This document shows positions 1-64,000 of a stretch of 64,000 nt of DNA, piece by piece. Source of the DNA: Roseiflexus sp. RS-1. Lineage in GTDB: Bacteria; Chloroflexota; Chloroflexia; Chloroflexales; Roseiflexaceae. The DNA is taken from the NCBI RefSeq assembly GCF_000016665.1, contig NC_009523.1, positions 2,542,001 through 2,606,000 on the forward strand. Reading direction: 5' to 3'. Numbering within the stretch: the stretch's first letter is position 1; every line of letters starts with the position of its first letter. The position numbers were made by a program, and so were the translations under genes. The notes beneath the pieces were generated by a model. It searched no databases and was not told the DNA's origin. It saw only the letters and a program-made list of their open reading frames with translations.

Positions 1-462
1 AACACGCGCACCAAGAACCCATTGGTGTCAACCCAGAATTGCCGTTTGCGCCCATTGACCTTTTTTTCCCCCATCGTAGCCGCGCTCTCCGCCTGCTTCG
101 GTCGTCTTGACGGATTGGGAGTCCAGAACGCTGATGGACGGCTCCGGGTCGCGATTCAACGCTTGTCGCGCCAGTTTGCGCAGCGTATCATTGATTTTGA
201 TGAATGTTCCGTCACGATTCCATTTGTCGAAATAGGAGCGAACGGAGCTCATCGGCGGAAAATCTTTTGGAAGCATGCGCCATTGGCAACCGGTGCGATT
301 TTTGTAGAGCAGCGCGTTGACGATCGCGCGGCGATCAATTTCGGTCGGACGCCCGCCGCCATGCGACGGCGCGGTGACGAGTGGCGCGATAGCGGCCCAC
401 TGTTCATCGGTCAGATCGGTCGCATACCTGGTTGGAGAGGATCGAAGCGCACGTCGTGGCAT
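1..462 (-). CDS. IS5-family transposase, frameshifted and cut by the window edge
   Basis: DDE transposase of an IS5-type insertion sequence, which would cut and rejoin DNA at the element ends. The visible N-terminal part (about 133 residues from the ATG at 462) has the family patterns LTDEQWAAIAPL, RTGCQWRMLPKDFPP and the first catalytic aspartate in VLDSQSVKTTEAGGERGYDG. Frame 0 then meets a run of seven A (plus-strand T at 61-67) and stops at 28. Shifting one base at that run restores KKVNGRKRQFWVDTNGF, the expected family continuation, which stays open to position 1. A programmed shift, polymerase slippage or a disabling mutation all fit. The remainder lies outside the window and no terminal repeat could be paired. 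Type IS427/IS1031 is a guess. Confidence 0.8.
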
Positions 463-533
463 ACGAGATTGCTCCTCATCAGAACGGCATGGTCGCCATC
501 ATGATACCACAAATCCGGTTTTCTGATCGCCCT

Positions 534-575
534 CTCACTTCTCACTTCTCACTTCTCACCTCTCAATCCTCACCT
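534..575. repeat. heptanucleotide tandem repeat, six units
   Basis: Six consecutive 7-bp units: CTCACTT three times, then CTCACCT, CTCAATC, CTCACCT. The array overlaps the 3' end of the minus-strand gene that stops at 556, so its last codons lie in repeat sequence. It is one of six period-7 loci in the window (see also 5881, 20576, 20740, 24842 and 56925). Confidence 0.85.
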
Positions 576-1323
576 GCGCAATCTCCATCCACTGCGCCCC
601 CGGTATGTCGAGCAGACCCCAACCGAACTCACCGCGCGGTGTGGCGATCAGCCACTGGTTATCGACCCACGCGACGAAGCCAAGCCGACCGCGTGGCGCG
701 CAGTCGGTTTCGTGAACGACCTGACCATCGATCAAAAAACGCGCGCCGCCGGTCAACCATTCAAGGGTGAAGGTGCGGAACGTGTCGTCCGGCGGCGGGA
801 TGGTCGCCTCGCTGACCGAAAGCGCCCGCTGCACATGATGCCAGAGGCGCTCGTAGATGCCGGGCAGACGATTTGCCAGCATCACCAGCGGCGCAACCGG
901 CGCCCAGCGCAACGCCCGGCGCGTGGTTGCGTCGATTGTCGCAACTTTCCATCCAAAACCTGGAACGCCATATGCCAGCGGCATATTGGCAGGCGGCGAA
1001 GCGTAGAAGAACCAGATCGCCGCAGGCAAGACCGGTAACACTTTCCCGATCGGCGAAATGGGCGCATTCCAGAAGCCGAACCCCGCCGTTCCCCGAACCG
1101 GCGTCCCGACTCGCGCGACCACCGTCAGGCGCAGCGGCGCGTGCCAGGGGAAGCGATGGCGCGGCAGACCGGTGTAATCGTCGATCTGGGCATTTGCGTA
1201 GCGCCGCGTCGTCGCGCCAGCGACCACAAAACGCATACCCTCAGGAGTCAGAACCAGGCGACCGCCGCCAGTCTGCGTGAGTCGCCAGCCAGGTTGTGGA
1301 CGGGGGCGAAATGTTTCGTTCAT
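556..1323 (-). CDS. conserved hypothetical protein, possible concanavalin-like fold
   Basis: 255 residues from ATG at 1323 (MNETFRPRPQPGW). I do not recognise a named family. The C-terminal third (TLEWLTGGARFLIDGQVVHE, GRLGFVAWVDNQW, WMEIAQVRIER) has the rhythm of laminin-G or concanavalin-like beta sandwiches that bind or cleave glycans, with many tryptophans and glycines. There is no signal peptide or catalytic motif I can defend. The open frame extends upstream to 1584, but that part translates the repeat block at 1411-1700, so I place the start at 1323, although no clear ribosome-binding site precedes it. The gene stands alone between the transposase and the repeat block. Confidence 0.5.
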   Translation of the reverse strand: MNETFRPRPQPGWRLTQTGGGRLVLTPEGMRFVVAGATTRRYANAQIDDYTGLPRHRFPWHAPLRLTVVARVGTPVRGTAGFGFWNAPISPIGKVLPVLPAAIWFFYASPPANMPLAYGVPGFGWKVATIDATTRRALRWAPVAPLVMLANRLPGIYERLWHHVQRALSVSEATIPPPDDTFRTFTLEWLTGGARFLIDGQVVHETDCAPRGRLGFVAWVDNQWLIATPRGEFGWGLLDIPGAQWMEIAQVRIER

Positions 1324-1410
1324 AGGACGTTCTGGCGCTGGTTGTCTATAGCATTGTTCGCAAAGGTTGAACCCAATGGACGGGGTGGAAAACTCCTGGG
1401 AATGGTGCGC

Positions 1411-1700
1411 CCCACATGATGACCGAAATAAGTTTCGGTCTACGCTGCGCTGCCCCATCACGACTTGCGGGAGCAACATCCCCACACGATGACCGAAATA
1501 ATGGTCTTTGAGTAAATAATCCGCTACAGCCCGCGCAGGCGGGCTTCGCCCTGGATAGCCGAGGGCTTCAGCCCGACGGCACAAGGCGCATACCGGATTT
1601 AATTCTCAATCTCCATAATTTCGGTCTACGCTGCGCTGCCCCATCACGACTGGCGGGAGCAGCATCCCCACATGATGACCGAAATAAATTTCGGTCTACG
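1411..1700. repeat. composite palindromic intergenic repeat
   Basis: A 68-bp unit at 1433-1500 recurs at 1619-1686 with only a few changes. Each unit runs from TTTCGGTCTACGCTGCGC to GATGACCGAAATA, so its ends form the palindrome GACCGAAATAAATTTCGGTC when units abut (1421-1440 and 1677-1696). Between the copies lies a hairpin-rich segment (AGCCCGCGCAGGCGGGCTTCG). The same segment appears in the opposite orientation at 30480-30740, and the palindrome recurs inside the MITEs at 29008 and 29932. No gene is seen in the stretch 1324-1889. Confidence 0.8.
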
Positions 1701-1889
1701 CTGTATGGACGTTGTCATTGTACGATGACGTTACCCGATCTCTGGCAAAAAACTGCGCCCCCAGAAGCATCTGGGGACGCAGCCGCGCCACGGTCGCGGG
1801 GGCGCGTGCAGGCGCCTGCATGTCTATTGTCGGCAGCGACTATAACCATTCGATAACCATCCTGCGTCGTAGAGTGCGTCTTTGTGGTC

Positions 1890-3824
1890 CTAAAGATTGT
1901 CGATCTGAATCGGTTCGACCGGATCGGCGGGTTCAAATCCCAGGATGCGCGCGTAGAAGTACAACTCGGCTTCCAGCGCCCGGATGATCGTCTCTGCCTT
2001 GCGGAAGCCATGCTGTTCGCCTTCGAATGCCAGGTATGCAACCGGTATCCCTTTTGTGCGCAGGGCTGCCGCCATTCGTTCGGACTGATCCGGCGGCACG
2101 ACTCTGTCTTCCAGTCCTTGCAGAAAGATGACCGGGCAGTTGAGTTGTTCGATATGGTGGATCGGCGAACGCGCGTGGTAGAGATCGATGCGTTCAGGAT
2201 ACGGTCCGATCAGGCGGTCGAGGTAACGCGACTCGAATTTGTGCGTATCACGCGCCAGCGCCTCCAGGTCGCTGACGCCGTAGTAACTGGCGCCAGCCTT
2301 GAACACCCGGCGGAAGGTGAGCGCCGCCAGGGTCGTGTAGCCGCCGGCGCTGCCGCCAGCAATGATCAATCGCGCTGGATCGGCGAGACCCTGCGCCGCC
2401 AGGTATGTTGCTGCGTTGCAGCAATCATCCACATCAACGACTCCCCAGCGTCCGTCGAGACGCTGACGGTACGCACGACCGAACCCGGTGCTGCCGCCGT
2501 AGTTGACATCCATTACCGCAATGCCGCGACTCGTCCAGAACTGAATGCCGACATCGAACGACGCCGATGTTGCGCCGGTCGGTCCGCCATGGCTCAAAAC
2601 GAGCAAAGGCGGCTTTTCACCTTCCGGCGCACGAAAGTCGCGGTTGTGCGGCGGATAATAGAAGCCGAACGCAGTCACGCCGCCTTCGGTGGGAAATTCC
2701 ACCACCTGCGGCGTCGAGATATAGCCGGGATCGATCTGGATATCCATCGAACGGCGAATAGTCATCAGTGCATCGCTCGCCAGATCGAGCATTACCAGCG
2801 TCGAGGGCGTGTTCGATGAAGCGCCGATGAAGACAACCCTGCCATTGGCGGCGCGAGGACCGCTGAAACCAAAGTCGCTGAATGGCAGAGTGAGCGGCGT
2901 CAGCATTCCGCTCTGCGTGTCGAGCGTCGCCATCTTCTGCTCACCGCGCTCGATATACGTGCATACCAGTCGTCCCGCCGATTCGACGGCATAGGTGCGT
3001 GCACTGAAGACCCAGAGCGGCAGACCGAACTCGGCTTCCATCGGGCAGAGCGCCTCGACATTGCCAGCGTGCCAGCGGTAGAGGTTCCACCATCCGGTAC
3101 GTTCGGCAACGAAATAGAGCGCGCCGTCGGGTCCCCACTCAGGCTGAAAAGCGGCATCGTCCGGTCCACCCGCGATCCGTTCGGCAGTTCCCGGTGAGCC
3201 ATCCTCGCGCAATGGCGCAACCCACAGTTCGGCAGCGTCCCACGGCATGTTCGGGTGGTTCCAGGAGAGCCACGCCAGCCAGGTTCCATCCGGGCTGAGA
3301 CGCGGATGGGCATAGAAATCCGAACCTGCGACCAGAACCTGCTGCCCGGTTGTTCCGTCGAGTGGAACGGCAACAATCGCATTGACCGCCTCGCCATCGC
3401 CGGAATGATCCTCGCGCACGCAGATCAGACGGTTCCGCCCGCGATCGACAGTCATATCCGCATAGCGCAACGGCGCTTCAGGAGTAACGGGGGTTGGCGT
3501 TTCACCCGCTTGCTGGCGGTAGACCCGGTGATCGGCAAAGTTACTGAAATAGACGACCCCCTGATCAACTGTGTATGGTGCGCCGCCATATTCGTGGACG
3601 CGGGTGCGCACGTTGAAGCCGGGCGGGGTCACATCGGCAATCGTTCCATTGGCGGCGCGCCGCACAATGACCACCCGACCGCCTTCAGCCGGTCGCCCTT
3701 CGAGCCAGTAGATGTCGTCGCCGTCGAGAGCAACGTCGTTCAACGAAACGCCCGATGTTGCCACCAGCGCAGCAGTGATCGGCGAGCGCCACGAACCGTA
3801 TGGCGCGATCTGCGAATGGGACAT
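1890..3824 (-). CDS. S9 family peptidase (acylaminoacyl-peptidase / prolyl oligopeptidase type)
   Basis: Serine peptidase that trims short peptides or N-acylated amino acids, probably cytoplasmic because no signal peptide is present. The 644 residues comprise an N-terminal beta-propeller region (about 20-360, with WD-like repeats such as HPRLSPDGTWLAWLSW and QPEWGPDGALYFVAE) and a C-terminal alpha/beta hydrolase (about 380-640). The nucleophile is Ser492 in GGSAGGY. The acid is Asp573 in QGLEDRVVP and the histidine is His605 in GEQHGF. Length and order match the S9C family. The ATG at 3824 follows a good site (AACGGGAGAAACATCA). It is transcribed alone, toward the repeat block. Confidence 0.93.
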   Translation of the reverse strand: MSHSQIAPYGSWRSPITAALVATSGVSLNDVALDGDDIYWLEGRPAEGGRVVIVRRAANGTIADVTPPGFNVRTRVHEYGGAPYTVDQGVVYFSNFADHRVYRQQAGETPTPVTPEAPLRYADMTVDRGRNRLICVREDHSGDGEAVNAIVAVPLDGTTGQQVLVAGSDFYAHPRLSPDGTWLAWLSWNHPNMPWDAAELWVAPLREDGSPGTAERIAGGPDDAAFQPEWGPDGALYFVAERTGWWNLYRWHAGNVEALCPMEAEFGLPLWVFSARTYAVESAGRLVCTYIERGEQKMATLDTQSGMLTPLTLPFSDFGFSGPRAANGRVVFIGASSNTPSTLVMLDLASDALMTIRRSMDIQIDPGYISTPQVVEFPTEGGVTAFGFYYPPHNRDFRAPEGEKPPLLVLSHGGPTGATSASFDVGIQFWTSRGIAVMDVNYGGSTGFGRAYRQRLDGRWGVVDVDDCCNAATYLAAQGLADPARLIIAGGSAGGYTTLAALTFRRVFKAGASYYGVSDLEALARDTHKFESRYLDRLIGPYPERIDLYHARSPIHHIEQLNCPVIFLQGLEDRVVPPDQSERMAAALRTKGIPVAYLAFEGEQHGFRKAETIIRALEAELYFYARILGFEPADPVEPIQIDNL

Positions 3825-3875
3825 TGATGTTTCTCCCGTTCATAAACCGAGAATGACGGACAGCGCGTGCGCTAT

Positions 3876-4185
3876 CTATTGCATATGTGGCTCATCCAGA
3901 TGACCAGGAACTTTGATGATTCGCCGCTTGTCAATGACCCGAATCTGCTCACAAAGCACAACCGAGTCCTGGGTCAAGCCACCGATGCCTGCGGGAACGA
4001 ATACAATGGGAAGGCAAAAGCGCACGACGGATTTTTGTCGTGAACGGTGCAATGATGGTATGTGGACTGACGGCGTTAGCACGGTCATTTTGCAACACGA
4101 CAACAGGGCGCACGCCAGCCTGTTCTGTACCCGTCACTGGATTGAGATCACACAAAACCACGTCACCGCGCGTGATGATCACCAC
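3876..4185 (-). pseudogene. MazF/PemK-type toxin, frameshifted
   Basis: Endoribonuclease toxin gene of the MazF/PemK family. The first frame reads MVIITRGDVVLCDLNPVTGT, then VRPVVVLQNDRAN and TIIAPFTTKIRRALLPSH. One extra base at about 4005-4006 breaks it. The neighbouring frame continues with VFVPAGIGGLTQDSVVL and EQIRVIDKRR, the expected family continuation. Removing one base gives a 102-residue protein of normal length. In the frame as read, translation stops at 3949 after about 25 foreign residues. The start overlaps the antitoxin end by 7 bp, typical of coupled pairs. It is either a true inactivating mutation or a sequence error. Confidence 0.85.
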
Positions 4186-4406
4186 TGGATTTCTCCTCGT
4201 GCCAGGCGATTCTCGTAGTCTTCGAGATTGGGCAAGTAATCAGCGAAGCCCGACTCGGAAAGCGTGAGCGCATCGGTAAAGTGAATCCACAGTTGCCAGC
4301 GAGTGCTATCCTGTCTCACCAGCAAAAAGTCGATGAAATCGTTCACTTCCTGCACAAGTGACTCGGGCAACTGACGAATCTTTGGTGACAGTCGTATCAT
4401 ACACAT
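4179..4406 (-). CDS. antitoxin, DUF2281-like
   Basis: A 75-residue antitoxin encoded directly before the MazF-like toxin, which it would bind and neutralise while repressing the shared promoter. The N-terminal half has the pattern IRQLPESLVQEVNDFIDFLL seen in DUF2281 proteins. The C-terminal half (SGFADYLPNLEDYENRLARG) is acidic, as toxin-binding tails usually are. It is intact although its toxin partner is frameshifted. A weak site AAAGGTAG lies upstream. The start could also be the third codon (ATG). Confidence 0.72.
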   Translation of the reverse strand: MCMIRLSPKIRQLPESLVQEVNDFIDFLLVRQDSTRWQLWIHFTDALTLSESGFADYLPNLEDYENRLARGEIQW

Positions 4407-4526
4407 TCATATGTTTCTACCTTTCTATCAGACGCTGAGTCTGACCACTGACAGATTGAATGTTTCCATTTGCTTGACCGATAGGGTGCGACGCACGTCG
4501 TTCAAGTATATCATCTGTACAGGCTC

Positions 4527-5849
4527 TTAAGTCGCGGCTTTGATACTGCGCAGGCGATAGAGCAGTTCACCGGCTTTTGGCACGAGGAGCCATCCGTCCG
4601 CCTCGCGCCCTGCCCATTCGGCGGGGTTGATCGTCGCGGGGTCGCAGTAGCCGACATGATGGGCGGCGCAGCGTTCTGGCGAGATGCCGGTCGCCAGCGT
4701 TACCCGGATACGCGGGCGCTCACCCCGCTCCGGGTCGTACTCCCCGCTGCCGGCGAGATGGGTGCTGTGCGCCAGGACGCTCCAGGGGTAATGGCGGAAG
4801 CGATCCCACTGCCGGACAAAGTAGTCGCGCACGTGGTACCCGATTTCTGCCAGCGTTGCGCCGTGGGTCGCACTGAATTCGGTGATGTGCGGCGCGTAGA
4901 TGATGATCTCGCCCCCGTCGGCAACCACCGGCTCGAGTTTGTACATGCCCTTGGCGGCAGTCCACATATCCCGGTACATTTCTGGTACGATCGACAATAC
5001 CCGCCGGAAGGGGCGATCAACGTAGCGGATATGCACCTGCGCCGAGAGATGGGCAGCAGCCTGCCAGGCTTCTTCCGGCGTCCCGCTGAAGATGCCGCAG
5101 AGCCGTCCATTCTCCGGCGCCACGACAACCGCAATGCACCATTTCGGGGTCGGCACGAGCGCAGCCGCGCGGTCGATCAGGCGGCGCACCGGCGTTGCGC
5201 CTGGCACGCCAATAATGGCGTAACTGGTGATCAACGCGCCGAGCCAGTGCGATACGTCGATTACCTCACGACCGCTGATGCCGGGGAACAGATATTTGTT
5301 GCCGCCGGAGAACCCGACGACCTCGTGGGGAAACACGGGTCCACAGATCACCAGATGGTCGTACTCCAGCGCCTTCCGGTTGATCCGCACCTCGACCGGT
5401 ACAGCCAGCAGTCCGTTGCTCAACGCTTCGATCTCAGCAGCGTCGATGACGCCGACCGGGATGCATGTGGCGGGGTCTGACCATTCGTGGTTGAAGACGC
5501 GGACGCCGCGGAAGGTTGTTTCCCATTCGCCGGGCATTACTCCGAGATGCCGGTTGATCTGTGCAGGGGTCATTGGCTGGTGTGTGCCGAGCGCTATCAG
5601 TACGTCGAGGGCGGCGACGCGGGGGGCAAGGGCTGCGTGGATGCAGCGAAACAACAGCGGCAGTGGTACGGTGCGAGTTCCGTCCGGTACGATGAGCAAC
5701 ACCCGTCGCCCATCGACAGCGATAGGATCCAGCCCTTCGTGCACGGCAGCAGCAACCTCATCATCACTGAGGAAACGGGCTGCATCGCCGGATCCATAGA
5801 CTTTTTCCGGCAGATCGATGGGTGTGGCGTTCCGGTTTGGTGCGTGCAT
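4527..5849 (-). CDS. larA: LarA-like nickel-dependent lactate racemase family protein
   Basis: Racemase or epimerase of the LarA family (DUF2088), which in known members interconverts D- and L-lactate or other 2-hydroxyacids with a nickel-pincer nucleotide cofactor. 440 residues from ATG at 5849, chosen because CAGGGACGAC precedes it (another ATG lies at 5882). Visible motifs are DGTRTVP near the N-terminus, GTHQPMT, then HEVVGFSGGNKYLFPGISG, which carries the family histidine and pincer-lysine region. No cofactor genes (larB, larC, larE) lie nearby, so cofactor supply must come from elsewhere. Substrate is uncertain because the family includes other hydroxyacid racemases. A lactate permease gene lies 11 kb away. 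Confidence 0.85.
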   Translation of the reverse strand: MHAPNRNATPIDLPEKVYGSGDAARFLSDDEVAAAVHEGLDPIAVDGRRVLLIVPDGTRTVPLPLLFRCIHAALAPRVAALDVLIALGTHQPMTPAQINRHLGVMPGEWETTFRGVRVFNHEWSDPATCIPVGVIDAAEIEALSNGLLAVPVEVRINRKALEYDHLVICGPVFPHEVVGFSGGNKYLFPGISGREVIDVSHWLGALITSYAIIGVPGATPVRRLIDRAAALVPTPKWCIAVVVAPENGRLCGIFSGTPEEAWQAAAHLSAQVHIRYVDRPFRRVLSIVPEMYRDMWTAAKGMYKLEPVVADGGEIIIYAPHITEFSATHGATLAEIGYHVRDYFVRQWDRFRHYPWSVLAHSTHLAGSGEYDPERGERPRIRVTLATGISPERCAAHHVGYCDPATINPAEWAGREADGWLLVPKAGELLYRLRSIKAAT

Positions 5850-5880
5850 GGTCGTCCCTGTTTGATGTTCAGATGAGTGC

Positions 5881-6004
5881 AACGTTCAACCTTCAACGTG
5901 CAACCTTACAACGTGCAACCTTCAACGTGCAACCTTCAACGTGCAACCTTCAACGTGCAACCTTCAACGTGCAACTTTTGACCTTCAACGTCCAACCCTA
6001 CAAC
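5881..6004. repeat. heptanucleotide tandem repeat (CAACCTT / CAACGTG)
   Basis: About seventeen 7-bp units, mainly CAACCTT alternating with CAACGTG, giving an apparent 14-bp period. It fills the divergent gap between the LarA-like gene and the sensor kinase and stops about 13 bp before the kinase -10 element. Same class as the arrays at 534, 20576, 20740, 24842 and 56925. Confidence 0.9.
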
Positions 6005-6013
6005 CGCCCAAGG

Positions 6014-6022
6014 TGCTATAAT
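6014..6022 (+). promoter_or_regulatory. extended -10 promoter of the sensor kinase operon
   Basis: TGCTATAAT lies only 7 bp before the ATG at 6030. Transcription starting about 7 bp after the -10 would begin at or next to the start codon, so the kinase mRNA is probably leaderless. No Shine-Dalgarno sequence is visible, which agrees. Any -35 element would fall inside the heptad repeats. Confidence 0.6.
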
Positions 6023-6029
6023 CAAAGCC

Positions 6030-7544
6030 ATGTCGATACGCACCCGGTTGACAGTTTCATACGTCGGCTTTTTTGCGATTGCGTTACTGGCGCTGCATGT
6101 TGGATTGTACCTGATCGTGCGCAGCGCGCTGTTGAACAGCGTCGATAATGAGTTGCGCCTCGGCGTCGAAGTGCTGCGGCGAGGTTTCGCCGAGAGCAAT
6201 CAGACGCCATACGGCTACTTCCGTGATGATCAGTTGCGCGCCATTCTGTTGCGCCAGCCGCCGGTGCGCGACTTCGAAGCGACCAGTCTGTACGTCCAGT
6301 TTTTCGATACCGACGGCGATCTTGTCGGTCGTTCACCGAACATTGGCGATGGTGAACTGGCGACGGCGCTTGCTCTCGACCGGCAGCGCTTTGCCAGCGT
6401 GCTCGAAGGCGGCGAGCAGATTACGACCATTGAACACGGGAACATTCATGTCCGTGAGTTAATGGCGCCACTGTGGTTCTTCAATCCGGTCACTCGCCGC
6501 GAGGAGGTCGTCGGCGTTCTCCAGGTCGCGCGCTCAATGGCGGAGACCCAACATGCGTTGCAACTCCTCTTCTATGCGCTGACCTTCGGTGGTGTGATCG
6601 TCCTGCTGGCGGCAGCACGCGGCGGCGCGTGGTTGACGCGCGCTGCATTTCGTCCGATTGACGAGATTGCTCAGACGGCGCAGAGTATTGTGCGCGCCGA
6701 AGATCTGAGCCGGCGTATTCCAGTGCCGCCAGCCGCCGATGAGTTACAGCGTCTGACGATTACAGTCAATGATCTGCTGGCGCGGATGGAGGAACTTTTC
6801 AATACGCAGCGTCGTTTCATTGCCGATGTGTCCCACGAGTTGCGCACGCCGTTGACGGCGATGCAGGGCAATCTTGAAGTGCTGGCGCGCGGCGCGGCGC
6901 GCGACCCGCAGTTGCTGAACGAGTCGCTCGATGATATGCGCCGTGAGGTTGCCCGGTTGATCCGTATGGTCAATGATCTGCTTTTGCTCGCGCGGAGCGA
7001 TGCCGGTATTCAGATCCGTCGCGATCCTGTCGAACTCGATACGCTGCTCCTTGAAACGTATCGTGAGTTGCGTCTGCTGGCGGGGCAGGTGCATCTCCGC
7101 ATCGGCGAGGAGGATCAGGCAGTGGTGACAGGCGACCGTGATCGCATCAAACAGGCGCTGCTCAATCTTGGCGTCAATGCCATTCAACACACGCCGCCCG
7201 GCGGCGAAGTGACGTTGAGCCTTACAGTGCGCGACGGGTATGCCGTGTTGAGTGTCGCCGATACAGGATACGGCATTGCGCCGCAGGATCTGCCGCACAT
7301 CTTTGATCGTTTCTATCGTGCGGATCGTTCCCGCAGTCGCAACGGCGGCGGAGCGGGACTGGGATTGTCAATCGTTCGTTCAGTAGTTGAGGCGCATAGC
7401 GGGCAGGTACTGGTGACCAGCGAACCGGGCAGGGGAAGCGTCTTTACGATGCTGTTGCCGCTTGCGGTTCAACCGGATCGAACACCCCCGCTCGAGATCA
7501 ACCCCGCCCCTGAAACTGCCCCCCAAACGGTCGATGCCGCATGA
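6030..7544 (+). CDS. membrane sensor histidine kinase
   Basis: Two-component sensor kinase that autophosphorylates on histidine and passes the phosphate to a response regulator. 504 residues: membrane segment about 11-34, extracytoplasmic sensor about 35-175, second membrane segment about 177-200, HAMP about 201-255, phospho-acceptor His269 in ADVSHELRTPL, N box with Asn383 in NLGVNAIQH, G1 box DTGYGI (411-416) and G2 box GGGAGLGLSIV (439-449). All catalytic parts are present. No response regulator lies in the window beside it. Its stop overlaps the ATG of the downstream permease (ATGA), so the two are translationally coupled and may share a signal. Confidence 0.95.
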   Translation: MSIRTRLTVSYVGFFAIALLALHVGLYLIVRSALLNSVDNELRLGVEVLRRGFAESNQTPYGYFRDDQLRAILLRQPPVRDFEATSLYVQFFDTDGDLVGRSPNIGDGELATALALDRQRFASVLEGGEQITTIEHGNIHVRELMAPLWFFNPVTRREEVVGVLQVARSMAETQHALQLLFYALTFGGVIVLLAAARGGAWLTRAAFRPIDEIAQTAQSIVRAEDLSRRIPVPPAADELQRLTITVNDLLARMEELFNTQRRFIADVSHELRTPLTAMQGNLEVLARGAARDPQLLNESLDDMRREVARLIRMVNDLLLLARSDAGIQIRRDPVELDTLLLETYRELRLLAGQVHLRIGEEDQAVVTGDRDRIKQALLNLGVNAIQHTPPGGEVTLSLTVRDGYAVLSVADTGYGIAPQDLPHIFDRFYRADRSRSRNGGGAGLGLSIVRSVVEAHSGQVLVTSEPGRGSVFTMLLPLAVQPDRTPPLEINPAPETAPQTVDAA

Positions 7545-9382
7545 ACCCTGCGATGATCATCGTCTTCGGCATCCTGACGCTGACGGTCATCCTGTTTGCC
7601 AGTGATCGTCTGCGTCTGGATGTGGTTGCACTGATGGCGGTGCTGCTGCTGCTCCTGACCGGCATTCTGACGCCCGCCGAAGCCCTTGCCGGGTTTTCTG
7701 ATCCGATTGTGCTGATTATCGCCGGGTTGTTTATTGTCGGCGCGGGCCTGTTTCGGACCGGCGTCGCCGATGCGCTGGGGCAGCAACTGGTGCGGCTTGC
7801 AGGCACGGGTGAAGCGCGTCTGATCGTTGCGATCATGCTGATCGTCGCCTTTCTCTCAGCATTCTTGAGCTCGACCGGCACGGTTGCCGTCTTTCTGCCA
7901 GTGGTCGTCAGCCTGGCGCAGCGCACGGGCATCAGCCCGACGAAACTGCTCCTGCCCCTCGCCTATGCTTCGCTGATCGGCGGCATGCTGACATTGATCG
8001 GTACGCCGCCCAACATTGTCGTCAGCAATCAACTCCAGTCCGCTGGCATGACGCCCTTCGGCTTCTTTTCGTTCACGCCGGTTGGCGCAGTGATGCTGAT
8101 GATAGGAATCGCGTATATGGCGACAGTTGGGCGTCGGTTGCTGCCAGAACGCGCCCATCTATCGGGTGCGTCGCGTGATGGAAAAACACTGATTGACCCG
8201 GCTACCCTGCTGGCGCTGTACGATCTTCCCGGCAAACTGGCGCGGGTGCAGGTCGAACCAGCCTCGCCGCTGGTCGGGCAGACGCTGGCGCAGGCGAATC
8301 TGCGGGCGCGCTATCGCGTGAATGTGGTCGATGTCGAGCCGCCAGCGTCGCAGGGAATGATCGCCTCGCCACAGGTTGCACGCTCCGAGATAACGCTCAA
8401 GCCGATGGATGTGCTGCTGGTCAAAGGATCAGCGGACGATGTTGCACGTCTGGCGAAGGATCTGCAGGTGCGCGTGCTTGCGACCGGCGTCAACCCGGAT
8501 GACCTGATCACCGAAGAAACCGGGATCGTCGAACTGGTGCTGACGCCGCGGTCGCGGTTGATCGGTCACACGTTGCGCGAAGTGCGCTTTCAGGATGCGT
8601 ATCAGGTGCTGGTGCTGGCGATCCTGCGGATGGGTGCGCCGCTCGATGCACCGACGTCGCAGGTGGAACTGCGCTTCGGCGACACTCTTCTGGTGCAGGG
8701 CGACTGGGAACGGATCGCATCTCTCCTCGATGAACGCAACGATTTTGTGGTTGTCGGCGAGATGCGCCGTCCGCCCGTCAGACGCGCGCTGACCCGACGC
8801 GCTCCGATTGCGCTGGCGATCATGATCGGCATGCTGCTCCTCATTTCATTTGAGGTGATGCCGATGGTCACTGCGGTGCTGCTGGCTGCCGTGGCAATGG
8901 TGCTGACCGGCTGCCTGTCGATGGATGAGGGGTATCGGGCGATCAACTGGGAGAGTGTGGTGCTGATCGCTGGCATGCTGCCGATGGCGACTGCGCTCGA
9001 CAAAACAGGCGGTATGAGTCTTGTTGCGAGCGGGTTGACTGCGACTCTCGGCGCGGTGAGTCCGCTGGCGTTGATGGCAGGTCTCTTTATACTCACGGCG
9101 ATCTTTAGCCAGTTCATCTCAAATACCGCCACCACGGTGCTGATGGCGCCGATTGCATTGCAGGCAGCGATCGAATCTGGCGTATCGCCGTATCCGCTGC
9201 TCATGGTTGTTGCGCTTGCAGCTTCGACCGCCTTCGCCACCCCGGTGGCATCACCGGTCAACACGCTGGTGCTGGGACCGGGCGATTACCGTTTTACCGA
9301 TTTCGTGCGAGTAGGGACGCCACTGCTAGTGGTGATGCTGATCGCGTCGCTGCTGGTAGTGCCGGTGCTGTTTCCGTTGTAG
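7541..9382 (+). CDS. SLC13/DASS-type anion permease with TrkA-C domains
   Basis: Membrane transporter of the divalent anion/Na+ symporter or ArsB-like superfamily, the type that moves sulfate, phosphate or dicarboxylates. 613 residues with about eleven hydrophobic segments. The family motifs SAFLSSTGTVAVFLPVV and TLIGTPPNIVVSNQL lie in the first half, and SNTATTVLMAPIA with AFATPVASPVNTLVLGPG in the second. Two soluble TrkA-C-type domains (about 215-300 and 315-400, each containing a DVLLVKG- or DTLLVQG-like strand) sit between the halves, as in bacterial sulfate-type members. It starts inside the stop codon of the kinase gene. The transported ion cannot be told from sequence. Confidence 0.9.
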   Translation: MNPAMIIVFGILTLTVILFASDRLRLDVVALMAVLLLLLTGILTPAEALAGFSDPIVLIIAGLFIVGAGLFRTGVADALGQQLVRLAGTGEARLIVAIMLIVAFLSAFLSSTGTVAVFLPVVVSLAQRTGISPTKLLLPLAYASLIGGMLTLIGTPPNIVVSNQLQSAGMTPFGFFSFTPVGAVMLMIGIAYMATVGRRLLPERAHLSGASRDGKTLIDPATLLALYDLPGKLARVQVEPASPLVGQTLAQANLRARYRVNVVDVEPPASQGMIASPQVARSEITLKPMDVLLVKGSADDVARLAKDLQVRVLATGVNPDDLITEETGIVELVLTPRSRLIGHTLREVRFQDAYQVLVLAILRMGAPLDAPTSQVELRFGDTLLVQGDWERIASLLDERNDFVVVGEMRRPPVRRALTRRAPIALAIMIGMLLLISFEVMPMVTAVLLAAVAMVLTGCLSMDEGYRAINWESVVLIAGMLPMATALDKTGGMSLVASGLTATLGAVSPLALMAGLFILTAIFSQFISNTATTVLMAPIALQAAIESGVSPYPLLMVVALAASTAFATPVASPVNTLVLGPGDYRFTDFVRVGTPLLVVMLIASLLVVPVLFPL

Positions 9383-9592
9383 TTGAAATTGCTCAAGGAA
9401 GGGCTGGTGCACGCCCTGATCGGGCAAAAGTTCTATGGCTGGGGCTACGATGCGGTCGGTATTCTGTACGACATCGTGGTGAACAAAAAGACCTATCCGC
9501 CCTTCGTGGACACCGGTTTCGATCTGGTGCGCACGCCGGAAGAGGCGGATCGGTTCTTGAAGAAATGGGAGACGGGAAACTGGAAGGACTGA
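9383..9592 (+). pseudogene. C-terminal fragment of a sugar-binding protein (ABC transporter type)
   Basis: About 69 codons follow the permease stop immediately and in the same frame. The peptide (QKFYGWGYDAVGILYDIVV, KTYPPFVDTGFDLVR, EADRFLKKWE) matches the C-terminal end of RbsB-like periplasmic sugar-binding proteins. The N-terminal three quarters are missing and no start codon or ribosome site fits, so it is a relic. The only codon between permease and relic is TAG, so the join looks like a deletion that fused two genes, or readthrough could append this tail. A terminator follows at 9625. Confidence 0.75.
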
Positions 9593-9624
9593 TGCTCCGT
9601 CGCCGATCATAGATGCTCCCCCGG

Positions 9625-9654
9625 AGGCAACCCGTCGGGTTGCCTCTTGCTTTT
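9625..9654 (+). terminator. rho-independent terminator
   Basis: Perfect 9-bp stem AGGCAACCC / GGGTTGCCT with a 3-base loop, followed by CTTGCTTTT. It ends the kinase-permease unit and insulates the baeRF operon. Confidence 0.85.
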
Positions 9655-9784
9655 ACACGGTTTCAAGGATCACGGTGCATCCTGATGCCAACTCCATCAG
9701 CAGAGACGCCCGTAATCTCCTATAATGGCTTTCTTGATTGAGGACCCGCAGGTTGATGCGTTGTGTTGACAGAAAGGGACGTTG

Positions 9785-10870
9785 ATGAATCGCCACGACA
9801 TCCGTTTGCTCCAGGCGGTGCGACTCTATCCTTCGGTGACGATCACGTCGCCGACCCATCGCACAACACCCGACAACAAGCAGGACCCGATTCGCGTGCG
9901 GAATCTGGTGACCGAGGCGACCAATCGGTTGCTCGCTGAGTTTTCCAGGCGCGATGTCGAGCCGCTGCTTTCCCGTTTGGAGGCGCTGGTCAATGATATC
10001 GATTACCGCTACACCCTCGATGGACTGGCGCTGTTCGTCAATCGCGATATTGGCCGTCAATTCATTCTGCCGTTTACGCTGCCGGAGCGTGTTGTGGTTG
10101 ATGAAACGTTCTGGACGCGCAGCCTGGTGTTTGCACTCAATCGCACGCCACGCTACTGGGTGCTGGCGCTCAGTGAACAACCGACGCGCCTGTTTGAGGG
10201 GGTGCGTGAGCATCTGCAGGAGATCACCGGGGAAGGTTTCCCGATGACACATACCGGTCCAGGCGGAGAGCGCGGATTGCCGAATGACCCTGCGATCAAT
10301 CGTTCAGCGTACCGTGATGAGCGACACCGCCAGTTTTTCCGCCAGGTCAGCGCGGCGCTGACGCCCTTCATCACGGATGACCCGTTGCCGCTGGCGCTGG
10401 TCGGCATTGATCGATATATTGCCTTCTTTCGTGAAGTGTCGCCGCATGCTGGCGCCGTGATAACGACACTGACCGGCAGTCACGATAAGACGCCAGCGCA
10501 AGAACTCGGGAAACTGGTGTGGCCCCTGGTCGAACAGAACCTGGCTGTCCTCCGCGCCGGGGCGCTGAAGGAACTCGAAGCAGCAGTCGGTGCGCAGAAG
10601 TATGCCTCGACAATTGGCGAGGTCTGGCGGTTTGCCCACGAAGGGCGCGTAAGCGTGCTCCTCGTTGAAGAAAACTATCATCAACCGGCGCGGATCGCCG
10701 CTGATGGCGTCACACTGACGCTGGTAGATGACCCGACGCTGCCGGACGTTGTGGATGATGCAGTGGATGAGATCATCTCGCTCGTGCTGGAAAAGGGTGG
10801 GCGCGTGGTTTTCGTGGATGATGGCGCGTTGCCCCAACACCAGCGTATTGCGGTGATACTCCGATACTAA
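9785..10870 (+). CDS. baeRF-type (bacterial eRF1-like) protein
   Basis: 361 residues from ATG at 9785, preceded by AAAGGGAC. The N-terminal pattern (VTITSPTHRTTPDNKQDP, then IRVRNLVTEATNRLL) is that of the bacterial archaeo-eukaryotic release-factor superfamily, baeRF, probably family 3. The C-terminal third (GRVSVLLVEENYHQPARI, VDDAVDEIISLVLEKGGRVV, LPQHQRIAVILRY) resembles the eRF1 domain 3 end. These proteins are predicted, mostly from gene neighbourhoods, to act on ribosomes under stress or in conflict. No GGQ motif is visible, so peptide release is not implied. It heads a row of four genes ending with a methylase specificity domain. A -10-like TATAAT lies at 9721. Confidence 0.65.
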   Translation: MNRHDIRLLQAVRLYPSVTITSPTHRTTPDNKQDPIRVRNLVTEATNRLLAEFSRRDVEPLLSRLEALVNDIDYRYTLDGLALFVNRDIGRQFILPFTLPERVVVDETFWTRSLVFALNRTPRYWVLALSEQPTRLFEGVREHLQEITGEGFPMTHTGPGGERGLPNDPAINRSAYRDERHRQFFRQVSAALTPFITDDPLPLALVGIDRYIAFFREVSPHAGAVITTLTGSHDKTPAQELGKLVWPLVEQNLAVLRAGALKELEAAVGAQKYASTIGEVWRFAHEGRVSVLLVEENYHQPARIAADGVTLTLVDDPTLPDVVDDAVDEIISLVLEKGGRVVFVDDGALPQHQRIAVILRY

Positions 10871-10893
10871 TCGTCGCATGCTGCGGCGTGAAC

Positions 10894-11550
10894 ATGTCCA
10901 TGATCTGCCTGACTATCAGTGATGAGATTGTTCCGGCGATTTACAGCCTGAACATCAAACAGCGCTTCGGCGATGTGGGATGTGTGCTGAGTTGTGGCGA
11001 TCTTCCCTACTACTACCTGGAGTTCATCGTCACGATGCTGTGTGTGCCGTGCTATTACGTGAAAGGCAATCACGACACGGTTGAAATCCGTGAGAACGGC
11101 GATGTGCTGACCGAACCGTGCGGTTGTGTTTCGCTGGAGACCACGTGCGTGGTGCACGAAGGGACGCTGATCGGTGGGTTGGGAGGAAGCGTGCGGTACA
11201 ATCAGGAACCGGGCCCGCAGTACACCGAGGTTGAAATGTTGACCCGCATCTGGCGCATGGCGCCGCAGTTGATCGTCAACCGGTTGCGCTATGGGCGCTA
11301 TCTCGATGTGCTGCTGACCCACGCGCCGCCGCTCGGAATCCACAATGGTCCTGATCGTCCGCATCGCGGGTTTCGCGCATTTTTGTTCTTTATGGACATG
11401 TTCGCGCCGCGCTATCTCATTCACGGTCATGTGCACCGTTCGTATGGTGTGCGTGAACCGTGGCAGACGCGCTACCGTCGCACACTGGTCATTAACACAG
11501 CCGGATATCGTCTGGTATCGATCGAAATATCGAAAGCAGTGATGTCGTGA
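10894..11550 (+). CDS. calcineurin-like metallophosphoesterase
   Basis: 218 residues from ATG at 10894 (GTG 10888 and ATG 10900 are alternatives; ribosome site weak). Metal-ligand motifs of the calcineurin-like fold are visible: GD at 35-36, GNHD at 58-61, LLTHAPPLG, and HGHVH near residue 173. The first motif, normally DxH, reads SDEI, so its histidine is absent. Related proteins with this change exist, but it may alter the metal site. The substrate is unknown; members cleave phosphodiesters, nucleotides or phosphoproteins. Its end overlaps the next gene (GTGA), indicating coupling. Confidence 0.82.
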   Translation: MSMICLTISDEIVPAIYSLNIKQRFGDVGCVLSCGDLPYYYLEFIVTMLCVPCYYVKGNHDTVEIRENGDVLTEPCGCVSLETTCVVHEGTLIGGLGGSVRYNQEPGPQYTEVEMLTRIWRMAPQLIVNRLRYGRYLDVLLTHAPPLGIHNGPDRPHRGFRAFLFFMDMFAPRYLIHGHVHRSYGVREPWQTRYRRTLVINTAGYRLVSIEISKAVMS

Positions 11551-12479
11551 GTCCACTGAACACATTTTCCCAAAACGAAGGATTGCATCAGTTCGAAGAG
11601 GCGCGTCGTAAGGCGTTCATTGCCGGTATTTTTGATACATTACTCCGACAATCGGGCAACATGTTATCACTCGACGAAGTGCGCGCCCGCCTGAAGGTGC
11701 GTGGTCAGCGTTTCCTGGGATTACAGACCGTTCCTGTTGATCGAATTATCGGTAGCGAAGGACGTTATCTCGATTTTGATCGGCGTTTTTTGCCGCGTTC
11801 CGGCAAACTCAAGCGACGTTGGGCGAAAATCCACGCACTTGCCCGGCAGATGGCGACGCTTCCGCCGGTCGATCTGTACAAGATCGGCGATGCCTATTTT
11901 GTGCGCGATGGCAATCATCGTGTGTCGGTTGCACGGCAGATCGGGCAGAAGGAGATCGATGCGTATGTGACCGAGTTGCTGGTTGATGTCCCGCTTGGAC
12001 CGGACGACTCGGTGTGCGATCTGTTGCTCAAGGAGGAATACAGCGATTTTCTGGAGTGGACGGAACTGCACCTGCTTCGTCCCGATCAACGCATCGAGTT
12101 CAGCGAACCGGGCGGGTATCTTGATCTGGTGCAGCATATCAACGCGCATCGCTACTTTATGGGTCTGGAACAGCAGCGCGAGATTTCACGGGCAGAAGCT
12201 GTCGCCGACTGGTACGATACAGTGTATATGCCGGTGGTGCAGGCTATTCGTCAGCACCGGGCGCTGGACTATTTTCCAGGGCGTACCGAAGCCGATCTGT
12301 ACCGCTGGATCGCTGCGCATCGCTGGACGCTTCTTGAGCAGACCGGGAGTGATCCGGGACCAGAACGGGCCACGCGCCACTATCTCGATCATTATCTGCG
12401 CACCCACCCGCTCGATGCGCTGCACGCCATCGTTCATAATCTTATGGGTCGTCTGAGTAGAACGCATGAATCCCACTGA
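11547..12479 (+). CDS. ParB-like nuclease-fold domain protein
   Basis: 310 residues, with a GTG start at 11547 inside the stop of the phosphoesterase gene. The central part (VDLYKIGDAYFVRDGNHRVS, then VARQIGQKEIDAYV) is the ParB/sulfiredoxin-like signature, in which DGNHRVSVA is the nucleotide-binding loop. The N-terminus (about 1-60) has a helical RRKAFIAGIFDTLLRQ stretch, and the C-terminal half is helical with no motif I know. It could bind DNA or a nucleotide; no partition partner ParA lies in this operon, though a ParA-like ATPase gene lies 1.5 kb downstream. Its 3' end overlaps the next gene by 14 bp. Confidence 0.65.
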   Translation: MSPLNTFSQNEGLHQFEEARRKAFIAGIFDTLLRQSGNMLSLDEVRARLKVRGQRFLGLQTVPVDRIIGSEGRYLDFDRRFLPRSGKLKRRWAKIHALARQMATLPPVDLYKIGDAYFVRDGNHRVSVARQIGQKEIDAYVTELLVDVPLGPDDSVCDLLLKEEYSDFLEWTELHLLRPDQRIEFSEPGGYLDLVQHINAHRYFMGLEQQREISRAEAVADWYDTVYMPVVQAIRQHRALDYFPGRTEADLYRWIAAHRWTLLEQTGSDPGPERATRHYLDHYLRTHPLDALHAIVHNLMGRLSRTHESH

Positions 12480-13464
12480 CATCCTGACAACCTTGCAGGC
12501 AGCTGGTCGTCCGCTCAGCGATCTGGTCGGTGTGCCGCAGCGCGGAATCGGGCGGCTGGCGACGGCGCGCCTGTTGGCGGATAAGGCGACGCGCGATCAG
12601 ATCGTTCTTTTCGAGCCAGCGCTGGCGCCGTTCCTGCGACGGATCGTGCGCGGTGTTGATATCCATCCCTGGTATTGCGAACCTTCCCGCTACCTGGTGG
12701 TGCTGCCGCCGGGATGGAGCGCTGGAGCGGATGTGCGCGCTGAACAGGCATGGGAATATCTGGCGCAGCGTTGTCCGCCGCTCCATCGTCATCTTGCGTC
12801 GGCAGCAACCCGTAAAACGTGCGATGTGGCGTGGTGGGAATTCCCAGACTGCGACCTGACACCCTTTGCGCAGGCGCGCATCGTCTGGCCCGCCGCCAGT
12901 GTGACACAACGGTATGCGCTCACCGATCCTGGTTGTCTGGTCGGTCCCGGCGCCTGTCACATCCCCGCGTCCCTGTTTCTGCTGGGGGTGCTGATGAGTC
13001 GTCTGGGGTGGCTGGCAGTAACGGCGATGGGGCGGGTTGGGCGGGTCTACCGGCTGGCGCCGGAGCAGATCGGACGTATACCAATACCGGAGGCGACGGA
13101 AAACGAGCGTGCGGCGATTGAAGCGCTGGTGCAACGGATCGTTGACCTGACCCGCGAACGGGTTGCGCTGGAGCGCCAGTTTACCCGACGGCTGTTGAGG
13201 GATTTTGGACCTCCCGGCGCGACGCCGGGCGCGCGTCTGGAACGCTGGTGGGAACTGGATTTTGCGGCGCTGCGCCAGGCAGTTGCAGCGCGCTTCGGCG
13301 GCGACATCCCGGCGCGTTTCCGAGAACAATGGCAGGCGCAGCACGCCGACGCCATTGTCCGGCGCGCTGCGCTCAGCGACGCCCGCGCCCTTGCCGAAGC
13401 GACGTTGAATGCGCGGGTGGCGCTGCTGTATGGGGTTGATCCGCAGGGCACAATGATGTTGTGA
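12466..13464 (+). CDS. stand-alone TaqI/Eco57I-type specificity (TRD) domain protein
   Basis: 332 residues that resemble only the C-terminal target-recognition part of type II/IIG methylases. Visible are YLVVLPPGW, AWEYLAQRCPPLHRHL, the WWEF core at 123-126, ARIVWPAASVTQRYAL, and IGRIPIP at about 202-208, followed by a helical tail (210-260). The methyltransferase motifs (NPPY, FxGxG) are absent, so it cannot methylate alone. It may read DNA for partners in the preceding three genes, or be a relic. Its 3' end (13318-13440) is duplicated at 16781-16903, beyond the three-gene cassette. Confidence 0.68.
   Translation: MNPTDILTTLQAAGRPLSDLVGVPQRGIGRLATARLLADKATRDQIVLFEPALAPFLRRIVRGVDIHPWYCEPSRYLVVLPPGWSAGADVRAEQAWEYLAQRCPPLHRHLASAATRKTCDVAWWEFPDCDLTPFAQARIVWPAASVTQRYALTDPGCLVGPGACHIPASLFLLGVLMSRLGWLAVTAMGRVGRVYRLAPEQIGRIPIPEATENERAAIEALVQRIVDLTRERVALERQFTRRLLRDFGPPGATPGARLERWWELDFAALRQAVAARFGGDIPARFREQWQAQHADAIVRRAALSDARALAEATLNARVALLYGVDPQGTMML
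13318..13440 (+). repeat. left copy of 123-bp direct repeat flanking the cassette
   Basis: This segment of the TRD gene recurs at 16781-16903 in the same orientation with about four mismatches. The two copies bound the 3.3-kb block that holds the HEPN-like, ParA-like and P-loop genes. Confidence 0.93.
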
Positions 13465-13470
13465 TGTCAT

Positions 13471-13500
13471 TTGCCTCTTTTTGCGAGAAAAGGTTATACT
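13471..13500 (+). promoter_or_regulatory. promoter of the three-gene cassette
   Basis: A -35 TTGCCT (13471-13476) and a -10 TATACT (13495-13500) are separated by 18 bp, just after the TRD gene stop and about 40 bp before the first cassette gene. The cassette therefore has its own promoter. Confidence 0.55.
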
Positions 13501-13539
13501 ATCACGAACTCATTGTGATTGTTGAATAATCTGGCAAAG

Positions 13540-13953
13540 ATGAATATCGACTTTCTCGACGCGTATCTCCGGCATTGGGAGGATGCCGAGGTGCTCTTTG
13601 GTTCGGAGCGCTGGGCGAACGCTGACCATCTCTACGGACTGGCAGCAGAGTGCGGACTGAAACGTCTCATGATCGCCTTTGGTATGCCGGTGACAACCGA
13701 TGGCGATCCTCAACACCGGAATGATCGCGTTCATGCGGATCAGGTCTGGATACGCTACGAAACGTACCGTTCAGGTCACGGTTCCGGCAGTGGCTACGCC
13801 CTGCCATCACCGAATCCATTCAATAACTGGCATGTTTCTCAGCGTTATGCCGCGCAGACGAACTTCACCCAAAGCCACGTTAACGCTCACCGTATCGGTG
13901 CGGACCTTGTTCGCAAACTGATTCAGCAGGCTCAGATAGATGGTTTGGTATGA
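13540..13953 (+). CDS. small HEPN-like protein, first gene of cassette
   Basis: 137 residues from ATG at 13540; no clear ribosome site is seen, and a TTG at 13519 is an alternative. The first half (YLRHWEDAEVLFGSERWANA, DHLYGLAAECGLKRLM) is two helices typical of a family often mislabelled as a methyltransferase; I see no SAM-binding motif. The helical layout and the RND and HVNAHR motifs in the second half suggest a HEPN-type fold, which in conflict systems may be an RNase, but the canonical Rx4-6H motif is not certain. Its TGA overlaps the ATG of the ParA-like gene. Function unknown. Confidence 0.6.
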   Translation: MNIDFLDAYLRHWEDAEVLFGSERWANADHLYGLAAECGLKRLMIAFGMPVTTDGDPQHRNDRVHADQVWIRYETYRSGHGSGSGYALPSPNPFNNWHVSQRYAAQTNFTQSHVNAHRIGADLVRKLIQQAQIDGLV

Positions 13954-15248
13954 CGACCTTTGACCAGATTGTGCCAGCGCTCACTGAGATGCTACGCGAT
14001 CAACGCGAAGCGCTCTCCAGGATCGGCCCGTTGATCGTCAATCGCGATCTCAATGGTCGCGTGCGATTAATTGTGAACGAAGAGGTGCAATCGAACCCCG
14101 AATTGATGAAACACATACGCGCGTTGACCCGTCAGATGGCGGAACGCCTTGGTCGCCACACCTTTCCGTCGGATCAAGCGGTGCTCTTTGATGCACATAT
14201 CGATGCGATTCGTGAAGAGTTGCCGGGATTCACGCTCGAAGGGCTGGACAACATCTGGGTTGTTGATCGGCTTGTGACCGAAAGTAACTGGGCTGCCATT
14301 TCACCGGTAGCAGGGGGTGCGCCGCGCGTGGTCTTTTTTTCCCTCAAGGGCGGGGTTGGACGCTCGACAGCCATGGCGGTATCAGCCTGGGCGCTCGCCC
14401 AGGAAGGATATCGTGTCCTGGCGCTTGATCTCGATCTTGAGTCGCCGGGTCTCTCGTCGGCGCTGCTGCCTGAACATCGCCATCCAGAGTACGGCATCAC
14501 CGATTGGTTGGTCGAAGATCTGGTGGATAACGGCGGAGCGGTGTTTGAAGGGATGGTAGCGATCAGTCCTTTATCACGTGACGGCGACATTTATGTCGTA
14601 CCGGCGCACGGTAAAGATCCAGGTGAATACATTCCAAAACTTGGCCGCGTCTGGATGCCCAGGGTCGATCCCAAGGGCCGGCGTGAGATCTGGTCGCTGC
14701 GCCTCCGGCGTTTGATCGATAATCTGGAGCGGCGCTACCATCCAGATGTTATCCTGATCGACTCGCGCGCTGGCATCGATGAGGCGGCATCAGCCTGTAT
14801 CACCGATCTTGGCGCTCATCTGGCGCTTCTCTTTGCAGTCGATAGTGAACAAACGTGGTCAGGCTATCGTATTCTGTTTCGTCACTGGCGAATTGCCGGA
14901 GTTGCGCGTACCATCCGTGAACGGTTACAGGTCGTCGGTGCGATGGTTCCTGAGAGCAATCGCGTAGCGTATCTCGAACGGTTCCGCGAACGCGCCTGGT
15001 TTCTCTTTGTCGAAGATCTCTATGATCAGGTTTTACCCGAAGCCGAGCCAATGGGACCCTGGAGTTTCGATCTGGCCGACGAAAACGCCCCCCATACTCC
15101 CTGGGTGATTCGCTGGCATCCTGAGTGGATGGCAATCCGTTCGCTGCACGATCACGTGTCAGCCATCGACGCAGCAGGAGTCGATCTGATCTTCGGACAC
15201 CTTATTGACAATCTGCGGGTGTTTATCAGTAGCCAGAATCAGTCATGA
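13950..15248 (+). CDS. ParA/MinD-like ATPase with KGGVGRS loop
   Basis: 432 residues. The N-terminal 110 residues are helical and unassigned. A SIMIBI-class NTPase domain follows: deviant Walker A KGGVGRST at 133-140, Walker A'-like LALDLDLESPG (Asp160, Asp162), and VILIDSRAGIDE with Asp271. The usual GK[ST] lysine is Arg138 here, while the signature lysine Lys133 is kept. Chromosome or plasmid ParA proteins are about half this size and pair with ParB; no centromere-like repeats are seen. It starts inside the stop of the HEPN-like gene and ends inside the start of the next gene (both ATGA), so the three products are probably made together. Confidence 0.8.
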   Translation: MTTFDQIVPALTEMLRDQREALSRIGPLIVNRDLNGRVRLIVNEEVQSNPELMKHIRALTRQMAERLGRHTFPSDQAVLFDAHIDAIREELPGFTLEGLDNIWVVDRLVTESNWAAISPVAGGAPRVVFFSLKGGVGRSTAMAVSAWALAQEGYRVLALDLDLESPGLSSALLPEHRHPEYGITDWLVEDLVDNGGAVFEGMVAISPLSRDGDIYVVPAHGKDPGEYIPKLGRVWMPRVDPKGRREIWSLRLRRLIDNLERRYHPDVILIDSRAGIDEAASACITDLGAHLALLFAVDSEQTWSGYRILFRHWRIAGVARTIRERLQVVGAMVPESNRVAYLERFRERAWFLFVEDLYDQVLPEAEPMGPWSFDLADENAPHTPWVIRWHPEWMAIRSLHDHVSAIDAAGVDLIFGHLIDNLRVFISSQNQS

Positions 15249-16681
15249 GCAATGTTCAGTTCATCCGACAGGCGCTCGTGGAGGCTCTCCCCATAGCCAC
15301 GTCGAGTTATGGCGAAGAACCCCATCCCGGCCACATGTACGTTCCGTCGGCGCATGTCAAGGCGCTTCGATTGGAGTGCAACCTGGTCATCGGCGCCCGG
15401 GGCGTCAGAAAATCGTTCTGGACGGCGGCGCTGCATGCGCGAACGTTACGCGCCTTACTCGGTCAATCGGTGCGCGAACTTGAAAGCACCGATGTGCGCA
15501 TTGGATTCTCGGTTGCACCATTGCTTGACGCATATCCCGATAGCGATATTTTCAGGGCGCTTATCAAACAGCATGCCGCCTATGATATCTGGCGTGCAGT
15601 GATCGCACGCTGGCTGGCGGAGATAACTCCAGCAACTCTGCCTCGCACTACCTGGGAGGAAACAGTCCGGTGGGCTTCCAGTCATCCCGAGGCGATTGCG
15701 AAAATGGTGCAGGATGCGAATATGCGTCTGGAGGCGGAGCAACGCTACGGATTGATTGTTTTCGATGCGCTTGACCGTACCAGTAACGACTGGCGGACAA
15801 TGGATGCCATCGTGCGTGATCTGCTGCGTGTGGTTCTGTGGCTCAAATCCTATGCGCGTCTTCATGCGAAGGTCTTCCTGCGCGAAGATCAGTTTGATCG
15901 CACGGTGACAGACTTTCCCGATGCATCAAAATTGCGTGCGACAATGTCCGAATTGACATGGGCGCCGCACGATCTGCACGGTCTTCTCTGGCAAATGCTT
16001 TGCAATGCACCAGATGAGTACGGAAAGACGTTGCGAGCGGTGTATAGCAGCGTTGTTGGAACTCCGCCTCTCTGGCACGATAACGTCTGGCGCCTCGCCG
16101 AAGACGTAAAGCGCGAGGGAGAAAAACAACGTCTCTTGTTCGAGAAACTGGCAGGGAAGTGGATGGGCAGTGATCACCGGCGTGGCGTTCCCTACGTCTG
16201 GTCAGTGAGCCACCTGGCCGATGGACGTCGACGCACATCGCCGCGTTCGTTTCTTGCAGCAATCCGTGCTGCTGCGGAAGACTCTCGTGAACGCTACCCG
16301 GATCATGCATATGCTCTTCACTATGAAAGCATCAAGCGCGGCGTGCAGCGTGCATCCCAGATACGCGTCGATGAACTGGCTGAGGACTACCCATGGGTCA
16401 CGAAACTTATGGCGCCTTTGCGCGGCTTGACCGTACCATGTTCGTTTAGCGTCATCGAAGGACGTTGGAACGAATACTTTCCGCATGGACCGGACGAGAT
16501 CAGGAGTACACGCCTTCCGCCTCAGCACGCGGAGCAGGGATGGAGGGGGGTGTGCAACGATCTGGAGCGACTGGGTATCTTTGAGCGGATGCACGATATG
16601 CGTATTAATATGCCCGACCTGTACCGCGTTGGCTTTGGATTGGGCCGTCGTGGCGGCGTGAAACCTATTCGACAACCCTGA
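15245..16681 (+). CDS. P-loop NTPase, third gene of cassette
   Basis: 478 residues. A Walker A-like loop GARGVRKS lies at 50-57 after the strand ECNLVI, and a Walker B-like GLIVFDALDRTSNDW has acidic Asp174 and Asp177. This layout fits an AAA/STAND-type ATPase. The arginine-rich middle (KVFLREDQFDRT, SYARLHAK) may include the sensor region. The C-terminus (about 380-470) has a winged-helix rhythm (GVCNDLERLGIFERM). I cannot name the family. It is coupled to the ParA-like ATPase by an ATGA overlap and is the last gene before the right-hand direct repeat. Confidence 0.65.
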   Translation: MSNVQFIRQALVEALPIATSSYGEEPHPGHMYVPSAHVKALRLECNLVIGARGVRKSFWTAALHARTLRALLGQSVRELESTDVRIGFSVAPLLDAYPDSDIFRALIKQHAAYDIWRAVIARWLAEITPATLPRTTWEETVRWASSHPEAIAKMVQDANMRLEAEQRYGLIVFDALDRTSNDWRTMDAIVRDLLRVVLWLKSYARLHAKVFLREDQFDRTVTDFPDASKLRATMSELTWAPHDLHGLLWQMLCNAPDEYGKTLRAVYSSVVGTPPLWHDNVWRLAEDVKREGEKQRLLFEKLAGKWMGSDHRRGVPYVWSVSHLADGRRRTSPRSFLAAIRAAAEDSRERYPDHAYALHYESIKRGVQRASQIRVDELAEDYPWVTKLMAPLRGLTVPCSFSVIEGRWNEYFPHGPDEIRSTRLPPQHAEQGWRGVCNDLERLGIFERMHDMRINMPDLYRVGFGLGRRGGVKPIRQP

Positions 16682-16780
16682 TCCGCATAGGAAGAAGCGG
16701 GCACAGGCGCCGTTTTCGGCAGACGAACTGCGACCTCACCTGCCCTCCAAAACACGCCTTAACTGCCCGCCAAAACACGC

Positions 16781-16903
16781 TTCCGGGAACAATGGCAGGC
16801 GCAGCACGCCGACGCCATTGTCCGGCGCGCTGCGCTCACCGACGCCCGCGCCCTTGCCGAAGCGACGATGGATGCGCGGGTGGCGCTGCTGTATGGGGTT
16901 GAT
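16781..16903 (+). repeat. right copy of 123-bp direct repeat (TRD gene 3' end)
   Basis: Near-identical copy of 13318-13440. It has no start codon or upstream gene body, so it is a fragment. It ends exactly where the lactate permease stop codon begins (16904-16906). Just before it, 16740-16781 contains a short duplication of CTGCCC-CCAAAACACGC. Confidence 0.93.
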
Positions 16904-18628
16904 CTACCTTGAAGCAGCGTTGCGCACTGCTTCGGCAACCAGCGGATCACTGATACTCAAGCCGTAGATCGCAATCAACCCGATGGCGCCAGCAACCAGC
17001 AGGTAGTAGAGTGTCGGGATCGCCGTCTTGCGCAGCGTTGCCCCTTCCTGACCCAGCAGCCCCACCGTTGCCGAGGCGGCAACCACATTGTGGATGGCGA
17101 TCATATTGCCAGCCGCCGCACCCACCGATTGCAGCGCCACAATCGCTGCGCCGGAGATCAGCAGGCGCTCGGCGACACCGTGCTGGAAGAGACTGAACAT
17201 CAGGTTGCTGACAGTGTTGCTGCCGGAGATGAACGCTCCGAGCGCGCCGATCGTCGGCGCGAAGAGAGGCCAGATACCGCCCACATTAACCGCAACCCAC
17301 TCAGCCATGCTGATCGGCATGCTTGCGATGCCCAGCGCATTGACCCCCGAATTGATATAGACGCGCACCATCGGTACGGTGAAGATCAGCACAAAGCCTG
17401 CACCCAGAATAACCTTGCTCGAATCGCTGATTGCCGCCTGGAGTTCACTGCGACTCATCCGGTGAATGAAGAAGGTGATCAGCACCACCGTGATCAGGAT
17501 CGATGCTGGCAGATAGAGCGGTGTTGTCGAGGCCGTAATCCCGGTGTCGAAGATGTTGCTCCATTCGATCTTCAGCACTGATCGCAGCGTGGAACCGATC
17601 GGCAGTTGCGGCAGACGGGTCAGCACCAGGAAGAGCGCCACCAGCAAATACGGCGTCCATGCCAGCCAGGTGCTCATCGTCTTCTTGCCCGTCAGATCAT
17701 CGAGTTTCATCTCAATTCGACCAAGCCACTCCGGTTGCCACTCGCTCGCCGGTGCAAAATCCCAGGTATCCTTCGGCAGCAGAAACCGGCGTCGCGCCGC
17801 CGCAACGACAATCGCCAGCCCCACCAGCGCGCCCAGGAGTGACGGAAACTCCGGACCCAGCAGGATGCCGGTAAGGGTGTAGGGAACGGTAAACGCCAGA
17901 CCGCTGAATATGGCGAACGGGGCCATCGACAATCCTTCCGTCCACGATTTATTCTTGCCAAAGAAACGGGTCATCATCACGACCATCAGCAGCGGCATGA
18001 GCGTGCCGGTTATGCCATGAATGACTGCGGCGCGCACCGTAATGAGGCGCAGATAGTCGCTGAACGTCAGCCCGACTGCGGCAAGTTGTGCGCTCAATTC
18101 AGGCGTCTCCAGCCCGCCGCGTACTCCGACCAGGATTGGAGTTCCCACCGCGCCGAACGTCACCGGGGTGCTCTGCACCATCATCCCGATCATCACTGCC
18201 GCCATTGCCGGGAAACCGAGCGCAACCATCAGCGGCGCAGCAATTGCGGCTGGCGTGCCGAATCCCGACGCCCCTTCGATGAACGAACCGAACAGCCAGC
18301 CGATGATGATCGCCTGCACCCGCCGGTCATCGCTGATCCTGCTGAACCCATTTCGGATAACCGTCACGGCGCCAGAATGCTTGAGCGTGTTGAGGAGCAG
18401 AATAGCGCCAAAAATGATCAGGAGAATATCAAGCGTAATGAACAACCCCTGAATGGTCGAGGCGATCACCCGCAGCGGCGAGACCTGCCAGGCAAAGAGG
18501 GCGATCAGGACAGCAATCACGTAGACGACCGGCATCGCCCGCCGTGCGGGCCAGCGCAAACCGACGAGGAGAACCGCTGCGATCAGAATTGGACTGAATG
18601 CCAGCAACGCCTGAAGTCCGAGACTCAT
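16904..18628 (-). CDS. lctP: L-lactate permease family transporter
   Basis: Inner-membrane lactate/glycolate:H+ symporter family (LctP). 574 residues from ATG at 18628, preceded by GGGAGG at good spacing. There are about twelve to fourteen membrane segments. Typical patterns include [35 protein letters not shown], and [19 protein letters not shown] near the C-terminus. Length is close to the 550 of known members. The 3' end is trimmed right up to the direct-repeat fragment at 16781-16903. An operator-like inverted repeat lies 165-195 bp upstream. It could feed lactate metabolism along with the LarA-like racemase, but the two genes are not adjacent. Confidence 0.9.
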
Positions 18629-18791
18629 GGAACCATACCTCCCGCTCAACGTCGAACAGTGCACAGCAACTGTGCACACGAAATCCGCCCGGCGCCTGCC
18701 GGGTATGCCACGTTCGTGGTGGTTGTATCGGATCGAAACTTTGTGGCGTCGGGTGCATCATATCAGGAGATGCGACCGATATTTGATAATA

Positions 18792-18821
18792 GTTGTCAAC
18801 AGGTTATAACGGGTTGATAAC
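18792..18821. promoter_or_regulatory. operator-like inverted repeat upstream of lactate permease
   Basis: GTTGTCAAC and GTTGATAAC are inverted 9-mers (one mismatch) around AGGTTATAACGG, whose core GTTATAAC is itself palindromic. A further TTGATAA lies at 18783. The position, between the permease and the divergent DUF433 gene, suits a regulator-binding site, but no regulator gene is next to it. Confidence 0.4.
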
Positions 18822-18891
18822 TTTTCTGGATAGTGCGGCGCAGGTGTCCGATGGTTGAGGAGGCGAGGTCTTTCGGTTCGTTCAGCGTGCG

Positions 18892-19143
18892 ATGCACCGC
18901 AGAGTCGCGCACTGTCTGCTCTTCGTCCAGGTCGAGATATACAGTGTCATTCCCGGCGAGCAGTTAGAGTGTATTCGTGTCCTGCGCGTGACCGTTGGGA
19001 CTATCATCGGCTTGTTGGCGGCTGGTCATAGCATAGAGGAGGTTCTCGAGGACTACCCTTACCTGGAAGAAGCCGATATTCGCGCGGCTTTGCACTATGC
19101 CGCCTGGCGCGTGGAAGAAATCGAACTCCCTCTGGGTGCATGA
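18892..19143 (+). CDS. DUF433 antitoxin-like protein
   Basis: 83 residues. The part from residue 20 on (CIRVLRVTVGTIIGLLAAG, EDYPYLEEADIRAALHYAAW) is the DUF433 helix-turn-helix family, antitoxins that pair with DUF5615 PIN-like toxins. The conserved glycine of CIRG is valine here, and the first 20 residues do not match the family, so the N-terminus is decayed or the start is misplaced. The next gene begins with the last base of its final coding codon (ATGA), the expected pairing, but that toxin is truncated. Confidence 0.65.
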   Translation: MHRRVAHCLLFVQVEIYSVIPGEQLECIRVLRVTVGTIIGLLAAGHSIEEVLEDYPYLEEADIRAALHYAAWRVEEIELPLGA

Positions 19144-19301
19144 AAATCCTGCTTGACATGAACCTCTCCCCTCGATGGGTGGAAACGCTCCAAGCCGAGG
19201 GGTGGGAAACGTTACACTGGTCGCACGTGGGCGATCCACGCGCAAGCGATGATGTTATTGTGGGATGGGCACGCCAGCATGGTTTCGTCGTTTGCACTCA
19301 C
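19140..19301 (+). pseudogene. DUF5615 PIN-like toxin, truncated
   Basis: The reading frame opens as a normal PIN-like toxin ([46 protein letters not shown]) and then loses all similarity at about 19301. That is where the converging tyrS gene ends (stop at 19298). The family continues with a D-x-D-F catalytic stretch that is missing, so the nuclease is presumably inactive. It overlaps the DUF433 gene by 4 bp. Confidence 0.8.
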
Positions 19302-20572
19302 CCGACCTTCACCAGATGGTACTGTTTGCGTCCTTTGCGCAGCACGATGAACTGCCCGTCGATGCTGTCGTTCAGTGTCAGGCGCCGCCCGACATCGGGG
19401 CACTGGATGTTATTGACATAAATACCGCCACCCTCAATCGTGCGACGTGCATCGCTCTTCGATGTGGCGATGCCGCAGCGCAGCAACACATCAATCAGGG
19501 GGAAGCCGTCACCCTCGAAGTCCTGGCGCGGGAGTGTGGTTGATGGCACGTCCTCGAATATGTCGATCACATCACCGGCGCTAAGGCGTGCCAGTGACCC
19601 GCCGAACAGCGCCTGCGACGCTTCTTCGGCGCGCGCCAGCGCCGTTTCGCCGTGCACCATGCGCGTCACTTCACGCGCCAGGCGCTGTTGCGCCGTGCGG
19701 CGCTCCGGCTGGCTCGCCGTGATCCGCTCCAGTTCCTCGATTTCATCGGCGCTCAACCAGGTGAAGTACCGCAGATACTTCCCGACATCCGCATCATCGA
19801 CGTTATACCAGAACTGGTAGAAGCGATAGGGCGATGTGCGCTTCGGATCGAGCCACACGGCGCCCGATTCGGTCTTGCCGAATTTGGTGCCGTCGGCTTT
19901 GGTCACCAGCGGGTACACCAGACCATACGCCTTCTGACCGAGGGTGCGGCGGATCAGTTCGATGCCAGCGGTGATATTCCCCCACTGATCGCTGCCGCCT
20001 GCCTGGAGTTTGCAGCCGTAGTGCTCGAAGAGGTAGGCGAAATCATACGCCTGAAGCAGCATATAACTGAACTCGGTGAACGAAATGCCGGTTTCGCTCG
20101 TCATCCGCGAGCGCACCGAGTCCTTCGCCAGCATGTAGTTGACCGTCAGGTGTTTGCCGACGTCGCGCAAAAAATCCATCAACGACAGGCGCGTCAACCA
20201 GTCGGCATTGTTGAGCAGCAGAGCGGAGTGATCACCGGCGTTGAAGTCGAGGAATTGCGCGAGTTGACCTTTGATGGCTTCGACGTTCGCAGCAACCTGT
20301 TCTTTGCTGAGGAGGGGGCGTTCCTGCGTTTTGCCGCTCGGATCGCCGATCAGCCCGGTGCCGCCGCCAGCCAGCGCAATGGGCGTGTGCCCCCAACGCT
20401 GGAAGCGCGCCAGCGTCAGCAGCGGCAGCAGGTGCCCGATGTGCAGGCTATCGGCGCTGGGATCGAAACCGATGTAGAGCGTGACGCGCTCCCGCGTCAG
20501 CAGTTCGTCAAGACCATCGCTGCTTTCGTACAGCAACCCGCGCCAGCGTAGTTCGTCAAGGATTGTGGTCAT
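19298..20572 (-). CDS. tyrS: tyrosyl-tRNA synthetase
   Basis: Attaches tyrosine to tRNA-Tyr. 424 residues from ATG at 20572; upstream in-frame sequence is only heptad repeat. Class I motifs: HIGH at 44-47, tyrosine-pocket YxxxQxxD-like [10 protein letters not shown] (171-180), GGSDQWGNI (192-200), and KFGKT at 230-234 in place of KMSKS. A C-terminal S4 RNA-binding domain spans about 345-424 ([20 protein letters not shown]). Length is normal. No T-box structure is visible upstream. Its 3' end abuts the truncated PIN-like toxin. Confidence 0.97.
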
Positions 20573-20575
20573 AGG

Positions 20576-20696
20576 AACTGAGAACCGAGAACTGAGAACC
20601 GGGAACCGATAGCCGATAGCCGATAGCCGATAGCCGATAGCCGAGAACTGAGCACCAGGAACTGAGAACCAGGAACTGAGAACTGAGAACCGAATC
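20576..20696. repeat. heptanucleotide tandem repeat (GAACTGA / GAACCGA / TAGCCGA)
   Basis: About seventeen 7-bp units directly upstream of tyrS: GAACTGA and GAACCGA variants, a run of TAGCCGA, then GAACTGA and GAACCAG again. The untranslated leader of tyrS, if transcribed from beyond it, would consist largely of this repeat. Confidence 0.9.
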
Positions 20697-20739
20697 GTAT
20701 CATCCAAACCTACCGACTGATCGGGCTTCCCACCTGCCT

Positions 20740-21062
20740 GACGTTCAACGTTCAACCTTCAACGTCCACCCCTCAATCCTCGATCGTCACTCGCAACCTT
20801 CAACCTTCAACCCCCAACCTTCAACCTTCAACCTTACAACCTTCAACCTTCAACGTCCACCCCTCAACCCTCGATCTCCACTCACAACGTTCAACCTTCA
20901 ACCTTCAACCCCCAACCTTCAACCTTACAACCTTCAACCTTCAACGTTCACCCCTCAACCCTCGATTGCCACTCGCAACCTTCAACCTTCAACCCCCAAC
21001 CTTCAACCCCCAACCTTCAACCTTCAACCCTACAACCTTCAACCTTCAACGTTCACCCCTCA
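20740..21062. repeat. long heptanucleotide repeat region (CAACCTT type)
   Basis: Over 300 bp dominated by CAACCTT with CAACGTT, CAACCCC, CACCCCT and CAACCCT variants. Higher-order blocks of about 110-120 bp, each ending in CACCCCTCAA-CCTCGAT, recur three times. There is no open frame of interest in the 20573-21211 gap. Confidence 0.9.
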
Positions 21063-21211
21063 ACCCTCTCGCCCCTCACTGTTAGCATACCAGCAATGCC
21101 GCTGATCGTCAAAAGTGAATGAATATTCCCCTGGTCGTCATTGATTTTGACTGGATCAGCGACGAAAGATGCAGTATACTTGGAGATTAACAGGCACAAG
21201 GAGGTGCTTCG

Positions 21212-21703
21212 ATGACGTGTCTCGAACGCCTGAGCGCGTATCTGCGCGAGAACTGCGTTTCGTACACGATCCGCCATCATCCTGCCGCGTATACCGCTTT
21301 CGCCATCGCAGCCAGCGAACACATTCCGCCGCATACCTTCGCCAAGGTCGTCATGGTCTTCATTGACGGACGGATGGCGATGCTTGTCGTGCCTGCCGAT
21401 ACTCGCGCCGATCTGGCGCGTCTTGCCGGTGTGATCGGCGCGCATGAGATCTGTCTGGCGGATGAACGCGAATTTGCGCCGCTCTTTCCCGATTGCGAAC
21501 CCGGCGCAATGCCGCCGTTCGGCAACCTGTACGGTCTGCCGGTGTATCTTGATCGCGATCTTGCTGAATGCGAAACGATCATGTTCCAGGCTGGCACACA
21601 CCAGGATGCAATCAGTATGCGGAGTGAGGACTTCATCCGGCTCGCGCGTCCGTTTATCGCATCGTTTGAGCGCGATACACGTATGCTGGCGGGTCATTTC
21701 TGA
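21212..21703 (+). CDS. YbaK/EbsC-type aminoacyl-tRNA deacylase-like protein
   Basis: 163 residues; AAGGAGG sits 8 bp before the ATG. The YbaK/ProX fold is shown by a C-terminal stretch DCEPGAMPPFGNLYGLPVY (the GxxPPFG loop) and an N-terminal YTIRHHPAAYTAFAIA. Members hydrolyse mischarged tRNAs such as Cys-tRNA-Pro. The typical catalytic lysine may be Lys46 in FAKVVMVFIDG. The gene is followed 30 bp later by a dodecin gene and may be co-transcribed with it. It is a free-standing protein, not part of prolyl-tRNA synthetase. Confidence 0.85.
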   Translation: MTCLERLSAYLRENCVSYTIRHHPAAYTAFAIAASEHIPPHTFAKVVMVFIDGRMAMLVVPADTRADLARLAGVIGAHEICLADEREFAPLFPDCEPGAMPPFGNLYGLPVYLDRDLAECETIMFQAGTHQDAISMRSEDFIRLARPFIASFERDTRMLAGHF

Positions 21704-21733
21704 TTCGGAATCCGGTTCGTAAGGAGGGAAGCC

Positions 21734-21949
21734 ATGTCTGAGAGTGTGTACAAGGTCATCGAACTGGTCGGCACAAGCCCTGAGTCGTGGGAAAAGGCGG
21801 CGGCGAATGCTATCGAGACTGCTTCGCGCCATCTGCAAGATCTGCGGGTGGGTGAGGTGGTTCAGATGGACATTCATCTGGAGGATGGCAAGAATCTTGT
21901 CTATCGCACCAAACTGAGATTGTCGTTCAAGTATCACGAGGATCTCTGA
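21734..21949 (+). CDS. dodecin
   Basis: 71-residue dodecin, which assembles as a dodecamer that stores or buffers flavin. Family features are visible: VYKVIELVGTSPESWEKAAA with the flavin-stacking tryptophan, and IETASRHLQDLRVGEVVQMD. The C-terminal strand has YRTKLRLSFKYH. A strong site AAGGAGGGAAGCC precedes the ATG. Confidence 0.95.
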   Translation: MSESVYKVIELVGTSPESWEKAAANAIETASRHLQDLRVGEVVQMDIHLEDGKNLVYRTKLRLSFKYHEDL

Positions 21950-22003
21950 GCGGGTGAAGCAACCGGTCCTGGTCGTAGCGCTCGCATATGATATGTGATG
22001 TCG

Positions 22004-22058
22004 TTCTCCCCCTGCATCGCCTTCTCGCTCGTGGGAACTACGTCGTGCAGGGGGAGAA
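22004..22058. repeat. 13-bp inverted repeat downstream of dodecin
   Basis: TTCTCCCCCTGCA (22004-22016) and TGCAGGGGGAGAA (22046-22058) form a perfect 13-bp stem with a 29-base loop. It lacks a U-run, so it may be an imperfect terminator or a repeat unit. The rest of 21950-22369 shows no gene. Confidence 0.6.
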
Positions 22059-22369
22059 GTTTATCACCGGAAGGGGGATTTTCCGGGCGCAATAGGGTTA
22101 TTGCGCACTGGCGCTTTTTCCGCCTCACGCAGCCATCCTCAGACGGGAGGCGCGTGACAGCAGAGACCGTGTGGACAGCCGTCATCAAGACTGTCGCCGT
22201 GCGTGGCGCCGCCGGTATATCGACTATGCGTCGATGCTGGTCGGTGACCATCCTGTCATGTTGCCTGCTGGACTCTGCTCAGGTTTGTGTTACAATATGC
22301 CAGCATTCTGACAGGCATCTGATAAAGTATTGACACGAACTCTATCGACATCATCCAGGGAGGACGTGG

Positions 22370-22615
22370 ATGTCTACTGTTGAACTGGATGCACTTATCG
22401 ACCGTCTTCTGCCGCGTGTTCTTGCTGATCGCGACCTTGGCGACGGTCGTGTCTTCACACGTCTGCACCTTCAGCACCTCTGGGCGCTGAGCTGTCTCCA
22501 CGCCGGTCAGTGCTACGATGAATCCCTTCTCATCAGCCGTCTTACCAGGCGCCTGCCGCGGCACGTTGCTCTGAGCCACGATCTGAGCACCGCAATGGTT
22601 GCTGCACAACGCTGA
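22370..22615 (+). CDS. small hypothetical protein
   Basis: 81 residues with a strong ribosome site (CAGGGAGGACGTGG before the ATG). Helical, with MSTVELDALIDRLLPRVLAD and LHLQHLWALSCLHAGQCYD. No membrane segment and no family I recognise. It ends 1 bp before the start of the membrane protein gene at 22617, so the pair is probably an operon. Confidence 0.55.
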   Translation: MSTVELDALIDRLLPRVLADRDLGDGRVFTRLHLQHLWALSCLHAGQCYDESLLISRLTRRLPRHVALSHDLSTAMVAAQR

Positions 22616-22616
22616 T

Positions 22617-23240
22617 ATGACTATCGACGAAACTACCCCCCTTCCATCGAGCGATGAGGCGTTGCGTGGCGCTGTGCGCTTTGTTGCCCTGGCGAACCTG
22701 GCGTATTTTGGTGTGGAGTTTGCCATTGCCCTTGCAATCGGCTCGGTTGCGCTCTTTGCCGATAGCATCGATTTCCTCGAAGATACGGCGCTCAATCTGC
22801 TCATCCTCATCGGTCTGGGTTGGTCGGCTGTCTGGCGTGGGCGCCTGGGCATGATCCTGGCAGGCATTCTTTTGATCCCCAGCCTGGCAACGGTCTGGAA
22901 GGCGTGGGAGAAATTTCTCCGTCCTGTGCCACCTGATCCTGTGTGGCTTGCGGTGGCAGGTGTGGGTGCGCTGGCAGTCAACCTCACCTGCGCCCTCGTG
23001 CTTGCGCGTCATCGACAGCATCAGGGGAGTCTAATTAAGGCGGCTTTCTTCTCTGCGCGCAATGATGCGCTGGCGAATGTTGCTATCGTTGTGGCGGGGA
23101 TTGCAACAACGCTGGTTCTTTCCGGTTGGCCCGATCTGATCGTGGGGCTGGGGATATTGGTGATTAATGCCGATGCTGCCCGTAAGGTCTGGATTGCTGC
23201 GCGATGTGAAGTGCGTTTGGCAGAAGAGACTGGAAACTGA
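22617..23240 (+). CDS. CDF-like membrane protein lacking the cytoplasmic domain
   Basis: 207 residues from ATG at 22617 (a TTG at 22599 is an alternative). About five to six membrane segments. The start LRGAVRFVALANLAYFGVEF, with SVALFADSIDFLEDTALNLL, matches the transmembrane core of cation diffusion facilitators, with the DxxxD metal site reading ADSIDFLED. The C-terminal cytoplasmic metal-binding domain is absent and the second site is SARNDALANVAIV. It probably moves a divalent cation, but this is an inference. Downstream of the 81-residue protein gene. Confidence 0.75.
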   Translation: MTIDETTPLPSSDEALRGAVRFVALANLAYFGVEFAIALAIGSVALFADSIDFLEDTALNLLILIGLGWSAVWRGRLGMILAGILLIPSLATVWKAWEKFLRPVPPDPVWLAVAGVGALAVNLTCALVLARHRQHQGSLIKAAFFSARNDALANVAIVVAGIATTLVLSGWPDLIVGLGILVINADAARKVWIAARCEVRLAEETGN

Positions 23241-23262
23241 GGATGGAACACTGCGGAACGCT

Positions 23263-24732
23263 CTATGACGATGAACCTCTGTCCACTGCTTCATGCGAGA
23301 GTTCCACTGCCGGTACTGCGATGCACATAACCGATCCGTCACTGCCAGTGCGTTCCAGCCAGATCTGCCCGCCGAGAGCCTCGACGTCACGACGCGCCAG
23401 GCTCAGTCCGAGCCCTGCGCCGGGTTGATCTGCCAGCGCACGGGTGCGGCGCCCGCGATAAAACGCATTGAACAGCAAGTCCTGCTCTTCGGGTGGAATG
23501 CCTGGACCCTGATCTTCGATAGTGATAACGGCAAGACCATCACGCAGGGATGCCGTGATCGTCACCGTTCCAGCGTCACTGTATCGGATGGCGTTATCGA
23601 CGACTTCGTGCAGTGCATGACGAAGCGTGGTGACGTCACCCCATACTGCAAGTCCTTCAGGCGCCTGGACGTGCAGGTGAAGCCCTTTTGCGCGCACTGC
23701 TGGCATGAATGTTTCGGCAATTTCTTCGAGCAAAGGAAGGAGTTCGATCGATGACGAGGCGCGATGCAGGCGCTCTTCTGTTTCTTCGAGCGCGTGATCC
23801 ATCAGCAGCACCCGGTCGACCAGCGTCTCGAGTTGCAGGATGCTGTTGCGTACAACGTGGATGAGTTCGCGCATCAGTTCCGGTTGGCGCGTCAGCAGTT
23901 GCAGTGCCAGAGAAAGGCTCGTGACCGGCGTGCGCAGTTCGTGACCGACGTGCTCAATGAATTCGTCCTTCAGTTTATCGAGCCGACGCAGTTGATTGTT
24001 CAGGCGCGCAATTTCGGTGTATGCGCGAGTATTCTCGAGTGCGCTGGCGACCGCCGGCGCCAGCGTGACGAGCAGGCTGATCGTCTGGGGTGAGTATCCG
24101 CGTCGACTCATCGACCAGCCGCATCCGTAGATCCCCACCAGGCGACTGCCGATGCGAAGCGGAAATGCAAGCCCTACGCCCTGCGCCACGAAGGGTTTGA
24201 CCCATTCATCGTCAGAGTGTGCTGGAATGCGCACATACTCACCGCAGCGCCGCAGTTTGTTCACACTCGCTCCCTGCGCCAGCAGGGTTGCACCGGGAAA
24301 ATGTTTCTCCTGACCAAGCGCGACAAACACATGGTCATCCGGCGGTTCGAGCATCCAGAGCGTTGCGCTGTACAATCGCAATCGACCTGGCAGATCATCG
24401 ATGAGGAGCGCGCGCAATGCGTCCGGCTCGATGGTGCGGCTGAGTGCAGCGCTGAACTCACGCAGGATTTCTTCGCTATCCTGCCAGCGCAGGCGCAGGA
24501 GATGGTTGCTGATTATCACCAACCGTCGTCGCAACGGAACGACGGCAACTGCCAGCCCGACCGACGCCAGCATATGCAGGGTTGCGTGATCCCGGATCCC
24601 GAACTGCGATAACAGGATAAGCAGTCCAAGGTACAGAAAGACCAGCAGGAGCGCCAGGCTCACGTTCACCAGCACCATGCCAAGCAATCGCGCCCGTAGA
24701 TAAGTGTCCACCAATGTGGATTTTTGTCCCAC
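23263..24732 (-). CDS. sensor histidine kinase with GAF-like domain
   Basis: 489 residues. Two membrane segments lie near the N-terminus (about 15-42 and 50-68). A GAF-like sensor domain spans about 85-235 (GLAFPLRIGSRLVGIYGCGW). A short coiled coil leads to the phospho-acceptor His264 in FIEHVGHELRTPVTSLS. The ATPase domain has the N box HEVVDNAIRY, DQGPGI and GAGLGLSLARR. No extracytoplasmic sensor is present, so it detects a cytoplasmic or membrane signal. No response regulator lies beside it. Confidence 0.93.
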   Translation of the reverse strand: MGQKSTLVDTYLRARLLGMVLVNVSLALLLVFLYLGLLILLSQFGIRDHATLHMLASVGLAVAVVPLRRRLVIISNHLLRLRWQDSEEILREFSAALSRTIEPDALRALLIDDLPGRLRLYSATLWMLEPPDDHVFVALGQEKHFPGATLLAQGASVNKLRRCGEYVRIPAHSDDEWVKPFVAQGVGLAFPLRIGSRLVGIYGCGWSMSRRGYSPQTISLLVTLAPAVASALENTRAYTEIARLNNQLRRLDKLKDEFIEHVGHELRTPVTSLSLALQLLTRQPELMRELIHVVRNSILQLETLVDRVLLMDHALEETEERLHRASSSIELLPLLEEIAETFMPAVRAKGLHLHVQAPEGLAVWGDVTTLRHALHEVVDNAIRYSDAGTVTITASLRDGLAVITIEDQGPGIPPEEQDLLFNAFYRGRRTRALADQPGAGLGLSLARRDVEALGGQIWLERTGSDGSVMCIAVPAVELSHEAVDRGSSS

Positions 24733-24841
24733 GGTGATCTCCTACTGCGCAGTTATCCGCATGAAGAGAACGTTACTACAGTATGTCGGAGGTACGTGGA
24801 GGAGTGAAAAAGGTCAATCTGTCGCCATTGTGAGCGACATA

Positions 24842-24876
24842 TAGCCGATAACCGATAGCCGATAATCGATAGCCGG
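24842..24876. repeat. heptanucleotide repeat (TAGCCGA type), five units
   Basis: TAGCCGA, TAACCGA, TAGCCGA, TAATCGA, TAGCCGG in direct succession. The surrounding gap 24733-25163 holds no gene I can support. Confidence 0.8.
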
Positions 24877-25163
24877 GTTGAGAAAGGTCAGTCTGCCGCC
24901 TGCACAACAGACCGCCTAGACTTTCCAGCCGGGACTGCCCTTGACCACTTCCGATACCGGTCGGCGCACGCGGGCCTGGTCGTCGTCGCTGGCGGAGCGA
25001 CGTGACGCGGCGGCCATCGCATCCGCGAACGTTTACAGCTTTGTTACGACCCATATCTTCCATCGTGCGGCGTCTTCTGGTATTGTACCAGCGTAGCGCA
25101 TCCGGGGAGCGTCTGTGATGTCCATACAGGTCGGAACGGATGCACGAAAGGGGGATGCCGGCG

Positions 25164-26645
25164 ATGCATCAGGTCATCCGGCGAATGCCGGGGTCGCATC
25201 AATCGGGGACGACAGTGCGCCATGCGCGGGGCGTCATCGGCGTCCGGCGCGTATGGGCGCACGAATGCGGCGCAGAAGCCGTCGAAGCGCTGGCGCTGGT
25301 CGCCGCGCTCATTGCGCTGCTGGCGCTTCTCAGCCTGGTCGTGCGCGACCGGGCGGCCGCGATCGGCGCTGCGGCGACGGCGACGCTCGCGGGCTGGCTG
25401 GCAGGCGCGCCGGGTGCGGCGTCGGTCGGCGGGACGCCGGGCATCACGCCGCTGACGGTAACGGCGCCGCCCCATACCGTCGTGAGCCTGCCGCAGCTGC
25501 TGGTGCAGACGACGGACGCCGCACCGTGGGCGACGTGGGGGATCGGGATCGCGGGCGGTCTGCTGTCGGCTGCCGCAGCGTGGCGGACGGCGACCGGCGG
25601 AGCGCTGCAACCGGACGCCGGGGCGTGGCTTCGTCTGGTCGGCGCGGCAGTCGACTGGCTCATCCGGCAGGGCGCAGGGCTGGTCATCGGTTTCTGCGAG
25701 GGGGTCGTCGACACGATAGCCGGACTGGTCACCCTGGTCGTCGATGTGGTCAAACTCATTGCGGGCGATGAGGCCACGCGCCGCACATACGGCGCGCTGC
25801 TGGAGGCGCTGGCGCGCGACCCGCTCGGAACCCTCGCAGGCATTTTTGAGGCGATAATCGCGCCGATCAAGACCGACTGGCAGGCGGGGCGCTACGGGGA
25901 AGCGATCGGCAGAGCGGTGTTTGAGCTTTTGCCGGCAATCCTCGCCATTGTTACCGGGGGCGGGAGCGCTGCGGGGTATGCGGCGAAGGCGGGGAACGCG
26001 GGCAAAGCGGCGGACGCGCTGGCGGACGCCGGGCGGATCGTGAGTCACGTTGACGACGTTGGGCGGATTGTAGAGCGAGTGGACGATGCGGCCAGAGGGG
26101 TGGACGCGCTGGCGGATACCGGGCGGACGGCGGGGACGGCAGCCGGGAAGGCGGCGAGCCATGCTGATGACGCCGCAGACCTGGCCCGATCAGCAACCAG
26201 GATTTCCGAGAACCTGGCTCAGGAAGCAGCTCAGCGCACCCTCCCTCTTGGTTTCAGGAACGCCGATAAGTTCGCCCAATTTGGCGCTCGACTAAAACAA
26301 GGATTGCAAAATGCAGGGTACGGAGATGTTCAGGCAGCCTTCCGTGGTAGTTCCGTCACTGGCGTAAGCTTCAAGACAGGTGCACCCTTCGACGTCGGAC
26401 GCGTGAGTGACTTTGATCTCGCTTTGGCGAGTTCCACTCTCCTGCAGCGCGCTAAAGAACTCGGCATCGGGCTTCGGGGCGGCGGAACACGGACCGTGCC
26501 GCTCAAAGACAAACACCTTAAAATGCTGGGGCTCTTGGATTTACAACAAGAACTTAATGAGATGGCTGGGAGACCTGTGACCTTTATGATCTACGAGTCC
26601 ATCGAGTCCATCGCACAAAGGGGTCCTTACATCATCGTGCGCTAA
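25164..26645 (+). CDS. polymorphic toxin with prepilin-like leader and nucleotidyltransferase-like tip
   Basis: 493 residues from ATG at 25164, preceded by AAAGGGGG (ATG 25140 is possible). The N-terminus has a type IV prepilin/TadE-like cleavage site, ECG|AEAVE with Glu at +5, followed by a 20-residue hydrophobic run (42-61). The middle is low-complexity Ala/Gly/Asp with recurring DALADxGR and AxHADDAA units (about 275-345). The C-terminal domain (about 350-493) has GSSVTG (395-400) and SDFDLAL with Asp416 and Asp418. This resembles the GS...DxD core of nucleotidyltransferases, followed by LGLLDLQQELNEMAGRPVTF. An immunity-type gene follows. The toxin reading is inferred from architecture and neighbours. 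Confidence 0.72.
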   Translation: MHQVIRRMPGSHQSGTTVRHARGVIGVRRVWAHECGAEAVEALALVAALIALLALLSLVVRDRAAAIGAAATATLAGWLAGAPGAASVGGTPGITPLTVTAPPHTVVSLPQLLVQTTDAAPWATWGIGIAGGLLSAAAAWRTATGGALQPDAGAWLRLVGAAVDWLIRQGAGLVIGFCEGVVDTIAGLVTLVVDVVKLIAGDEATRRTYGALLEALARDPLGTLAGIFEAIIAPIKTDWQAGRYGEAIGRAVFELLPAILAIVTGGGSAAGYAAKAGNAGKAADALADAGRIVSHVDDVGRIVERVDDAARGVDALADTGRTAGTAAGKAASHADDAADLARSATRISENLAQEAAQRTLPLGFRNADKFAQFGARLKQGLQNAGYGDVQAAFRGSSVTGVSFKTGAPFDVGRVSDFDLALASSTLLQRAKELGIGLRGGGTRTVPLKDKHLKMLGLLDLQQELNEMAGRPVTFMIYESIESIAQRGPYIIVR

Positions 26646-26895
26646 TCATAAACCGTTCAGGCCAACTCGCAGGCAAGCCGAGAAAATCCTGCGCCGGGTC
26701 AAGCGCTGGCGATTGAGCAGCCATACAAATCCCGACAGGTTGTGCCCTGGAGTTGGTCATTCTGTGCAGTATCCGATACAAGCTCGATTGCGGATGGACA
26801 TCAACGCTTGCCCTTTGCTTTACAAGTTGGATGCGGCTTTTGTCCCGACCGATTATACAAAACTCTCACGACTTCTCTCGGTCAAAGGAGGAAGC

Positions 26896-27216
26896 ATGAA
26901 GACGTATGACCTCTATGGATTCGACCACGATGACCTGGAGGCGGCGCGGGTGGCTGTCGAGCAGGCGCTCGGCGTCCAACTAGCGCCACACGAAAGCTTA
27001 CATCGGGGAGATTACTATCGGCTTGATACAGTAGGTGAGGAAAACTTCGAACTACAGAGGAATTTCGACCCGTTCTACGAGGAAGTGGTGGAAGACGAAT
27101 TTCCTGAGATTAGTATTCTCCTTTACGTCAACGGAACAGAGCGGCCAGAAGAGCTTGAGCGGATACTGACCGCCAGGATTCCGAATCTAAGGCTCCTGAG
27201 GCGGGAGACCCTTTAG
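26896..27216 (+). CDS. probable immunity protein for the upstream toxin
   Basis: 106 residues from ATG at 26896, preceded by an ideal AAAGGAGG site. Small, acidic, soluble (YGFDHDDLEAARVAVEQALG, HESLHRGDYYRLDTVGEENF). The position directly after the toxin gene and the size fit an immunity protein, and the sequence style resembles small Imm families, though I cannot name one. A 250-bp gap (26646-26895) separates it from the toxin and holds nothing recognisable, so it may have its own promoter. Confidence 0.6.
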   Translation: MKTYDLYGFDHDDLEAARVAVEQALGVQLAPHESLHRGDYYRLDTVGEENFELQRNFDPFYEEVVEDEFPEISILLYVNGTERPEELERILTARIPNLRLLRRETL

Positions 27217-27303
27217 CGGCTGCGATGATAGTGGTGTGTACCGACCGTGCGCCGATATGCGCAACTGCACTGGCAGCGGCGGAACGCCAGCGGGTTGATG
27301 TAG

Positions 27304-27861
27304 TATCATAGCCGATACGATGATCTGGCGACCGGGCGGGCGGCGGACGCGCTGGCGGACGCCGGGCGGACGGCGGGGACGGCAGCGGGGAAGGCGGCGA
27401 GCCATGCCGATGACGCCGCCGGACTGGCAGGACGAATCAGAATCACCCCTGACGACGTAGATCCCCTCAGGCTGCGCACGCTGGAAGCCAGACAAAGAGC
27501 TTTGGGAACAGAGCCTCGTGGTGGGCGTTATCGCCCTCATGAGGGTGAAGTCGGTGCTATAATTGAGGACTGGTTTGGAGGGCTGCGACGTAGCCCCGAT
27601 CCAGAAGCGGATTGGATTGGAACAAGCGGTTCTTATGAAGGCAAGACTTTTGATCTTATCGGACTTCCGCGAGGCGCCAGCGCTTTCCATTCGGATAACA
27701 TGGAGAACTTTCTCCCTGCGGTAGATATGCATTTCTTGAAGTCTGTCGACTATATCGTCCTTGATGTACGATTTATGACCCCAGCTCAAAAAGAGACGGT
27801 ACTAAGGCATATTAATGCACAATGGGCGTCAGAGAAGTCTCGCTTGATACTCGTGGAGTAA
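27304..27861 (+). pseudogene. orphan toxin tip module with repeated linker, no start codon
   Basis: The frame opens after TAG at 27301 and has no usable start before TTG 27502. Its first residues (AADALADAGRTAGTAAGKAA) copy the linker of the upstream toxin. A new C-terminal domain follows (LEARQRALGTEPRGG, EVGAIIEDWFGGL, DPEADWIGTSGSYEGKTFDL, FLKSVDYIVLDVRF). This ExxxxxE/DW.../YD layout recurs in C-terminal toxin domains of large secreted proteins, probably nucleases. The module is silent as it stands, and recombination in the linker could swap it onto the expressed toxin. Confidence 0.65.
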
Positions 27862-27864
27862 GAT

Positions 27865-28227
27865 ATGAGTGTGCTACTGCCTACAGGAAGACTTTGGGCG
27901 GCTAATCGATGGATAACTCGCACGTTTCTTGAAGATGCCATGTTATTCATAGATGCCGCTCCCTCATTAGAAAGCAAGATAAAGTTTTGTATCGACACAG
28001 AACTTTACGATTTATACCTCGAGAGTGTCGATTTATCCGTGTTAGAAGAATTCAGATCGCTGGTCGGGAAGGTCATAGATTATCGCTCAAGAGTGGGTGG
28101 AAGCGACTTTTACCTCCCTGACTACTTTCCAATGTACATGTCCAAATTGACTGAACTGGGACGGCTGGTAGAAGAAGCCCGTAATGAATTAACTTATCGG
28201 TTAAGAGGAGGTCGTGCACAATCATGA
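27865..28227 (+). CDS. probable immunity protein of the orphan toxin module
   Basis: 120 residues, starting 3 bp after the toxin-module stop. Helical (FIDAAPSLESKIKFCIDTEL, SVDLSVLEEFRSLVGKVIDY), with no known family. Base composition is clearly more AT-rich than the flanking genes, a sign of acquisition. Function is inferred from position only. Confidence 0.5.
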   Translation: MSVLLPTGRLWAANRWITRTFLEDAMLFIDAAPSLESKIKFCIDTELYDLYLESVDLSVLEEFRSLVGKVIDYRSRVGGSDFYLPDYFPMYMSKLTELGRLVEEARNELTYRLRGGRAQS

Positions 28228-28370
28228 GACGCTTTAGGCAAAAGACGTTACTTGCAAGGACTTATATTGATTTATGATATACCTCCTGGAATTATGACCA
28301 GGATGACGCCATGCTATTCGTTGTGCGGATGAATGTGCCAAAGCTAGGGCGATCTGGCAGTTAAGTCGCT
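28228..28370 (+). other. gap with a possible coding remnant
   Basis: AT-rich gap between two immunity-like genes. A short frame ending at 28364 reads WNYDQDDAMLFVVRMNVPKL and could be the tail of a lost toxin or immunity gene. No start or ribosome site fits. Confidence 0.2.
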
Positions 28371-28823
28371 ATGAAATATAAACACTTACTCACGGAAATT
28401 GATCGAGACATCAGGACTATAGGACGGACGCTGCAACCCGGATGTACTAGAGACCAGCTCGATCAACTTATACAAAAAGTGCAAAATGAATTAGGTGCGA
28501 AACTTCCTGAAGGTTATATAGAGTTCCTTTCCTACACCGATGGATTATTGTATAACGGTCTGATGATATATGCGTCGAACGAATCTTTTCTTCAAGGAAG
28601 GCAAGATTTGTCTGTTTGGGGTATTATCGAAGCGAATATCTTGCATCGAAGCGACCCTTTTTATAATGACTTCCTGGTTTTTGGGCAGGGAAACATGGAT
28701 TACTATACCCTCCACCTGCCTGATGACTCATATCGCATTATTGATCGTGTTCCCGGGAATGTCATAGATATTCTTCCATCCTTCGATGACCTTATAGTGC
28801 AAGCTATTGAAGACCATTTATAG
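28371..28823 (+). CDS. SMI1/KNR4 (SUKH) family immunity-like protein
   Basis: 150 residues, intact. The pattern of a SUKH-fold protein is visible: helix RDQLDQLIQKVQNELGAKLP, then EGYIEFLSYTDGLLYNGLMI, VWGIIEANI, and a late strand DYYTLHLPDDSYRIIDRVPG. SUKH proteins are common broad immunity proteins in polymorphic-toxin loci. Codons are AT-rich like those of the preceding gene. There is no toxin directly upstream, so it looks like a banked immunity gene. No clear ribosome site is seen. Confidence 0.75.
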   Translation: MKYKHLLTEIDRDIRTIGRTLQPGCTRDQLDQLIQKVQNELGAKLPEGYIEFLSYTDGLLYNGLMIYASNESFLQGRQDLSVWGIIEANILHRSDPFYNDFLVFGQGNMDYYTLHLPDDSYRIIDRVPGNVIDILPSFDDLIVQAIEDHL

Positions 28824-29007
28824 GCTATTCCGCCGGTGTACGCAGTGGCATGGCAGTTCCCGCAATCGAGACAGCGCGCCCTTCAGATGGTCTGGCGCGA
28901 TCTTCACAGCGCTTATCCCACCCGGCTTCCCGGCGCTGAGCCGGCAGCAGCGAATGGGACAGGCGCCGTCGCTCTCTGGCACGCATTATAACCGTACCCG
29001 AATCGTC

Positions 29008-29180
29008 TTACAGCAGTTCTCAGATACATTGACCGTCGTCCAGGTCTGCCGTGTCACGCGAGACGCCCCGTTTTCGGCAAAGCGTAGACCGAAATTCATT
29101 TCGGTCACCGTGTCGGGAGCGCGATTCTGGGAGCGTTCAACTCTGTCCAATTGGTTCAACCTCTATGGGAACTGCTATAA
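29008..29180. mobile_element. MITE copy 1 (173 bp)
   Basis: Left end TTACAGCAGTTCTC, right end GGGAACTGCTATAA: near-inverted 14-bp termini. The middle contains the palindrome GACCGAAATTCATTTCGGTC. It closely matches copy 2 at 29932-30097 and shares ends with copy 3 at 54114-54377. It carries no gene, so it would need a transposase in trans. Its right end abuts the 3' end of the GH38 relic. Confidence 0.85.
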
Positions 29181-29641
29181 TCTCGAACGGACGCACGTTG
29201 CACCGCACCCTGTTCCCCTCCACCGTGACCGGTCCGGTCTCGCGCAACCTCCACCGCCGACTCCACCGGTCGCCCGAAGTCGAGGCAGACCTGACCGCGC
29301 TGGTTGTGCGCTTCGTACATGCGCACAATCAACCCATCGCCGTCGTCCGCAGTTTTGATCGTTTCGACCCCTTCGACCGTTGCGCGCAGCGGTCCGTCTT
29401 CGACCACGCGCCACTCGCTGATGTCGTGGATCGGGTACGGTTTTTCGAGATAGAACGGATCGATATCCCAGGCATCCCAGAACATCGGGCGGTCTTCGTA
29501 CAGGACGAGCTGGTTGCCGCTGGCGCCTTCAGCAATGATTTCACGCTCATAGCGTGCATCGTAGAGCGATCCAATTTCGCCATGTGTATCGAACTCGATG
29601 CGAAACTCGTCGGACGCCAGATACTCGCAACGGACGGTGCG
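29165..29641 (-). pseudogene. GH38 alpha-mannosidase C-terminal relic
   Basis: Minus-strand remains of an alpha-mannosidase: EYLASDEFRIEFDTHGEIGS, LYDARYEREIIAEG, NQLVLYEDRPMFWDAWDID. A join lacking several strands follows (ATVEG|VETIKTADDG), then MYEAHNQRGQVCLDFGRPVE. A frame change comes next, and the other frame gives VTVEGNRVRCNVRPFEI. The catalytic N-terminal half is missing. The last residues and stop are supplied by the MITE end. No intact copy is in the window. Confidence 0.75.
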
Positions 29642-29842
29642 ACGCTTTGGCAGTTGCTGGCCATTGCGACGCAGATGTGTCAGTTGATCGCGGCGCGTGG
29701 CGACGACGCGGGCATCGAGGCGGCGCTGGCAGCGCTGGGGTGTTCCTGCCGCTCCAGCGCCGACGGTCGCCCGGCGCGCGTGTGGCTGGCGGACCTCTGC
29801 GACCGGATGCTGCAGGCAGCGGAGGCGATCCAGCACCGGTAA
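29642..29842 (+). other. possible fragment of an unknown gene
   Basis: A plus-strand frame ending at 29842 reads LLAIATQMCQLIAARGDDAG, IEAALAALGCSC, then VWLADLCDRMLQAAEAIQHR. It looks coding (helical, alanine-rich) but has no proper start: upstream, the frame runs antisense through the mannosidase relic. It is probably the 3' end of a gene joined to the relic by rearrangement. Confidence 0.25.
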
Positions 29843-29931
29843 TCGTCCAGGCGGATGCGTTCGGCGAGTGGGTGCGTCGCCTGGGCTGAGCATAGACCGG
29901 AGGGCGCTGCTCTGGACTACTTTATAGCAGT

Positions 29932-30097
29932 TCTCAGATACGTTGACCCCTGTCCGGATCTGCTGTGTCGTGTAAGGCGCCCGTTTCCGTCAGAGCGTAG
30001 ACCGAAATTTATTTCGGTCACCGTGGTGTTTGGTAGCGCGATTCTGGGAGTGTTCAACCCCGTCCAATTGGTTCAACCTCTATGGGAACTGCTATAA
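29932..30097. mobile_element. MITE copy 2 (166 bp)
   Basis: Left end TTATAGCAGTTCTC, right end GGGAACTGCTATAA (13 of 14 inverted matches). The internal palindrome GACCGAAATTTATTTCGGTC is at 29999-30018. The end TGCTATAAT forms an outward-facing extended -10 at 30091-30098, just upstream of the CPCC gene. Confidence 0.88.
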
Positions 30098-30098
30098 T
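30091..30098 (+). promoter_or_regulatory. outward -10 element at the MITE end
   Basis: TGCTATAAT spans the right end of MITE copy 2. A weak -35-like GTTCAA lies 16 bp before TATAAT. Transcription would start near 30104, right before the CPCC gene, so the element may provide its promoter. Confidence 0.45.
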
Positions 30099-30112
30099 GC
30101 TCAGTGAGGAGA

Positions 30113-30394
30113 ATGACTGTGCAGAGGTATACATGCCTGGTGTGTGGGTTTTCGGAGCTGGATCAACCCCCTTGGGATCCACATACAGGGGCGCCCGGTT
30201 TTGATATTTGCCCGTGCTGCGGATGTGAATCTGGATATGACGATGCAACGATTCAGGCGAAGGAAAAGTACCGTAAAGAATGGATCAGGCAGGGCGCCAT
30301 ATGGTTCGAACCGAAGTTGAAACCAGATGAATGGGACCTGAGTGAGCAATTACGTCGAATTGGGGTAGATCTCGATAGCGTCATGAAGCAGTAG
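30113..30394 (+). CDS. CPCC cysteine-rich protein
   Basis: 93 residues from ATG 30113; GTG 30119 has better spacing (7 bp) from GAGGAG and may be the real start. Zinc-ribbon-like cysteines occur as CLVCGF and FDICPCCGCESGYDD. This is the CPCC cysteine-rich family, often found among immunity genes in toxin islands. The C-terminus is charged and soluble. Its neighbours are MITE copy 2 upstream and repeats downstream. Confidence 0.75.
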   Translation: MTVQRYTCLVCGFSELDQPPWDPHTGAPGFDICPCCGCESGYDDATIQAKEKYRKEWIRQGAIWFEPKLKPDEWDLSEQLRRIGVDLDSVMKQ

Positions 30395-30479
30395 CCCGCA
30401 GCGCTATTAGAGCCTATCCGAAAAACTGGCGCACCTCTTCGCTTGTGGCGTGATCGCCTTGCGTTCCGCACCAGTGCCC

Positions 30480-30740
30480 CATGTGATGACCGAAATAAAT
30501 TTCGGTCTACACCTCGCTGGACACGGGCGCCTCGTGTTGTCGGGCTGATGAAGATTGAGAGTTTATTCCGCTATACCGCGCTAGCCGTGGGGCTGAACCC
30601 CTCGGCTATGCGAGGTGAAGCCCGCCTGCGCGGGCTATACCGAATTATTTATTCAAAGACCATAAGCCCCAGGCTCTCCAGGGCGAGGTCCGCCTGTGCG
30701 GGCTATATCGGATTATTTATTCAAGGACCATCAGGTCGCC
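30480..30740. repeat. composite palindromic repeat, inverted copy of the 1411-1700 family
   Basis: Begins with CCCCATGTGATGACCGAAAT and the palindrome at 30487-30506. Two tandem versions of a GC-rich hairpin unit follow (GCCCGCCTGCGCGGGCTATA and GTCCGCCTGTGCGGGCTATA), each ending TTATTTATTCAA-GACCAT. The reverse complement of this order is found at 1501-1618. Nothing else is visible in the 30395-30800 gap. Confidence 0.8.
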
Positions 30741-30800
30741 CGGATGCAGTCATACACGACATCCAGGCGACCCGCAGATTGAGCGATGCCCGTCTTTCTG

Positions 30801-31967
30801 CTACCAGGCAGCGCGGAGGATGGCGAGCGCATCCTCGTATTCGACCGGGCGCGGATTGCTCATGATCGCGCCATCCATTAATGTGCCTTCCGCGAGGGCG
30901 GGCAACGCATCCTCTGGCACACCGACATCACGCAGGCGCGTGGGCAAGCCGCAATCGGCGGCAAGTTTGGCGACGGCGGCAATTCCGTCCGCAATGACAT
31001 CCTCTTCAGAACGCCCACCGGCATTGACGCCCATTGCCCGCGCGATTCGGACCATGCGGTTGGGAACGACCGGAGCGTTGAACCGCATGCCGTGCGGTAG
31101 CAGGATTGAATTGGCGGTGCCGTGATGCACGTGATAGGCAGCGCCAACAGTATGCGACGCGGCGTGGATGATACCGGTGTTGACGCCGATACCTGTTGTT
31201 GAAAATGCAATGCCAGCAATTGCCGCTGCGATCAGCATGTTTCCACGCGCCTCCATATCTTCGCCATTGTGCGTGGCAGCGCGCAGATAGTTGGAAATCA
31301 TATCGATAGCCTGGATCGCCAGACTATCGGTGATCGGGTTGGCGCCAACGCCGACGAACGTCTCAATCGCATGGCTGAGGGCATCCATGCCGGTGGCTGC
31401 CGTCAGGCGCGGCGGCAGGGTGCGCGTCATCTCCGGATCAAGAATGGCCAGTTCCGGTCCCAGGTACGGGCTGAGGAAGAAGAGTTTCTGTTCCGCCTGC
31501 TCATCGCGAATAACAGCGACCGGCGTTACCTCACTACCGGTGCCGGCAGTCGTTGGAATGGCAATCATGGGGAAGAGTGGGCGTGTAAGCAGGTTTGCGC
31601 CCTGATAATCGTACAGCGTTCCACCTTCGGTCAAGAGGATGCGCATCGCTTTGGCGGTATCAATGGCAGAACCGCCACCCACGGCGATCAACACATCGGC
31701 GCCAGCATCACGAGCAACTGCCGCTCCCTGCTCGACCGTCGCCACCGATGAGTCGGGAGGGACATCGGTAAACGCGCCGGCGACCGTGATCGAGCCTTCC
31801 AACCCTTCGCGCACCCGGTCGAGCAGCCCGGCCTGCACAACGCCGGGATCGGCGACGAGCAGCGCGCGCTGGACGCCAAGTTGAACAACCTCATTGGCAA
31901 AATCGCGCGCCAGACCGATCTTGTACATCAATCGGGTGCGCATATGGTACTCGAAAAAGTCGATCAT
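30801..31967 (-). CDS. iron-containing alcohol dehydrogenase
   Basis: Group III metal-dependent alcohol dehydrogenase, NAD(P)-linked, converting alcohols and aldehydes in the cytoplasm. 388 residues from ATG at 31967, with AGGAGGAG upstream inside the end of the CpXC gene. Motifs: GGGSAIDTAKAM (cofactor loop), IPTTAGTGSEVTPVAVI, and the iron ligands in GMDALSHAIETF and the histidine-rich IHAASHTVGAAYHVHHG. Length is as expected. It starts 2 bp after the CpXC stop, so the two are co-transcribed. Confidence 0.95.
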   Translation of the reverse strand: MIDFFEYHMRTRLMYKIGLARDFANEVVQLGVQRALLVADPGVVQAGLLDRVREGLEGSITVAGAFTDVPPDSSVATVEQGAAVARDAGADVLIAVGGGSAIDTAKAMRILLTEGGTLYDYQGANLLTRPLFPMIAIPTTAGTGSEVTPVAVIRDEQAEQKLFFLSPYLGPELAILDPEMTRTLPPRLTAATGMDALSHAIETFVGVGANPITDSLAIQAIDMISNYLRAATHNGEDMEARGNMLIAAAIAGIAFSTTGIGVNTGIIHAASHTVGAAYHVHHGTANSILLPHGMRFNAPVVPNRMVRIARAMGVNAGGRSEEDVIADGIAAVAKLAADCGLPTRLRDVGVPEDALPALAEGTLMDGAIMSNPRPVEYEDALAILRAAW

Positions 31968-31969
31968 AA

Positions 31970-33196
31970 TCACTCCTCCTGAAGCCCTTCGCGAACACGA
32001 CGAAGCAAGGCGCGGCACTCGACCGCATGCTCTGCCAGGGCATCATCGCCGCGGGCGCGAGCGCCAGCGGCGAGTTCGAGCAGTGCAGTTTGCGCCGCAT
32101 CCGTCAGCAATGCAGGGTACTCGCCCACCACCGCTGCCAGGGCGTCGGCTTCACCGCCAGCGCGCAGCAGGGCGTGGATCGCCTGATACAACCCTTCCTC
32201 TCCGGTCATTTCGGTGCGCAGGCAGGTAAGTGCGTCACGTCGGAGTTCAATCACCTGCGCCAGATGTTCGTTTCCTTCGTCCAATGCACTCTCGACCCGT
32301 CCTGCCAGTTCATCATCGACCCACGGCTCGAGCAGCGCCGGGTAGGTCGAGACGGTTTCGCGCAAAGCGTGTGGACTATCAGCGCGCAGGAATGCTTCAT
32401 ACGCCTGTTCTGCCAGGCGGTGTTCACCCGTCGTCGATCCGGATGGATGGGGAGGAGAGGCGGCATATGCATCATTCTGGCGTTCAGCGGGCATCGCGCT
32501 GGCGCGGAAATCGTGCAACAGCGCGCGAACCTCCATCAGCGCGCGGGCAATATCATGATCCCCCTGCGTATGCGCCGCAGCGATGAGGTGTTCGATGAGC
32601 GCATCGGCATCAGGTGTTCGTATCTCCGGATGGCGCTCGATGATTGCAACTGCTTCCGCGGGAGTATCGGCGGCGAGCAACGCTTCAATCGTGCCAATCA
32701 TCGAATCGGCTGTCAGAGACGTCGGTCGGATGTCATCGACTGGAGGGGGAGGCGATGGTTCTGTCGTGCGTTCCATCGCTTCCGACGCTCGCGGAGCGAA
32801 CCGTCGTCCACGGCGCAGCATTGCGCGACGCACACCACTGGCTTCGACTTCTACCTGCACATCGCTGAGATACGGCAGGCGCCGCTCCTCGGGAAGACTG
32901 CCAATCAGCACGTACAGCAGTTCCTGCGCCCGTTCACGCCACACATGCTCCGGTGCATCGGCTGGCGCCGCAAAATAGACGCGCCGACCCCCCGGATCGT
33001 GTACCAGGAGCGGACCGCCGGCGTCCGCCTGGTGACCGCACTGCGGGCATGTGACCACATTCAACGCGCCCGACAGCAGCATCTCCGCCAGATCGGGGCG
33101 TTCGCCGGCATCGATGATCGTCCAGATCTCCGCCGCGAAAGGCGTGCGGCAGACAGGGCAGATCAGCGAAGCAAATTCGGCGTAAGAGATCGACAT
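31970..33196 (-). CDS. CpXC-domain protein
   Basis: 408 residues from ATG at 33196; the frame extends upstream to 33295 without a better start. The N-terminal 130 residues form the CpXC domain, with CPVC at about 12-15 and CPQCGHQ further on, which probably bind zinc. The rest is helical, repeat-like and acidic, with two similar blocks (TIEALLAADTPAEAVAIIER and AIHALLRAGGEADALAAVVG) resembling helical repeats for protein contact. Role unknown. It lies between an acyl-CoA synthetase gene (96 bp upstream) and the alcohol dehydrogenase. Confidence 0.8.
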   Translation of the reverse strand: MSISYAEFASLICPVCRTPFAAEIWTIIDAGERPDLAEMLLSGALNVVTCPQCGHQADAGGPLLVHDPGGRRVYFAAPADAPEHVWRERAQELLYVLIGSLPEERRLPYLSDVQVEVEASGVRRAMLRRGRRFAPRASEAMERTTEPSPPPPVDDIRPTSLTADSMIGTIEALLAADTPAEAVAIIERHPEIRTPDADALIEHLIAAAHTQGDHDIARALMEVRALLHDFRASAMPAERQNDAYAASPPHPSGSTTGEHRLAEQAYEAFLRADSPHALRETVSTYPALLEPWVDDELAGRVESALDEGNEHLAQVIELRRDALTCLRTEMTGEEGLYQAIHALLRAGGEADALAAVVGEYPALLTDAAQTALLELAAGARARGDDALAEHAVECRALLRRVREGLQEE

Positions 33197-33291
33197 ACCG
33201 GTGAACAGGCGACAGAAGCCAGGCGCTAGAAAAGAACCGGTCGCCCGAACCTCTGTCGCCTCCGTTGTCTCAACCGCAGAACGATTGACCG

Positions 33292-35067
33292 TCAAGCACC
33301 GGCGGATGGCGTACCTGCCGTTTCCATGGCTGGCGCGCCGGACTGTTTGGCTTTTTCTTCCTCGATCAGCACGCGGCGCAGCACCTTGCCGACCATCGTC
33401 TTGGGCAGTTCGGCGCGGAACTCCACCTCACGCGGCACCTTGTACGGTGCGAGTTGCTGCTTGCAGTACTCGCGGATCTCGTCGGCAGTCGCCGTCTCAC
33501 CTGGCTTCAACACAATGAACGCCTTGATCGTATCGTCGCCGCGAGCTGGATTGGGAATACCGACAACCACTGCTTCGAGCACTTTGGGATGCGTGAAGAG
33601 CACTTCCTCGACATCGCGCGGCAGGACTTTGTATCCCGACGCGATCATCATATCCTTCTTGCGATCCACGATATAGAAGTACCCTTCCTCATCGACCTTG
33701 CAAATATCGCCGGTGCGCAGCCAGCCATCGGGCGTAAACGTGGCTTCCGTTTCTTCAGGGCGATTCCAGTACCCCTTCATCACCATCGGACCCTTGACGA
33801 CCAGTTCGCCCTCTTTGTCGGATCCGAACGGAATATCCTCACCTGTTTCCAGATCGATGATCTTGGCATCAACATCCGGCAGCGGGATGCCGATCGACCC
33901 CTTCTTGCGCTTGCCGAACACCGGGTTGCAGTGTGAAACCGGCGAAAGTTCAGTCATACCGAAGCCCTCCACCAGGCGTCCGCCGGTGATCTGACCGAAC
34001 TTCTCCTGAATTTCAATCGGCAGCGGCGCGGAACCGCTGATACAGGCTTTGATCGACTTCAGGTCGTACTCATTGATGCGCGGATGATTGACGATGCGGA
34101 TGTACATCGCCGGGACGCCGGGAAAGAGCGTTGAGCGCTCGCGCTGCATCACGTCCATCACGTGGTCGAGTTCACGCGGGTTGGGCACAATCGTCAACTC
34201 ACCACCCAGGTACAGACCGTAGATCATCGCCACTGTCATGCCATATACGTGGAAGAACGGAATGGCACACATCATCTTCTCGGCGCCGTAATCCGTCTTC
34301 GTCAGCCACGAAGCCACCTGTACCGTATTTGCCACCAGATTGCGGTGGGTGAGCATTGCCGCTTTGGGCAGACCAGTGGTGCCGCCGGTGTACTGAAGCA
34401 GGGCAATATCTTCCGGGAGCACCTCGACGGCGGGCGGATTCGGTCCGTAGCGTTCGAGCAGATGCTGGAACAGATACACGCTGGAGTCGCGCGAGACATC
34501 GACCCAATCCGGCTGCTTACTCTGTTTGGCGTGCACCAGGAAGCGTGACAGCGGACCGAGCGTATCGTAGATATGGGCGACAATGACGCGCTTGACCGGC
34601 GTTTCGCTGCGGATCTCCTGCAGGCGGGGGTAGAACAGGTTCAGCAGCACGATCGTTTCTGAACCGCTATCGACGAGTTGATGCTTCAGTTCACGGGCGG
34701 TGTACGTTGGATTGTTGTTGACGATAATGGCGCCGATGCGCATTGCCGCGAAGAACGCAATAACGTAGTGCGGCGAGTTGGGCAACATCAGCGCGACGCG
34801 GTCGCCTTTCCGAACCCCCAGTTGATAGAGAGCATTGGCAAAGCGGTCGACCATCTCGCTGAGCTTCTGGTACGTCATCTTCCCGCCAACGGTGTACAGA
34901 CCGCGCGCCAGGTAGCTCAGCACAAAATTCGTGGCGGTGTTATACGGATACTTCCTCGTACTCTCTGCCAGAAAGTGGTTCAGGGTGACGTTGGGGATTT
35001 CGACAGAACGCGGCACATTCGGCTCATAACTCGCGAACCAGGGTCGATCCATGTTGTTGTTCATCAT
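33292..35067 (-). CDS. long-chain acyl-CoA synthetase (AMP-forming)
   Basis: Adenylate-forming enzyme that activates fatty acids as CoA thioesters. 591 residues, slightly longer than usual FadD. Motifs: AMP-binding YTGGTTGLPKAA (226-237), PFFHVYGMTVA, GFGMTELSPVS, GWLRTGD, and the catalytic-lysine region PKTMVGKVLRR near the end. AAAGGAG precedes the ATG at 35067. Downstream genes on the same strand are CpXC and alcohol dehydrogenase. The chain length of the substrate cannot be told from this. Confidence 0.93.
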   Translation of the reverse strand: MMNNNMDRPWFASYEPNVPRSVEIPNVTLNHFLAESTRKYPYNTATNFVLSYLARGLYTVGGKMTYQKLSEMVDRFANALYQLGVRKGDRVALMLPNSPHYVIAFFAAMRIGAIIVNNNPTYTARELKHQLVDSGSETIVLLNLFYPRLQEIRSETPVKRVIVAHIYDTLGPLSRFLVHAKQSKQPDWVDVSRDSSVYLFQHLLERYGPNPPAVEVLPEDIALLQYTGGTTGLPKAAMLTHRNLVANTVQVASWLTKTDYGAEKMMCAIPFFHVYGMTVAMIYGLYLGGELTIVPNPRELDHVMDVMQRERSTLFPGVPAMYIRIVNHPRINEYDLKSIKACISGSAPLPIEIQEKFGQITGGRLVEGFGMTELSPVSHCNPVFGKRKKGSIGIPLPDVDAKIIDLETGEDIPFGSDKEGELVVKGPMVMKGYWNRPEETEATFTPDGWLRTGDICKVDEEGYFYIVDRKKDMMIASGYKVLPRDVEEVLFTHPKVLEAVVVGIPNPARGDDTIKAFIVLKPGETATADEIREYCKQQLAPYKVPREVEFRAELPKTMVGKVLRRVLIEEEKAKQSGAPAMETAGTPSAGA

Positions 35068-35099
35068 TCATGCTCCTTTGCATGGCGTCAGGCGGCGCA

Positions 35100-35274
35100 C
35101 CAGACCCCACGAAATCACACAATCCCTTCACATGAGCGCCGTCGAGCGAACATCCATCACGCTACGCTGCCAGCCAGCGCGCCAGATCACACAAACGACA
35201 CATCCCTTCATCCACCTCAGCGCCGTCAAACGAACATCCATCCTGCGCTGCTGCCAGGTGCGGTCGCCTGGCAG
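35100..35274. repeat. imperfect 75-bp tandem duplication plus palindrome
   Basis: 35100-35172 and 35182-35257 are imperfect direct copies sharing GCGCCGTC, GCGAACATCCATC-type blocks and GCTGCCAG. The second ends in a hairpin CTGCCAGG / CCTGGCAG (35251-35274). No gene is present here. Confidence 0.6.
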
Positions 35275-35306
35275 CGCTGACGCATCCCTGATGAAAATCC
35301 GCGACG

Positions 35307-35477
35307 TCAGACGTCGTCGCGCAGCCAGCCGCGCTCACGCGCGATGAACTTAATTGTGGCATCGTCGGGCGGGTAGAGACCGGCAGCCTGATAGGCGTAT
35401 GCCAGCAACGCTGCACCGCCAATCATGCCGATGCCCAGACCGATAAGAAATGCTAGTGCGCCCACAACGTTGCGCAT
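35307..35477 (-). CDS. small single-pass membrane protein
   Basis: 56 residues from ATG at 35477, with GAGAGGAG upstream. Residues 4-27 form one hydrophobic helix (GALAFLIGLGIGMIGGAALL). The rest (YPPDDATIKFIARERGWLRD) is a short soluble tail. I know no family. The strong ribosome site supports a real gene. Confidence 0.6.
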   Translation of the reverse strand: MRNVVGALAFLIGLGIGMIGGAALLAYAYQAAGLYPPDDATIKFIARERGWLRDDV

Positions 35478-35616
35478 GGTCGGAACTCCTCTCGCAGTCC
35501 AATCTTTCCCCTGCACGTCTGAAAACAGGTGCAACGGTATGATACCGCACAGCGCGCCATTGCGTCAACTCTCTTTCGGACGCGGCGCGTCATTGTGTGT
35601 TGATGGCGTGCTGCTG

Positions 35617-35625
35617 TGCTATAAT
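35617..35625 (+). promoter_or_regulatory. extended -10 promoter
   Basis: TGCTATAAT, with TGTGTT 18 bp before the TATAAT. It faces the RAM-domain gene at 35777, leaving a leader of about 145 bp whose sequence shows no recognisable riboswitch. Confidence 0.5.
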
Positions 35626-35776
35626 GGACATGTACTCGATCCCGACTCACTGGAGAGTCGACGATGCACAGAACAGGCGCCAGCGCCGCTATTCCCGATC
35701 TCCCGATCCCAACCGGCGCATCTTCTCCACGAGGACGGGTTATCGCCCCCATAGATGGTGAAAGTGGAGGTGCGTC

Positions 35777-36007
35777 ATGCTTGCCAGAGCCTATGTGCTG
35801 ATCGAAGTCGAAGCCGGTCAGGTCGGTTCGGTGCTTGCTACCCTGCGCTCGATTAAGGGCATCACGCTCGCCGATCCGGTCACCGGTCCATACGATGTGA
35901 TCGTGACGATCGAAGTGCCAGACCAGCGCGATATCGGGCGCCTGGTGATGAATGAACTGCATGGCATTCCAGGGATCAAGCGCACCGTGACGTGCCTGGC
36001 GATCTAA
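35777..36007 (+). CDS. stand-alone Lrp/AsnC ligand-binding (RAM) domain protein
   Basis: 76 residues making up just the regulator-of-amino-acid-metabolism domain, without a DNA-binding part (ARAYVLIEVEAGQVGSVLAT, then VTGPYDVIVTIEVPD). Such proteins assemble as ring-like oligomers and sense amino acids or work as partners of full-length Lrp. AAAGTGGAGG precedes the ATG. Its position ahead of the potassium-uptake genes is notable; a link is unproven. Confidence 0.88.
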   Translation: MLARAYVLIEVEAGQVGSVLATLRSIKGITLADPVTGPYDVIVTIEVPDQRDIGRLVMNELHGIPGIKRTVTCLAI

Positions 36008-36121
36008 CGCACAGGTCGCATACGGTTCAGTTTGCCGGAGGGCGCCGGGAGAGGCGGTCTTCCCGTTCAGGGGAAATGGATGTCTGCACCTGTTCGATGT
36101 GCGGTTCGATAGGGTGGTACT

Positions 36122-36790
36122 GTGCCCCGGCTCAACGGAAAACCAGAGTTTGCCGTCATTGGTCTTGGACGGTTTGGCAGCAGCCTGGCGCTTACGCTGG
36201 CAGAACGCGGGTTTAGCGTGCTGGGCATTGATCGCGACCGCTCCATCGTGCAGGCGCTCGCCGACCGGTTGACGCAAACTGTTGCGCTCGATTCGACTGA
36301 TGAGCAGGCGCTGCGTGCGGTCGATATCCCTTCGTTCGATACGGTCGTCGTCGCTATCGGATCGAATTTCGAGGCGAACCTGCTGACGACGGTCGCGGTC
36401 AAGTCGCTCGGCGTGCCACACGTTATCTGCAAGGCGACGACAGATCGCCAGCGGACGATTCTGTTGCGGGTTGGCGCCGATCGTGTCATCCTGCCGGAAC
36501 ACGAGGCGGGTTGTCGTCTGGCGCAGGAACTCGCCGCTCCTGGCATGGTTGATCAAATTGCGCTGGGTGTCGAGCATAGCATTACCGAGTTGCGCGTTCC
36601 GTCGTCGTTCGTCGGGCATACGTTGCGCGAATGCGATTTACGCCGCCGCTACGGGGTGACGGTGCTGGCAGTCAAGCGCGGCGAACATCTGACCGTCTTC
36701 CCCGCGCCGGATTTTACCTTTGCGTCGGGCGATCTGCTGGCGGTCATTGGTGAGAACAGCAGCATCACACGCATCGCTGAACTGAAATGA
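36122..36790 (+). CDS. trkA: TrkA/KtrA-type potassium uptake regulator
   Basis: 222 residues with a GTG start. Peripheral nucleotide-binding subunit that gates the membrane potassium channel. The Rossmann fold shows GLGRFGSSLALTLAERG, the acidic LGIDRDRS and DSTDEQALRAV. A TrkA-C domain lies at about 140-222 (ELRVPSSFVGHTLRECDLRR, FASGDLLAVIGE). The stop overlaps the ATG of the channel gene by 4 bp, so the subunits are coupled. Confidence 0.93.
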   Translation: MPRLNGKPEFAVIGLGRFGSSLALTLAERGFSVLGIDRDRSIVQALADRLTQTVALDSTDEQALRAVDIPSFDTVVVAIGSNFEANLLTTVAVKSLGVPHVICKATTDRQRTILLRVGADRVILPEHEAGCRLAQELAAPGMVDQIALGVEHSITELRVPSSFVGHTLRECDLRRRYGVTVLAVKRGEHLTVFPAPDFTFASGDLLAVIGENSSITRIAELK

Positions 36791-38148
36791 GGCTTGCGCC
36801 ACGTCCATCGGTGCGCTCACCCGCCCGACCGCGTCCTATGCCCGCTGCCCTGCGGCTGGTCATTGGTCTGGCAGTGCTGGTAGCTGCCGGCACGTCGATC
36901 CTCATGCTGCCGTGGATGGGCACAGAACGCCCACTTACCTGGAACGAAGCCCTGTTTACTGCGGTCTCGGCACTGAGCGTCACCGGTCTTTCGATCATTA
37001 CTCCCGTCCATGATCTCAGTCTTGCCGGTCAGATTGTGCTGCTGCTGCTGATCCAGATCGGCGGCGTCGGCTTTATGGTCGTGGCAGTGATCGTCTTTCA
37101 GGTGCTGGGACGACGCATTACGCTGACCGATCGCCTGGCGCTGACCGACTCGATGGGATTGCTGGTTCCGGGCGCGATTGTGCAACTGGTGCGGCGCGTC
37201 TTGCTGACAGTGCTGCTGCTCGAAGCGATTGGCGCAGCCCTGCTCTGGATCCACTGGCGCGATATGCTGGGACCGGAGCGCGCCCTGCTGTATGCTATCT
37301 TTCACGCTGTTTCGGCATTTTGCAATGCCGGTTTCGACCTGTTCACCGGTTTGCCAGACTACCCTTACGGTATTCCGAATGATAGCATCACGCTGGCAAT
37401 CCTGGGATCACTGATTTTCCTCGGTGGGTTGGGCATCCCGGTGCTGGCGGAATTGCTCACCTTCTGGCGTATACGATTTTCGCTCCACACACGCATTACG
37501 TTGACAGTCGTCATTATTCTGGTTTCAATTGGTGCAGGAGGATTGTTCCTGACAGAACAGCAATCCGGTCATCTTCTGGAACGCGAGCCGCTCGACCGTC
37601 AGATTGCACTCGCACTGTTTCAGTCGATTTCAACCCGAACTGCTGGCTTCAGTGCACTCCAACCACTCGATGAACTGTCGCCTGCCGGTCGATTGCTGAC
37701 CATTGTCCTGATGTTTATCGGTTGTGCGCCAGCATCGATGGGCGGCGGCATCACCACCGGCACCTTCGCCGTTCTCATGCTGGCGGTTGGCGCCTATGCG
37801 CGCGGTCTGGCGTCACCGCAGATCGGCGGGCGCACCCTGGCGCCGCAAACGGTGCGCAAAGCCGCCGCTATTCTGACCGTTTCGCTGCTGGTGGTGCTGA
37901 CGGCGACCTGGTTGATCCTGGCGACGCACGAAGCAACGCTCGATGATGCCCTGTTCGAGGTCGTGTCGGCGTTCGCTACCTGTGGTCTGTCGTTGACATT
38001 GACCAGCGAGTTAAACCTGTTCGGTCAACTGGTGATTTGTGTGATGATGTTCTGGGGACGCCTGGGTGCGTTGACGCTCGTGGTGGCGCTGGCAAACCAG
38101 CGTCCGCAACTGGTGGCGTACCCCGAAGAACAGGTGTTGATCGGATGA
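36787..38148 (+). CDS. trkH: Trk/Ktr potassium channel subunit
   Basis: Membrane pore of the Ktr/Trk potassium uptake system; 453 residues. Four pore loops have the selectivity filter forms SALSVTGLS (61-69), SAFCNAGFD (176-184), STRTAGFS (282-289) and SAFATCGLS (394-402). The length fits KtrB better than the longer TrkH. The gene follows its regulatory subunit directly. Na+ dependence is not readable from sequence. The name trkH/ktrB is family-level only. Confidence 0.93.
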   Translation: MRLAPRPSVRSPARPRPMPAALRLVIGLAVLVAAGTSILMLPWMGTERPLTWNEALFTAVSALSVTGLSIITPVHDLSLAGQIVLLLLIQIGGVGFMVVAVIVFQVLGRRITLTDRLALTDSMGLLVPGAIVQLVRRVLLTVLLLEAIGAALLWIHWRDMLGPERALLYAIFHAVSAFCNAGFDLFTGLPDYPYGIPNDSITLAILGSLIFLGGLGIPVLAELLTFWRIRFSLHTRITLTVVIILVSIGAGGLFLTEQQSGHLLEREPLDRQIALALFQSISTRTAGFSALQPLDELSPAGRLLTIVLMFIGCAPASMGGGITTGTFAVLMLAVGAYARGLASPQIGGRTLAPQTVRKAAAILTVSLLVVLTATWLILATHEATLDDALFEVVSAFATCGLSLTLTSELNLFGQLVICVMMFWGRLGALTLVVALANQRPQLVAYPEEQVLIG

Positions 38149-38162
38149 AGGTTGATCCACTG

Positions 38163-38315
38163 CTACGTAGAGAAGACGAAGGCGTTGAGCAGCAGGGTCA
38201 GTCCGATCAACAGCAGCGAGGTGATTGCTACCGCAATGGCCTGTGCAACACTCAGCGGCAGCGACTGGAGCGATGGTTGAGCGGCAATGCGCGTATTCTC
38301 CGTTGATTGAAGCAT
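38163..38315 (-). CDS. small membrane protein
   Basis: 50 residues from ATG at 38315, preceded by CAGGAGGGG. The N-terminal half is polar (ENTRIAAQPSLQ). The C-terminal half is one hydrophobic helix ending in FVFST (VAQAIAVAITSLLLIGLTLL). I know no family. It converges with the potassium channel gene, whose stop is 14 bp away. Confidence 0.6.
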   Translation of the reverse strand: MLQSTENTRIAAQPSLQSLPLSVAQAIAVAITSLLLIGLTLLLNAFVFST

Positions 38316-38551
38316 ACGTTCCCCTCCTGTTTTCTTTTTTCGTTTTATATAGCATAGCAATCATCCTGCGGCAGCGAAAGAGAACGGCATCCCGCTCGAT
38401 ACGGGAAAAAATACCCGTTGTGCATTGTTACGCACATGGCTCTTAAGGGTCACCGAAGCGTAACGCCACCAAATGCTCTGTGCGGTACCATGCCAGATCG
38501 TAAGCCCGGAAGCGTGCATCGGTATGTTCGTCCGATGCAGGAGTGACAGTG

Positions 38552-39310
38552 ATGGAACGGTCGGTATTCATTGCCGCTGGACTGTTTGTTCTGTCGGTTG
38601 TTTCAGGCATGCTGGGATTGGGCGTCGCTTTTGCTGCGGTGCCATTTCTCGGCTTATTTATGAACGACCTGGTTCACGAAGTGCAGCCGTTGAGCCTGTT
38701 TTTGAATGGGGTCACTGCTTTATTCTCTGCATTTGGTTTCGCACGCAGTCGTCTGGTGGCATGGCGGGAAGCGCTATTGCTGGCGCTGGTCACAACGCTG
38801 TTTGCGCCGCTGGGATCCTGGATGGCGCAGTTTACCGCACAGTCGTGGCTGTGGGGACTGTACCTGCTGGCGGTGCTCTATCTTGCCTGGCGCATGTTTC
38901 AACCAGAGAAAGGAAATCGCCCTGCCGACAGTGATACCGTAACGCCGCGTCGCTTTTCGCTTGCGCTTCTCCTCGCCATCCCGATCTCGATCCTGGCAGG
39001 TTTGCTGGGGGTTGGTCCAGGATTCCTGTTGATGCCGACGCTGATCATCGCAGGTTTTGCACCCAAGCGAGCTGCGGGGATCAATGCAGTCGCCGTCACA
39101 CCGCCGTCGTTCTCGGCGCTTGTACCGCACCTTTCGACCATGGTGATCGACATGCGCCTGGCTGCCATCCTGGTCGTTGTGGGTGCAACTGGAGCATTCA
39201 TCGGCGCCCGGCTCACCAGCCGATTCGTCTCAGGTCCGCGGCTCAAGCAGGTGTTTGCCGTGCTGATTGTGGTGGTGACGGCGTATAAACTGGCGACGCT
39301 TGTGCAATAG
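38552..39310 (+). CDS. TauE/SafE-family permease
   Basis: 252 residues from ATG at 38552 (AGGAG 8 bp upstream; GTG at 38543 possible). About eight membrane segments, in two similar halves: SGMLGLGVAFAAVPFLGLFM and LAGLLGVGPGFLLMPTLIIA. This pseudo-repeat is the hallmark of the TSUP/TauE/SafE (sulfite, sulfonate or organic anion) exporters. The substrate is unknown. It stands alone before the AraC regulator, which is convergent. Confidence 0.85.
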   Translation: MERSVFIAAGLFVLSVVSGMLGLGVAFAAVPFLGLFMNDLVHEVQPLSLFLNGVTALFSAFGFARSRLVAWREALLLALVTTLFAPLGSWMAQFTAQSWLWGLYLLAVLYLAWRMFQPEKGNRPADSDTVTPRRFSLALLLAIPISILAGLLGVGPGFLLMPTLIIAGFAPKRAAGINAVAVTPPSFSALVPHLSTMVIDMRLAAILVVVGATGAFIGARLTSRFVSGPRLKQVFAVLIVVVTAYKLATLVQ

Positions 39311-39363
39311 CAGGCGCAGGATGCACCTTCTGCAACGGTGAGCCAGGGATTGCCGCAGATCGA

Positions 39364-40458
39364 TCATGGTTCTGTGCGTTGGCTGCCTGTGCGCTGGCGG
39401 ATGTAGGTCAATGGCGGCGTCCCAAAATGTTGCCGGAACACCCGGCTGAAGTGGCTGAGATCGTGAAATCCCCATCGTGTAGCAACGTCACGAAGACAAC
39501 CCCGATCACCGCCACGTAGCAGCAACTCGCTGCGGATCGCTTCCAGGCGGCGGATCATGATCCACTGAGCGACGGTTGTGCCAGTAGCAGTGAAGAGGGA
39601 GTGCAGGTAGCGGACTGAAATGCCGAAACTGCTGGCGATGGTGCGCGGACAGAGTTGATCGTCGTCGAGATAGCGTTCGATATAGGCATAGATCGCGTTG
39701 AGTAATTCACGGCGATGAGCGGACAGGCCGACACGAACCGTCTGCTCGCTGCGAAGCCATACAACAATCGCGTCAAAGGCGCAATCGCCCAGGATCTGGC
39801 GTTGTTCTTGGCTCAACAACGGCGCCTGGGCGATGAGGACAACCAGCAGAGTAAAGCAAATTGCTCCGCTCCCCTGAGCGAAGGACAGGGGTCGTCGGTC
39901 GAGATTTGCGATGCTGCCAAGCCGTGCTATGAGCGCCTCTGCCGGAAGTCGAACGATGAGTGCGCGACCAGGAGCACGTGGCGTAACGACGAATGTAGCG
40001 CTTTCTCGCCATAGCCGTGCTGTGCCGGGGATCAATGTATTGCTCTGTGGTGGCAAAGCATCGGTTGGGTCCCCTGCCTCAAACCGGTTGGGCGACTGGC
40101 GGAGCGGTTCAACCAGGGGCATCTGAGGCAATCTGGCTGGCGTCTCACCGACGTGATCCGCATCACCGCACCTGACGTGCAGCGAAGATGATGCGATTGG
40201 CCTCTCTCCTATCGGTTTGTTGTGGATGGATAACTGAGGTTGTTCATTCCCGCTGTGCGCAGGATCTGGGATTCTGGCGAGTGTGGTTGCGTCCTGTCCT
40301 GCGATAGTAATATCTACTGTGCCGCCATCAGCCAGCACGAGTGTCAGGTGCTGTTCGGATGCCAGCGTGGGCGCGAACTGCACCGCTTTCTCCTGCCTTG
40401 TCAGTTCAACAGCCCCGTAGCGCCACAGGGCAGGCTCCACAACGTTGTGTCGCTCCAC
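39364..40458 (-). CDS. AraC-family transcriptional regulator
   Basis: 364 residues with a GTG start at 40458 preceded by TTAGGGAT. The C-terminal 100 residues hold the double helix-turn-helix: FGISVRYLHSLFTATGTTVA and WGFHDLSHFSRVFRQHFGTP, the AraC signature. The N-terminal 250 residues form an AraC-binding-like sensor without close identity. It is encoded divergently from the carboxylase operon at 40627, with 168 bp between, so it is the obvious candidate regulator of that operon. Confidence 0.88.
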   Translation of the reverse strand: MERHNVVEPALWRYGAVELTRQEKAVQFAPTLASEQHLTLVLADGGTVDITIAGQDATTLARIPDPAHSGNEQPQLSIHNKPIGERPIASSSLHVRCGDADHVGETPARLPQMPLVEPLRQSPNRFEAGDPTDALPPQSNTLIPGTARLWRESATFVVTPRAPGRALIVRLPAEALIARLGSIANLDRRPLSFAQGSGAICFTLLVVLIAQAPLLSQEQRQILGDCAFDAIVVWLRSEQTVRVGLSAHRRELLNAIYAYIERYLDDDQLCPRTIASSFGISVRYLHSLFTATGTTVAQWIMIRRLEAIRSELLLRGGDRGCLRDVATRWGFHDLSHFSRVFRQHFGTPPLTYIRQRTGSQRTEP

Positions 40459-40626
40459 GTCGTATCCCTAATGCTGACCATCTGTTTGCGCTGGCGGAGT
40501 GTTCGCAAACAGGCAAGAAACAGTTCGCTCTCAGTCATCCATGGTGGAGGGATTTCCACCATAATACCATATATCTCCGCCTTCCTGAGTGGCATATCCC
40601 GCGCGGTGAGCAAAGGAGCGCACAGC

Positions 40627-42774
40627 ATGAGCAACGGCATGGGGAACCGTCCGCGCATCCTGGCGATTGATGCCGGGGGCACAATGACCGACACCTTCAT
40701 CATTAATGAACGTGGCGAGTTTGTCGTTGGCAAGGCCCAAACCACCCCGTATGATGAGTCGATTGGCTTCCTCAACTCGGCGCGTGATGCGCTGCACTAC
40801 TGGGGGATGGGGGTTGAAGAAGCCTTCAGTGCTATGGTCAGCGGGATCTATTCAGGTACCGCGATGCTCAATCGCCTGCTCGAACGCAAAGGTCGCACCG
40901 TCGGTCTGATCGTCACCGCTGGCATGGAAGACTACCTGCGCATGGAACGGGCTATTCAAACCTATCTTGGCTACTCCTACTCAGATCGCCTGCACATTGT
41001 GACCCACCATCACAACCCGCCGCTTGTGCCACGCAAGCGAATCTTTGGCGTGCGTGAGCGGGTTGATGTGTTCGGCAAGGTTGCCATTCCGCTGTACGAA
41101 CACGAAGCGCGCGCGGCGGCGGAGCAGTTGCTGGCAATGGGGGTGGATTCGATCGTGGTTAATTTCATCTACTCCTTCAAAAATCCTGCCCACGAGCAGC
41201 GCGTGCGTGAGATCGCTGAGGAGGTGATGGCTGCAGAAGGACGGCAAGTCCCGATCTATCTGTCATCAGAACTGTACCCCCTGCGGGCCGATTTTCCGCG
41301 ACTGAACGCAACGCTCCTCGAAGCCTACGCAGCCGAGCCTTCACGTGAGCAGTTGCAGCGGGTGCGTCAGGTCACGCGCGATCACGGCGCCCGGTTTGAT
41401 CTGCGGGTGATGGCCAGCCACGGCGGCACGATATCAATCGATGCGCGCGAACTGGCGCGCACACTCATCTCTGGACCAATTGGCGGAGTGATCGGTGCGA
41501 AGTACCTGGCGGAGCGGATCGGTGTGCATAACGTCGCCTGCACCGATATCGGCGGCACATCGTTCGATATTGCGCTGATTACCGATGGCGAATTCCAGAT
41601 CAAGAATGTGCCAGACGTTGCGCGCTTTCTGTTGAACATTCCTCTCGTGCAGATTGACTCAGTTGGCGCAGGCACCGGCTCATTTGTGCGGGTCAATCCG
41701 GGCAACCGGCGGATCGAGATCGGTCCTGACAGCGCCGGGGCGCGAGTAGGGATGTGCTATCCCGAAGGCGGCGTGGATACGGTGACGATTACGGATTGCA
41801 ATGTGGTGCTAGGCTACCTCAACCCGGACAACTTCCTTGGCGGCGAAATCAAGCTTGACCGCCAGCGTGCAATCGCAGCAGTGCGCCAACAGATTGCCGA
41901 ACCTCTTGGTCTTGATGTGTACGCCGCAGCGTCCGGCGTGGTGGAATTGTTCGAGGATAGCCTGAAGAATAACCTGCTGGGACGCATTATTGGGAAAGGG
42001 TATGGACCCGAAAATTACACGCTGCTCTCCTATGGCGGGGGAGGACCGCTGCACGTAGGCGGATACTCTGCGGGTCTCAACTTTGAAGATGTGCTCATCC
42101 CTTCCTGGGCGCCCGGCTTTTCCGCCTTTGGGTGCGCCTGTGGCGACTTTGAGTATCGCTACGATCGCTCAATTGACCTGCCGATCTTCCCTGGCATCGA
42201 CGATGCAACCCGAATGCAACTAGGCAATGCAATCAATGCTGCGTGGGACGCTCTGGCGGATCAGGTGGCTGCCGAGTTTGCCAAGAGCGGTATTCCGCGC
42301 GAGCAGATCCGCTTTAAGCCAGCGATTCGCATGCAGTACTACGGGCAACTCAACGATCTGGAGTTTCGCTCGCCGGTTCAGCGGATCGAGGAACCGGGCG
42401 ACATTTTGCAACTGGTGCGTGCATTCGAAGATCTCTACGCCAAGATCTACTACAACGCTGCGCGCACACCCCAATTTGGCTACCTGGCGACGCGGGCGAT
42501 CATGACCGGCTCGGTGGATGTGGAGAAGCCTGCTCTGCCGCATCGCGTCGAGACCGGGCCTGATCCCGATCCGGAAGCTCAGGTTGGCATGCGTGATGTC
42601 TACTGGAAAGGATCCTGGATTTCAACGCCGATCTTTGCTATGGACCGGCTGCACGCCGGCAACCGGATCGTCGGTCCGGCGATTATCGAAGCGCCCGCCT
42701 GTACTCTGGTGGTTCCGCCTGATCGATGGGTATGGCTCGATCGGAACGATATATTCCATATGCGGAAGGTGTGA
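40627..42774 (+). CDS. acetone/acetophenone carboxylase-like subunit, HyuA family
   Basis: 715 residues from ATG at 40627 (AAAGGAG upstream). Hydantoinase-A/oxoprolinase fold: N-terminal phosphate loop ILAIDAGGTMTDTFIINERG and a second ATP-site strand CTDIGGTSFDIALITDGEF. Size matches the AcxA-type subunit (about 717 residues) of acetone carboxylase, which uses ATP to carboxylate acetone to acetoacetate. The gene order with an HyuB-type subunit and the small third subunit supports this. A related ketone such as acetophenone is possible. The operon is divergent from an AraC regulator gene. Confidence 0.85.
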   Translation: MSNGMGNRPRILAIDAGGTMTDTFIINERGEFVVGKAQTTPYDESIGFLNSARDALHYWGMGVEEAFSAMVSGIYSGTAMLNRLLERKGRTVGLIVTAGMEDYLRMERAIQTYLGYSYSDRLHIVTHHHNPPLVPRKRIFGVRERVDVFGKVAIPLYEHEARAAAEQLLAMGVDSIVVNFIYSFKNPAHEQRVREIAEEVMAAEGRQVPIYLSSELYPLRADFPRLNATLLEAYAAEPSREQLQRVRQVTRDHGARFDLRVMASHGGTISIDARELARTLISGPIGGVIGAKYLAERIGVHNVACTDIGGTSFDIALITDGEFQIKNVPDVARFLLNIPLVQIDSVGAGTGSFVRVNPGNRRIEIGPDSAGARVGMCYPEGGVDTVTITDCNVVLGYLNPDNFLGGEIKLDRQRAIAAVRQQIAEPLGLDVYAAASGVVELFEDSLKNNLLGRIIGKGYGPENYTLLSYGGGGPLHVGGYSAGLNFEDVLIPSWAPGFSAFGCACGDFEYRYDRSIDLPIFPGIDDATRMQLGNAINAAWDALADQVAAEFAKSGIPREQIRFKPAIRMQYYGQLNDLEFRSPVQRIEEPGDILQLVRAFEDLYAKIYYNAARTPQFGYLATRAIMTGSVDVEKPALPHRVETGPDPDPEAQVGMRDVYWKGSWISTPIFAMDRLHAGNRIVGPAIIEAPACTLVVPPDRWVWLDRNDIFHMRKV

Positions 42775-42825
42775 CGTGCAGGATACGCGCAGGTTCTTGC
42801 AATGTTGTCGAGGGAGACACGACTC

Positions 42826-45036
42826 ATGACTGCTACAACTGAGATCGCCCGTGCCGGAATTGGTTGGGGGGGGCGTCCACTCCGTGCGATGCTGGAGGAG
42901 AGTGAGCGCCTTTTCGCAGAGACCGGTCGTTACTATGGCATCGAGCGCCTGACGCTCAAGGAAGAGGATCCGATTCGCTATGAAAAACTCTTCTCGCGCC
43001 TACGTGGGGGTATGGTGAATGCACGCGAGACAGCGTTGAACATCTCGGCATCACCGATTGTCCGTGAGATCGGTGAGTTGTGCTTTGCGCTCTACACACC
43101 CGAAGGTGACAGTATTACACTCTCGACCGGCATCATGGTTCACGTGCATACTATGTCTGATGCCATCAAGTGGATGATTCGCAACAACTACGAAGAAAAT
43201 CCGGGCATCGAAGATGGTGATATCTTCTGTAACAACGATGCTTTCGTCGGGGATGTCCATAATGCTGATGTGCAGGACATCCTGCCGATCTTCTGGGAAG
43301 GTGAACTGATCGGTTGGGCTGCCGGGGTGACCCACGTCATTGACGTGGGAGCGCCATTACCCTCCGGCATGCCGATGGGTCCGATCCATCGCTACGAGGA
43401 TGGCTTTATGCTCTCGGCGCAGAAGGTTGGCTCGAAGAACCGCCTGCACCGCGATTACGAGTTGCGCTGCCAGACGGCAGTAAGACTGCCCTTCTATTGG
43501 ATGCTTGATCAACAGACCCGTATTGCGGGTTGCCAGATGATCAAAGAGGCGGTCCATCGCGTGATTCGTGAAGAGGGGATCGAGACCTACAAGCGCTTTA
43601 TCCGTGAGGTTATCGAGGATGGACGCCGTTCTTTCATCCAGCGTGTCAGGGAGTTGACCGTTCCAGGTAAATACAGTGTGCCAAGCTTTATGGATGTGAC
43701 CTTTGGCGGCGAGGCAGGTCGGTTGCCGCCAGAGGCTGCCAGAGATACGCTGATGCACGCTCCGCTGGAGGTTGAGATCGGTCCTAAAGGCGAATTCAAG
43801 GTGAGTTTTGAAGGAGCAAGCAAGTGGGGCTACCACTCGTTCAATGCTCCGCCGAGCGCCATGCAGGGCGGGTTGTGGGTTCTGCTGACCCAGACGCTGG
43901 TTCCGAATGACAAGGTCAACGATGGCGCCTACTTCGCTATTCAGAACAATCTCCCCTACGGTTCGTGGGCAAACCCCGACAATAAGTTCTGTTCGGTGAG
44001 CATTGCCTGGGTGTATCTCATCCCTGGATATTCGGGGATCTTTCGGGCGCTGAGCATGGCTTATGTGGGTCGGGGTTACCTCGAAGAGGTGATCGCCGGG
44101 CATCCCGGCACGTGGAACATGACCCAGGGCGGCGGTCCTAACCACTACGGACAGCAAGGCGGTTGGACTAACTTCGAGATGAGTTCGTGCGGCACCTCGG
44201 CGCGCTATGTTATGGATGGGGAGGATACCTGCGCGGCGATGTGGAATCCCGAAGGCGACATGGGCGATGTCGAAGCCTGGGAGATTCTCGAACCGCTGCT
44301 CTACCTGGGGCGACGGATCCGTCCTAATTCCGCCGGTCCGGGCAAATTCCGCGGCGGTAGCGGTTTCGAGTCGATCCGTATGGTGTATAACACGCCCAAC
44401 CAGGTACTCTACAACCTTGGTGAGGGCAATGTCTTCCTTGGAACGGGTCTCTTTGGCGGCTACCCGGCTTTTGCAGGCTATCGTCAGAGCATCAAGCGCA
44501 CCGATATGGCTCGTCGCATCGCTCATCAACTCCCCTACCCGGTCAGCGATGAGGACCCTGAGAATAGCCAGATGGTGGCTCATGTCGAGGGGGTGCTGGA
44601 GCGCGACAAGCGCACCATTCATCTGCCCGATCCACACGCCGAGTATGACCTCTATCTGAGTGTGTTGCGTGGCGGCAATGGTCTTGGAGATGTGCTGGAG
44701 CGGGATCCGATGGCGGTCGTGCGTGACCTGAATGAGGGATACCTGCTGCCCCGTTTCGCTACCAGCACCTATGGCGTGGTGGCGTTCCAGAATGCTGCAG
44801 GTGAGTGGGAACTGGATGCCGAAGCCACTGCCGAACGACGTGCAGCGATGCGACGTGAGCGGATCGAGCAAAGTATGCCAGTGGAGGAGTGGATCGCTCA
44901 ACAACGAGCCAGAGTCGTTCAGAAGGACTTCATCGAACCCGTGCGCCAGATGTACCAGGAGAGTATGAGTCTCAGCCCGACCTGGGCTGCGCATTTCCGC
45001 TCTTTCTGGGGTCTGGATGCTGACTGGTCGCTGTAA
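42826..45036 (+). CDS. acetone/acetophenone carboxylase-like subunit, HyuB family
   Basis: 736 residues from ATG at 42826, with GAGGGAG upstream (ATG 42802 also possible). Hydantoinase-B fold, with NNDAFVGDVHNADVQDI, the glycine-rich TQGGGPNHYGQQGGWTNFEM, and SAGPGKFRGGSG. Size is close to AcxB (about 776). It forms the heterohexamer with the HyuA-type and small subunits. The gene starts 51 bp after the first subunit. An open frame on the opposite strand (43357-44994) is an artefact of codon use. Confidence 0.88.
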   Translation: MTATTEIARAGIGWGGRPLRAMLEESERLFAETGRYYGIERLTLKEEDPIRYEKLFSRLRGGMVNARETALNISASPIVREIGELCFALYTPEGDSITLSTGIMVHVHTMSDAIKWMIRNNYEENPGIEDGDIFCNNDAFVGDVHNADVQDILPIFWEGELIGWAAGVTHVIDVGAPLPSGMPMGPIHRYEDGFMLSAQKVGSKNRLHRDYELRCQTAVRLPFYWMLDQQTRIAGCQMIKEAVHRVIREEGIETYKRFIREVIEDGRRSFIQRVRELTVPGKYSVPSFMDVTFGGEAGRLPPEAARDTLMHAPLEVEIGPKGEFKVSFEGASKWGYHSFNAPPSAMQGGLWVLLTQTLVPNDKVNDGAYFAIQNNLPYGSWANPDNKFCSVSIAWVYLIPGYSGIFRALSMAYVGRGYLEEVIAGHPGTWNMTQGGGPNHYGQQGGWTNFEMSSCGTSARYVMDGEDTCAAMWNPEGDMGDVEAWEILEPLLYLGRRIRPNSAGPGKFRGGSGFESIRMVYNTPNQVLYNLGEGNVFLGTGLFGGYPAFAGYRQSIKRTDMARRIAHQLPYPVSDEDPENSQMVAHVEGVLERDKRTIHLPDPHAEYDLYLSVLRGGNGLGDVLERDPMAVVRDLNEGYLLPRFATSTYGVVAFQNAAGEWELDAEATAERRAAMRRERIEQSMPVEEWIAQQRARVVQKDFIEPVRQMYQESMSLSPTWAAHFRSFWGLDADWSL

Positions 45037-45053
45037 CCATATGGAGGCGTTTT

Positions 45054-45542
45054 ATGACGCACTATGATAAATCGACGATTGCCGATCTGGTCGATGGCAG
45101 GTTAGAATGGTCGCAACTCAAGGCGATGATGAGCAATTTCAAGGACCCTGATCGCTTCGATAAGTACATCGCCGTGTTGCAGGAACGGGTGCCGTGGGAC
45201 GATCAGATCCTGCTGCCTCTCGGTCCGCACCTGTTCATTGTACGTAAGGCTGATGGAAGCATCGTCACCAAGAGTCGCAGCGGCTATGAGTTTGGTGACT
45301 ACCGCCAGAACTGGAAACTCAAGGCGCGCATCCGTGTGCGTGATACTGATGCAAGTCTTCAGGAACTCTACCCGGCGATGATGCACTGCACACCGGGCTG
45401 GATGGAGTTGCGCGAGTATATTGACCCGCTTGATGGCACTCTACTCGAAGTCGAAGCAGTGCCTCCCGGCTATCCGGTGGTACATAGCTTCCAGCCCGAT
45501 CTGGAGACATTCTATCGGGAGTGGTTGGGGCGCAGTCTGTAG
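45054..45542 (+). CDS. acetone carboxylase gamma-type subunit
   Basis: 162 residues, ATG after TATGGAGG. Family stretches seen: KDPDRFDKYIAVLQERVPWD and ELYPAMMHCTPGWMELREYI, followed by EVEAVPPGYPVVHSFQPDLE. This small subunit distinguishes acetone carboxylases (AcxABC) from plain hydantoinases, which lack it, and gives the strongest support for the ketone-carboxylase reading. Confidence 0.9.
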   Translation: MTHYDKSTIADLVDGRLEWSQLKAMMSNFKDPDRFDKYIAVLQERVPWDDQILLPLGPHLFIVRKADGSIVTKSRSGYEFGDYRQNWKLKARIRVRDTDASLQELYPAMMHCTPGWMELREYIDPLDGTLLEVEAVPPGYPVVHSFQPDLETFYREWLGRSL

Positions 45543-45611
45543 AATCCGGGCGTGTACGATGCAATGAAGCGCTGGCGCTCGATTGCCGGGATTCACAATA
45601 TGGAGCGCCTT

Positions 45612-45651
45612 CCCGTGGATAGACCCGGATCGTCCTGCATCTATCCACGGG
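45612..45651. other. 11-bp inverted repeat between carboxylase and ligase genes
   Basis: CCCGTGGATAG and CTATCCACGGG with an 18-base loop. No T-run follows, so it may be a partial terminator or an mRNA-processing hairpin that balances expression of the upstream subunits. Confidence 0.5.
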
Positions 45652-45724
45652 CTTGCTCTTCCGGTACGAGTCGTTTCCGTGTCGTAGCCAGTATCAGGCA
45701 GTCTACTCGACGGAAGAATCGATT

Positions 45725-47287
45725 ATGGATACTTCACTCTATACGCTCCTGGAGCGACAGGCTGCTGCCTGCGGCTCGCGCGTGTATCTCTACTGGCGTG
45801 ATGAAGAGGTGAGCTACGCTGCGTTTGCCCGTCAGGTGCGCCGGGTAGCTCACGGCTTGCGTGCACTTGGCGTGGATCGTGGCGACAAAGTTGCCCTGTT
45901 GCTTGGCAACTGTCCCGAGTTCCTCAGCGTCTTCTTTGCCTGTGCGGCGCTCGGCGCGGTTGCGGTACCGATCAATCCACGTCTGAAGGCGGGAGAAGTA
46001 CAGTACATCCTTCAGAACTCCGACAGCGTGGCGCTCGTTATTGCAAGCGATCTGCTGTCAATGATCGCCCCCACGCTTGGTGATTGTCCATTGTTGCGCC
46101 ACGTTGTGATCGTCGGCGCTATCCCGGATATGCCCGTCAGTGTGCCGCTCCATCCCTTCAGCAGTCTCAGCGCCTCGGATGACCGTCCAATAGTTGCATC
46201 CGTCAGCCCGGACGATATTGCCAGCATCATTTATACATCCGGTACGACAGGACGCCCAAAGGGAGTTCTGCTCTCCCACGGCAATTATTTGTTCGACGTC
46301 TGGTCGTATGCCACGGCGTGCCAGATCAGTGCAGCGGATCGGTTACTCTGCATGCTGCCGCTCTTCCATGTCAACGCACAGGTTGCCAGCGTCCTCTCGG
46401 CGTTGCACCAGGGTGGCGCCCTGATTCTGCTGGAAGGCTTTTCGCCACGCGAGTTCCTGCCAGCTCTGGCACGTTACCGCGCTACCAGTTTTAGTGCTGT
46501 GCCGACGATTTATGCTATTCTGAACAATCTGCCCGACGCATCGCAGTACGACTTGAGCAATCTACGGGTGTGCATTTGTGGAGCTGCGCCGATGCCGGTA
46601 GAAGTGTTCGAGCGTTTTGAGCAGACCTATCGCGCGTTCATCCTGGAGGGGTATGGGTTGAGTGAGGGGACGTGCGTGAGTACGCTCAATCCTCTCGACG
46701 GTCGTCCACGCAAGATCGGTTCGATTGGAGTGGCGTTGCCGGGTCAAGAGGTGCGCATCGTGGACGAGCACGGCGTATCGGCACCAGCAGGGACAGTCGG
46801 TGAGATCGTCATTCGTGGACCAAACGTTATGCAGGGTTACTACAAAAATCCTGAAGCGACCGCCGCCGCCATCCGTGATGGATGGCTCTATACCGGAGAT
46901 CTGGGGTTCTGCGATGCTGAGGGCTATTTCTACATCGTTGGACGCAAAAAAGAGATGATCATCCGTGGCGGTGAGAACATCTATCCCAAAGAGATCGAAG
47001 AAGTGCTTTATCGCCATCCGGCAGTGGTCGAGGCTGCTGTGGTTGGTCTGCCCGATCCGATCTGGGGAGAACAGGTGGCGGCATTTATTGTTCCCCGTCC
47101 TGACAAAGCAGTAAGCACTGAGGAGATTGCCGACTACTGTCGGGCAAACCTGGCAGACTTCAAATGTCCGCGTGTGATCGAGTTCATTGACGCCTTTCCC
47201 AAAACGGCGACGGGCAAGATCCAGAAAAACCAGTTGGTCGAGCAATACCGCCAACAATCCGGTTATGATGACACAGACCGATCTTGA
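45725..47287 (+). CDS. acyl-CoA synthetase, possible acetoacetyl-CoA ligase
   Basis: 520 residues from ATG at 45725. AMP-forming ligase with YTSGTTGRPKG (170-180), LPLFHVNAQVAS, EGYGLSEGTC, GWLYTGDLG and the C-terminal lysine in KTATGKIQK. It is encoded 180 bp downstream of the carboxylase genes on the same strand. If the carboxylase makes acetoacetate, this enzyme could activate it to acetoacetyl-CoA for entry into central metabolism. This is an inference; the exact acyl substrate is not readable. It overlaps a PAS-GGDEF relic at its 3' end. Confidence 0.88.
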   Translation: MDTSLYTLLERQAAACGSRVYLYWRDEEVSYAAFARQVRRVAHGLRALGVDRGDKVALLLGNCPEFLSVFFACAALGAVAVPINPRLKAGEVQYILQNSDSVALVIASDLLSMIAPTLGDCPLLRHVVIVGAIPDMPVSVPLHPFSSLSASDDRPIVASVSPDDIASIIYTSGTTGRPKGVLLSHGNYLFDVWSYATACQISAADRLLCMLPLFHVNAQVASVLSALHQGGALILLEGFSPREFLPALARYRATSFSAVPTIYAILNNLPDASQYDLSNLRVCICGAAPMPVEVFERFEQTYRAFILEGYGLSEGTCVSTLNPLDGRPRKIGSIGVALPGQEVRIVDEHGVSAPAGTVGEIVIRGPNVMQGYYKNPEATAAAIRDGWLYTGDLGFCDAEGYFYIVGRKKEMIIRGGENIYPKEIEEVLYRHPAVVEAAVVGLPDPIWGEQVAAFIVPRPDKAVSTEEIADYCRANLADFKCPRVIEFIDAFPKTATGKIQKNQLVEQYRQQSGYDDTDRS

Positions 47288-47953
47288 GCGAGAGGTTGAG
47301 CGCCTGCGTCAGCGCGTTGCTGAGTTAGAGCGTCAGCTGGCTGCACTCAATGCGAGTGATCGTATGGAGGCGCAATACCGCCGACTGGCTGCCAACGTAC
47401 CGGGAATAGTCTACCAGTTTGTGCGGCGGCCCGACGGTAGTTCCTATTTCCCCTTCGCCCCTGGCGGTGGGAGGGGCGCTTTATTCTTCCGACCGGCGAA
47501 GAAAAGTGGATCCAGGGCGCTTCGCGTCCCGAATTACAACCCAATGGCGACATTCTCTGGGATGGCTTGCTCATGGACATTACCGACCGGCGCCGTGCCG
47601 AAGAAGCGTTGCAACAGCGCATCTTCGAAGTTGCGCATTTCCACGAGCAGATCCGTGAACTCGGCATCCGCGATGGTCTGACCGGTCTATTCAAGGGACG
47701 GTATCTCGAAGGGCAACTTGCCTGTCTTTTTGCCGATCATGACTCGCATAGCACGCTGGCGGTTGCGATGCTCGACATCGATCATCTGAAAGAGATCAAC
47801 GATAAGTATTCGCGTCAGATCGGCGATGTCGCGCTCCAGACTTTTGCCGATAGTTACAAGAATTATCAGCAGGTGATCCGTGCCGCCGACGACCTGATGT
47901 CTGCCGCAAAGCGCCGTGGTCGCAATCGGGTGATGATCGAGCGGTCAGGTTAG
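47265..47953 (+). pseudogene. degraded PAS-GGDEF protein
   Basis: Starts with ATG 47265, inside the ligase gene end. Part one: coiled coil EREVERLRQRVAELERQLAA and PAS start RRLAANVPGIVYQFVRRPDG. A deletion and frameshift near 47460-47500 follow. The other frame gives the PAS end ELQPNGDILWDGLLMDITD and the GGDEF start LGIRDGLTGLFKGRYLEGQL. The core, including the GGDEF motif, is missing. The frame passes from MLDIDHLKEINDKYSRQ straight to the terminal part ADDLMSAAKRRGRNRVMIE. It cannot make c-di-GMP. Confidence 0.85.
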
Positions 47954-47985
47954 CAGTGCGCGTCGCACCGGGATCGCGCTGCTCC

Positions 47986-48405
47986 TCACGATTTATCCCC
48001 AAGCGGACCGGTGCCACGGCGTGGCTGCGATGGCTGAGCGCCAATGCCGCTCAGCGTATGCCGTCGCGTGTCGTAGTGCCCTCTAAGCTCATCGACCATT
48101 GTGCCTTTCCACAGCGGCGCGCCGATCATATAGGCGGCACGCCCGATCATGTGCGCGGCGACCGGCGCGGTCAGCAGCAGGAACAGGAGACCGGCAAGCG
48201 CGCGCACCGTCACTGCAATATCGGCCGCCGACACCGCCACCGACAGCAGGACGCATCCGGCACCCAGCGATGACGCCTTCGACGCTGCCGACATGCGCAG
48301 GAAAATATCCGGCATTCGCACAACGCCGATGCCTGCGACCATAAGAAGCAGCACTCCAATGAGCATCAGGATAATGCTGATGATCTCTTGAATGATGGCA
48401 ATCAC
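47986..48405 (-). CDS. mrpG: Mrp antiporter subunit G
   Basis: 139 residues, three membrane helices. MrpG/MnhG/PhaG pattern: GIGVVRMPDIFLRMSAASKA, then GAGCVLLSVAV and the last helix TVRALAGLLFLLLTAPVAAH. The C-terminus is a charged extension absent from the shortest members. Last gene of the Mrp operon, overlapping mrpF by 4 bp. Confidence 0.92.
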   Translation of the reverse strand: MIAIIQEIISIILMLIGVLLLMVAGIGVVRMPDIFLRMSAASKASSLGAGCVLLSVAVSAADIAVTVRALAGLLFLLLTAPVAAHMIGRAAYMIGAPLWKGTMVDELRGHYDTRRHTLSGIGAQPSQPRRGTGPLGDKS

Positions 48406-48665
48406 AGGCGTCGCTCCGCATAATACGCAAAGGCTATCGTTCCGATAAAGCCGATCAACCCCACGACCAGCGCTGCGTCGAGAAATGCCGGCTGGGCATT
48501 GATCAGCGCGTAGGTGGCAAACATCGCAATCGCAACTGTTCCCATCACATCAAGCGCCACCACGCGATCCGGCAGGGTCGGACCGCGTACCAGGCGAATG
48601 ACCGGCAGCGCAACCGCGATGCTCAACAGTGGTAACGCAACCCAGAGCGCAATCGTCTGTAACAT
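48402..48665 (-). CDS. mrpF: Mrp antiporter subunit F
   Basis: 87 residues, three membrane helices. MrpF pattern with RLVRGPTLPDRVVALDVMG and ALVVGLIGFIGTIAFAYYAE. The first base of its start overlaps the mrpE stop. Together with the other six subunits it makes a Na+/H+ antiporter for pH and salt balance. Confidence 0.92.
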   Translation of the reverse strand: MLQTIALWVALPLLSIAVALPVIRLVRGPTLPDRVVALDVMGTVAIAMFATYALINAQPAFLDAALVVGLIGFIGTIAFAYYAERRL

Positions 48666-49135
48666 CAGTTAAACACCTCATACACCAATCGCTCGAAGCC
48701 ATCTTTTATCTCACGCCGGAACTGCTCCGGGTCGCCGACGTCGATGGTGTGAACGTACAGGCAACTCCGGTCATCGGCGACATCAAGGCTCAACGTGCCC
48801 GGCGTCAGGGTGATCAGATTGGCGAGCATCGTGATCTCCGCATCGGTGCGAATGTCGAGCGGGATGGCGACAATGCCGGGGCGGATCTGCTCTTTTGGGG
48901 TGAACAGCACTGTTCTGGCCACATTGAGATTCGCCAGAATGATCTGCCACGCCACATACGCAACAAAATAGATCACCTGCGGTACTTTGGTAAAGTAACG
49001 TTCGCCCCACAATTGTCGCCGGAGTGACCAGAGAATGGCGTAACCAAGCACAAAGCCAAATGCCAGATCGCCTGGACTGAACTGTCCCGTCAGCGCGCTC
49101 CAGGCGATTGCCAGCAAAATGTTCAGCAAGAACAT
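48665..49135 (-). CDS. mrpE: Mrp antiporter subunit E
   Basis: 156 residues with two or three N-terminal membrane helices. MrpE features: [20 protein letters not shown] and the conserved [20 protein letters not shown]. It starts 12 bp after the mrpD stop. Confidence 0.92.
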
Positions 49136-49147
49136 GCCAGTCGCTTT

Positions 49148-50644
49148 CTACCGTAGCGCGAGCGATGCGCTCTGCACTGCGGCGATATACGCCGAGGGAT
49201 CGGCTAACTGATTGGCGGCGCCCAGCGCCAGTTCATAGAATGGCTGGGTTGCAAGACCGATCGTAACCGTCACCAGCGCCAGCCCAACTGCTGGCGCAAC
49301 CATGAATCCCAGATTGCGTGTATTGGGCTGGGTCTGGATCGGCGCCTTTTTCCAGAACGCTTCAGCCCAGATTTTCATCATCGAAAAAATCGTCAGCAGG
49401 CTCACCAGGAGCGATACAGCAACGATGATATACTGTTCGACCTGCAATCCAGCCTGCACCAGTATCAACTTCGCCCAGAACCCGGAGAGCGGCGGGAAGC
49501 CAGCCAGCGAGAACGCCGGGATCAGGAACAGGATCGCCAGCCAGGGATGCGTTTTGTACACATCGCCAAGGTCTTTCAGTTCATACGAACCGCGCAGGCG
49601 ATGCACAATGCCGCTGACCAGGAACAGGTTCATCTTCACGATGATGTGGTGCATGATGTAGAAGACTGCGCCTGCCAGCGCCAGGGGGGTGAACAGACCC
49701 AACCCCATGATCATGTAGCCGATCTGACTGATAATATGGAACGAGAGCACGCGACGGAACTCATTCTGCGCCACTGCCCCCAACACCCCGGTCACCATGG
49801 TCAATCCCGCCAGGATCAGGATAAGCCCGTGGGTGAGTGCGATATCCTGAACGAAGAGCAGCGAGAACACACGAATCAGCGCATAGACGCCAACTTTGGT
49901 GAGCAACCCGGCAAAGATCGCCGAAACGGCGATCGGCGGTGTGTGGTACGACGCCGGCAGCCAGGCGAATAACGGGAAAATCGCTGCTTTGATGCCGAAT
50001 GCCACCAGAAAGAGCATTGCCAGGGTCAGCACGATGCCCTGATGGTTGAGCAGTGACAGTTGGAGCGACAGGTCAGCCATATTCAGGGTGCCGACGGCGC
50101 CGTACAGAATGCCCACTGCGCTTAGAAACAGCGCTGAAGAGAGCAGGTTCAGCGTGACATACTTGATCGATCCTTCGAGTTGTGCTCGCTCGCCTCCCAA
50201 TGCCATCAGCACGAACGACGACATCAGCAGCACCTCGAACCAGACGTACAGGTTGAAGATGTCGCCGGTGAGAAAGGCGCCACAGATCCCCATAAACATG
50301 ATGTGCAGCAATGGGTAGTAGCCAAAGCGCTCACGCGCCTCGTCCATGCTCCCCAGCGAATAGACCGCGACCGCAAGCGCCGTCAAGCCGGTGATCACGA
50401 CCATGATGGCGCTGAAGAGATCGGCGACAAACGAAATGCCGAATGGCGCGGGCCAGTTGCCCAGCTGTGTCGCCTGAACGCCATGACGAGCCACGCTGTC
50501 TAGCAGTGCGAGACTGGCCGCCAGCAGCAATGCAGCGCCGACGACATTCAGGAAGCGATGAATGTCACGCCGCGACCAGAATAAGAGCATGACAATGCCG
50601 GTGATAAACGGGATAAGAACCGGCGAGACGATCAGTATATTCAT
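49148..50644 (-). CDS. mrpD: Mrp antiporter subunit D
   Basis: 498 residues from ATG at 50644 (a start at 50662 would add 6). About fourteen membrane segments, homologous to complex I NuoN/NuoM. Visible are [50 protein letters not shown] (the proton-path lysine and histidine region) and [19 protein letters not shown]. It carries ion-translocating channel parts. Confidence 0.94.
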
Positions 50645-50693
50645 AAGAGCGCCTGTGTGCACATGTTCAGTCCAGGATCTTTCCCAATTCGTA

Positions 50694-51041
50694 TCAGTGC
50701 TCTGTTGTTCTCAGTTCATCAATGTCATCCGCGCCGCAACTCCGATACGCACGGCGGAACAGAACGATGGTAAACGCCTGGACGCCAAAGCCGATGACGA
50801 TGGCGGTCAGGATCAGCGCCTGCGGCAATGGGTCGGCATACGGTGCGATCGGCGCGGTTGCGCCGGGCGGTACCAGTGGCGGATTGCCGCGCGTCAGATT
50901 CGAGACGATGAAGATCAGCAGATTCGCGGCGTATCCGAGGAGCGCCAGCCCCAGAACGATCTTGAAAATGCTGCGGCGCATGATCATGTAAAGCCCGGCT
51001 GCATACAACGCACCGATGACGATTGCCCAGATAAACTCCAT
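50694..51041 (-). CDS. mrpC: Mrp antiporter subunit C
   Basis: 115 residues from ATG at 51041, preceded by GGAAGGAGAG. Three membrane helices, NuoK-like: [20 protein letters not shown] and [20 protein letters not shown]. It starts 4 bp after the mrpB stop. Confidence 0.93.
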
Positions 51042-51045
51042 CGCG

Positions 51046-51462
51046 CTACTCTCCTTCCACCTCGAAGAGGGTAAATACAATCGTTGCTGCGATGCCAAGC
51101 ACAACCAGGTAGACACCGACATCGAACAAGAGCGGTGTGCCGACTTTGCCGATCACCGGCAGCGGCTCCTTGTACCAGAGACCGGTCATAAACGGCAGTC
51201 CCTGGATGAACGCCAGCAACCCGCTCACGACCGCCACCAGCAACCCGAAGCCCACCAATTGTTTGGGATCAAAACGAAGCGCGCTTTGCGCCTGGGATAC
51301 GCCATAGGCGGCAGCGTACAGCGTGAATGCGGCGCCTGCCACCAACCCGCCGACGAATCCGCCGCCTGGTTCGTTATGCCCGCGGATGAGCAGAAAGATT
51401 GAGAAGATCAGCATCAGCGGGATCAGCAGGCGCGTTGCGGTTGCCAGAATAAGCGAATACAT
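51046..51462 (-). CDS. mrpB: Mrp antiporter subunit B
   Basis: 138 residues, four membrane helices. Hallmark [20 protein letters not shown], then [19 protein letters not shown]. It starts 11 bp after the mrpA stop. The C-terminal part of MrpA has a related domain, as in other Mrp complexes. Confidence 0.94.
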
Positions 51463-51473
51463 CGGTTCACCTG

Positions 51474-53855
51474 TTATGCGTCGATCACCTCGGCGCGCTC
51501 GCGTGGCACGCCTTCCGTTTTCCCATCGCGCGATCCATCGGTCTCCGCTCGCCGATCCCGTTCAGGCGCCAGAACCAGTTTGAGCAGGGCATAGATGCCG
51601 ATCGCAGCCACGCCGAGCACGGTGATTTCGCCCATGGTATCGAAACCGCGGAAATCGACCAGAATAACATTGACCACGTTTCGTCCATTTGCCAGTGGTT
51701 GACTGTTCTCCGCCATAAAACTGCTCAGGCGCGACTCGGTCGGTTCTGCCAGTGCGATAAGCGTAAGCATCGTCATCAGTGCACCACCGGCAATTGCAAG
51801 CGCTGCAGATCGCACTCGTGCACCGACGCTCGAAAGATTGCCGAAGCGTGGCAGGCGGTAGACAACCAGAACGAAGAGAATAGCGCTCAGCGTCTCGACA
51901 GCAAACTGGGTAATAGCCAGATCGGGACCGCCGAAGAGCAGAAACGTGAGCGCTGTGCCATACCCGACGAATCCCAGCCCGACAACTGCCGCCATGCGTG
52001 ACGTTGCACGGAGAACAAAAGTCGTCGCCGAAAGGATGATCAATGCCACAACCAGTTCGTAGACGCGTACGTCAGTCCAGTTCTGTGGTATGGTGATCGT
52101 CACCCGACCAACCAGCAGCATCAGGCCGGTCAGGATCAGAGTTGTCGTAATGATCAGTCCGATGTAGAAGCGCAGATAGCCGTTCTGCAAGACGCGGGTC
52201 TGTCGTTCTGCCAGTAGAAGCATACCGTTGACCGAGCGGTGATACCAGCTTTCCGCTCCCAGCGCTGCAAGCGGCGCGGTTGCAGCAGCGATGCGCGGGA
52301 AGATGCTGCGCGCATAATACAGACCAATGCCAGCGAGCAGGGTGACGCCGCTCAACGCCAGCGCCTGCCCGGCGGCGCCCTCGATGCCAGCCCACAGCAC
52401 CAGTTCGACCGCTTTCACCTTCCCAAGCACTGATCCGGTTGCGGGTCCGATCAAGAAATTGCCGATCTGTGTCGAGAACAGTCCGGCGCCAAGCCCACCC
52501 AGCGCCAGCGCAACCGGACCGAGCCACATGCTCAGCGGCGCTTCGTGCGCATGCTTTGGCGTGTGCACCGGTTGACCGGTGAACACGCGCAACGACACGA
52601 AACCGGCGGCAACGACCGTCAGGATGTTCGTCAGAAGCGCAACACCGATCAGGATCGGTTCACTGAGGTTCGCCTTGTACTGCACTTCCTTGGCGATAAA
52701 ACCAAGCATCGGCGGCAGCCCGGCCATTGAAAGCGCGGCCAGCATGGCAGCGGCGGCGGTGATCGGCATCGCAGTGCGCAAACCTCCCAGCTGCGAAATG
52801 TCGCGGGCGCCGGTTTCGTGATCGACCGAACCCGCTACCTGGAAGAGCGCACCCTTGTAGAGGGCATGCCCCAGAGTAAAGACCATCGCCGCTTTGATGG
52901 CATCATCCGTTCCGACGCCGATCAGCAGCACCAGCGTACCGAGCGCCGAGACGGTTGTATATGCCAGGATGCGCTTCAGGTCCGTCTGCTGCACTGCCAG
53001 AAACGAGCCGACGATCATCGTGGCGCCGCCAAAGAAGGTAAGGAGCAATTGCCATGCTTCCGTCCCGCCAAGCACCGGATTCAGGCGCGCCAGCAGGAAC
53101 ACGCCTGCTTTCACCATCGTTGCCGAGTGCAGGTACGAGCTGACCGGCGTTGGCGCTTCCATCGCCCCTGGAAGCCAGAAGTGGAAGGGAAACTGCGCCG
53201 ATTTGGTGAACGCGCCAAACAGCACCAGCGCGAGAATGCCGCCGTACAGCGGATGCGCACGCACCACATCGCCCTGCTTCAGCATCTCGCTGAGCTCCAG
53301 CGTCCCGGCGATCTGTCCCAGCAGCACGATCCCCGCCAGCAGCGCCAGTCCGCCGATACCCGTGACCAGCAGGCTCTGCAACGCCGCCTTGCGCGCCTTC
53401 TCGTATTCGTGCTTGTATCCAATCAGCATGTATGAACTGATCGTCGTCAATTCCCAGAACACAAACAGCGCGATCAGATTGTCGGACGTGACGATGCCGA
53501 GCATTGCTGCCATGAAGATCAGCAGCAGCGTTAACATCCGCCCCAGCATCGGGTCATTCGCCAGGTAGCCGCCGGCGTAGATCAATACCAGTGTGCCAAT
53601 GCCGGTGATCAACAGGGCAAAGAGGAGACTCAAGCCATCGATGCGAAACGACAGGTTGACTCCCAGGCCCGGAACCCAGGCATAACTGAAGCGCAGCGCA
53701 TCGCCGCCAGCGACTGCCGGAACGAGACTGATGAAATAGATCATCAATGCAAACGGCAACAATGCCGCGAGCCATCCAGCGTGGCGTGGCGCGAATCGGT
53801 GCAACCATGGCGCAGCAATTGCGCCGCCAAATCCTGAAAGAACCGCAGTCAGCAT
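51474..53855 (-). CDS. mrpA: Mrp antiporter subunit A
   Basis: 793 residues from ATG at 53855 (a GTG at 53864 is possible; no clear ribosome site). Largest subunit, NuoL-like, with about twenty membrane helices. Motifs: [55 protein letters not shown], and a C-terminal MrpB-like region with [20 protein letters not shown] and [20 protein letters not shown]. It heads the seven-gene operon A-B-C-D-E-F-G transcribed leftward. Confidence 0.95.
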
Positions 53856-53864
53856 GGGTGTCAC

Positions 53865-54113
53865 TCAGAAACAGCACGGGGTCCGAAGCGTTCCGCCCAC
53901 TCCGGCCCCCGCAATCTCTCGCTTTCGCAAGTATAACATGCTTCGGTGTCGGATCGGCAGGGTACTCTTTCCTGATGTATTTGGTCAACTTTGCCCGACC
54001 GGTTGCTTCAGAACAGCGCCCCCAGCCGATGTGTTCCGCCCTAATATCAGGAGTGCCGGGAGATGACCGAAAAGGTCATGTCACCACAGCGATGCAGTGG
54101 ACACAGCGAGCGA
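53865..54113. other. intergenic region upstream of mrpA
   Basis: About 250 bp that should hold the mrp promoter on the minus strand. I could not identify a convincing -10/-35 pair, and no gene is visible. Confidence 0.4.
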
Positions 54114-54377
54114 TTATAGCAGTTCTCAGAGACGTCGACCCTTGTCCGGGTCTGCCGCATTGCGCGCGGCGCCCGCTTGCGGCGACAGGTGCAGCCCTGT
54201 CCAAACGGCCGTGTGAGCGCTGCGCTCCGCCTCTCCGCGCTCTCGGCGTCTCGGCGGTGTATGTACTGTTCACCGCCGAGACGCGGAGCACGCGGAGGGA
54301 TGGCGCACCGGGCATCTGCTTTCGTTAGCGGGTGGAACCCTGCCCAACAAGACCAATCTTTGCGAGAACTGCTATAA
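54114..54377. mobile_element. MITE copy 3 (264 bp)
   Basis: Ends TTATAGCAGTTCTC and GAGAACTGCTATAA are perfect 14-bp inverted repeats. The left 60 bp resemble copies 1 and 2 (GACCCTTGTCCGGGTCTGC). The middle is different: a large hairpin, CCTCTCCGCG...GGCGTCTCGGCGGTG against CACCGCCGAGACGC...CGCGGAGG (about 54230-54300). It carries no gene. Confidence 0.88.
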
Positions 54378-54560
54378 ACCTCTGCGCGCCCGGCGTCTCA
54401 GCGGTTCGTTTTCGCAGTGGAGTCAATGATCGATTTGGATGGAACGGAAACCGGCTGGACACGCGCAGTACACATGACATTATGGAAACGGGTGCTGTTC
54501 TGGATGGGCAAAGATTTCGTGCCGCGTTTTTTCAGAAGCCCCTGAATTGTCGGTTCTTCA

Positions 54561-54601
54561 TTGATCAGTCAATCAACACCTGGTATACTGATGTTGATTG
54601 A
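54561..54601 (+). promoter_or_regulatory. tetR promoter with overlapping inverted-repeat operator
   Basis: A -35 TTGATC (54561-54566), 17-bp spacer, and extended -10 TGG-TATACT (TATACT 54584-54589). A perfect 10-bp inverted repeat TCAATCAACA (54569-54578) / TGTTGATTGA (54592-54601) straddles the -10. A second palindrome, TTGATCGATCAA, lies just downstream. This is the expected autoregulatory site of the TetR protein. Confidence 0.7.
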
Positions 54602-54629
54602 TTGATCGATCAATGAGGATGTCATAACG

Positions 54630-55253
54630 GTGAAAGACGACAGCGATACGCGCGATCGGCGACGGCGCATTCTCGATGCGGCGTTGCAGGTGTTCGGCGC
54701 CAAAGGATTTCAGAAAGCGACCAACCGGGACATCGCCGAAGCAGCGGGCGGCATTTCGCCGGGCCTGATCTACCACTACTTCAAGGACAAACAAGACCTC
54801 TTTCTCTGCATGTTGCGTGAGCGCGCCGCAATTATGGCGCTGGTCGATCATCCGCAGCAGTTGATGGATCTGCCGCTCCGTCAGGGGTTGGCCCTGATTG
54901 GGCGCTCCTACCTGACGATGATGCGCGTTCCAGAGAATGTCGCCTTGTTTCGTATCGTTCTGGCGGAAACGCTCCACTTCCCGGAAGTTGCAACCATGAT
55001 CCGGCAGCACTTCGTCGATCGTGTCTTCGGTGTCGTGCGCGCTTACCTGCAGCATCAGATCGATCTCGGACGTCTCCGCCCGCACGATACGGGAGTCAGT
55101 GTGCGCACATTCCTTGGCGGCATTCTGATCCATGTGATTGCGCGCGAGGTGCTGCGTCAGCCGGAAGCCCTCCAGATCAGCGATGATCAGATCGTCGCAC
55201 TGGCAGTTGAGATCTTTCTCCACGGTCTCAGCCTCGAAGCGGAGGAGATGTAA
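54630..55253 (+). CDS. TetR-family transcriptional regulator
   Basis: 207 residues, GTG start. The N-terminal helix-turn-helix (about 10-57) reads RRRILDAALQVFGAKGFQKA, then TNRDIAEAAGGISPGLIYHY, typical of TetR. The ligand-binding C-terminal domain is variable. It is encoded first in an operon with an adaptor protein, a hydrolase and two ABC ATPases, so it probably controls an export or stress unit. The operator overlaps its own promoter. Confidence 0.93.
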   Translation: MKDDSDTRDRRRRILDAALQVFGAKGFQKATNRDIAEAAGGISPGLIYHYFKDKQDLFLCMLRERAAIMALVDHPQQLMDLPLRQGLALIGRSYLTMMRVPENVALFRIVLAETLHFPEVATMIRQHFVDRVFGVVRAYLQHQIDLGRLRPHDTGVSVRTFLGGILIHVIAREVLRQPEALQISDDQIVALAVEIFLHGLSLEAEEM

Positions 55254-55303
55254 TGTTCAAGGCGGTTTCACAAACGTCTTGACTGAAGGTCTGGGAGGCG
55301 AGT

Positions 55304-56929
55304 ATGCACCCACGTGCACGAATAATCATTCTGCTCGTCCTGGTCGCCGTGCTCATCGGCGGTGGCTACTGGTTGTTGCAGGAATCGGCGCAGGCGAGGA
55401 ACGGAACCCTGACCGGCACGGGAACGATTGAAGCGGAAGAAGTGCTGGTGACGGCCGAGATCGCCGGACGTGTGCAGCATCTCTTCGTCGATGAAGGGTC
55501 GGAGGTGCGGATCGGGGAGGATCTGGCGCAGATCGACACTGCATTGCTCGAGGCGCAACTGGATCAGGCGAAGGCGGCGGTTGCAGCAGCCGAGGCGAAC
55601 CTGGCGCAGATCCGTGCCGGAACCCGCAGCGAGGAGATTGCCATCGCTGAGGCGCAGGTCAAACAGGCGGAGGCGGCAGCAAGAGGGGCGGAGCAGGCGT
55701 ATGAGCATGCACTGGAGATTCTGAACAATCCGCAGGAACTGGAATTGCAACTGGTGCAGGCGCGCGCGCAACGTGATGCGGCGCTGCGAACGCTGGAAAA
55801 ACTGCGCGCTGGCGTCCGCCAGGAAGATATCGATGCTGCGCGCGCATCGATGCACCTGGCACAGGAAGGGTTACAATCCGCCCGCGACCGCCTCTCCGCT
55901 GCGAAAACGCTGGCGGAGGCGCAGGTGGAACAGGCTGCGGCAGCGTTGACCCAGGCGCAGGCGCGGTATGCGCAGGCGAAGACCAACTGGGAGTATGTGC
56001 GCGATACGGGTCAGGATGCGTTGATGCCGACCGTGCTGGTCACACTGCCGACCGGTGTGCAACGTCTGCCGAATACCGTAAGTGACGGGGTGCGCGAACA
56101 GTACTATGCGCAATTCGTTCAGGCGGAAGCCGCGCTGCGCCAGGCGGAGACGGCGCTCGAACAGGCGTTGGTGCAGGCGGAAGAGGCGCGCCAGGCAGAG
56201 GCGGTCGGCGTGCGCCAGGCGGAGTTGCAGGTGAGTATCGCACAGGCGACGCTGGCAAAAGCGGAAGCAGGACCGACCCGTCAGGAGATTGCTGCTGCCG
56301 AGACTGCACTCGCAAATGCGCAGCGGTTGCTCGACGTGGTCGAAGCAATGCGCGCCAATCCGCAGCAATTGCGCGCTGCCGTTGATGCTGCGCGCACGCA
56401 GCAAGCGATTGCAGAAGCGCAACTGGCGCAGGCGCGGGCGCGGCTTGATCTGGCGCGCAATGGCGCGCGTCCAGAGCAGATCCAGGCGGCGGAAGCGCAA
56501 CTGGCGCAGGCGCGGGCATCCCTGCATCAGGTGGAGGTGATGATCGACAAGGCAAGGTTGCGCGCACCGCGCACCGGCATCGTCCTGAGCCGCCCGATCC
56601 ACGAAGGAGAGCAGGTGACCCCCGGCACGCCGTTAATGACCATCGGCGCCCTCGATCCCGTGCGCCTGACGGTGTACATCAGCGAGGCGGATATCGGGCG
56701 TGTGCGTCTCGGTCAGGCGGCAGAGGTCACAGTGGACAGTTTTCCAGGTCGAGTCTTTCATGGTACAGTAACATTCATTGCCCAAAGAGCGGAATTTACG
56801 CCGCGGAACGTGCAGACGCGCGATGAGCGCGCAACGACGGTGTTCGCGGTACGGATTGAGTTGCCGAATGCTGACTACGCCCTCAAGCCGGGGATGCCAG
56901 CGGATGTTGTGCTGGTGGAGAAGGACTGA
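55304..56929 (+). CDS. HlyD-type membrane fusion (adaptor) protein
   Basis: 541 residues. An N-terminal membrane anchor (about 7-27) is followed by a lipoyl-like half (GTGTIEAEEVLVTAEIAGRV). A very long alanine/glutamine coiled coil spans about 80-420 (repeating EAQLAQARA-type blocks). The second lipoyl half is RLRAPRTGIVLSRPIHEGEQ, and a beta-barrel with VRLGQAAEVTVDSFPGRVF ends the protein. In YbhG-like systems it links the ABC transporter to outer layers. The coiled coil is longer than in E. coli YbhG (332 residues total). It may assist with a thick envelope. Confidence 0.9.
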   Translation: MHPRARIIILLVLVAVLIGGGYWLLQESAQARNGTLTGTGTIEAEEVLVTAEIAGRVQHLFVDEGSEVRIGEDLAQIDTALLEAQLDQAKAAVAAAEANLAQIRAGTRSEEIAIAEAQVKQAEAAARGAEQAYEHALEILNNPQELELQLVQARAQRDAALRTLEKLRAGVRQEDIDAARASMHLAQEGLQSARDRLSAAKTLAEAQVEQAAAALTQAQARYAQAKTNWEYVRDTGQDALMPTVLVTLPTGVQRLPNTVSDGVREQYYAQFVQAEAALRQAETALEQALVQAEEARQAEAVGVRQAELQVSIAQATLAKAEAGPTRQEIAAAETALANAQRLLDVVEAMRANPQQLRAAVDAARTQQAIAEAQLAQARARLDLARNGARPEQIQAAEAQLAQARASLHQVEVMIDKARLRAPRTGIVLSRPIHEGEQVTPGTPLMTIGALDPVRLTVYISEADIGRVRLGQAAEVTVDSFPGRVFHGTVTFIAQRAEFTPRNVQTRDERATTVFAVRIELPNADYALKPGMPADVVLVEKD

Positions 56930-56999
56930 GAACCGAGAACCAAGAACCAGGAACCGAGAACCGAGAACTGAGAACCAGGAACCGGGAACTGAGAACCAG
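56925..56999. repeat. heptanucleotide tandem repeat (GAACCGA type)
   Basis: About ten 7-bp units (GAACCGA, GAACCAA, GAACCAG, GAACTGA, GAACCGG) between the adaptor gene and the hydrolase gene. The adaptor stop codon lies in the first unit. Confidence 0.9.
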
Positions 57000-57014
57000 G
57001 GGAGGCAGGAGGAG

Positions 57015-57812
57015 ATGAAGGACGCTGACGATGACACGAGAGTGGTGCAGCGACGCGATTGCGCTATCGCAGGACCGGAAGGTGCGCCTGTCTTTGTGCT
57101 GATCCACGGGGCGCGTCTGACGCGCGCTATGTGGCAACCGCAGATCGAGGCGCTCAGTGATACGTTTCGGGTGATTGCCCCTGATCTTCCCGGGCATGGC
57201 GCGCTGGCTGGCGTTCCGTTTTCCCTTGATGCAGCAGTGGAGCAGGTCGCCGCAGTCGTCGATGCCATCGTCGGCGAACGTGTGATTGTGTGTGGACTAT
57301 CGCTGGGCGGATATGTTGCACTGGCGTTTGGCGCGCGTTATCCTTCGCGCGCAACGGCGCTGATCCTGTCGGGATGCGCATTCGCGTTCAATGGTTTTGC
57401 CGGTCGCCTGCTGCGTGCGCCATATCTGGCGATTGCGCGTCTGCTGACCGCCAATTTCGCACCTTTGCTGGCGCGCGCCGAAGAGCGCACATTCCGCAAA
57501 CGCTACCCTCCGGCGCTGGCTGACGCTATTGTGGCGCGTGGGTTCTTTTACCGTTTCTATCCTGAGATCTCAGCTGCGCTGATCGACTTCGATCCGCTGC
57601 CGGCGCTCCGCGCGTGCGAATGTCCGGTTTTGTTGCTCAACGGGGCTGCGGATCGCTTCTTCCGGCGTGACGAGCGATTGTATCTGCGCACGCTGCGCGC
57701 TGGTCGGGTGCGCCTGATCGAAGGCGCTGCGCATCTGGCGAACCTGGATCAGCCCGAAGCGTACACGCAGGCGCTACGCGACTTTGCAACCGAAATGGCG
57801 ACTGTTCGATGA
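57015..57812 (+). CDS. alpha/beta-fold hydrolase
   Basis: 265 residues from ATG at 57015 (CAGGAGGAG directly upstream). Alpha/beta hydrolase: oxyanion HG at LIHGARLTRAMW, PDLPGHGALAG, nucleophile elbow CGLSLGGYVA (Ser), acid in LLNGAADRFF and histidine in IEGAAHLANLDQPE. The substrate is unknown; it could be an ester, lactone or thioester. Its stop overlaps the next gene ATG (ATGA), so it is translated along with the ABC ATPase. Confidence 0.88.
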   Translation: MKDADDDTRVVQRRDCAIAGPEGAPVFVLIHGARLTRAMWQPQIEALSDTFRVIAPDLPGHGALAGVPFSLDAAVEQVAAVVDAIVGERVIVCGLSLGGYVALAFGARYPSRATALILSGCAFAFNGFAGRLLRAPYLAIARLLTANFAPLLARAEERTFRKRYPPALADAIVARGFFYRFYPEISAALIDFDPLPALRACECPVLLLNGAADRFFRRDERLYLRTLRAGRVRLIEGAAHLANLDQPEAYTQALRDFATEMATVR

Positions 57813-58744
57813 ATCAGACGTATGCTATCGAAGCAATCGATCTGAGCCGCGCATTCGGTCCGGTGCGCGCCGTTGATCGTCTGAACCTGACCGTCACCGC
57901 AGGACGGATCCACGGGTTGCTCGGACCCGATGGCGCAGGGAAAACGACGACGCTGCGGTTGATCTGCGGCGCGCTGCGACCTGATCACGGGCGCGCAATT
58001 GTTGCCGGGATCGACGTGACCCGTGACCCGGAAGGGGTAAAGCAGCGCATCGGGTACATGCCGCAACGCTTCAGTCTGTACGGCGATCTGACAGTGCTCG
58101 AGAATCTGCGCTTTTATGCCGATGTCTATGGTGTGCCACAGGCAGAACGTCCGGCGCTGCTGAAGCGATTGCTCGGGTTCAGTCGCCTGGCGCCGTTTCA
58201 GAACCGCCGCACCGATGCACTTTCTGGCGGCATGCGACAGAAACTGGCGCTGGCGTGTGCGTTGATCCACCGTCCCCAGGTGCTGCTGCTCGACGAACCG
58301 ACCACCGGCGTTGATCCGGTGTCACGGCGCGAGTTCTGGGATATTCTGCGCGAAGCGGTCTATGCCGACGGTATGACCGTCCTGTTGACCACGCCGTATA
58401 TGGATGAAGCGGAACGCTGTCATGAGGTGAGCTTTATGCGCGCGGGCGCGCTGCTGGCGCACGGCGCTCCGCACGAATTGCAGCGCCTCGTGCCCGGTGT
58501 TGTGCTGGAAGTGCGTGCCGACCCGCGACACGCAGCGGAGGCGGTGCTGCGCATACTGCCTGGCATTCGGGATGTGCACATCTTCGGCGACCGTCTCCAC
58601 GTTATCGCCGAAACCTCATTCGACGCCGCCGCATTGCGCCAGGCGTTAGGAGATGCTGGCGTCGCACTGCATACCGTCCATCCCGTCATGCCTGGTATGG
58701 AGGATGTCTTTCTGCATTTGCAACGAGAAAGGAAGTCGCAATGA
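57809..58744 (+). CDS. ABC transporter ATPase (first)
   Basis: 311 residues. Walker A GPDGAGKT (39-46, D in place of the common N), ABC signature LSGGMRQKLALACA, Walker B VLLLDEPTTGVDP, and a C-terminal tail of about 90 residues. YbhF/CcmA-type exporter ATPase, similar to the N-terminal half of YbhF. It overlaps the hydrolase and stress-protein genes by 4 bp on each side. No permease is seen nearby. Confidence 0.92.
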   Translation: MNQTYAIEAIDLSRAFGPVRAVDRLNLTVTAGRIHGLLGPDGAGKTTTLRLICGALRPDHGRAIVAGIDVTRDPEGVKQRIGYMPQRFSLYGDLTVLENLRFYADVYGVPQAERPALLKRLLGFSRLAPFQNRRTDALSGGMRQKLALACALIHRPQVLLLDEPTTGVDPVSRREFWDILREAVYADGMTVLLTTPYMDEAERCHEVSFMRAGALLAHGAPHELQRLVPGVVLEVRADPRHAAEAVLRILPGIRDVHIFGDRLHVIAETSFDAAALRQALGDAGVALHTVHPVMPGMEDVFLHLQRERKSQ

Positions 58745-59616
58745 TACATCGGATACTTGTACCGCTCGATGGATCGGTCACCGCCGAAGCCATTCTGCCA
58801 TATGCCACGTCACTGGCGCGCGCTACCGACGCATCGCTGCTTCTGCTGCGCATTGTCACTCCTGGCGAGGTCAGTCAATCACTCTTCTGGAAAACCACCA
58901 TTCCAGCGGAATTGCGCCGTGAGTGGACCGAAGAAGCGCTAACGCGCGCAAATGTCTACCTGGCAAGCGTGGCGGAACGGCTGCGTGCCAGAGGACTGCA
59001 CGTTGTGTTTGACGTACAACCGGCGGACGACGCCGCTACTGCCATCGTGGCGCGGGCAGAACACGAGCCGGAAGTTCGCCTGATTGCAATGACAACCCAC
59101 GGCTACGGCGGCGCCCTGCGCTGGGCATTCGGCAGCGTTGCGGCGAAGGTGTTGCATGCCGCGCCGACGCCGTTGCTCGTCGTGCGCTCGAACGGAGGAG
59201 AACACCCATCGGTGACTGAAGTTCCCTACCGCACCATCTGCGTGCCTCTCGACGGTTCGCCGCTCGCGGAACAGGCACTGGCTACCGCCCAACCAATTGC
59301 CGCGCGGATCGGCGCAACCCTGCTGCTGGTCTGCGTCGTTACAGGCGACGACATTGCCGAAGCGCGCAAGTATCTGGAGGGTGTGGCGGAGCGTCTGCGC
59401 GCCAACCGCTTCGACGTGCAGACCCGTGTGGTTGAAGGTATTCCGGCGGATCAGATCATCTATGTCGCACAAACCGAACACGCCGATCTGATCGTCATGG
59501 CAACCCACGGGCGCACGGGATTGCGCCAGATCTGGCTCGGCAGCGTGGCGACCAAAGTGGTGCATAGTGCGGAGTTGCCGGTGCTGCTGGTGCGGGCGTA
59601 TCAGGAAGAAGGCTGA
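58741..59616 (+). CDS. universal stress protein, tandem UspA domains
   Basis: 291 residues, two UspA domains (about 1-148 and 159-291). The ATP-binding pattern G2xG9xG(S/T) is seen in the second (MATHGRTGLRQIWLGSVATK) and partly in the first (MTTHGYGGALRWAFGSVAAK). It may sense ATP or stress and is placed within the ABC operon, which is unusual. Confidence 0.93.
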   Translation: MIHRILVPLDGSVTAEAILPYATSLARATDASLLLLRIVTPGEVSQSLFWKTTIPAELRREWTEEALTRANVYLASVAERLRARGLHVVFDVQPADDAATAIVARAEHEPEVRLIAMTTHGYGGALRWAFGSVAAKVLHAAPTPLLVVRSNGGEHPSVTEVPYRTICVPLDGSPLAEQALATAQPIAARIGATLLLVCVVTGDDIAEARKYLEGVAERLRANRFDVQTRVVEGIPADQIIYVAQTEHADLIVMATHGRTGLRQIWLGSVATKVVHSAELPVLLVRAYQEEG

Positions 59617-59728
59617 TTTCTGTTCGTCGGGCGCGGCGCCAGTGTGCTGGATATGTCTCCTGTGTCGTCAACAGGGGCGAACGGTGCGCTGTTCCACACG
59701 TCTGGCAGGGGAAACGGAGCGATCAGGC

Positions 59729-60706
59729 ATGGCGATCAAGACAACCGACTCTTGCGCAGTCATAACCGACCGCCTGACTCGCCGTTTTGGTTCGTTCATC
59801 GCGGTCAACGAGGTATCATTCCAGGTGTCGCACGGCGAGGTGTTCGGTTTCTTGGGACCGAACGGTTCGGGCAAAACGACGACTATTCGGATGCTGTGCG
59901 GCTTGCTGACGCCGAGCAGCGGCAGCGGGCGCGTGCTGGGTCTCGACATTGCCCGCGATCAGGAGGCGATCCGCCAGCGCATCGGCTACATGTCGCAGAA
60001 GTTCAGTCTGTACGGTGATCTGACCGCGCGCGAGAATCTGACATTTTACGCCGAAGTGTACGGTCTTCCGCGCAACGTGCGCGCGGCGCGGATTGATGAG
60101 TTGCTCGATCTGTCCGGGCTGCGCGGTCATGACCGGACACTGACATCTGAGCTTCCCGGTGGATGGCGTCAGCGTCTGGCGCTGGCGTGCGCCATCGTTC
60201 ATCGTCCCCAGGTGTTGTTTCTGGATGAGCCGACCAGCGGTGTCGATCCAGAAGCGCGGCGCGCATTCTGGAAACAGATCTACGATCTGGCGGGAGAAGG
60301 AGTGACCGTTTTTGTGACGACCCACTTCATGGATGAAGCCGAACATTGTCATCGCATCGGGCTGATGTATGGCGGTTCGCTCGTCGCGCTCGACGCCCCG
60401 ATGGCGCTGAAGCAAACGGCAATCAATGGCGCGGTGCTGGAAGTGGAAGGCACGCCGCAGGAACTGGCGCACACCGTAGCGCTGGCGCACCCCGGCGTGC
60501 GCGATGTCGCCCCGCATGGCGCGCGTCTCCACGTGCTCGTCGATGACGCCACCGTGCGCATGCCGCAACTCGCCGTCGCCCTCGAATCGGCGCAGGTGCG
60601 TGATGTTCGCATCGAACGGATCGAACCTTCGCTCGAAGATGTGTTTGTTGCAATTGTTGATCGTTTTCTGGCAAAAAATGAAACCTCCTCCGACGCGCTC
60701 CAATGA
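59729..60706 (+). CDS. ABC transporter ATPase (second)
   Basis: 325 residues from ATG at 59729, with GGAGCGATCAGGC upstream. Walker A GPNGSGKT (43-50), signature ELPGGWRQRLALACA (proline and glycine changes as in the YbhF C-terminal half), Walker B VLFLDEPTSGVDPEARR. With the first ATPase it would correspond to the two halves of YbhF encoded separately. The permease genes (ybhS, ybhR) are not in the following 300 bp or elsewhere in the window. Confidence 0.93.
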   Translation: MAIKTTDSCAVITDRLTRRFGSFIAVNEVSFQVSHGEVFGFLGPNGSGKTTTIRMLCGLLTPSSGSGRVLGLDIARDQEAIRQRIGYMSQKFSLYGDLTARENLTFYAEVYGLPRNVRAARIDELLDLSGLRGHDRTLTSELPGGWRQRLALACAIVHRPQVLFLDEPTSGVDPEARRAFWKQIYDLAGEGVTVFVTTHFMDEAEHCHRIGLMYGGSLVALDAPMALKQTAINGAVLEVEGTPQELAHTVALAHPGVRDVAPHGARLHVLVDDATVRMPQLAVALESAQVRDVRIERIEPSLEDVFVAIVDRFLAKNETSSDALQ

Positions 60707-61006
60707 TGCCATCCTTGCCTTACGAATGTCCTGAACTGTGCGCAGCACCCCCAAAGCGTCAGGAACCAACCGCGAACCGTGGCGCTTCCCCGGAAGCGTG
60801 GTAGAATATTCGACACGTGTTCACCTGCGTGCATCGCATAGCGCCTGCGCTGCCCCGTTGCAACGCTGCGGAAGGTTTCCGCCAGACCTTCTGGCAGGGT
60901 GGGCACATGCGTTAGCGGGCTGGATGACTATTGAGTTACGATAGTTTTTACTATCAAAATATGGTATACTGACAACAGATACAGTCATGCTGGGAAGCGA
61001 GGGAGC
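60707..61006. other. intergenic region with hairpins
   Basis: No gene. Holds two short hairpins (CGCTTCC-CC-GGAAGCG at about 60783 and CCAGACCTTCTGG at about 60883) and a 6-bp stem GATAGT-TTTT-ACTATC at 60940-60955 just ahead of the apbC promoter. Confidence 0.5.
60962..60970 (+). promoter_or_regulatory. extended -10 promoter of the apbC gene
   Basis: TGGTATACT, 37 bp before the ATG. No good -35 is seen. The GATAGT/ACTATC hairpin lies over the -35 area and could be an operator. Confidence 0.5.
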
Positions 61007-62110
61007 ATGGGTCTCTTTTCACGTCGCGATGATGCGTTGAGCGAGCAACGCGTGTTGCAGGCGCTGTCAACCGTCCAGGAGCCGGAACTCGGCGGTGATC
61101 TGGTATCGCGCAGGATGATCAAAAACCTGGTCATCGACGGCGATACGGTGCGTTTTGCGGTGGAATTGACCACTCCTGCCTGTCCGCTCAAGGATCAGAT
61201 CCAGCGCGAGTGTGAAGAAGCGCTCGAAAAGATCGCTGGCATCCCGCGTGAACGGGTGAGCATCGAGTTTACCGCTCAGGTGCGACCCCGTGGCGGTATT
61301 CCCGAACATGTCGCCATCCCTGGCGTCAGCCATGTCATCGCGGTCTCTGCTGGCAAGGGCGGCGTGGGAAAGTCGACCGTCGCCGTCAACCTGGCGGTGG
61401 CGCTCGCGCGTGAGGGCGCACAGGTCGGTTTGCTCGACGCCGATGTGTACGGTCCATCGGTGCCGCTGATGATGGGCGTGCGCTCGCAGCAACCAGAGGC
61501 AGTGAGCGGTCCTGATGGCGAGCCGCGTATGCTGCCCGTTGAAGCGCACGGCATCAAGATGATGTCGATCGGTTTTTTGATCGATGACCGGCAACCGGTG
61601 ATCTGGCGTGGACCCATGGTATCGCAACTGTTGCGGCAGTTCCTCTATCAGGTGCTGTGGGCGCCGCTCGATTATCTGATCATCGATATGCCCCCCGGCA
61701 CTGGCGACATTGCGCTGACCCTGGCGCAATCGTTGCAGAATGCCGGTCTGACCGGCGTGGTGACGGTCACAACGCCGCAGCAGGTGGCGACTGCCGATGT
61801 GCTGAAGAGTATGGAAATGTTTCGCAAAGTGAACGTGCCGCTGCTCGGTATCATCGAGAACATGGCATACTTCGTCGCGCCGGATACCGGAAAGCGCTAC
61901 GACATCTTCGGGTCGGGCGGTGCGGCACGGTTGGCGGCGCAACTTGGGGTGCCGCTGTTGGGGCAGATTCCCATCGGGTTGAGCATCCGCGAAGGGGGTG
62001 ATCACGGTCAACCGGCGGTGCTCAGCGACCTGCCGGACGCCTATGCTGATGTCTTTTGCGAGATTGCGCGCAAACTGGCGGCGCGCATCAGCGTTATGGA
62101 GTATGCCTAA
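61007..62110 (+). CDS. apbC: ApbC/Mrp-type Fe-S carrier ATPase without CxxC
   Basis: 367 residues. An N-terminal DUF59 domain (about 12-90, with TTPACPLKDQI) is followed by a P-loop ATPase: deviant Walker A GKGGVGKS (116-123), LLDADVYGPSVP, DYLIIDMPPGTGD. These proteins carry Fe-S clusters to target proteins. The usual CxxC near ENMSYFxCPxC reads ENMAYFVAPDTGKRYDIFG, so the cluster-bridging cysteines are absent. Cluster binding would need the DUF59 cysteine or another site. Next to moaA and an A-type Fe-S carrier gene. Confidence 0.93.
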   Translation: MGLFSRRDDALSEQRVLQALSTVQEPELGGDLVSRRMIKNLVIDGDTVRFAVELTTPACPLKDQIQRECEEALEKIAGIPRERVSIEFTAQVRPRGGIPEHVAIPGVSHVIAVSAGKGGVGKSTVAVNLAVALAREGAQVGLLDADVYGPSVPLMMGVRSQQPEAVSGPDGEPRMLPVEAHGIKMMSIGFLIDDRQPVIWRGPMVSQLLRQFLYQVLWAPLDYLIIDMPPGTGDIALTLAQSLQNAGLTGVVTVTTPQQVATADVLKSMEMFRKVNVPLLGIIENMAYFVAPDTGKRYDIFGSGGAARLAAQLGVPLLGQIPIGLSIREGGDHGQPAVLSDLPDAYADVFCEIARKLAARISVMEYA

Positions 62111-62125
62111 CGCATCGAGGGGGCT

Positions 62126-63196
62126 ATGCAGTACGAAGAGGTACGCCGGGGAACTATCCCGCTCTATACCGCCGATCAGATTCGTCAGGCACGACCACTC
62201 TATCCAACCGATGCTCCCGCACACGACTCGTATGGCAGACGGATCGATTATCTGCGCATTTCGCTGACCGACCGCTGCAACATGCGGTGTGTCTACTGCA
62301 TGCCAGAGATCGGCATGAAGTTCATGCCGCGCCCGGAGTTGTTGACGACCGGTGAATTGCTGCTGGTGGTGCGTGCCGCTGCCAGAGCCGGGTTTCGCAA
62401 AATTCGACTGACGGGCGGCGAGCCGACCCTGCGCCCTGATATTGTCGAGATTGTGCGAGAAATCAAGCGCACTCCCGGTATCACCCACGTCGCCATGACA
62501 ACCAATGCGCTGCGATTGGAAAAACTCGCCGAACCGCTCAGGGAAGCCGGTCTTGACCGCGTCAACATCAGCATCGATACGCTTGATCCGGACAAGTTCC
62601 GTCGCATGACGCGCGGTGGTTCGTTCGAAAAGGTGTGGGCTGGCATCGAGGCTGCCGACCGCGCAGGGTTGCATCCGATTAAACTCAACTCGGTCGTAGT
62701 ACGCGGCATGAACGATGATGAGGTTCCACACCTCGCCGCGCTGACGCTCCGTTACCCGTGGGAGATGCGCTTCATCGAAGTCATGCCGCTGGCTGGCGTG
62801 GCAGACCTGGCGCAGCACAGTGTGGTGACGAGCGCCGAACTGATCGAGCGCCTGGAATCGGTCTATGGTCCGCTCGAAGACCTTGGTCTGGCGCCGTCTG
62901 ACTCGGCGCGACGGTATCGCATTCCCGGCGCACCGGGCAAACTGGGGTTTATCAGTTCGGTGAGTGAGCCGTTCTGCGCAACATGCAATCGCATGCGCCT
63001 GACTTCCGATGGACGATTGCATCTCTGTCTGTTGCGCGATCAGGAAGTCGATCTGCGCGCAGCGATCCGTGGCGGCGCAACGCTGGACGAGATCGAGCAG
63101 ATCATCCGTCATGCGGTGGCGCTCAAACCCTGGGGGCACGGACTGCCCGAAGGCGTGCTGCCGACCCTGCGCGGGATGTCGGAACTGGGGGGATAA
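62126..63196 (+). CDS. moaA: GTP 3',8-cyclase
   Basis: 356 residues. Radical-SAM enzyme, first step of molybdenum-cofactor synthesis. Radical-SAM cysteines CNMRCVYC (51, 55, 58), SAM site LTGGEPTLRPD, second cluster cysteines 284, 287 and 301, and a C-terminal GG as required for activity. Starts 15 bp after apbC. A long open frame on the opposite strand (61067-63139) is spurious. Confidence 0.96.
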   Translation: MQYEEVRRGTIPLYTADQIRQARPLYPTDAPAHDSYGRRIDYLRISLTDRCNMRCVYCMPEIGMKFMPRPELLTTGELLLVVRAAARAGFRKIRLTGGEPTLRPDIVEIVREIKRTPGITHVAMTTNALRLEKLAEPLREAGLDRVNISIDTLDPDKFRRMTRGGSFEKVWAGIEAADRAGLHPIKLNSVVVRGMNDDEVPHLAALTLRYPWEMRFIEVMPLAGVADLAQHSVVTSAELIERLESVYGPLEDLGLAPSDSARRYRIPGAPGKLGFISSVSEPFCATCNRMRLTSDGRLHLCLLRDQEVDLRAAIRGGATLDEIEQIIRHAVALKPWGHGLPEGVLPTLRGMSELGG

Positions 63197-63209
63197 GTTC
63201 GTTTAGATA

Positions 63210-63238
63210 TTGTGTTTCTTGCGTAACTCTGGTATACT
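63210..63238 (+). promoter_or_regulatory. promoter of the A-type carrier gene
   Basis: TTGTGT (63210-63215), 17-bp spacer, extended -10 TGG-TATACT (TATACT 63233-63238). The leader to the ATG at 63352 is about 107 bp, without a visible riboswitch. Confidence 0.65.
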
Positions 63239-63351
63239 CCAGCACGAATAGATATGCGGGTTGTGCTGGCAGTGCGATGGCGACCAGGAGTGTCGCCCGG
63301 TGATACACAGACAGGCATTATTCTTCGTGACAGTCAGGAGGCGCACACATT

Positions 63352-63801
63352 ATGGCAACCATTGAGCAGGACGTGGTTCAGCATCATGAGAACGAATTCC
63401 CGCCGGTGCTCGAAATTACGGAAGGCGCATCGCTTCGCCTGCAAAGCATGATGAAGGAGCGCAACCTGGAAGGGTATGGTCTGCGCGTCTTCGTCTCCGG
63501 CGGCGGGTGCTCCGGTTTGCAGTACGGGATGACATTCGACAACGAGGAGCGCTTTGGCGATACGGTGTGGAATGCCCACGGCTTGCGGATTATGGTCGAT
63601 CCGATCAGCGCACGCTATCTGATGGGCGCCACAATCTCGTACCAGCAGGATAACATGCTGGCAGGCGCGTTCAAGATCGATAACCCGAACGCGGTTTCGA
63701 GCTGTGGCTGCGGTCACTCGTTCCGCACCCGCGATCAGCAGGGCGCCGATGATGAGTACGACGGCTACAGCGGTGGCGGCGGTTGCTGCAGCGGTCACTA
63801 G
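63352..63801 (+). CDS. erpA: A-type Fe-S carrier (HesB/IscA/ErpA family)
   Basis: 149 residues, AGGAGG upstream. The Fe-S scaffold cysteines are Cys53 in GGGCSGLQY and Cys118, Cys120 in SSCGCGHSF. It is about 25-30 residues longer than usual; the extra C-terminal tail is acidic then glycine-rich, ending GGGGCCSGH with two more cysteines (145, 146). It transfers clusters to enzymes such as the radical-SAM MoaA encoded upstream. Name at family level. Confidence 0.92.
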   Translation: MATIEQDVVQHHENEFPPVLEITEGASLRLQSMMKERNLEGYGLRVFVSGGGCSGLQYGMTFDNEERFGDTVWNAHGLRIMVDPISARYLMGATISYQQDNMLAGAFKIDNPNAVSSCGCGHSFRTRDQQGADDEYDGYSGGGGCCSGH

Positions 63802-63833
63802 GCATCCTTTCTTGCCCGGTTTTTCGAGGTATG

Positions 63834-63866
63834 GAGGCGTTGCGTCGCAACGCCTCTCCTTGTTGT
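63834..63866 (+). terminator. stem-loop terminator
   Basis: GAGGCGTTGCG / CGCAACGCCTC stem followed by TCCTTGTTGT. It separates the A-type carrier from the rhodanese gene. Confidence 0.65.
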
Positions 63867-63880
63867 GATGGCGAACATCT

Positions 63881-64000
63881 ATGCGATCCTTTATGCAGCG
63901 GTCGTATCGCGACCTTACCACCGATCAGGTCAAAGCAAAACTCGACCGGGGGGAGCCGTTTCGCTTCATTGATGTGCGTGAAGCCGAAGAGTACGCGCTT
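63881..64000 (+). CDS. rhodanese-like protein, partial
   Basis: The first 40 residues are visible (MRSFMQRSYRDLTTDQVKAK, RFIDVREAEEYAL), the start of a rhodanese-like sulfurtransferase domain, with the conserved DVRE. The active-site cysteine is beyond the window edge. The start is ATG at 63881; a ribosome site is not obvious. Confidence 0.8.
   Translation, partial: MRSFMQRSYRDLTTDQVKAKLDRGEPFRFIDVREAEEYAL

Follow-up and report, generated by a model that had tools for sequence, protein, structure and literature searches.

The closest described system is PDC-M28 (phage defence candidate, multi-gene 28) of the PADLOC catalogue. The PADLOC candidates were picked out by guilt-by-embedding, and most of them are untested and unvalidated (PMC12988326). 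Our literature search turned up no paper on PDC-M28, on KGGVGR or on Sll1717, and no published test of PDC-M28 activity against phages or plasmids; PDC-M28 stands as a catalogue entry. Two other groups are similar in content. Pairs of a HEPN protein with a ParA-like ATPase, or with a STAND protein, were earlier predicted to be conflict modules (PMC3710099). Type-2 BREX-related (BR) operons contain a DUF499 ATPase, a DUF1156 methyltransferase, DUF3780 and an HKD-helicase (PMC12839542).

The window analysed here is a stretch of 64,000 nucleotides from Roseiflexus sp. RS-1, whose genome is one contig of 5,801,598 bp. It contains three adjoining genes, A, B and C, on the forward strand, as are the motifs and repeats given below. 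The preliminary description had found no named defence system for this trio. This cannot be upheld, as all three proteins match the PADLOC profiles of PDC-M28: A matches PDLC04558 (M28A) with an E-value of 3.3e-57, B matches PDLC04559 (M28B) with 7.7e-179 and C matches PDLC04561 (M28C) with 2.5e-211. The three genes are contiguous and in the same A-B-C order, and each match runs almost from end to end of its subunit. With this match, the idea of an unnamed system was rejected. We see no difference in kind from PDC-M28; what sets the window copy apart is a Walker A substitution of its own in C. Judging from sequence, the trio is a real and conserved member of an already catalogued candidate system.

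When compared to the dyads of a HEPN protein (MAE_18760 family) and a ParA/Soj ATPase (PMC3710099), the locus likewise encodes a HEPN protein together with a SIMIBI ATPase. However, A matches no Pfam model, so that we found no connection with that HEPN family, and there is a third, AAA+ gene. As for the Type-2 BREX-related systems, ORC/Cdc6-STAND ATPases and HEPN domains are common themes, and a subset of trios lies inside their operons. On the contrary, the genes scanned around the window trio include none of the core genes (DUF499 ATPase, DUF1156 methyltransferase, HKD-helicase), and the locus does not qualify as a Type-2 BREX-related system.

We read the cassette as a stand-alone candidate defence member of PDC-M28, acquired as a small insertion and acting as an NTPase-gated module against invaders. 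We give this reading an even chance. Its basis is the predicted folds of A and C, the motifs, the gene order, the B-C fusions, the operon embedding and the insertion.

Organization of the locus

Gene A (13540-13953) encodes a HEPN-fold protein of 137 aa (PDC-M28A), probably of the HEPN-T (PF05168-like) type. Gene B (13950-15248) encodes a KGGVGR-variant SIMIBI (ParA/MinD-like) ATPase of 432 aa (PDC-M28B), with an N-terminal region of ~120 aa. Gene C (15245-16681) encodes an AAA+/STAND-ORC-like ATPase of 478 aa (PDC-M28C), which ends in a C-terminal helical, winged-helix-like region. The three assignments made earlier were all right: a HEPN fold for A, a KGGVGR ATPase for B and another P-loop ATPase for C. 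An in-frame TTG at 13519 would give A an alternative start and a length of 144 aa, but relatives support the ATG at 13540 as the probable start.

The open reading frames and the ATGA overlaps that join the genes were found again at both junctions, at 13950 (A/B) and 15245 (B/C). The arrangement is far from random, as the identical order with overlaps recurs in 63 full trios, far beyond chance. Of these 63, 52 have an A/B overlap of 4 nt, and in 51 the genes B and C share 4 or 8 nt.

A promoter-like site, TTGCCT-18-TATACT (13471-13500), is framed by an imperfect inverted repeat with arms at 13449-13465 and 13501-13517. It had been taken as the trio's own promoter. With 9 of 12 matches the site is weak, and sites of this score class are not clearly in excess (4 observed against 2.1 +/- 1.4 expected); that claim was not confirmed. 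No tRNA was found in the window.

Folds and motifs of the three proteins

At sequence level, neither A nor C gave a match worth using among solved structures. Their folds were predicted with AlphaFold2. The model of A (pLDDT 95.4) has the four-to-five-helix HEPN fold. Its top matches are HEPN proteins with Z from 12.7 to 10.6, including 1ufb and 3o10 (sacsin) at 12.7 and 1wol at 11.6. Most of the entries above about Z 7 are HEPN proteins, while unrelated helical bundles mostly score around Z 5. The model and its fold matches support the helical, HEPN-like nature proposed for A. Its family was also said to be misnamed as methyltransferase, which we did not see: the A gene on two plasmids is annotated “hypothetical protein”.

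In terms of conserved residues, ten are invariant among 64 A sequences: H12, D15, N27, E37, C38, K41, H65, W97, R102 and Y103. The canonical HEPN RNase motif Rx4-6H is not conserved in these sequences at its usual site before the last helix, a place deduced from ranges aligned with HepT-type toxins. In this region R102 is invariant and is followed here by T107, N108 and F109, with a His at +6 in 6 of the 64. An R24-x5-H30 motif is found in 49 of the 64, but it lies where helix 2 begins. R60-H65 (RNDRVH) was considered as the catalytic motif and rejected, being present in only 16 of the 64. The reading of A as a canonical HEPN RNase is therefore not borne out, and this makes an effector role for A less certain. 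As the His used by HEPN-T proteins may be located at another site (PMC3710099), A might nevertheless have RNase activity.

Protein B carries the variant Walker A motif KGGVGRST (14346-14369, residues 133-140), with Arg at the usual place of the P-loop lysine, as first described. KGG.GRS with the P-loop Arg138 is kept in 69/69 aligned sequences. B scores 197 bits against the NCBIfam model NF047398 (AAA_KGGVGR, KGGVGR-motif variant AAA ATPase), well above its curated cut-off of 90. Relatives with known structure are the ArsA, MinD and ParA ATPases.

For C, the model (pLDDT 93.5) has an AAA+ core followed by a C-terminal helical/winged region, as in STAND and ORC/Cdc6 proteins. Two archaeal ATPases head its fold matches, 2qen with Z 14.0 across 321 residues and 2fna with Z 13.7, followed at Z 11-13 by CED-4 (12.9), Cdc6 (12.8), ORC/Cdc6 and (plant) NLRs. 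With Foldseek, ORC2 ranks first and BrxC second and third. The prediction for C is thus an AAA+ protein of the ORC/Cdc6-STAND-like type; matches at Z about 14 indicate the AAA+/STAND class and not the thing that C would sense. C also matches the P-loop ATPase Sll1717 family (NF047389) over residues 99-428, yet the 55.2 bits lie below the curated cut-off of 75 for this family.

Both motifs reported for C are present. The Walker B-like strand VFDALD (15758-15775) contains the invariant D174 and D177. The Walker A GARGVRKS (15392-15415) is not a family trait, being a private change of Gly55 to Arg (codon AGA) at a position that is Gly in 81 of 82 aligned C proteins. The Walker A of the window C is therefore not intact, its P-loop is probably damaged, and the local copy may be impaired through G55R.

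This leads to an alternative that concerns the window copy alone, namely that the module is real elsewhere and is a decaying remnant here, inactive through the lost Walker A Gly. It is compatible with the defence reading, and we regard it as a serious possibility, although we lean against it. The near invariance of Gly55 speaks for decay, and so does an in-frame TAG (a nonsense codon) in the C gene of a second, divergent trio of the same genome. On the other side, the conserved columns broken in the window copy number 0/39 in A, 0/104 in B and 1/124 in C. G55R is the sole break among the 267 strongly conserved columns, so the remainder of the cassette seems to be in good order, and any loss would be recent or the change tolerated. 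A sequencing error is also possible.

Distribution, diverged trios and fusions

Searching one genome per species with C, we obtained 80 loci with an identity of about 50% or higher. The organisms belong to Chloroflexota, Pseudomonadota, Chlorobiota, Thermodesulfobacteriota, Spirochaetota, Bacteroidota and others. Using profiles of A and B, and counting as informative the loci with enough upstream sequence, B adjoins C in 70 of 75 and A is present in 66 of 74. The co-occurrence check proposed earlier thus came out in favour of the trio, as the A-B-C order holds over many phyla. Several loci without adjoining A or B look like internal deletions.

On the C tree, phylum labels require 18 changes, with a minimum of 11. 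This suggests, but does not prove, transfer. Among 301 Chloroflexota genomes, strict C is found in 3 and strict A in 2, a rare and patchy presence. The search of phage records and viral contigs with C gave no match, so these collections provide no direct link to phage. Some diverged copies of the trio are on plasmids.

The second trio lies about 117 kb away in the same genome, with matches of A' to PDC-M28A and of B' to PDC-M28B. In two other genomes (G180 and G293) B and C form a single protein, with a small HEPN-like gene before it, and one locus (L140) looks like a third B-C fusion, truncated. Like the window trio, the second trio and the fusion forms (together L095, L096 and L097) have a HEPN-like gene, a KGG(A/V)GR ATPase and an AAA+ ATPase, but they are much more diverged, and in L096 and L097 B and C are one protein. 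These natural fusions beside HEPN-like genes suggest that B and C act in one complex.

Insertion and empty site

The trio lies within an insertion of 3,463 bp (13442-16904, or equally 13315-16777) that is absent from the sister genome G301, a congener. The insertion is bounded by direct repeats of 127 bp that are 96% identical to each other, and only these two copies were found in the genome. The left copy (13315-13441) is inside the 3' end of a TRD-like gene (12466-13464). The right copy is at 16778-16904. In G301 the TRD-like gene runs directly into the sequence that follows the trio, with one repeat copy, which forms an empty site. The right repeat continues downstream as in G301, and the left one has a different gene end. 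There are 5 differences between the two copies over the 127 sites, against 12 and 8 when each is compared to G301. A duplication after the split from G301 would be expected to give such a pattern.

No integrase was seen within the insert, which makes homologous recombination the likelier route. The clean empty site indicates that the trio moves as a unit; here this compact mobile segment lies next to a gene of restriction-like type. The strict trio is missing from 5 other Roseiflexus genomes, of which one has only a weak partial match to C and one is incomplete. Two Roseiflexus genomes (G303 and G305) have different cargo at the same spot, apparently ribbon-helix-helix/PIN pairs.

This cargo is one of the observations in favour of a toxin-antitoxin-like unit, in which A would be a HEPN toxin, B and C a nucleotide-switched antitoxin, and defence only one outcome. 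The tight overlapping operon with a small HEPN gene first would also suit such a unit, and a dyad of HEPN and ParA/Soj-like ATPase was predicted as a toxin-antitoxin pair (PMC3710099). However, the canonical RNase motif is missing from A, an antitoxin made of two large ATPases would be unusual, and C is kept without A or B at a few loci. We consider this explanation unlikely.

Genomic neighbourhood

A TRD-like gene and a baeRF gene near the trio had been taken as pointers to a conflict role. This was not confirmed. In relatives without the trio the TRD-like gene keeps its synteny, and in G301 it is contiguous with the downstream flank, so that it and the preceding genes are native neighbours and not parts of the cassette. 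This native block includes the DUF4032 gene at 11547. The baeRF neighbour, also on native chromosome, matches the ribosome hibernation factor model NF052287 (E 1.4e-123). Both genes were rejected as cassette parts.

Elsewhere, the trios have few recurrent neighbours. In 7 of 58 informative loci the gene directly before A is a DUF1156-type methyltransferase, and in 6 of 73 the gene directly after C is an HKD/PLD-helicase. The clearest case is L149, with the order DUF499 ATPase, a stretch with a macro-domain ORF, DUF1156 methyltransferase, A-B-C and HKD-helicase. From its gene content this operon is of the Type-2 BREX-related kind, with the trio as an insert. Replacement of the DUF499 ATPase by the trio was considered and rejected, the DUF499 gene being present in this operon. 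The association with methyltransferase/helicase operons comes and goes, with 8 changes on the C tree. At another locus (L075) the trio is directly behind a type IIG restriction-modification gene, and other trios are near GajB-like, JetC, type I or IIG restriction genes. Many are near housekeeping genes. The proposed search for known defence genes nearby therefore gave a mixed answer: BREX-related and restriction genes occur at some loci, but most immediate neighbours match no shared defence family. With restriction-type partners in the minority and housekeeping neighbours at many loci, the trio is in most cases a lone module.

These neighbourhoods also bear on another explanation, that the trio is an accessory specificity or regulatory module of restriction or BREX-related systems, tuning the DNA modification and cleavage of its partners with no effector of its own. 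In the window genome its partner would be the TRD-like gene, or it would be left without one. The embedding in DUF499/DUF1156/HKD-helicase operons, the type IIG neighbour in L075 and the insertion at the TRD-like gene here are all in agreement with this. Yet such partners are absent at most loci, the native TRD-like gene stands without the trio in relatives, and the L149 host operon looks complete without it. This role is improbable in our judgement.

Finally, a DNA partition or other housekeeping ATPase unit is very improbable: B is SIMIBI/ParA-like, C resembles ORC/Cdc6 and some diverged copies are plasmid-borne, but the trio is rare and patchy with no strict copy in congeners, the P-loop Arg of B is invariant, and no ParB-like family recurs among the neighbours by BLAST clustering.

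Discussion

The conflict role proposed in the preliminary description gains support from the match to PDC-M28 and the patchy distribution, and also from the insertion, its empty site and the recurrent embedding in BREX-related operons. We return to the reading of the cassette as an NTPase-gated defence module. We infer its sensing step, its order of signalling and the effector role of A as parts of the proposal. C, as an ORC/Cdc6-STAND-like AAA+ protein, would sense invading DNA or a product of infection and signal to B. The P-loop Arg of the SIMIBI ATPase B suggests a bind-and-switch cycle in which hydrolysis is slow or absent. B and C would restrain the HEPN protein A, or assemble with it, and then release or arm it. 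A might then cut or bind RNA, and infection would be halted.

A bolder form of this model would make the trio a new class of immune switch: a non-canonical HEPN-T protein with an H65/R102 site, gated by a P-loop-Arg SIMIBI ATPase and triggered by an ORC/STAND DNA sensor, acting alone or as an extra layer in BREX-related operons. Both lesions in C, in the window trio and in the diverged one, would then reflect selection against a costly trigger. We hold this to be doubtful.

As for what the locus offers, a catalogue entry now becomes a testable model, with folds for two subunits of PDC-M28 and an invariant P-loop Arg in the third. Further handles are the natural B-C fusions suggesting a complex, the natural Walker A variant and the clean empty site. 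The repeated embedding in BREX-related operons makes the trio a good case of how accessory immune modules join restriction systems. The trio is of moderate interest, being widespread, uncharacterised and now directly testable.

Related trios

Roseiflexus sp. RS-1 carries a second, diverged HEPN/KGGAGR/AAA+ trio (7721-9579 of the fetched locus L095, and also in L013, genome positions 2672242-2675443 on the minus strand). The C gene of this trio, which encodes its AAA+ ATPase, is interrupted by an in-frame TAG, so that both C genes of this genome are unusually altered.

Elsewhere, in Pseudomonas lopnurensis, an 8-kb stretch accommodates two trios, one on each strand (3529-6766 and 8271-11433 of locus L017). 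Three further loci (L031, L036 and L053) hold trios with apparent internal deletions, where remnants of the A (HEPN-fold) or B (KGGVGR ATPase) gene persist upstream of C. Other Chloroflexota encode KGGVGR ATPases with long, in part repetitive, C-terminal regions (L141, L142 and L143), and no A or C partner was found for them within the fetched DNA.

Genomic surroundings

Two tandem 23-bp units of the CCTCACCTGCCCTCCAAAACACG type (window 16734-16779) sit directly on the right junction of the insertion that carries the window trio. Near the trio, a DUF433 and DUF5615 (PIN-like) gene pair (18892-19421) is a probable toxin-antitoxin unit. The baeRF-family-3 protein gene (9782-10870) matches the NCBI AOC03_06830-family ribosome hibernation factor.

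The gap between the TRD-like and lactate-permease genes, which houses the trio in the window, contains in other Roseiflexus species what we read as ribbon-helix-helix and PIN pairs (L133 1973-2750; L134 2170-2551). A further ORF lies inside the gap in L134 (2726-3904); towards its C-terminus it resembles a restriction-endonuclease-type domain, and its sole match is weak and CARF-related (E 0.0055). Because of the apparent ribbon-helix-helix/PIN pairs, this gap looks like a small insertion hotspot.
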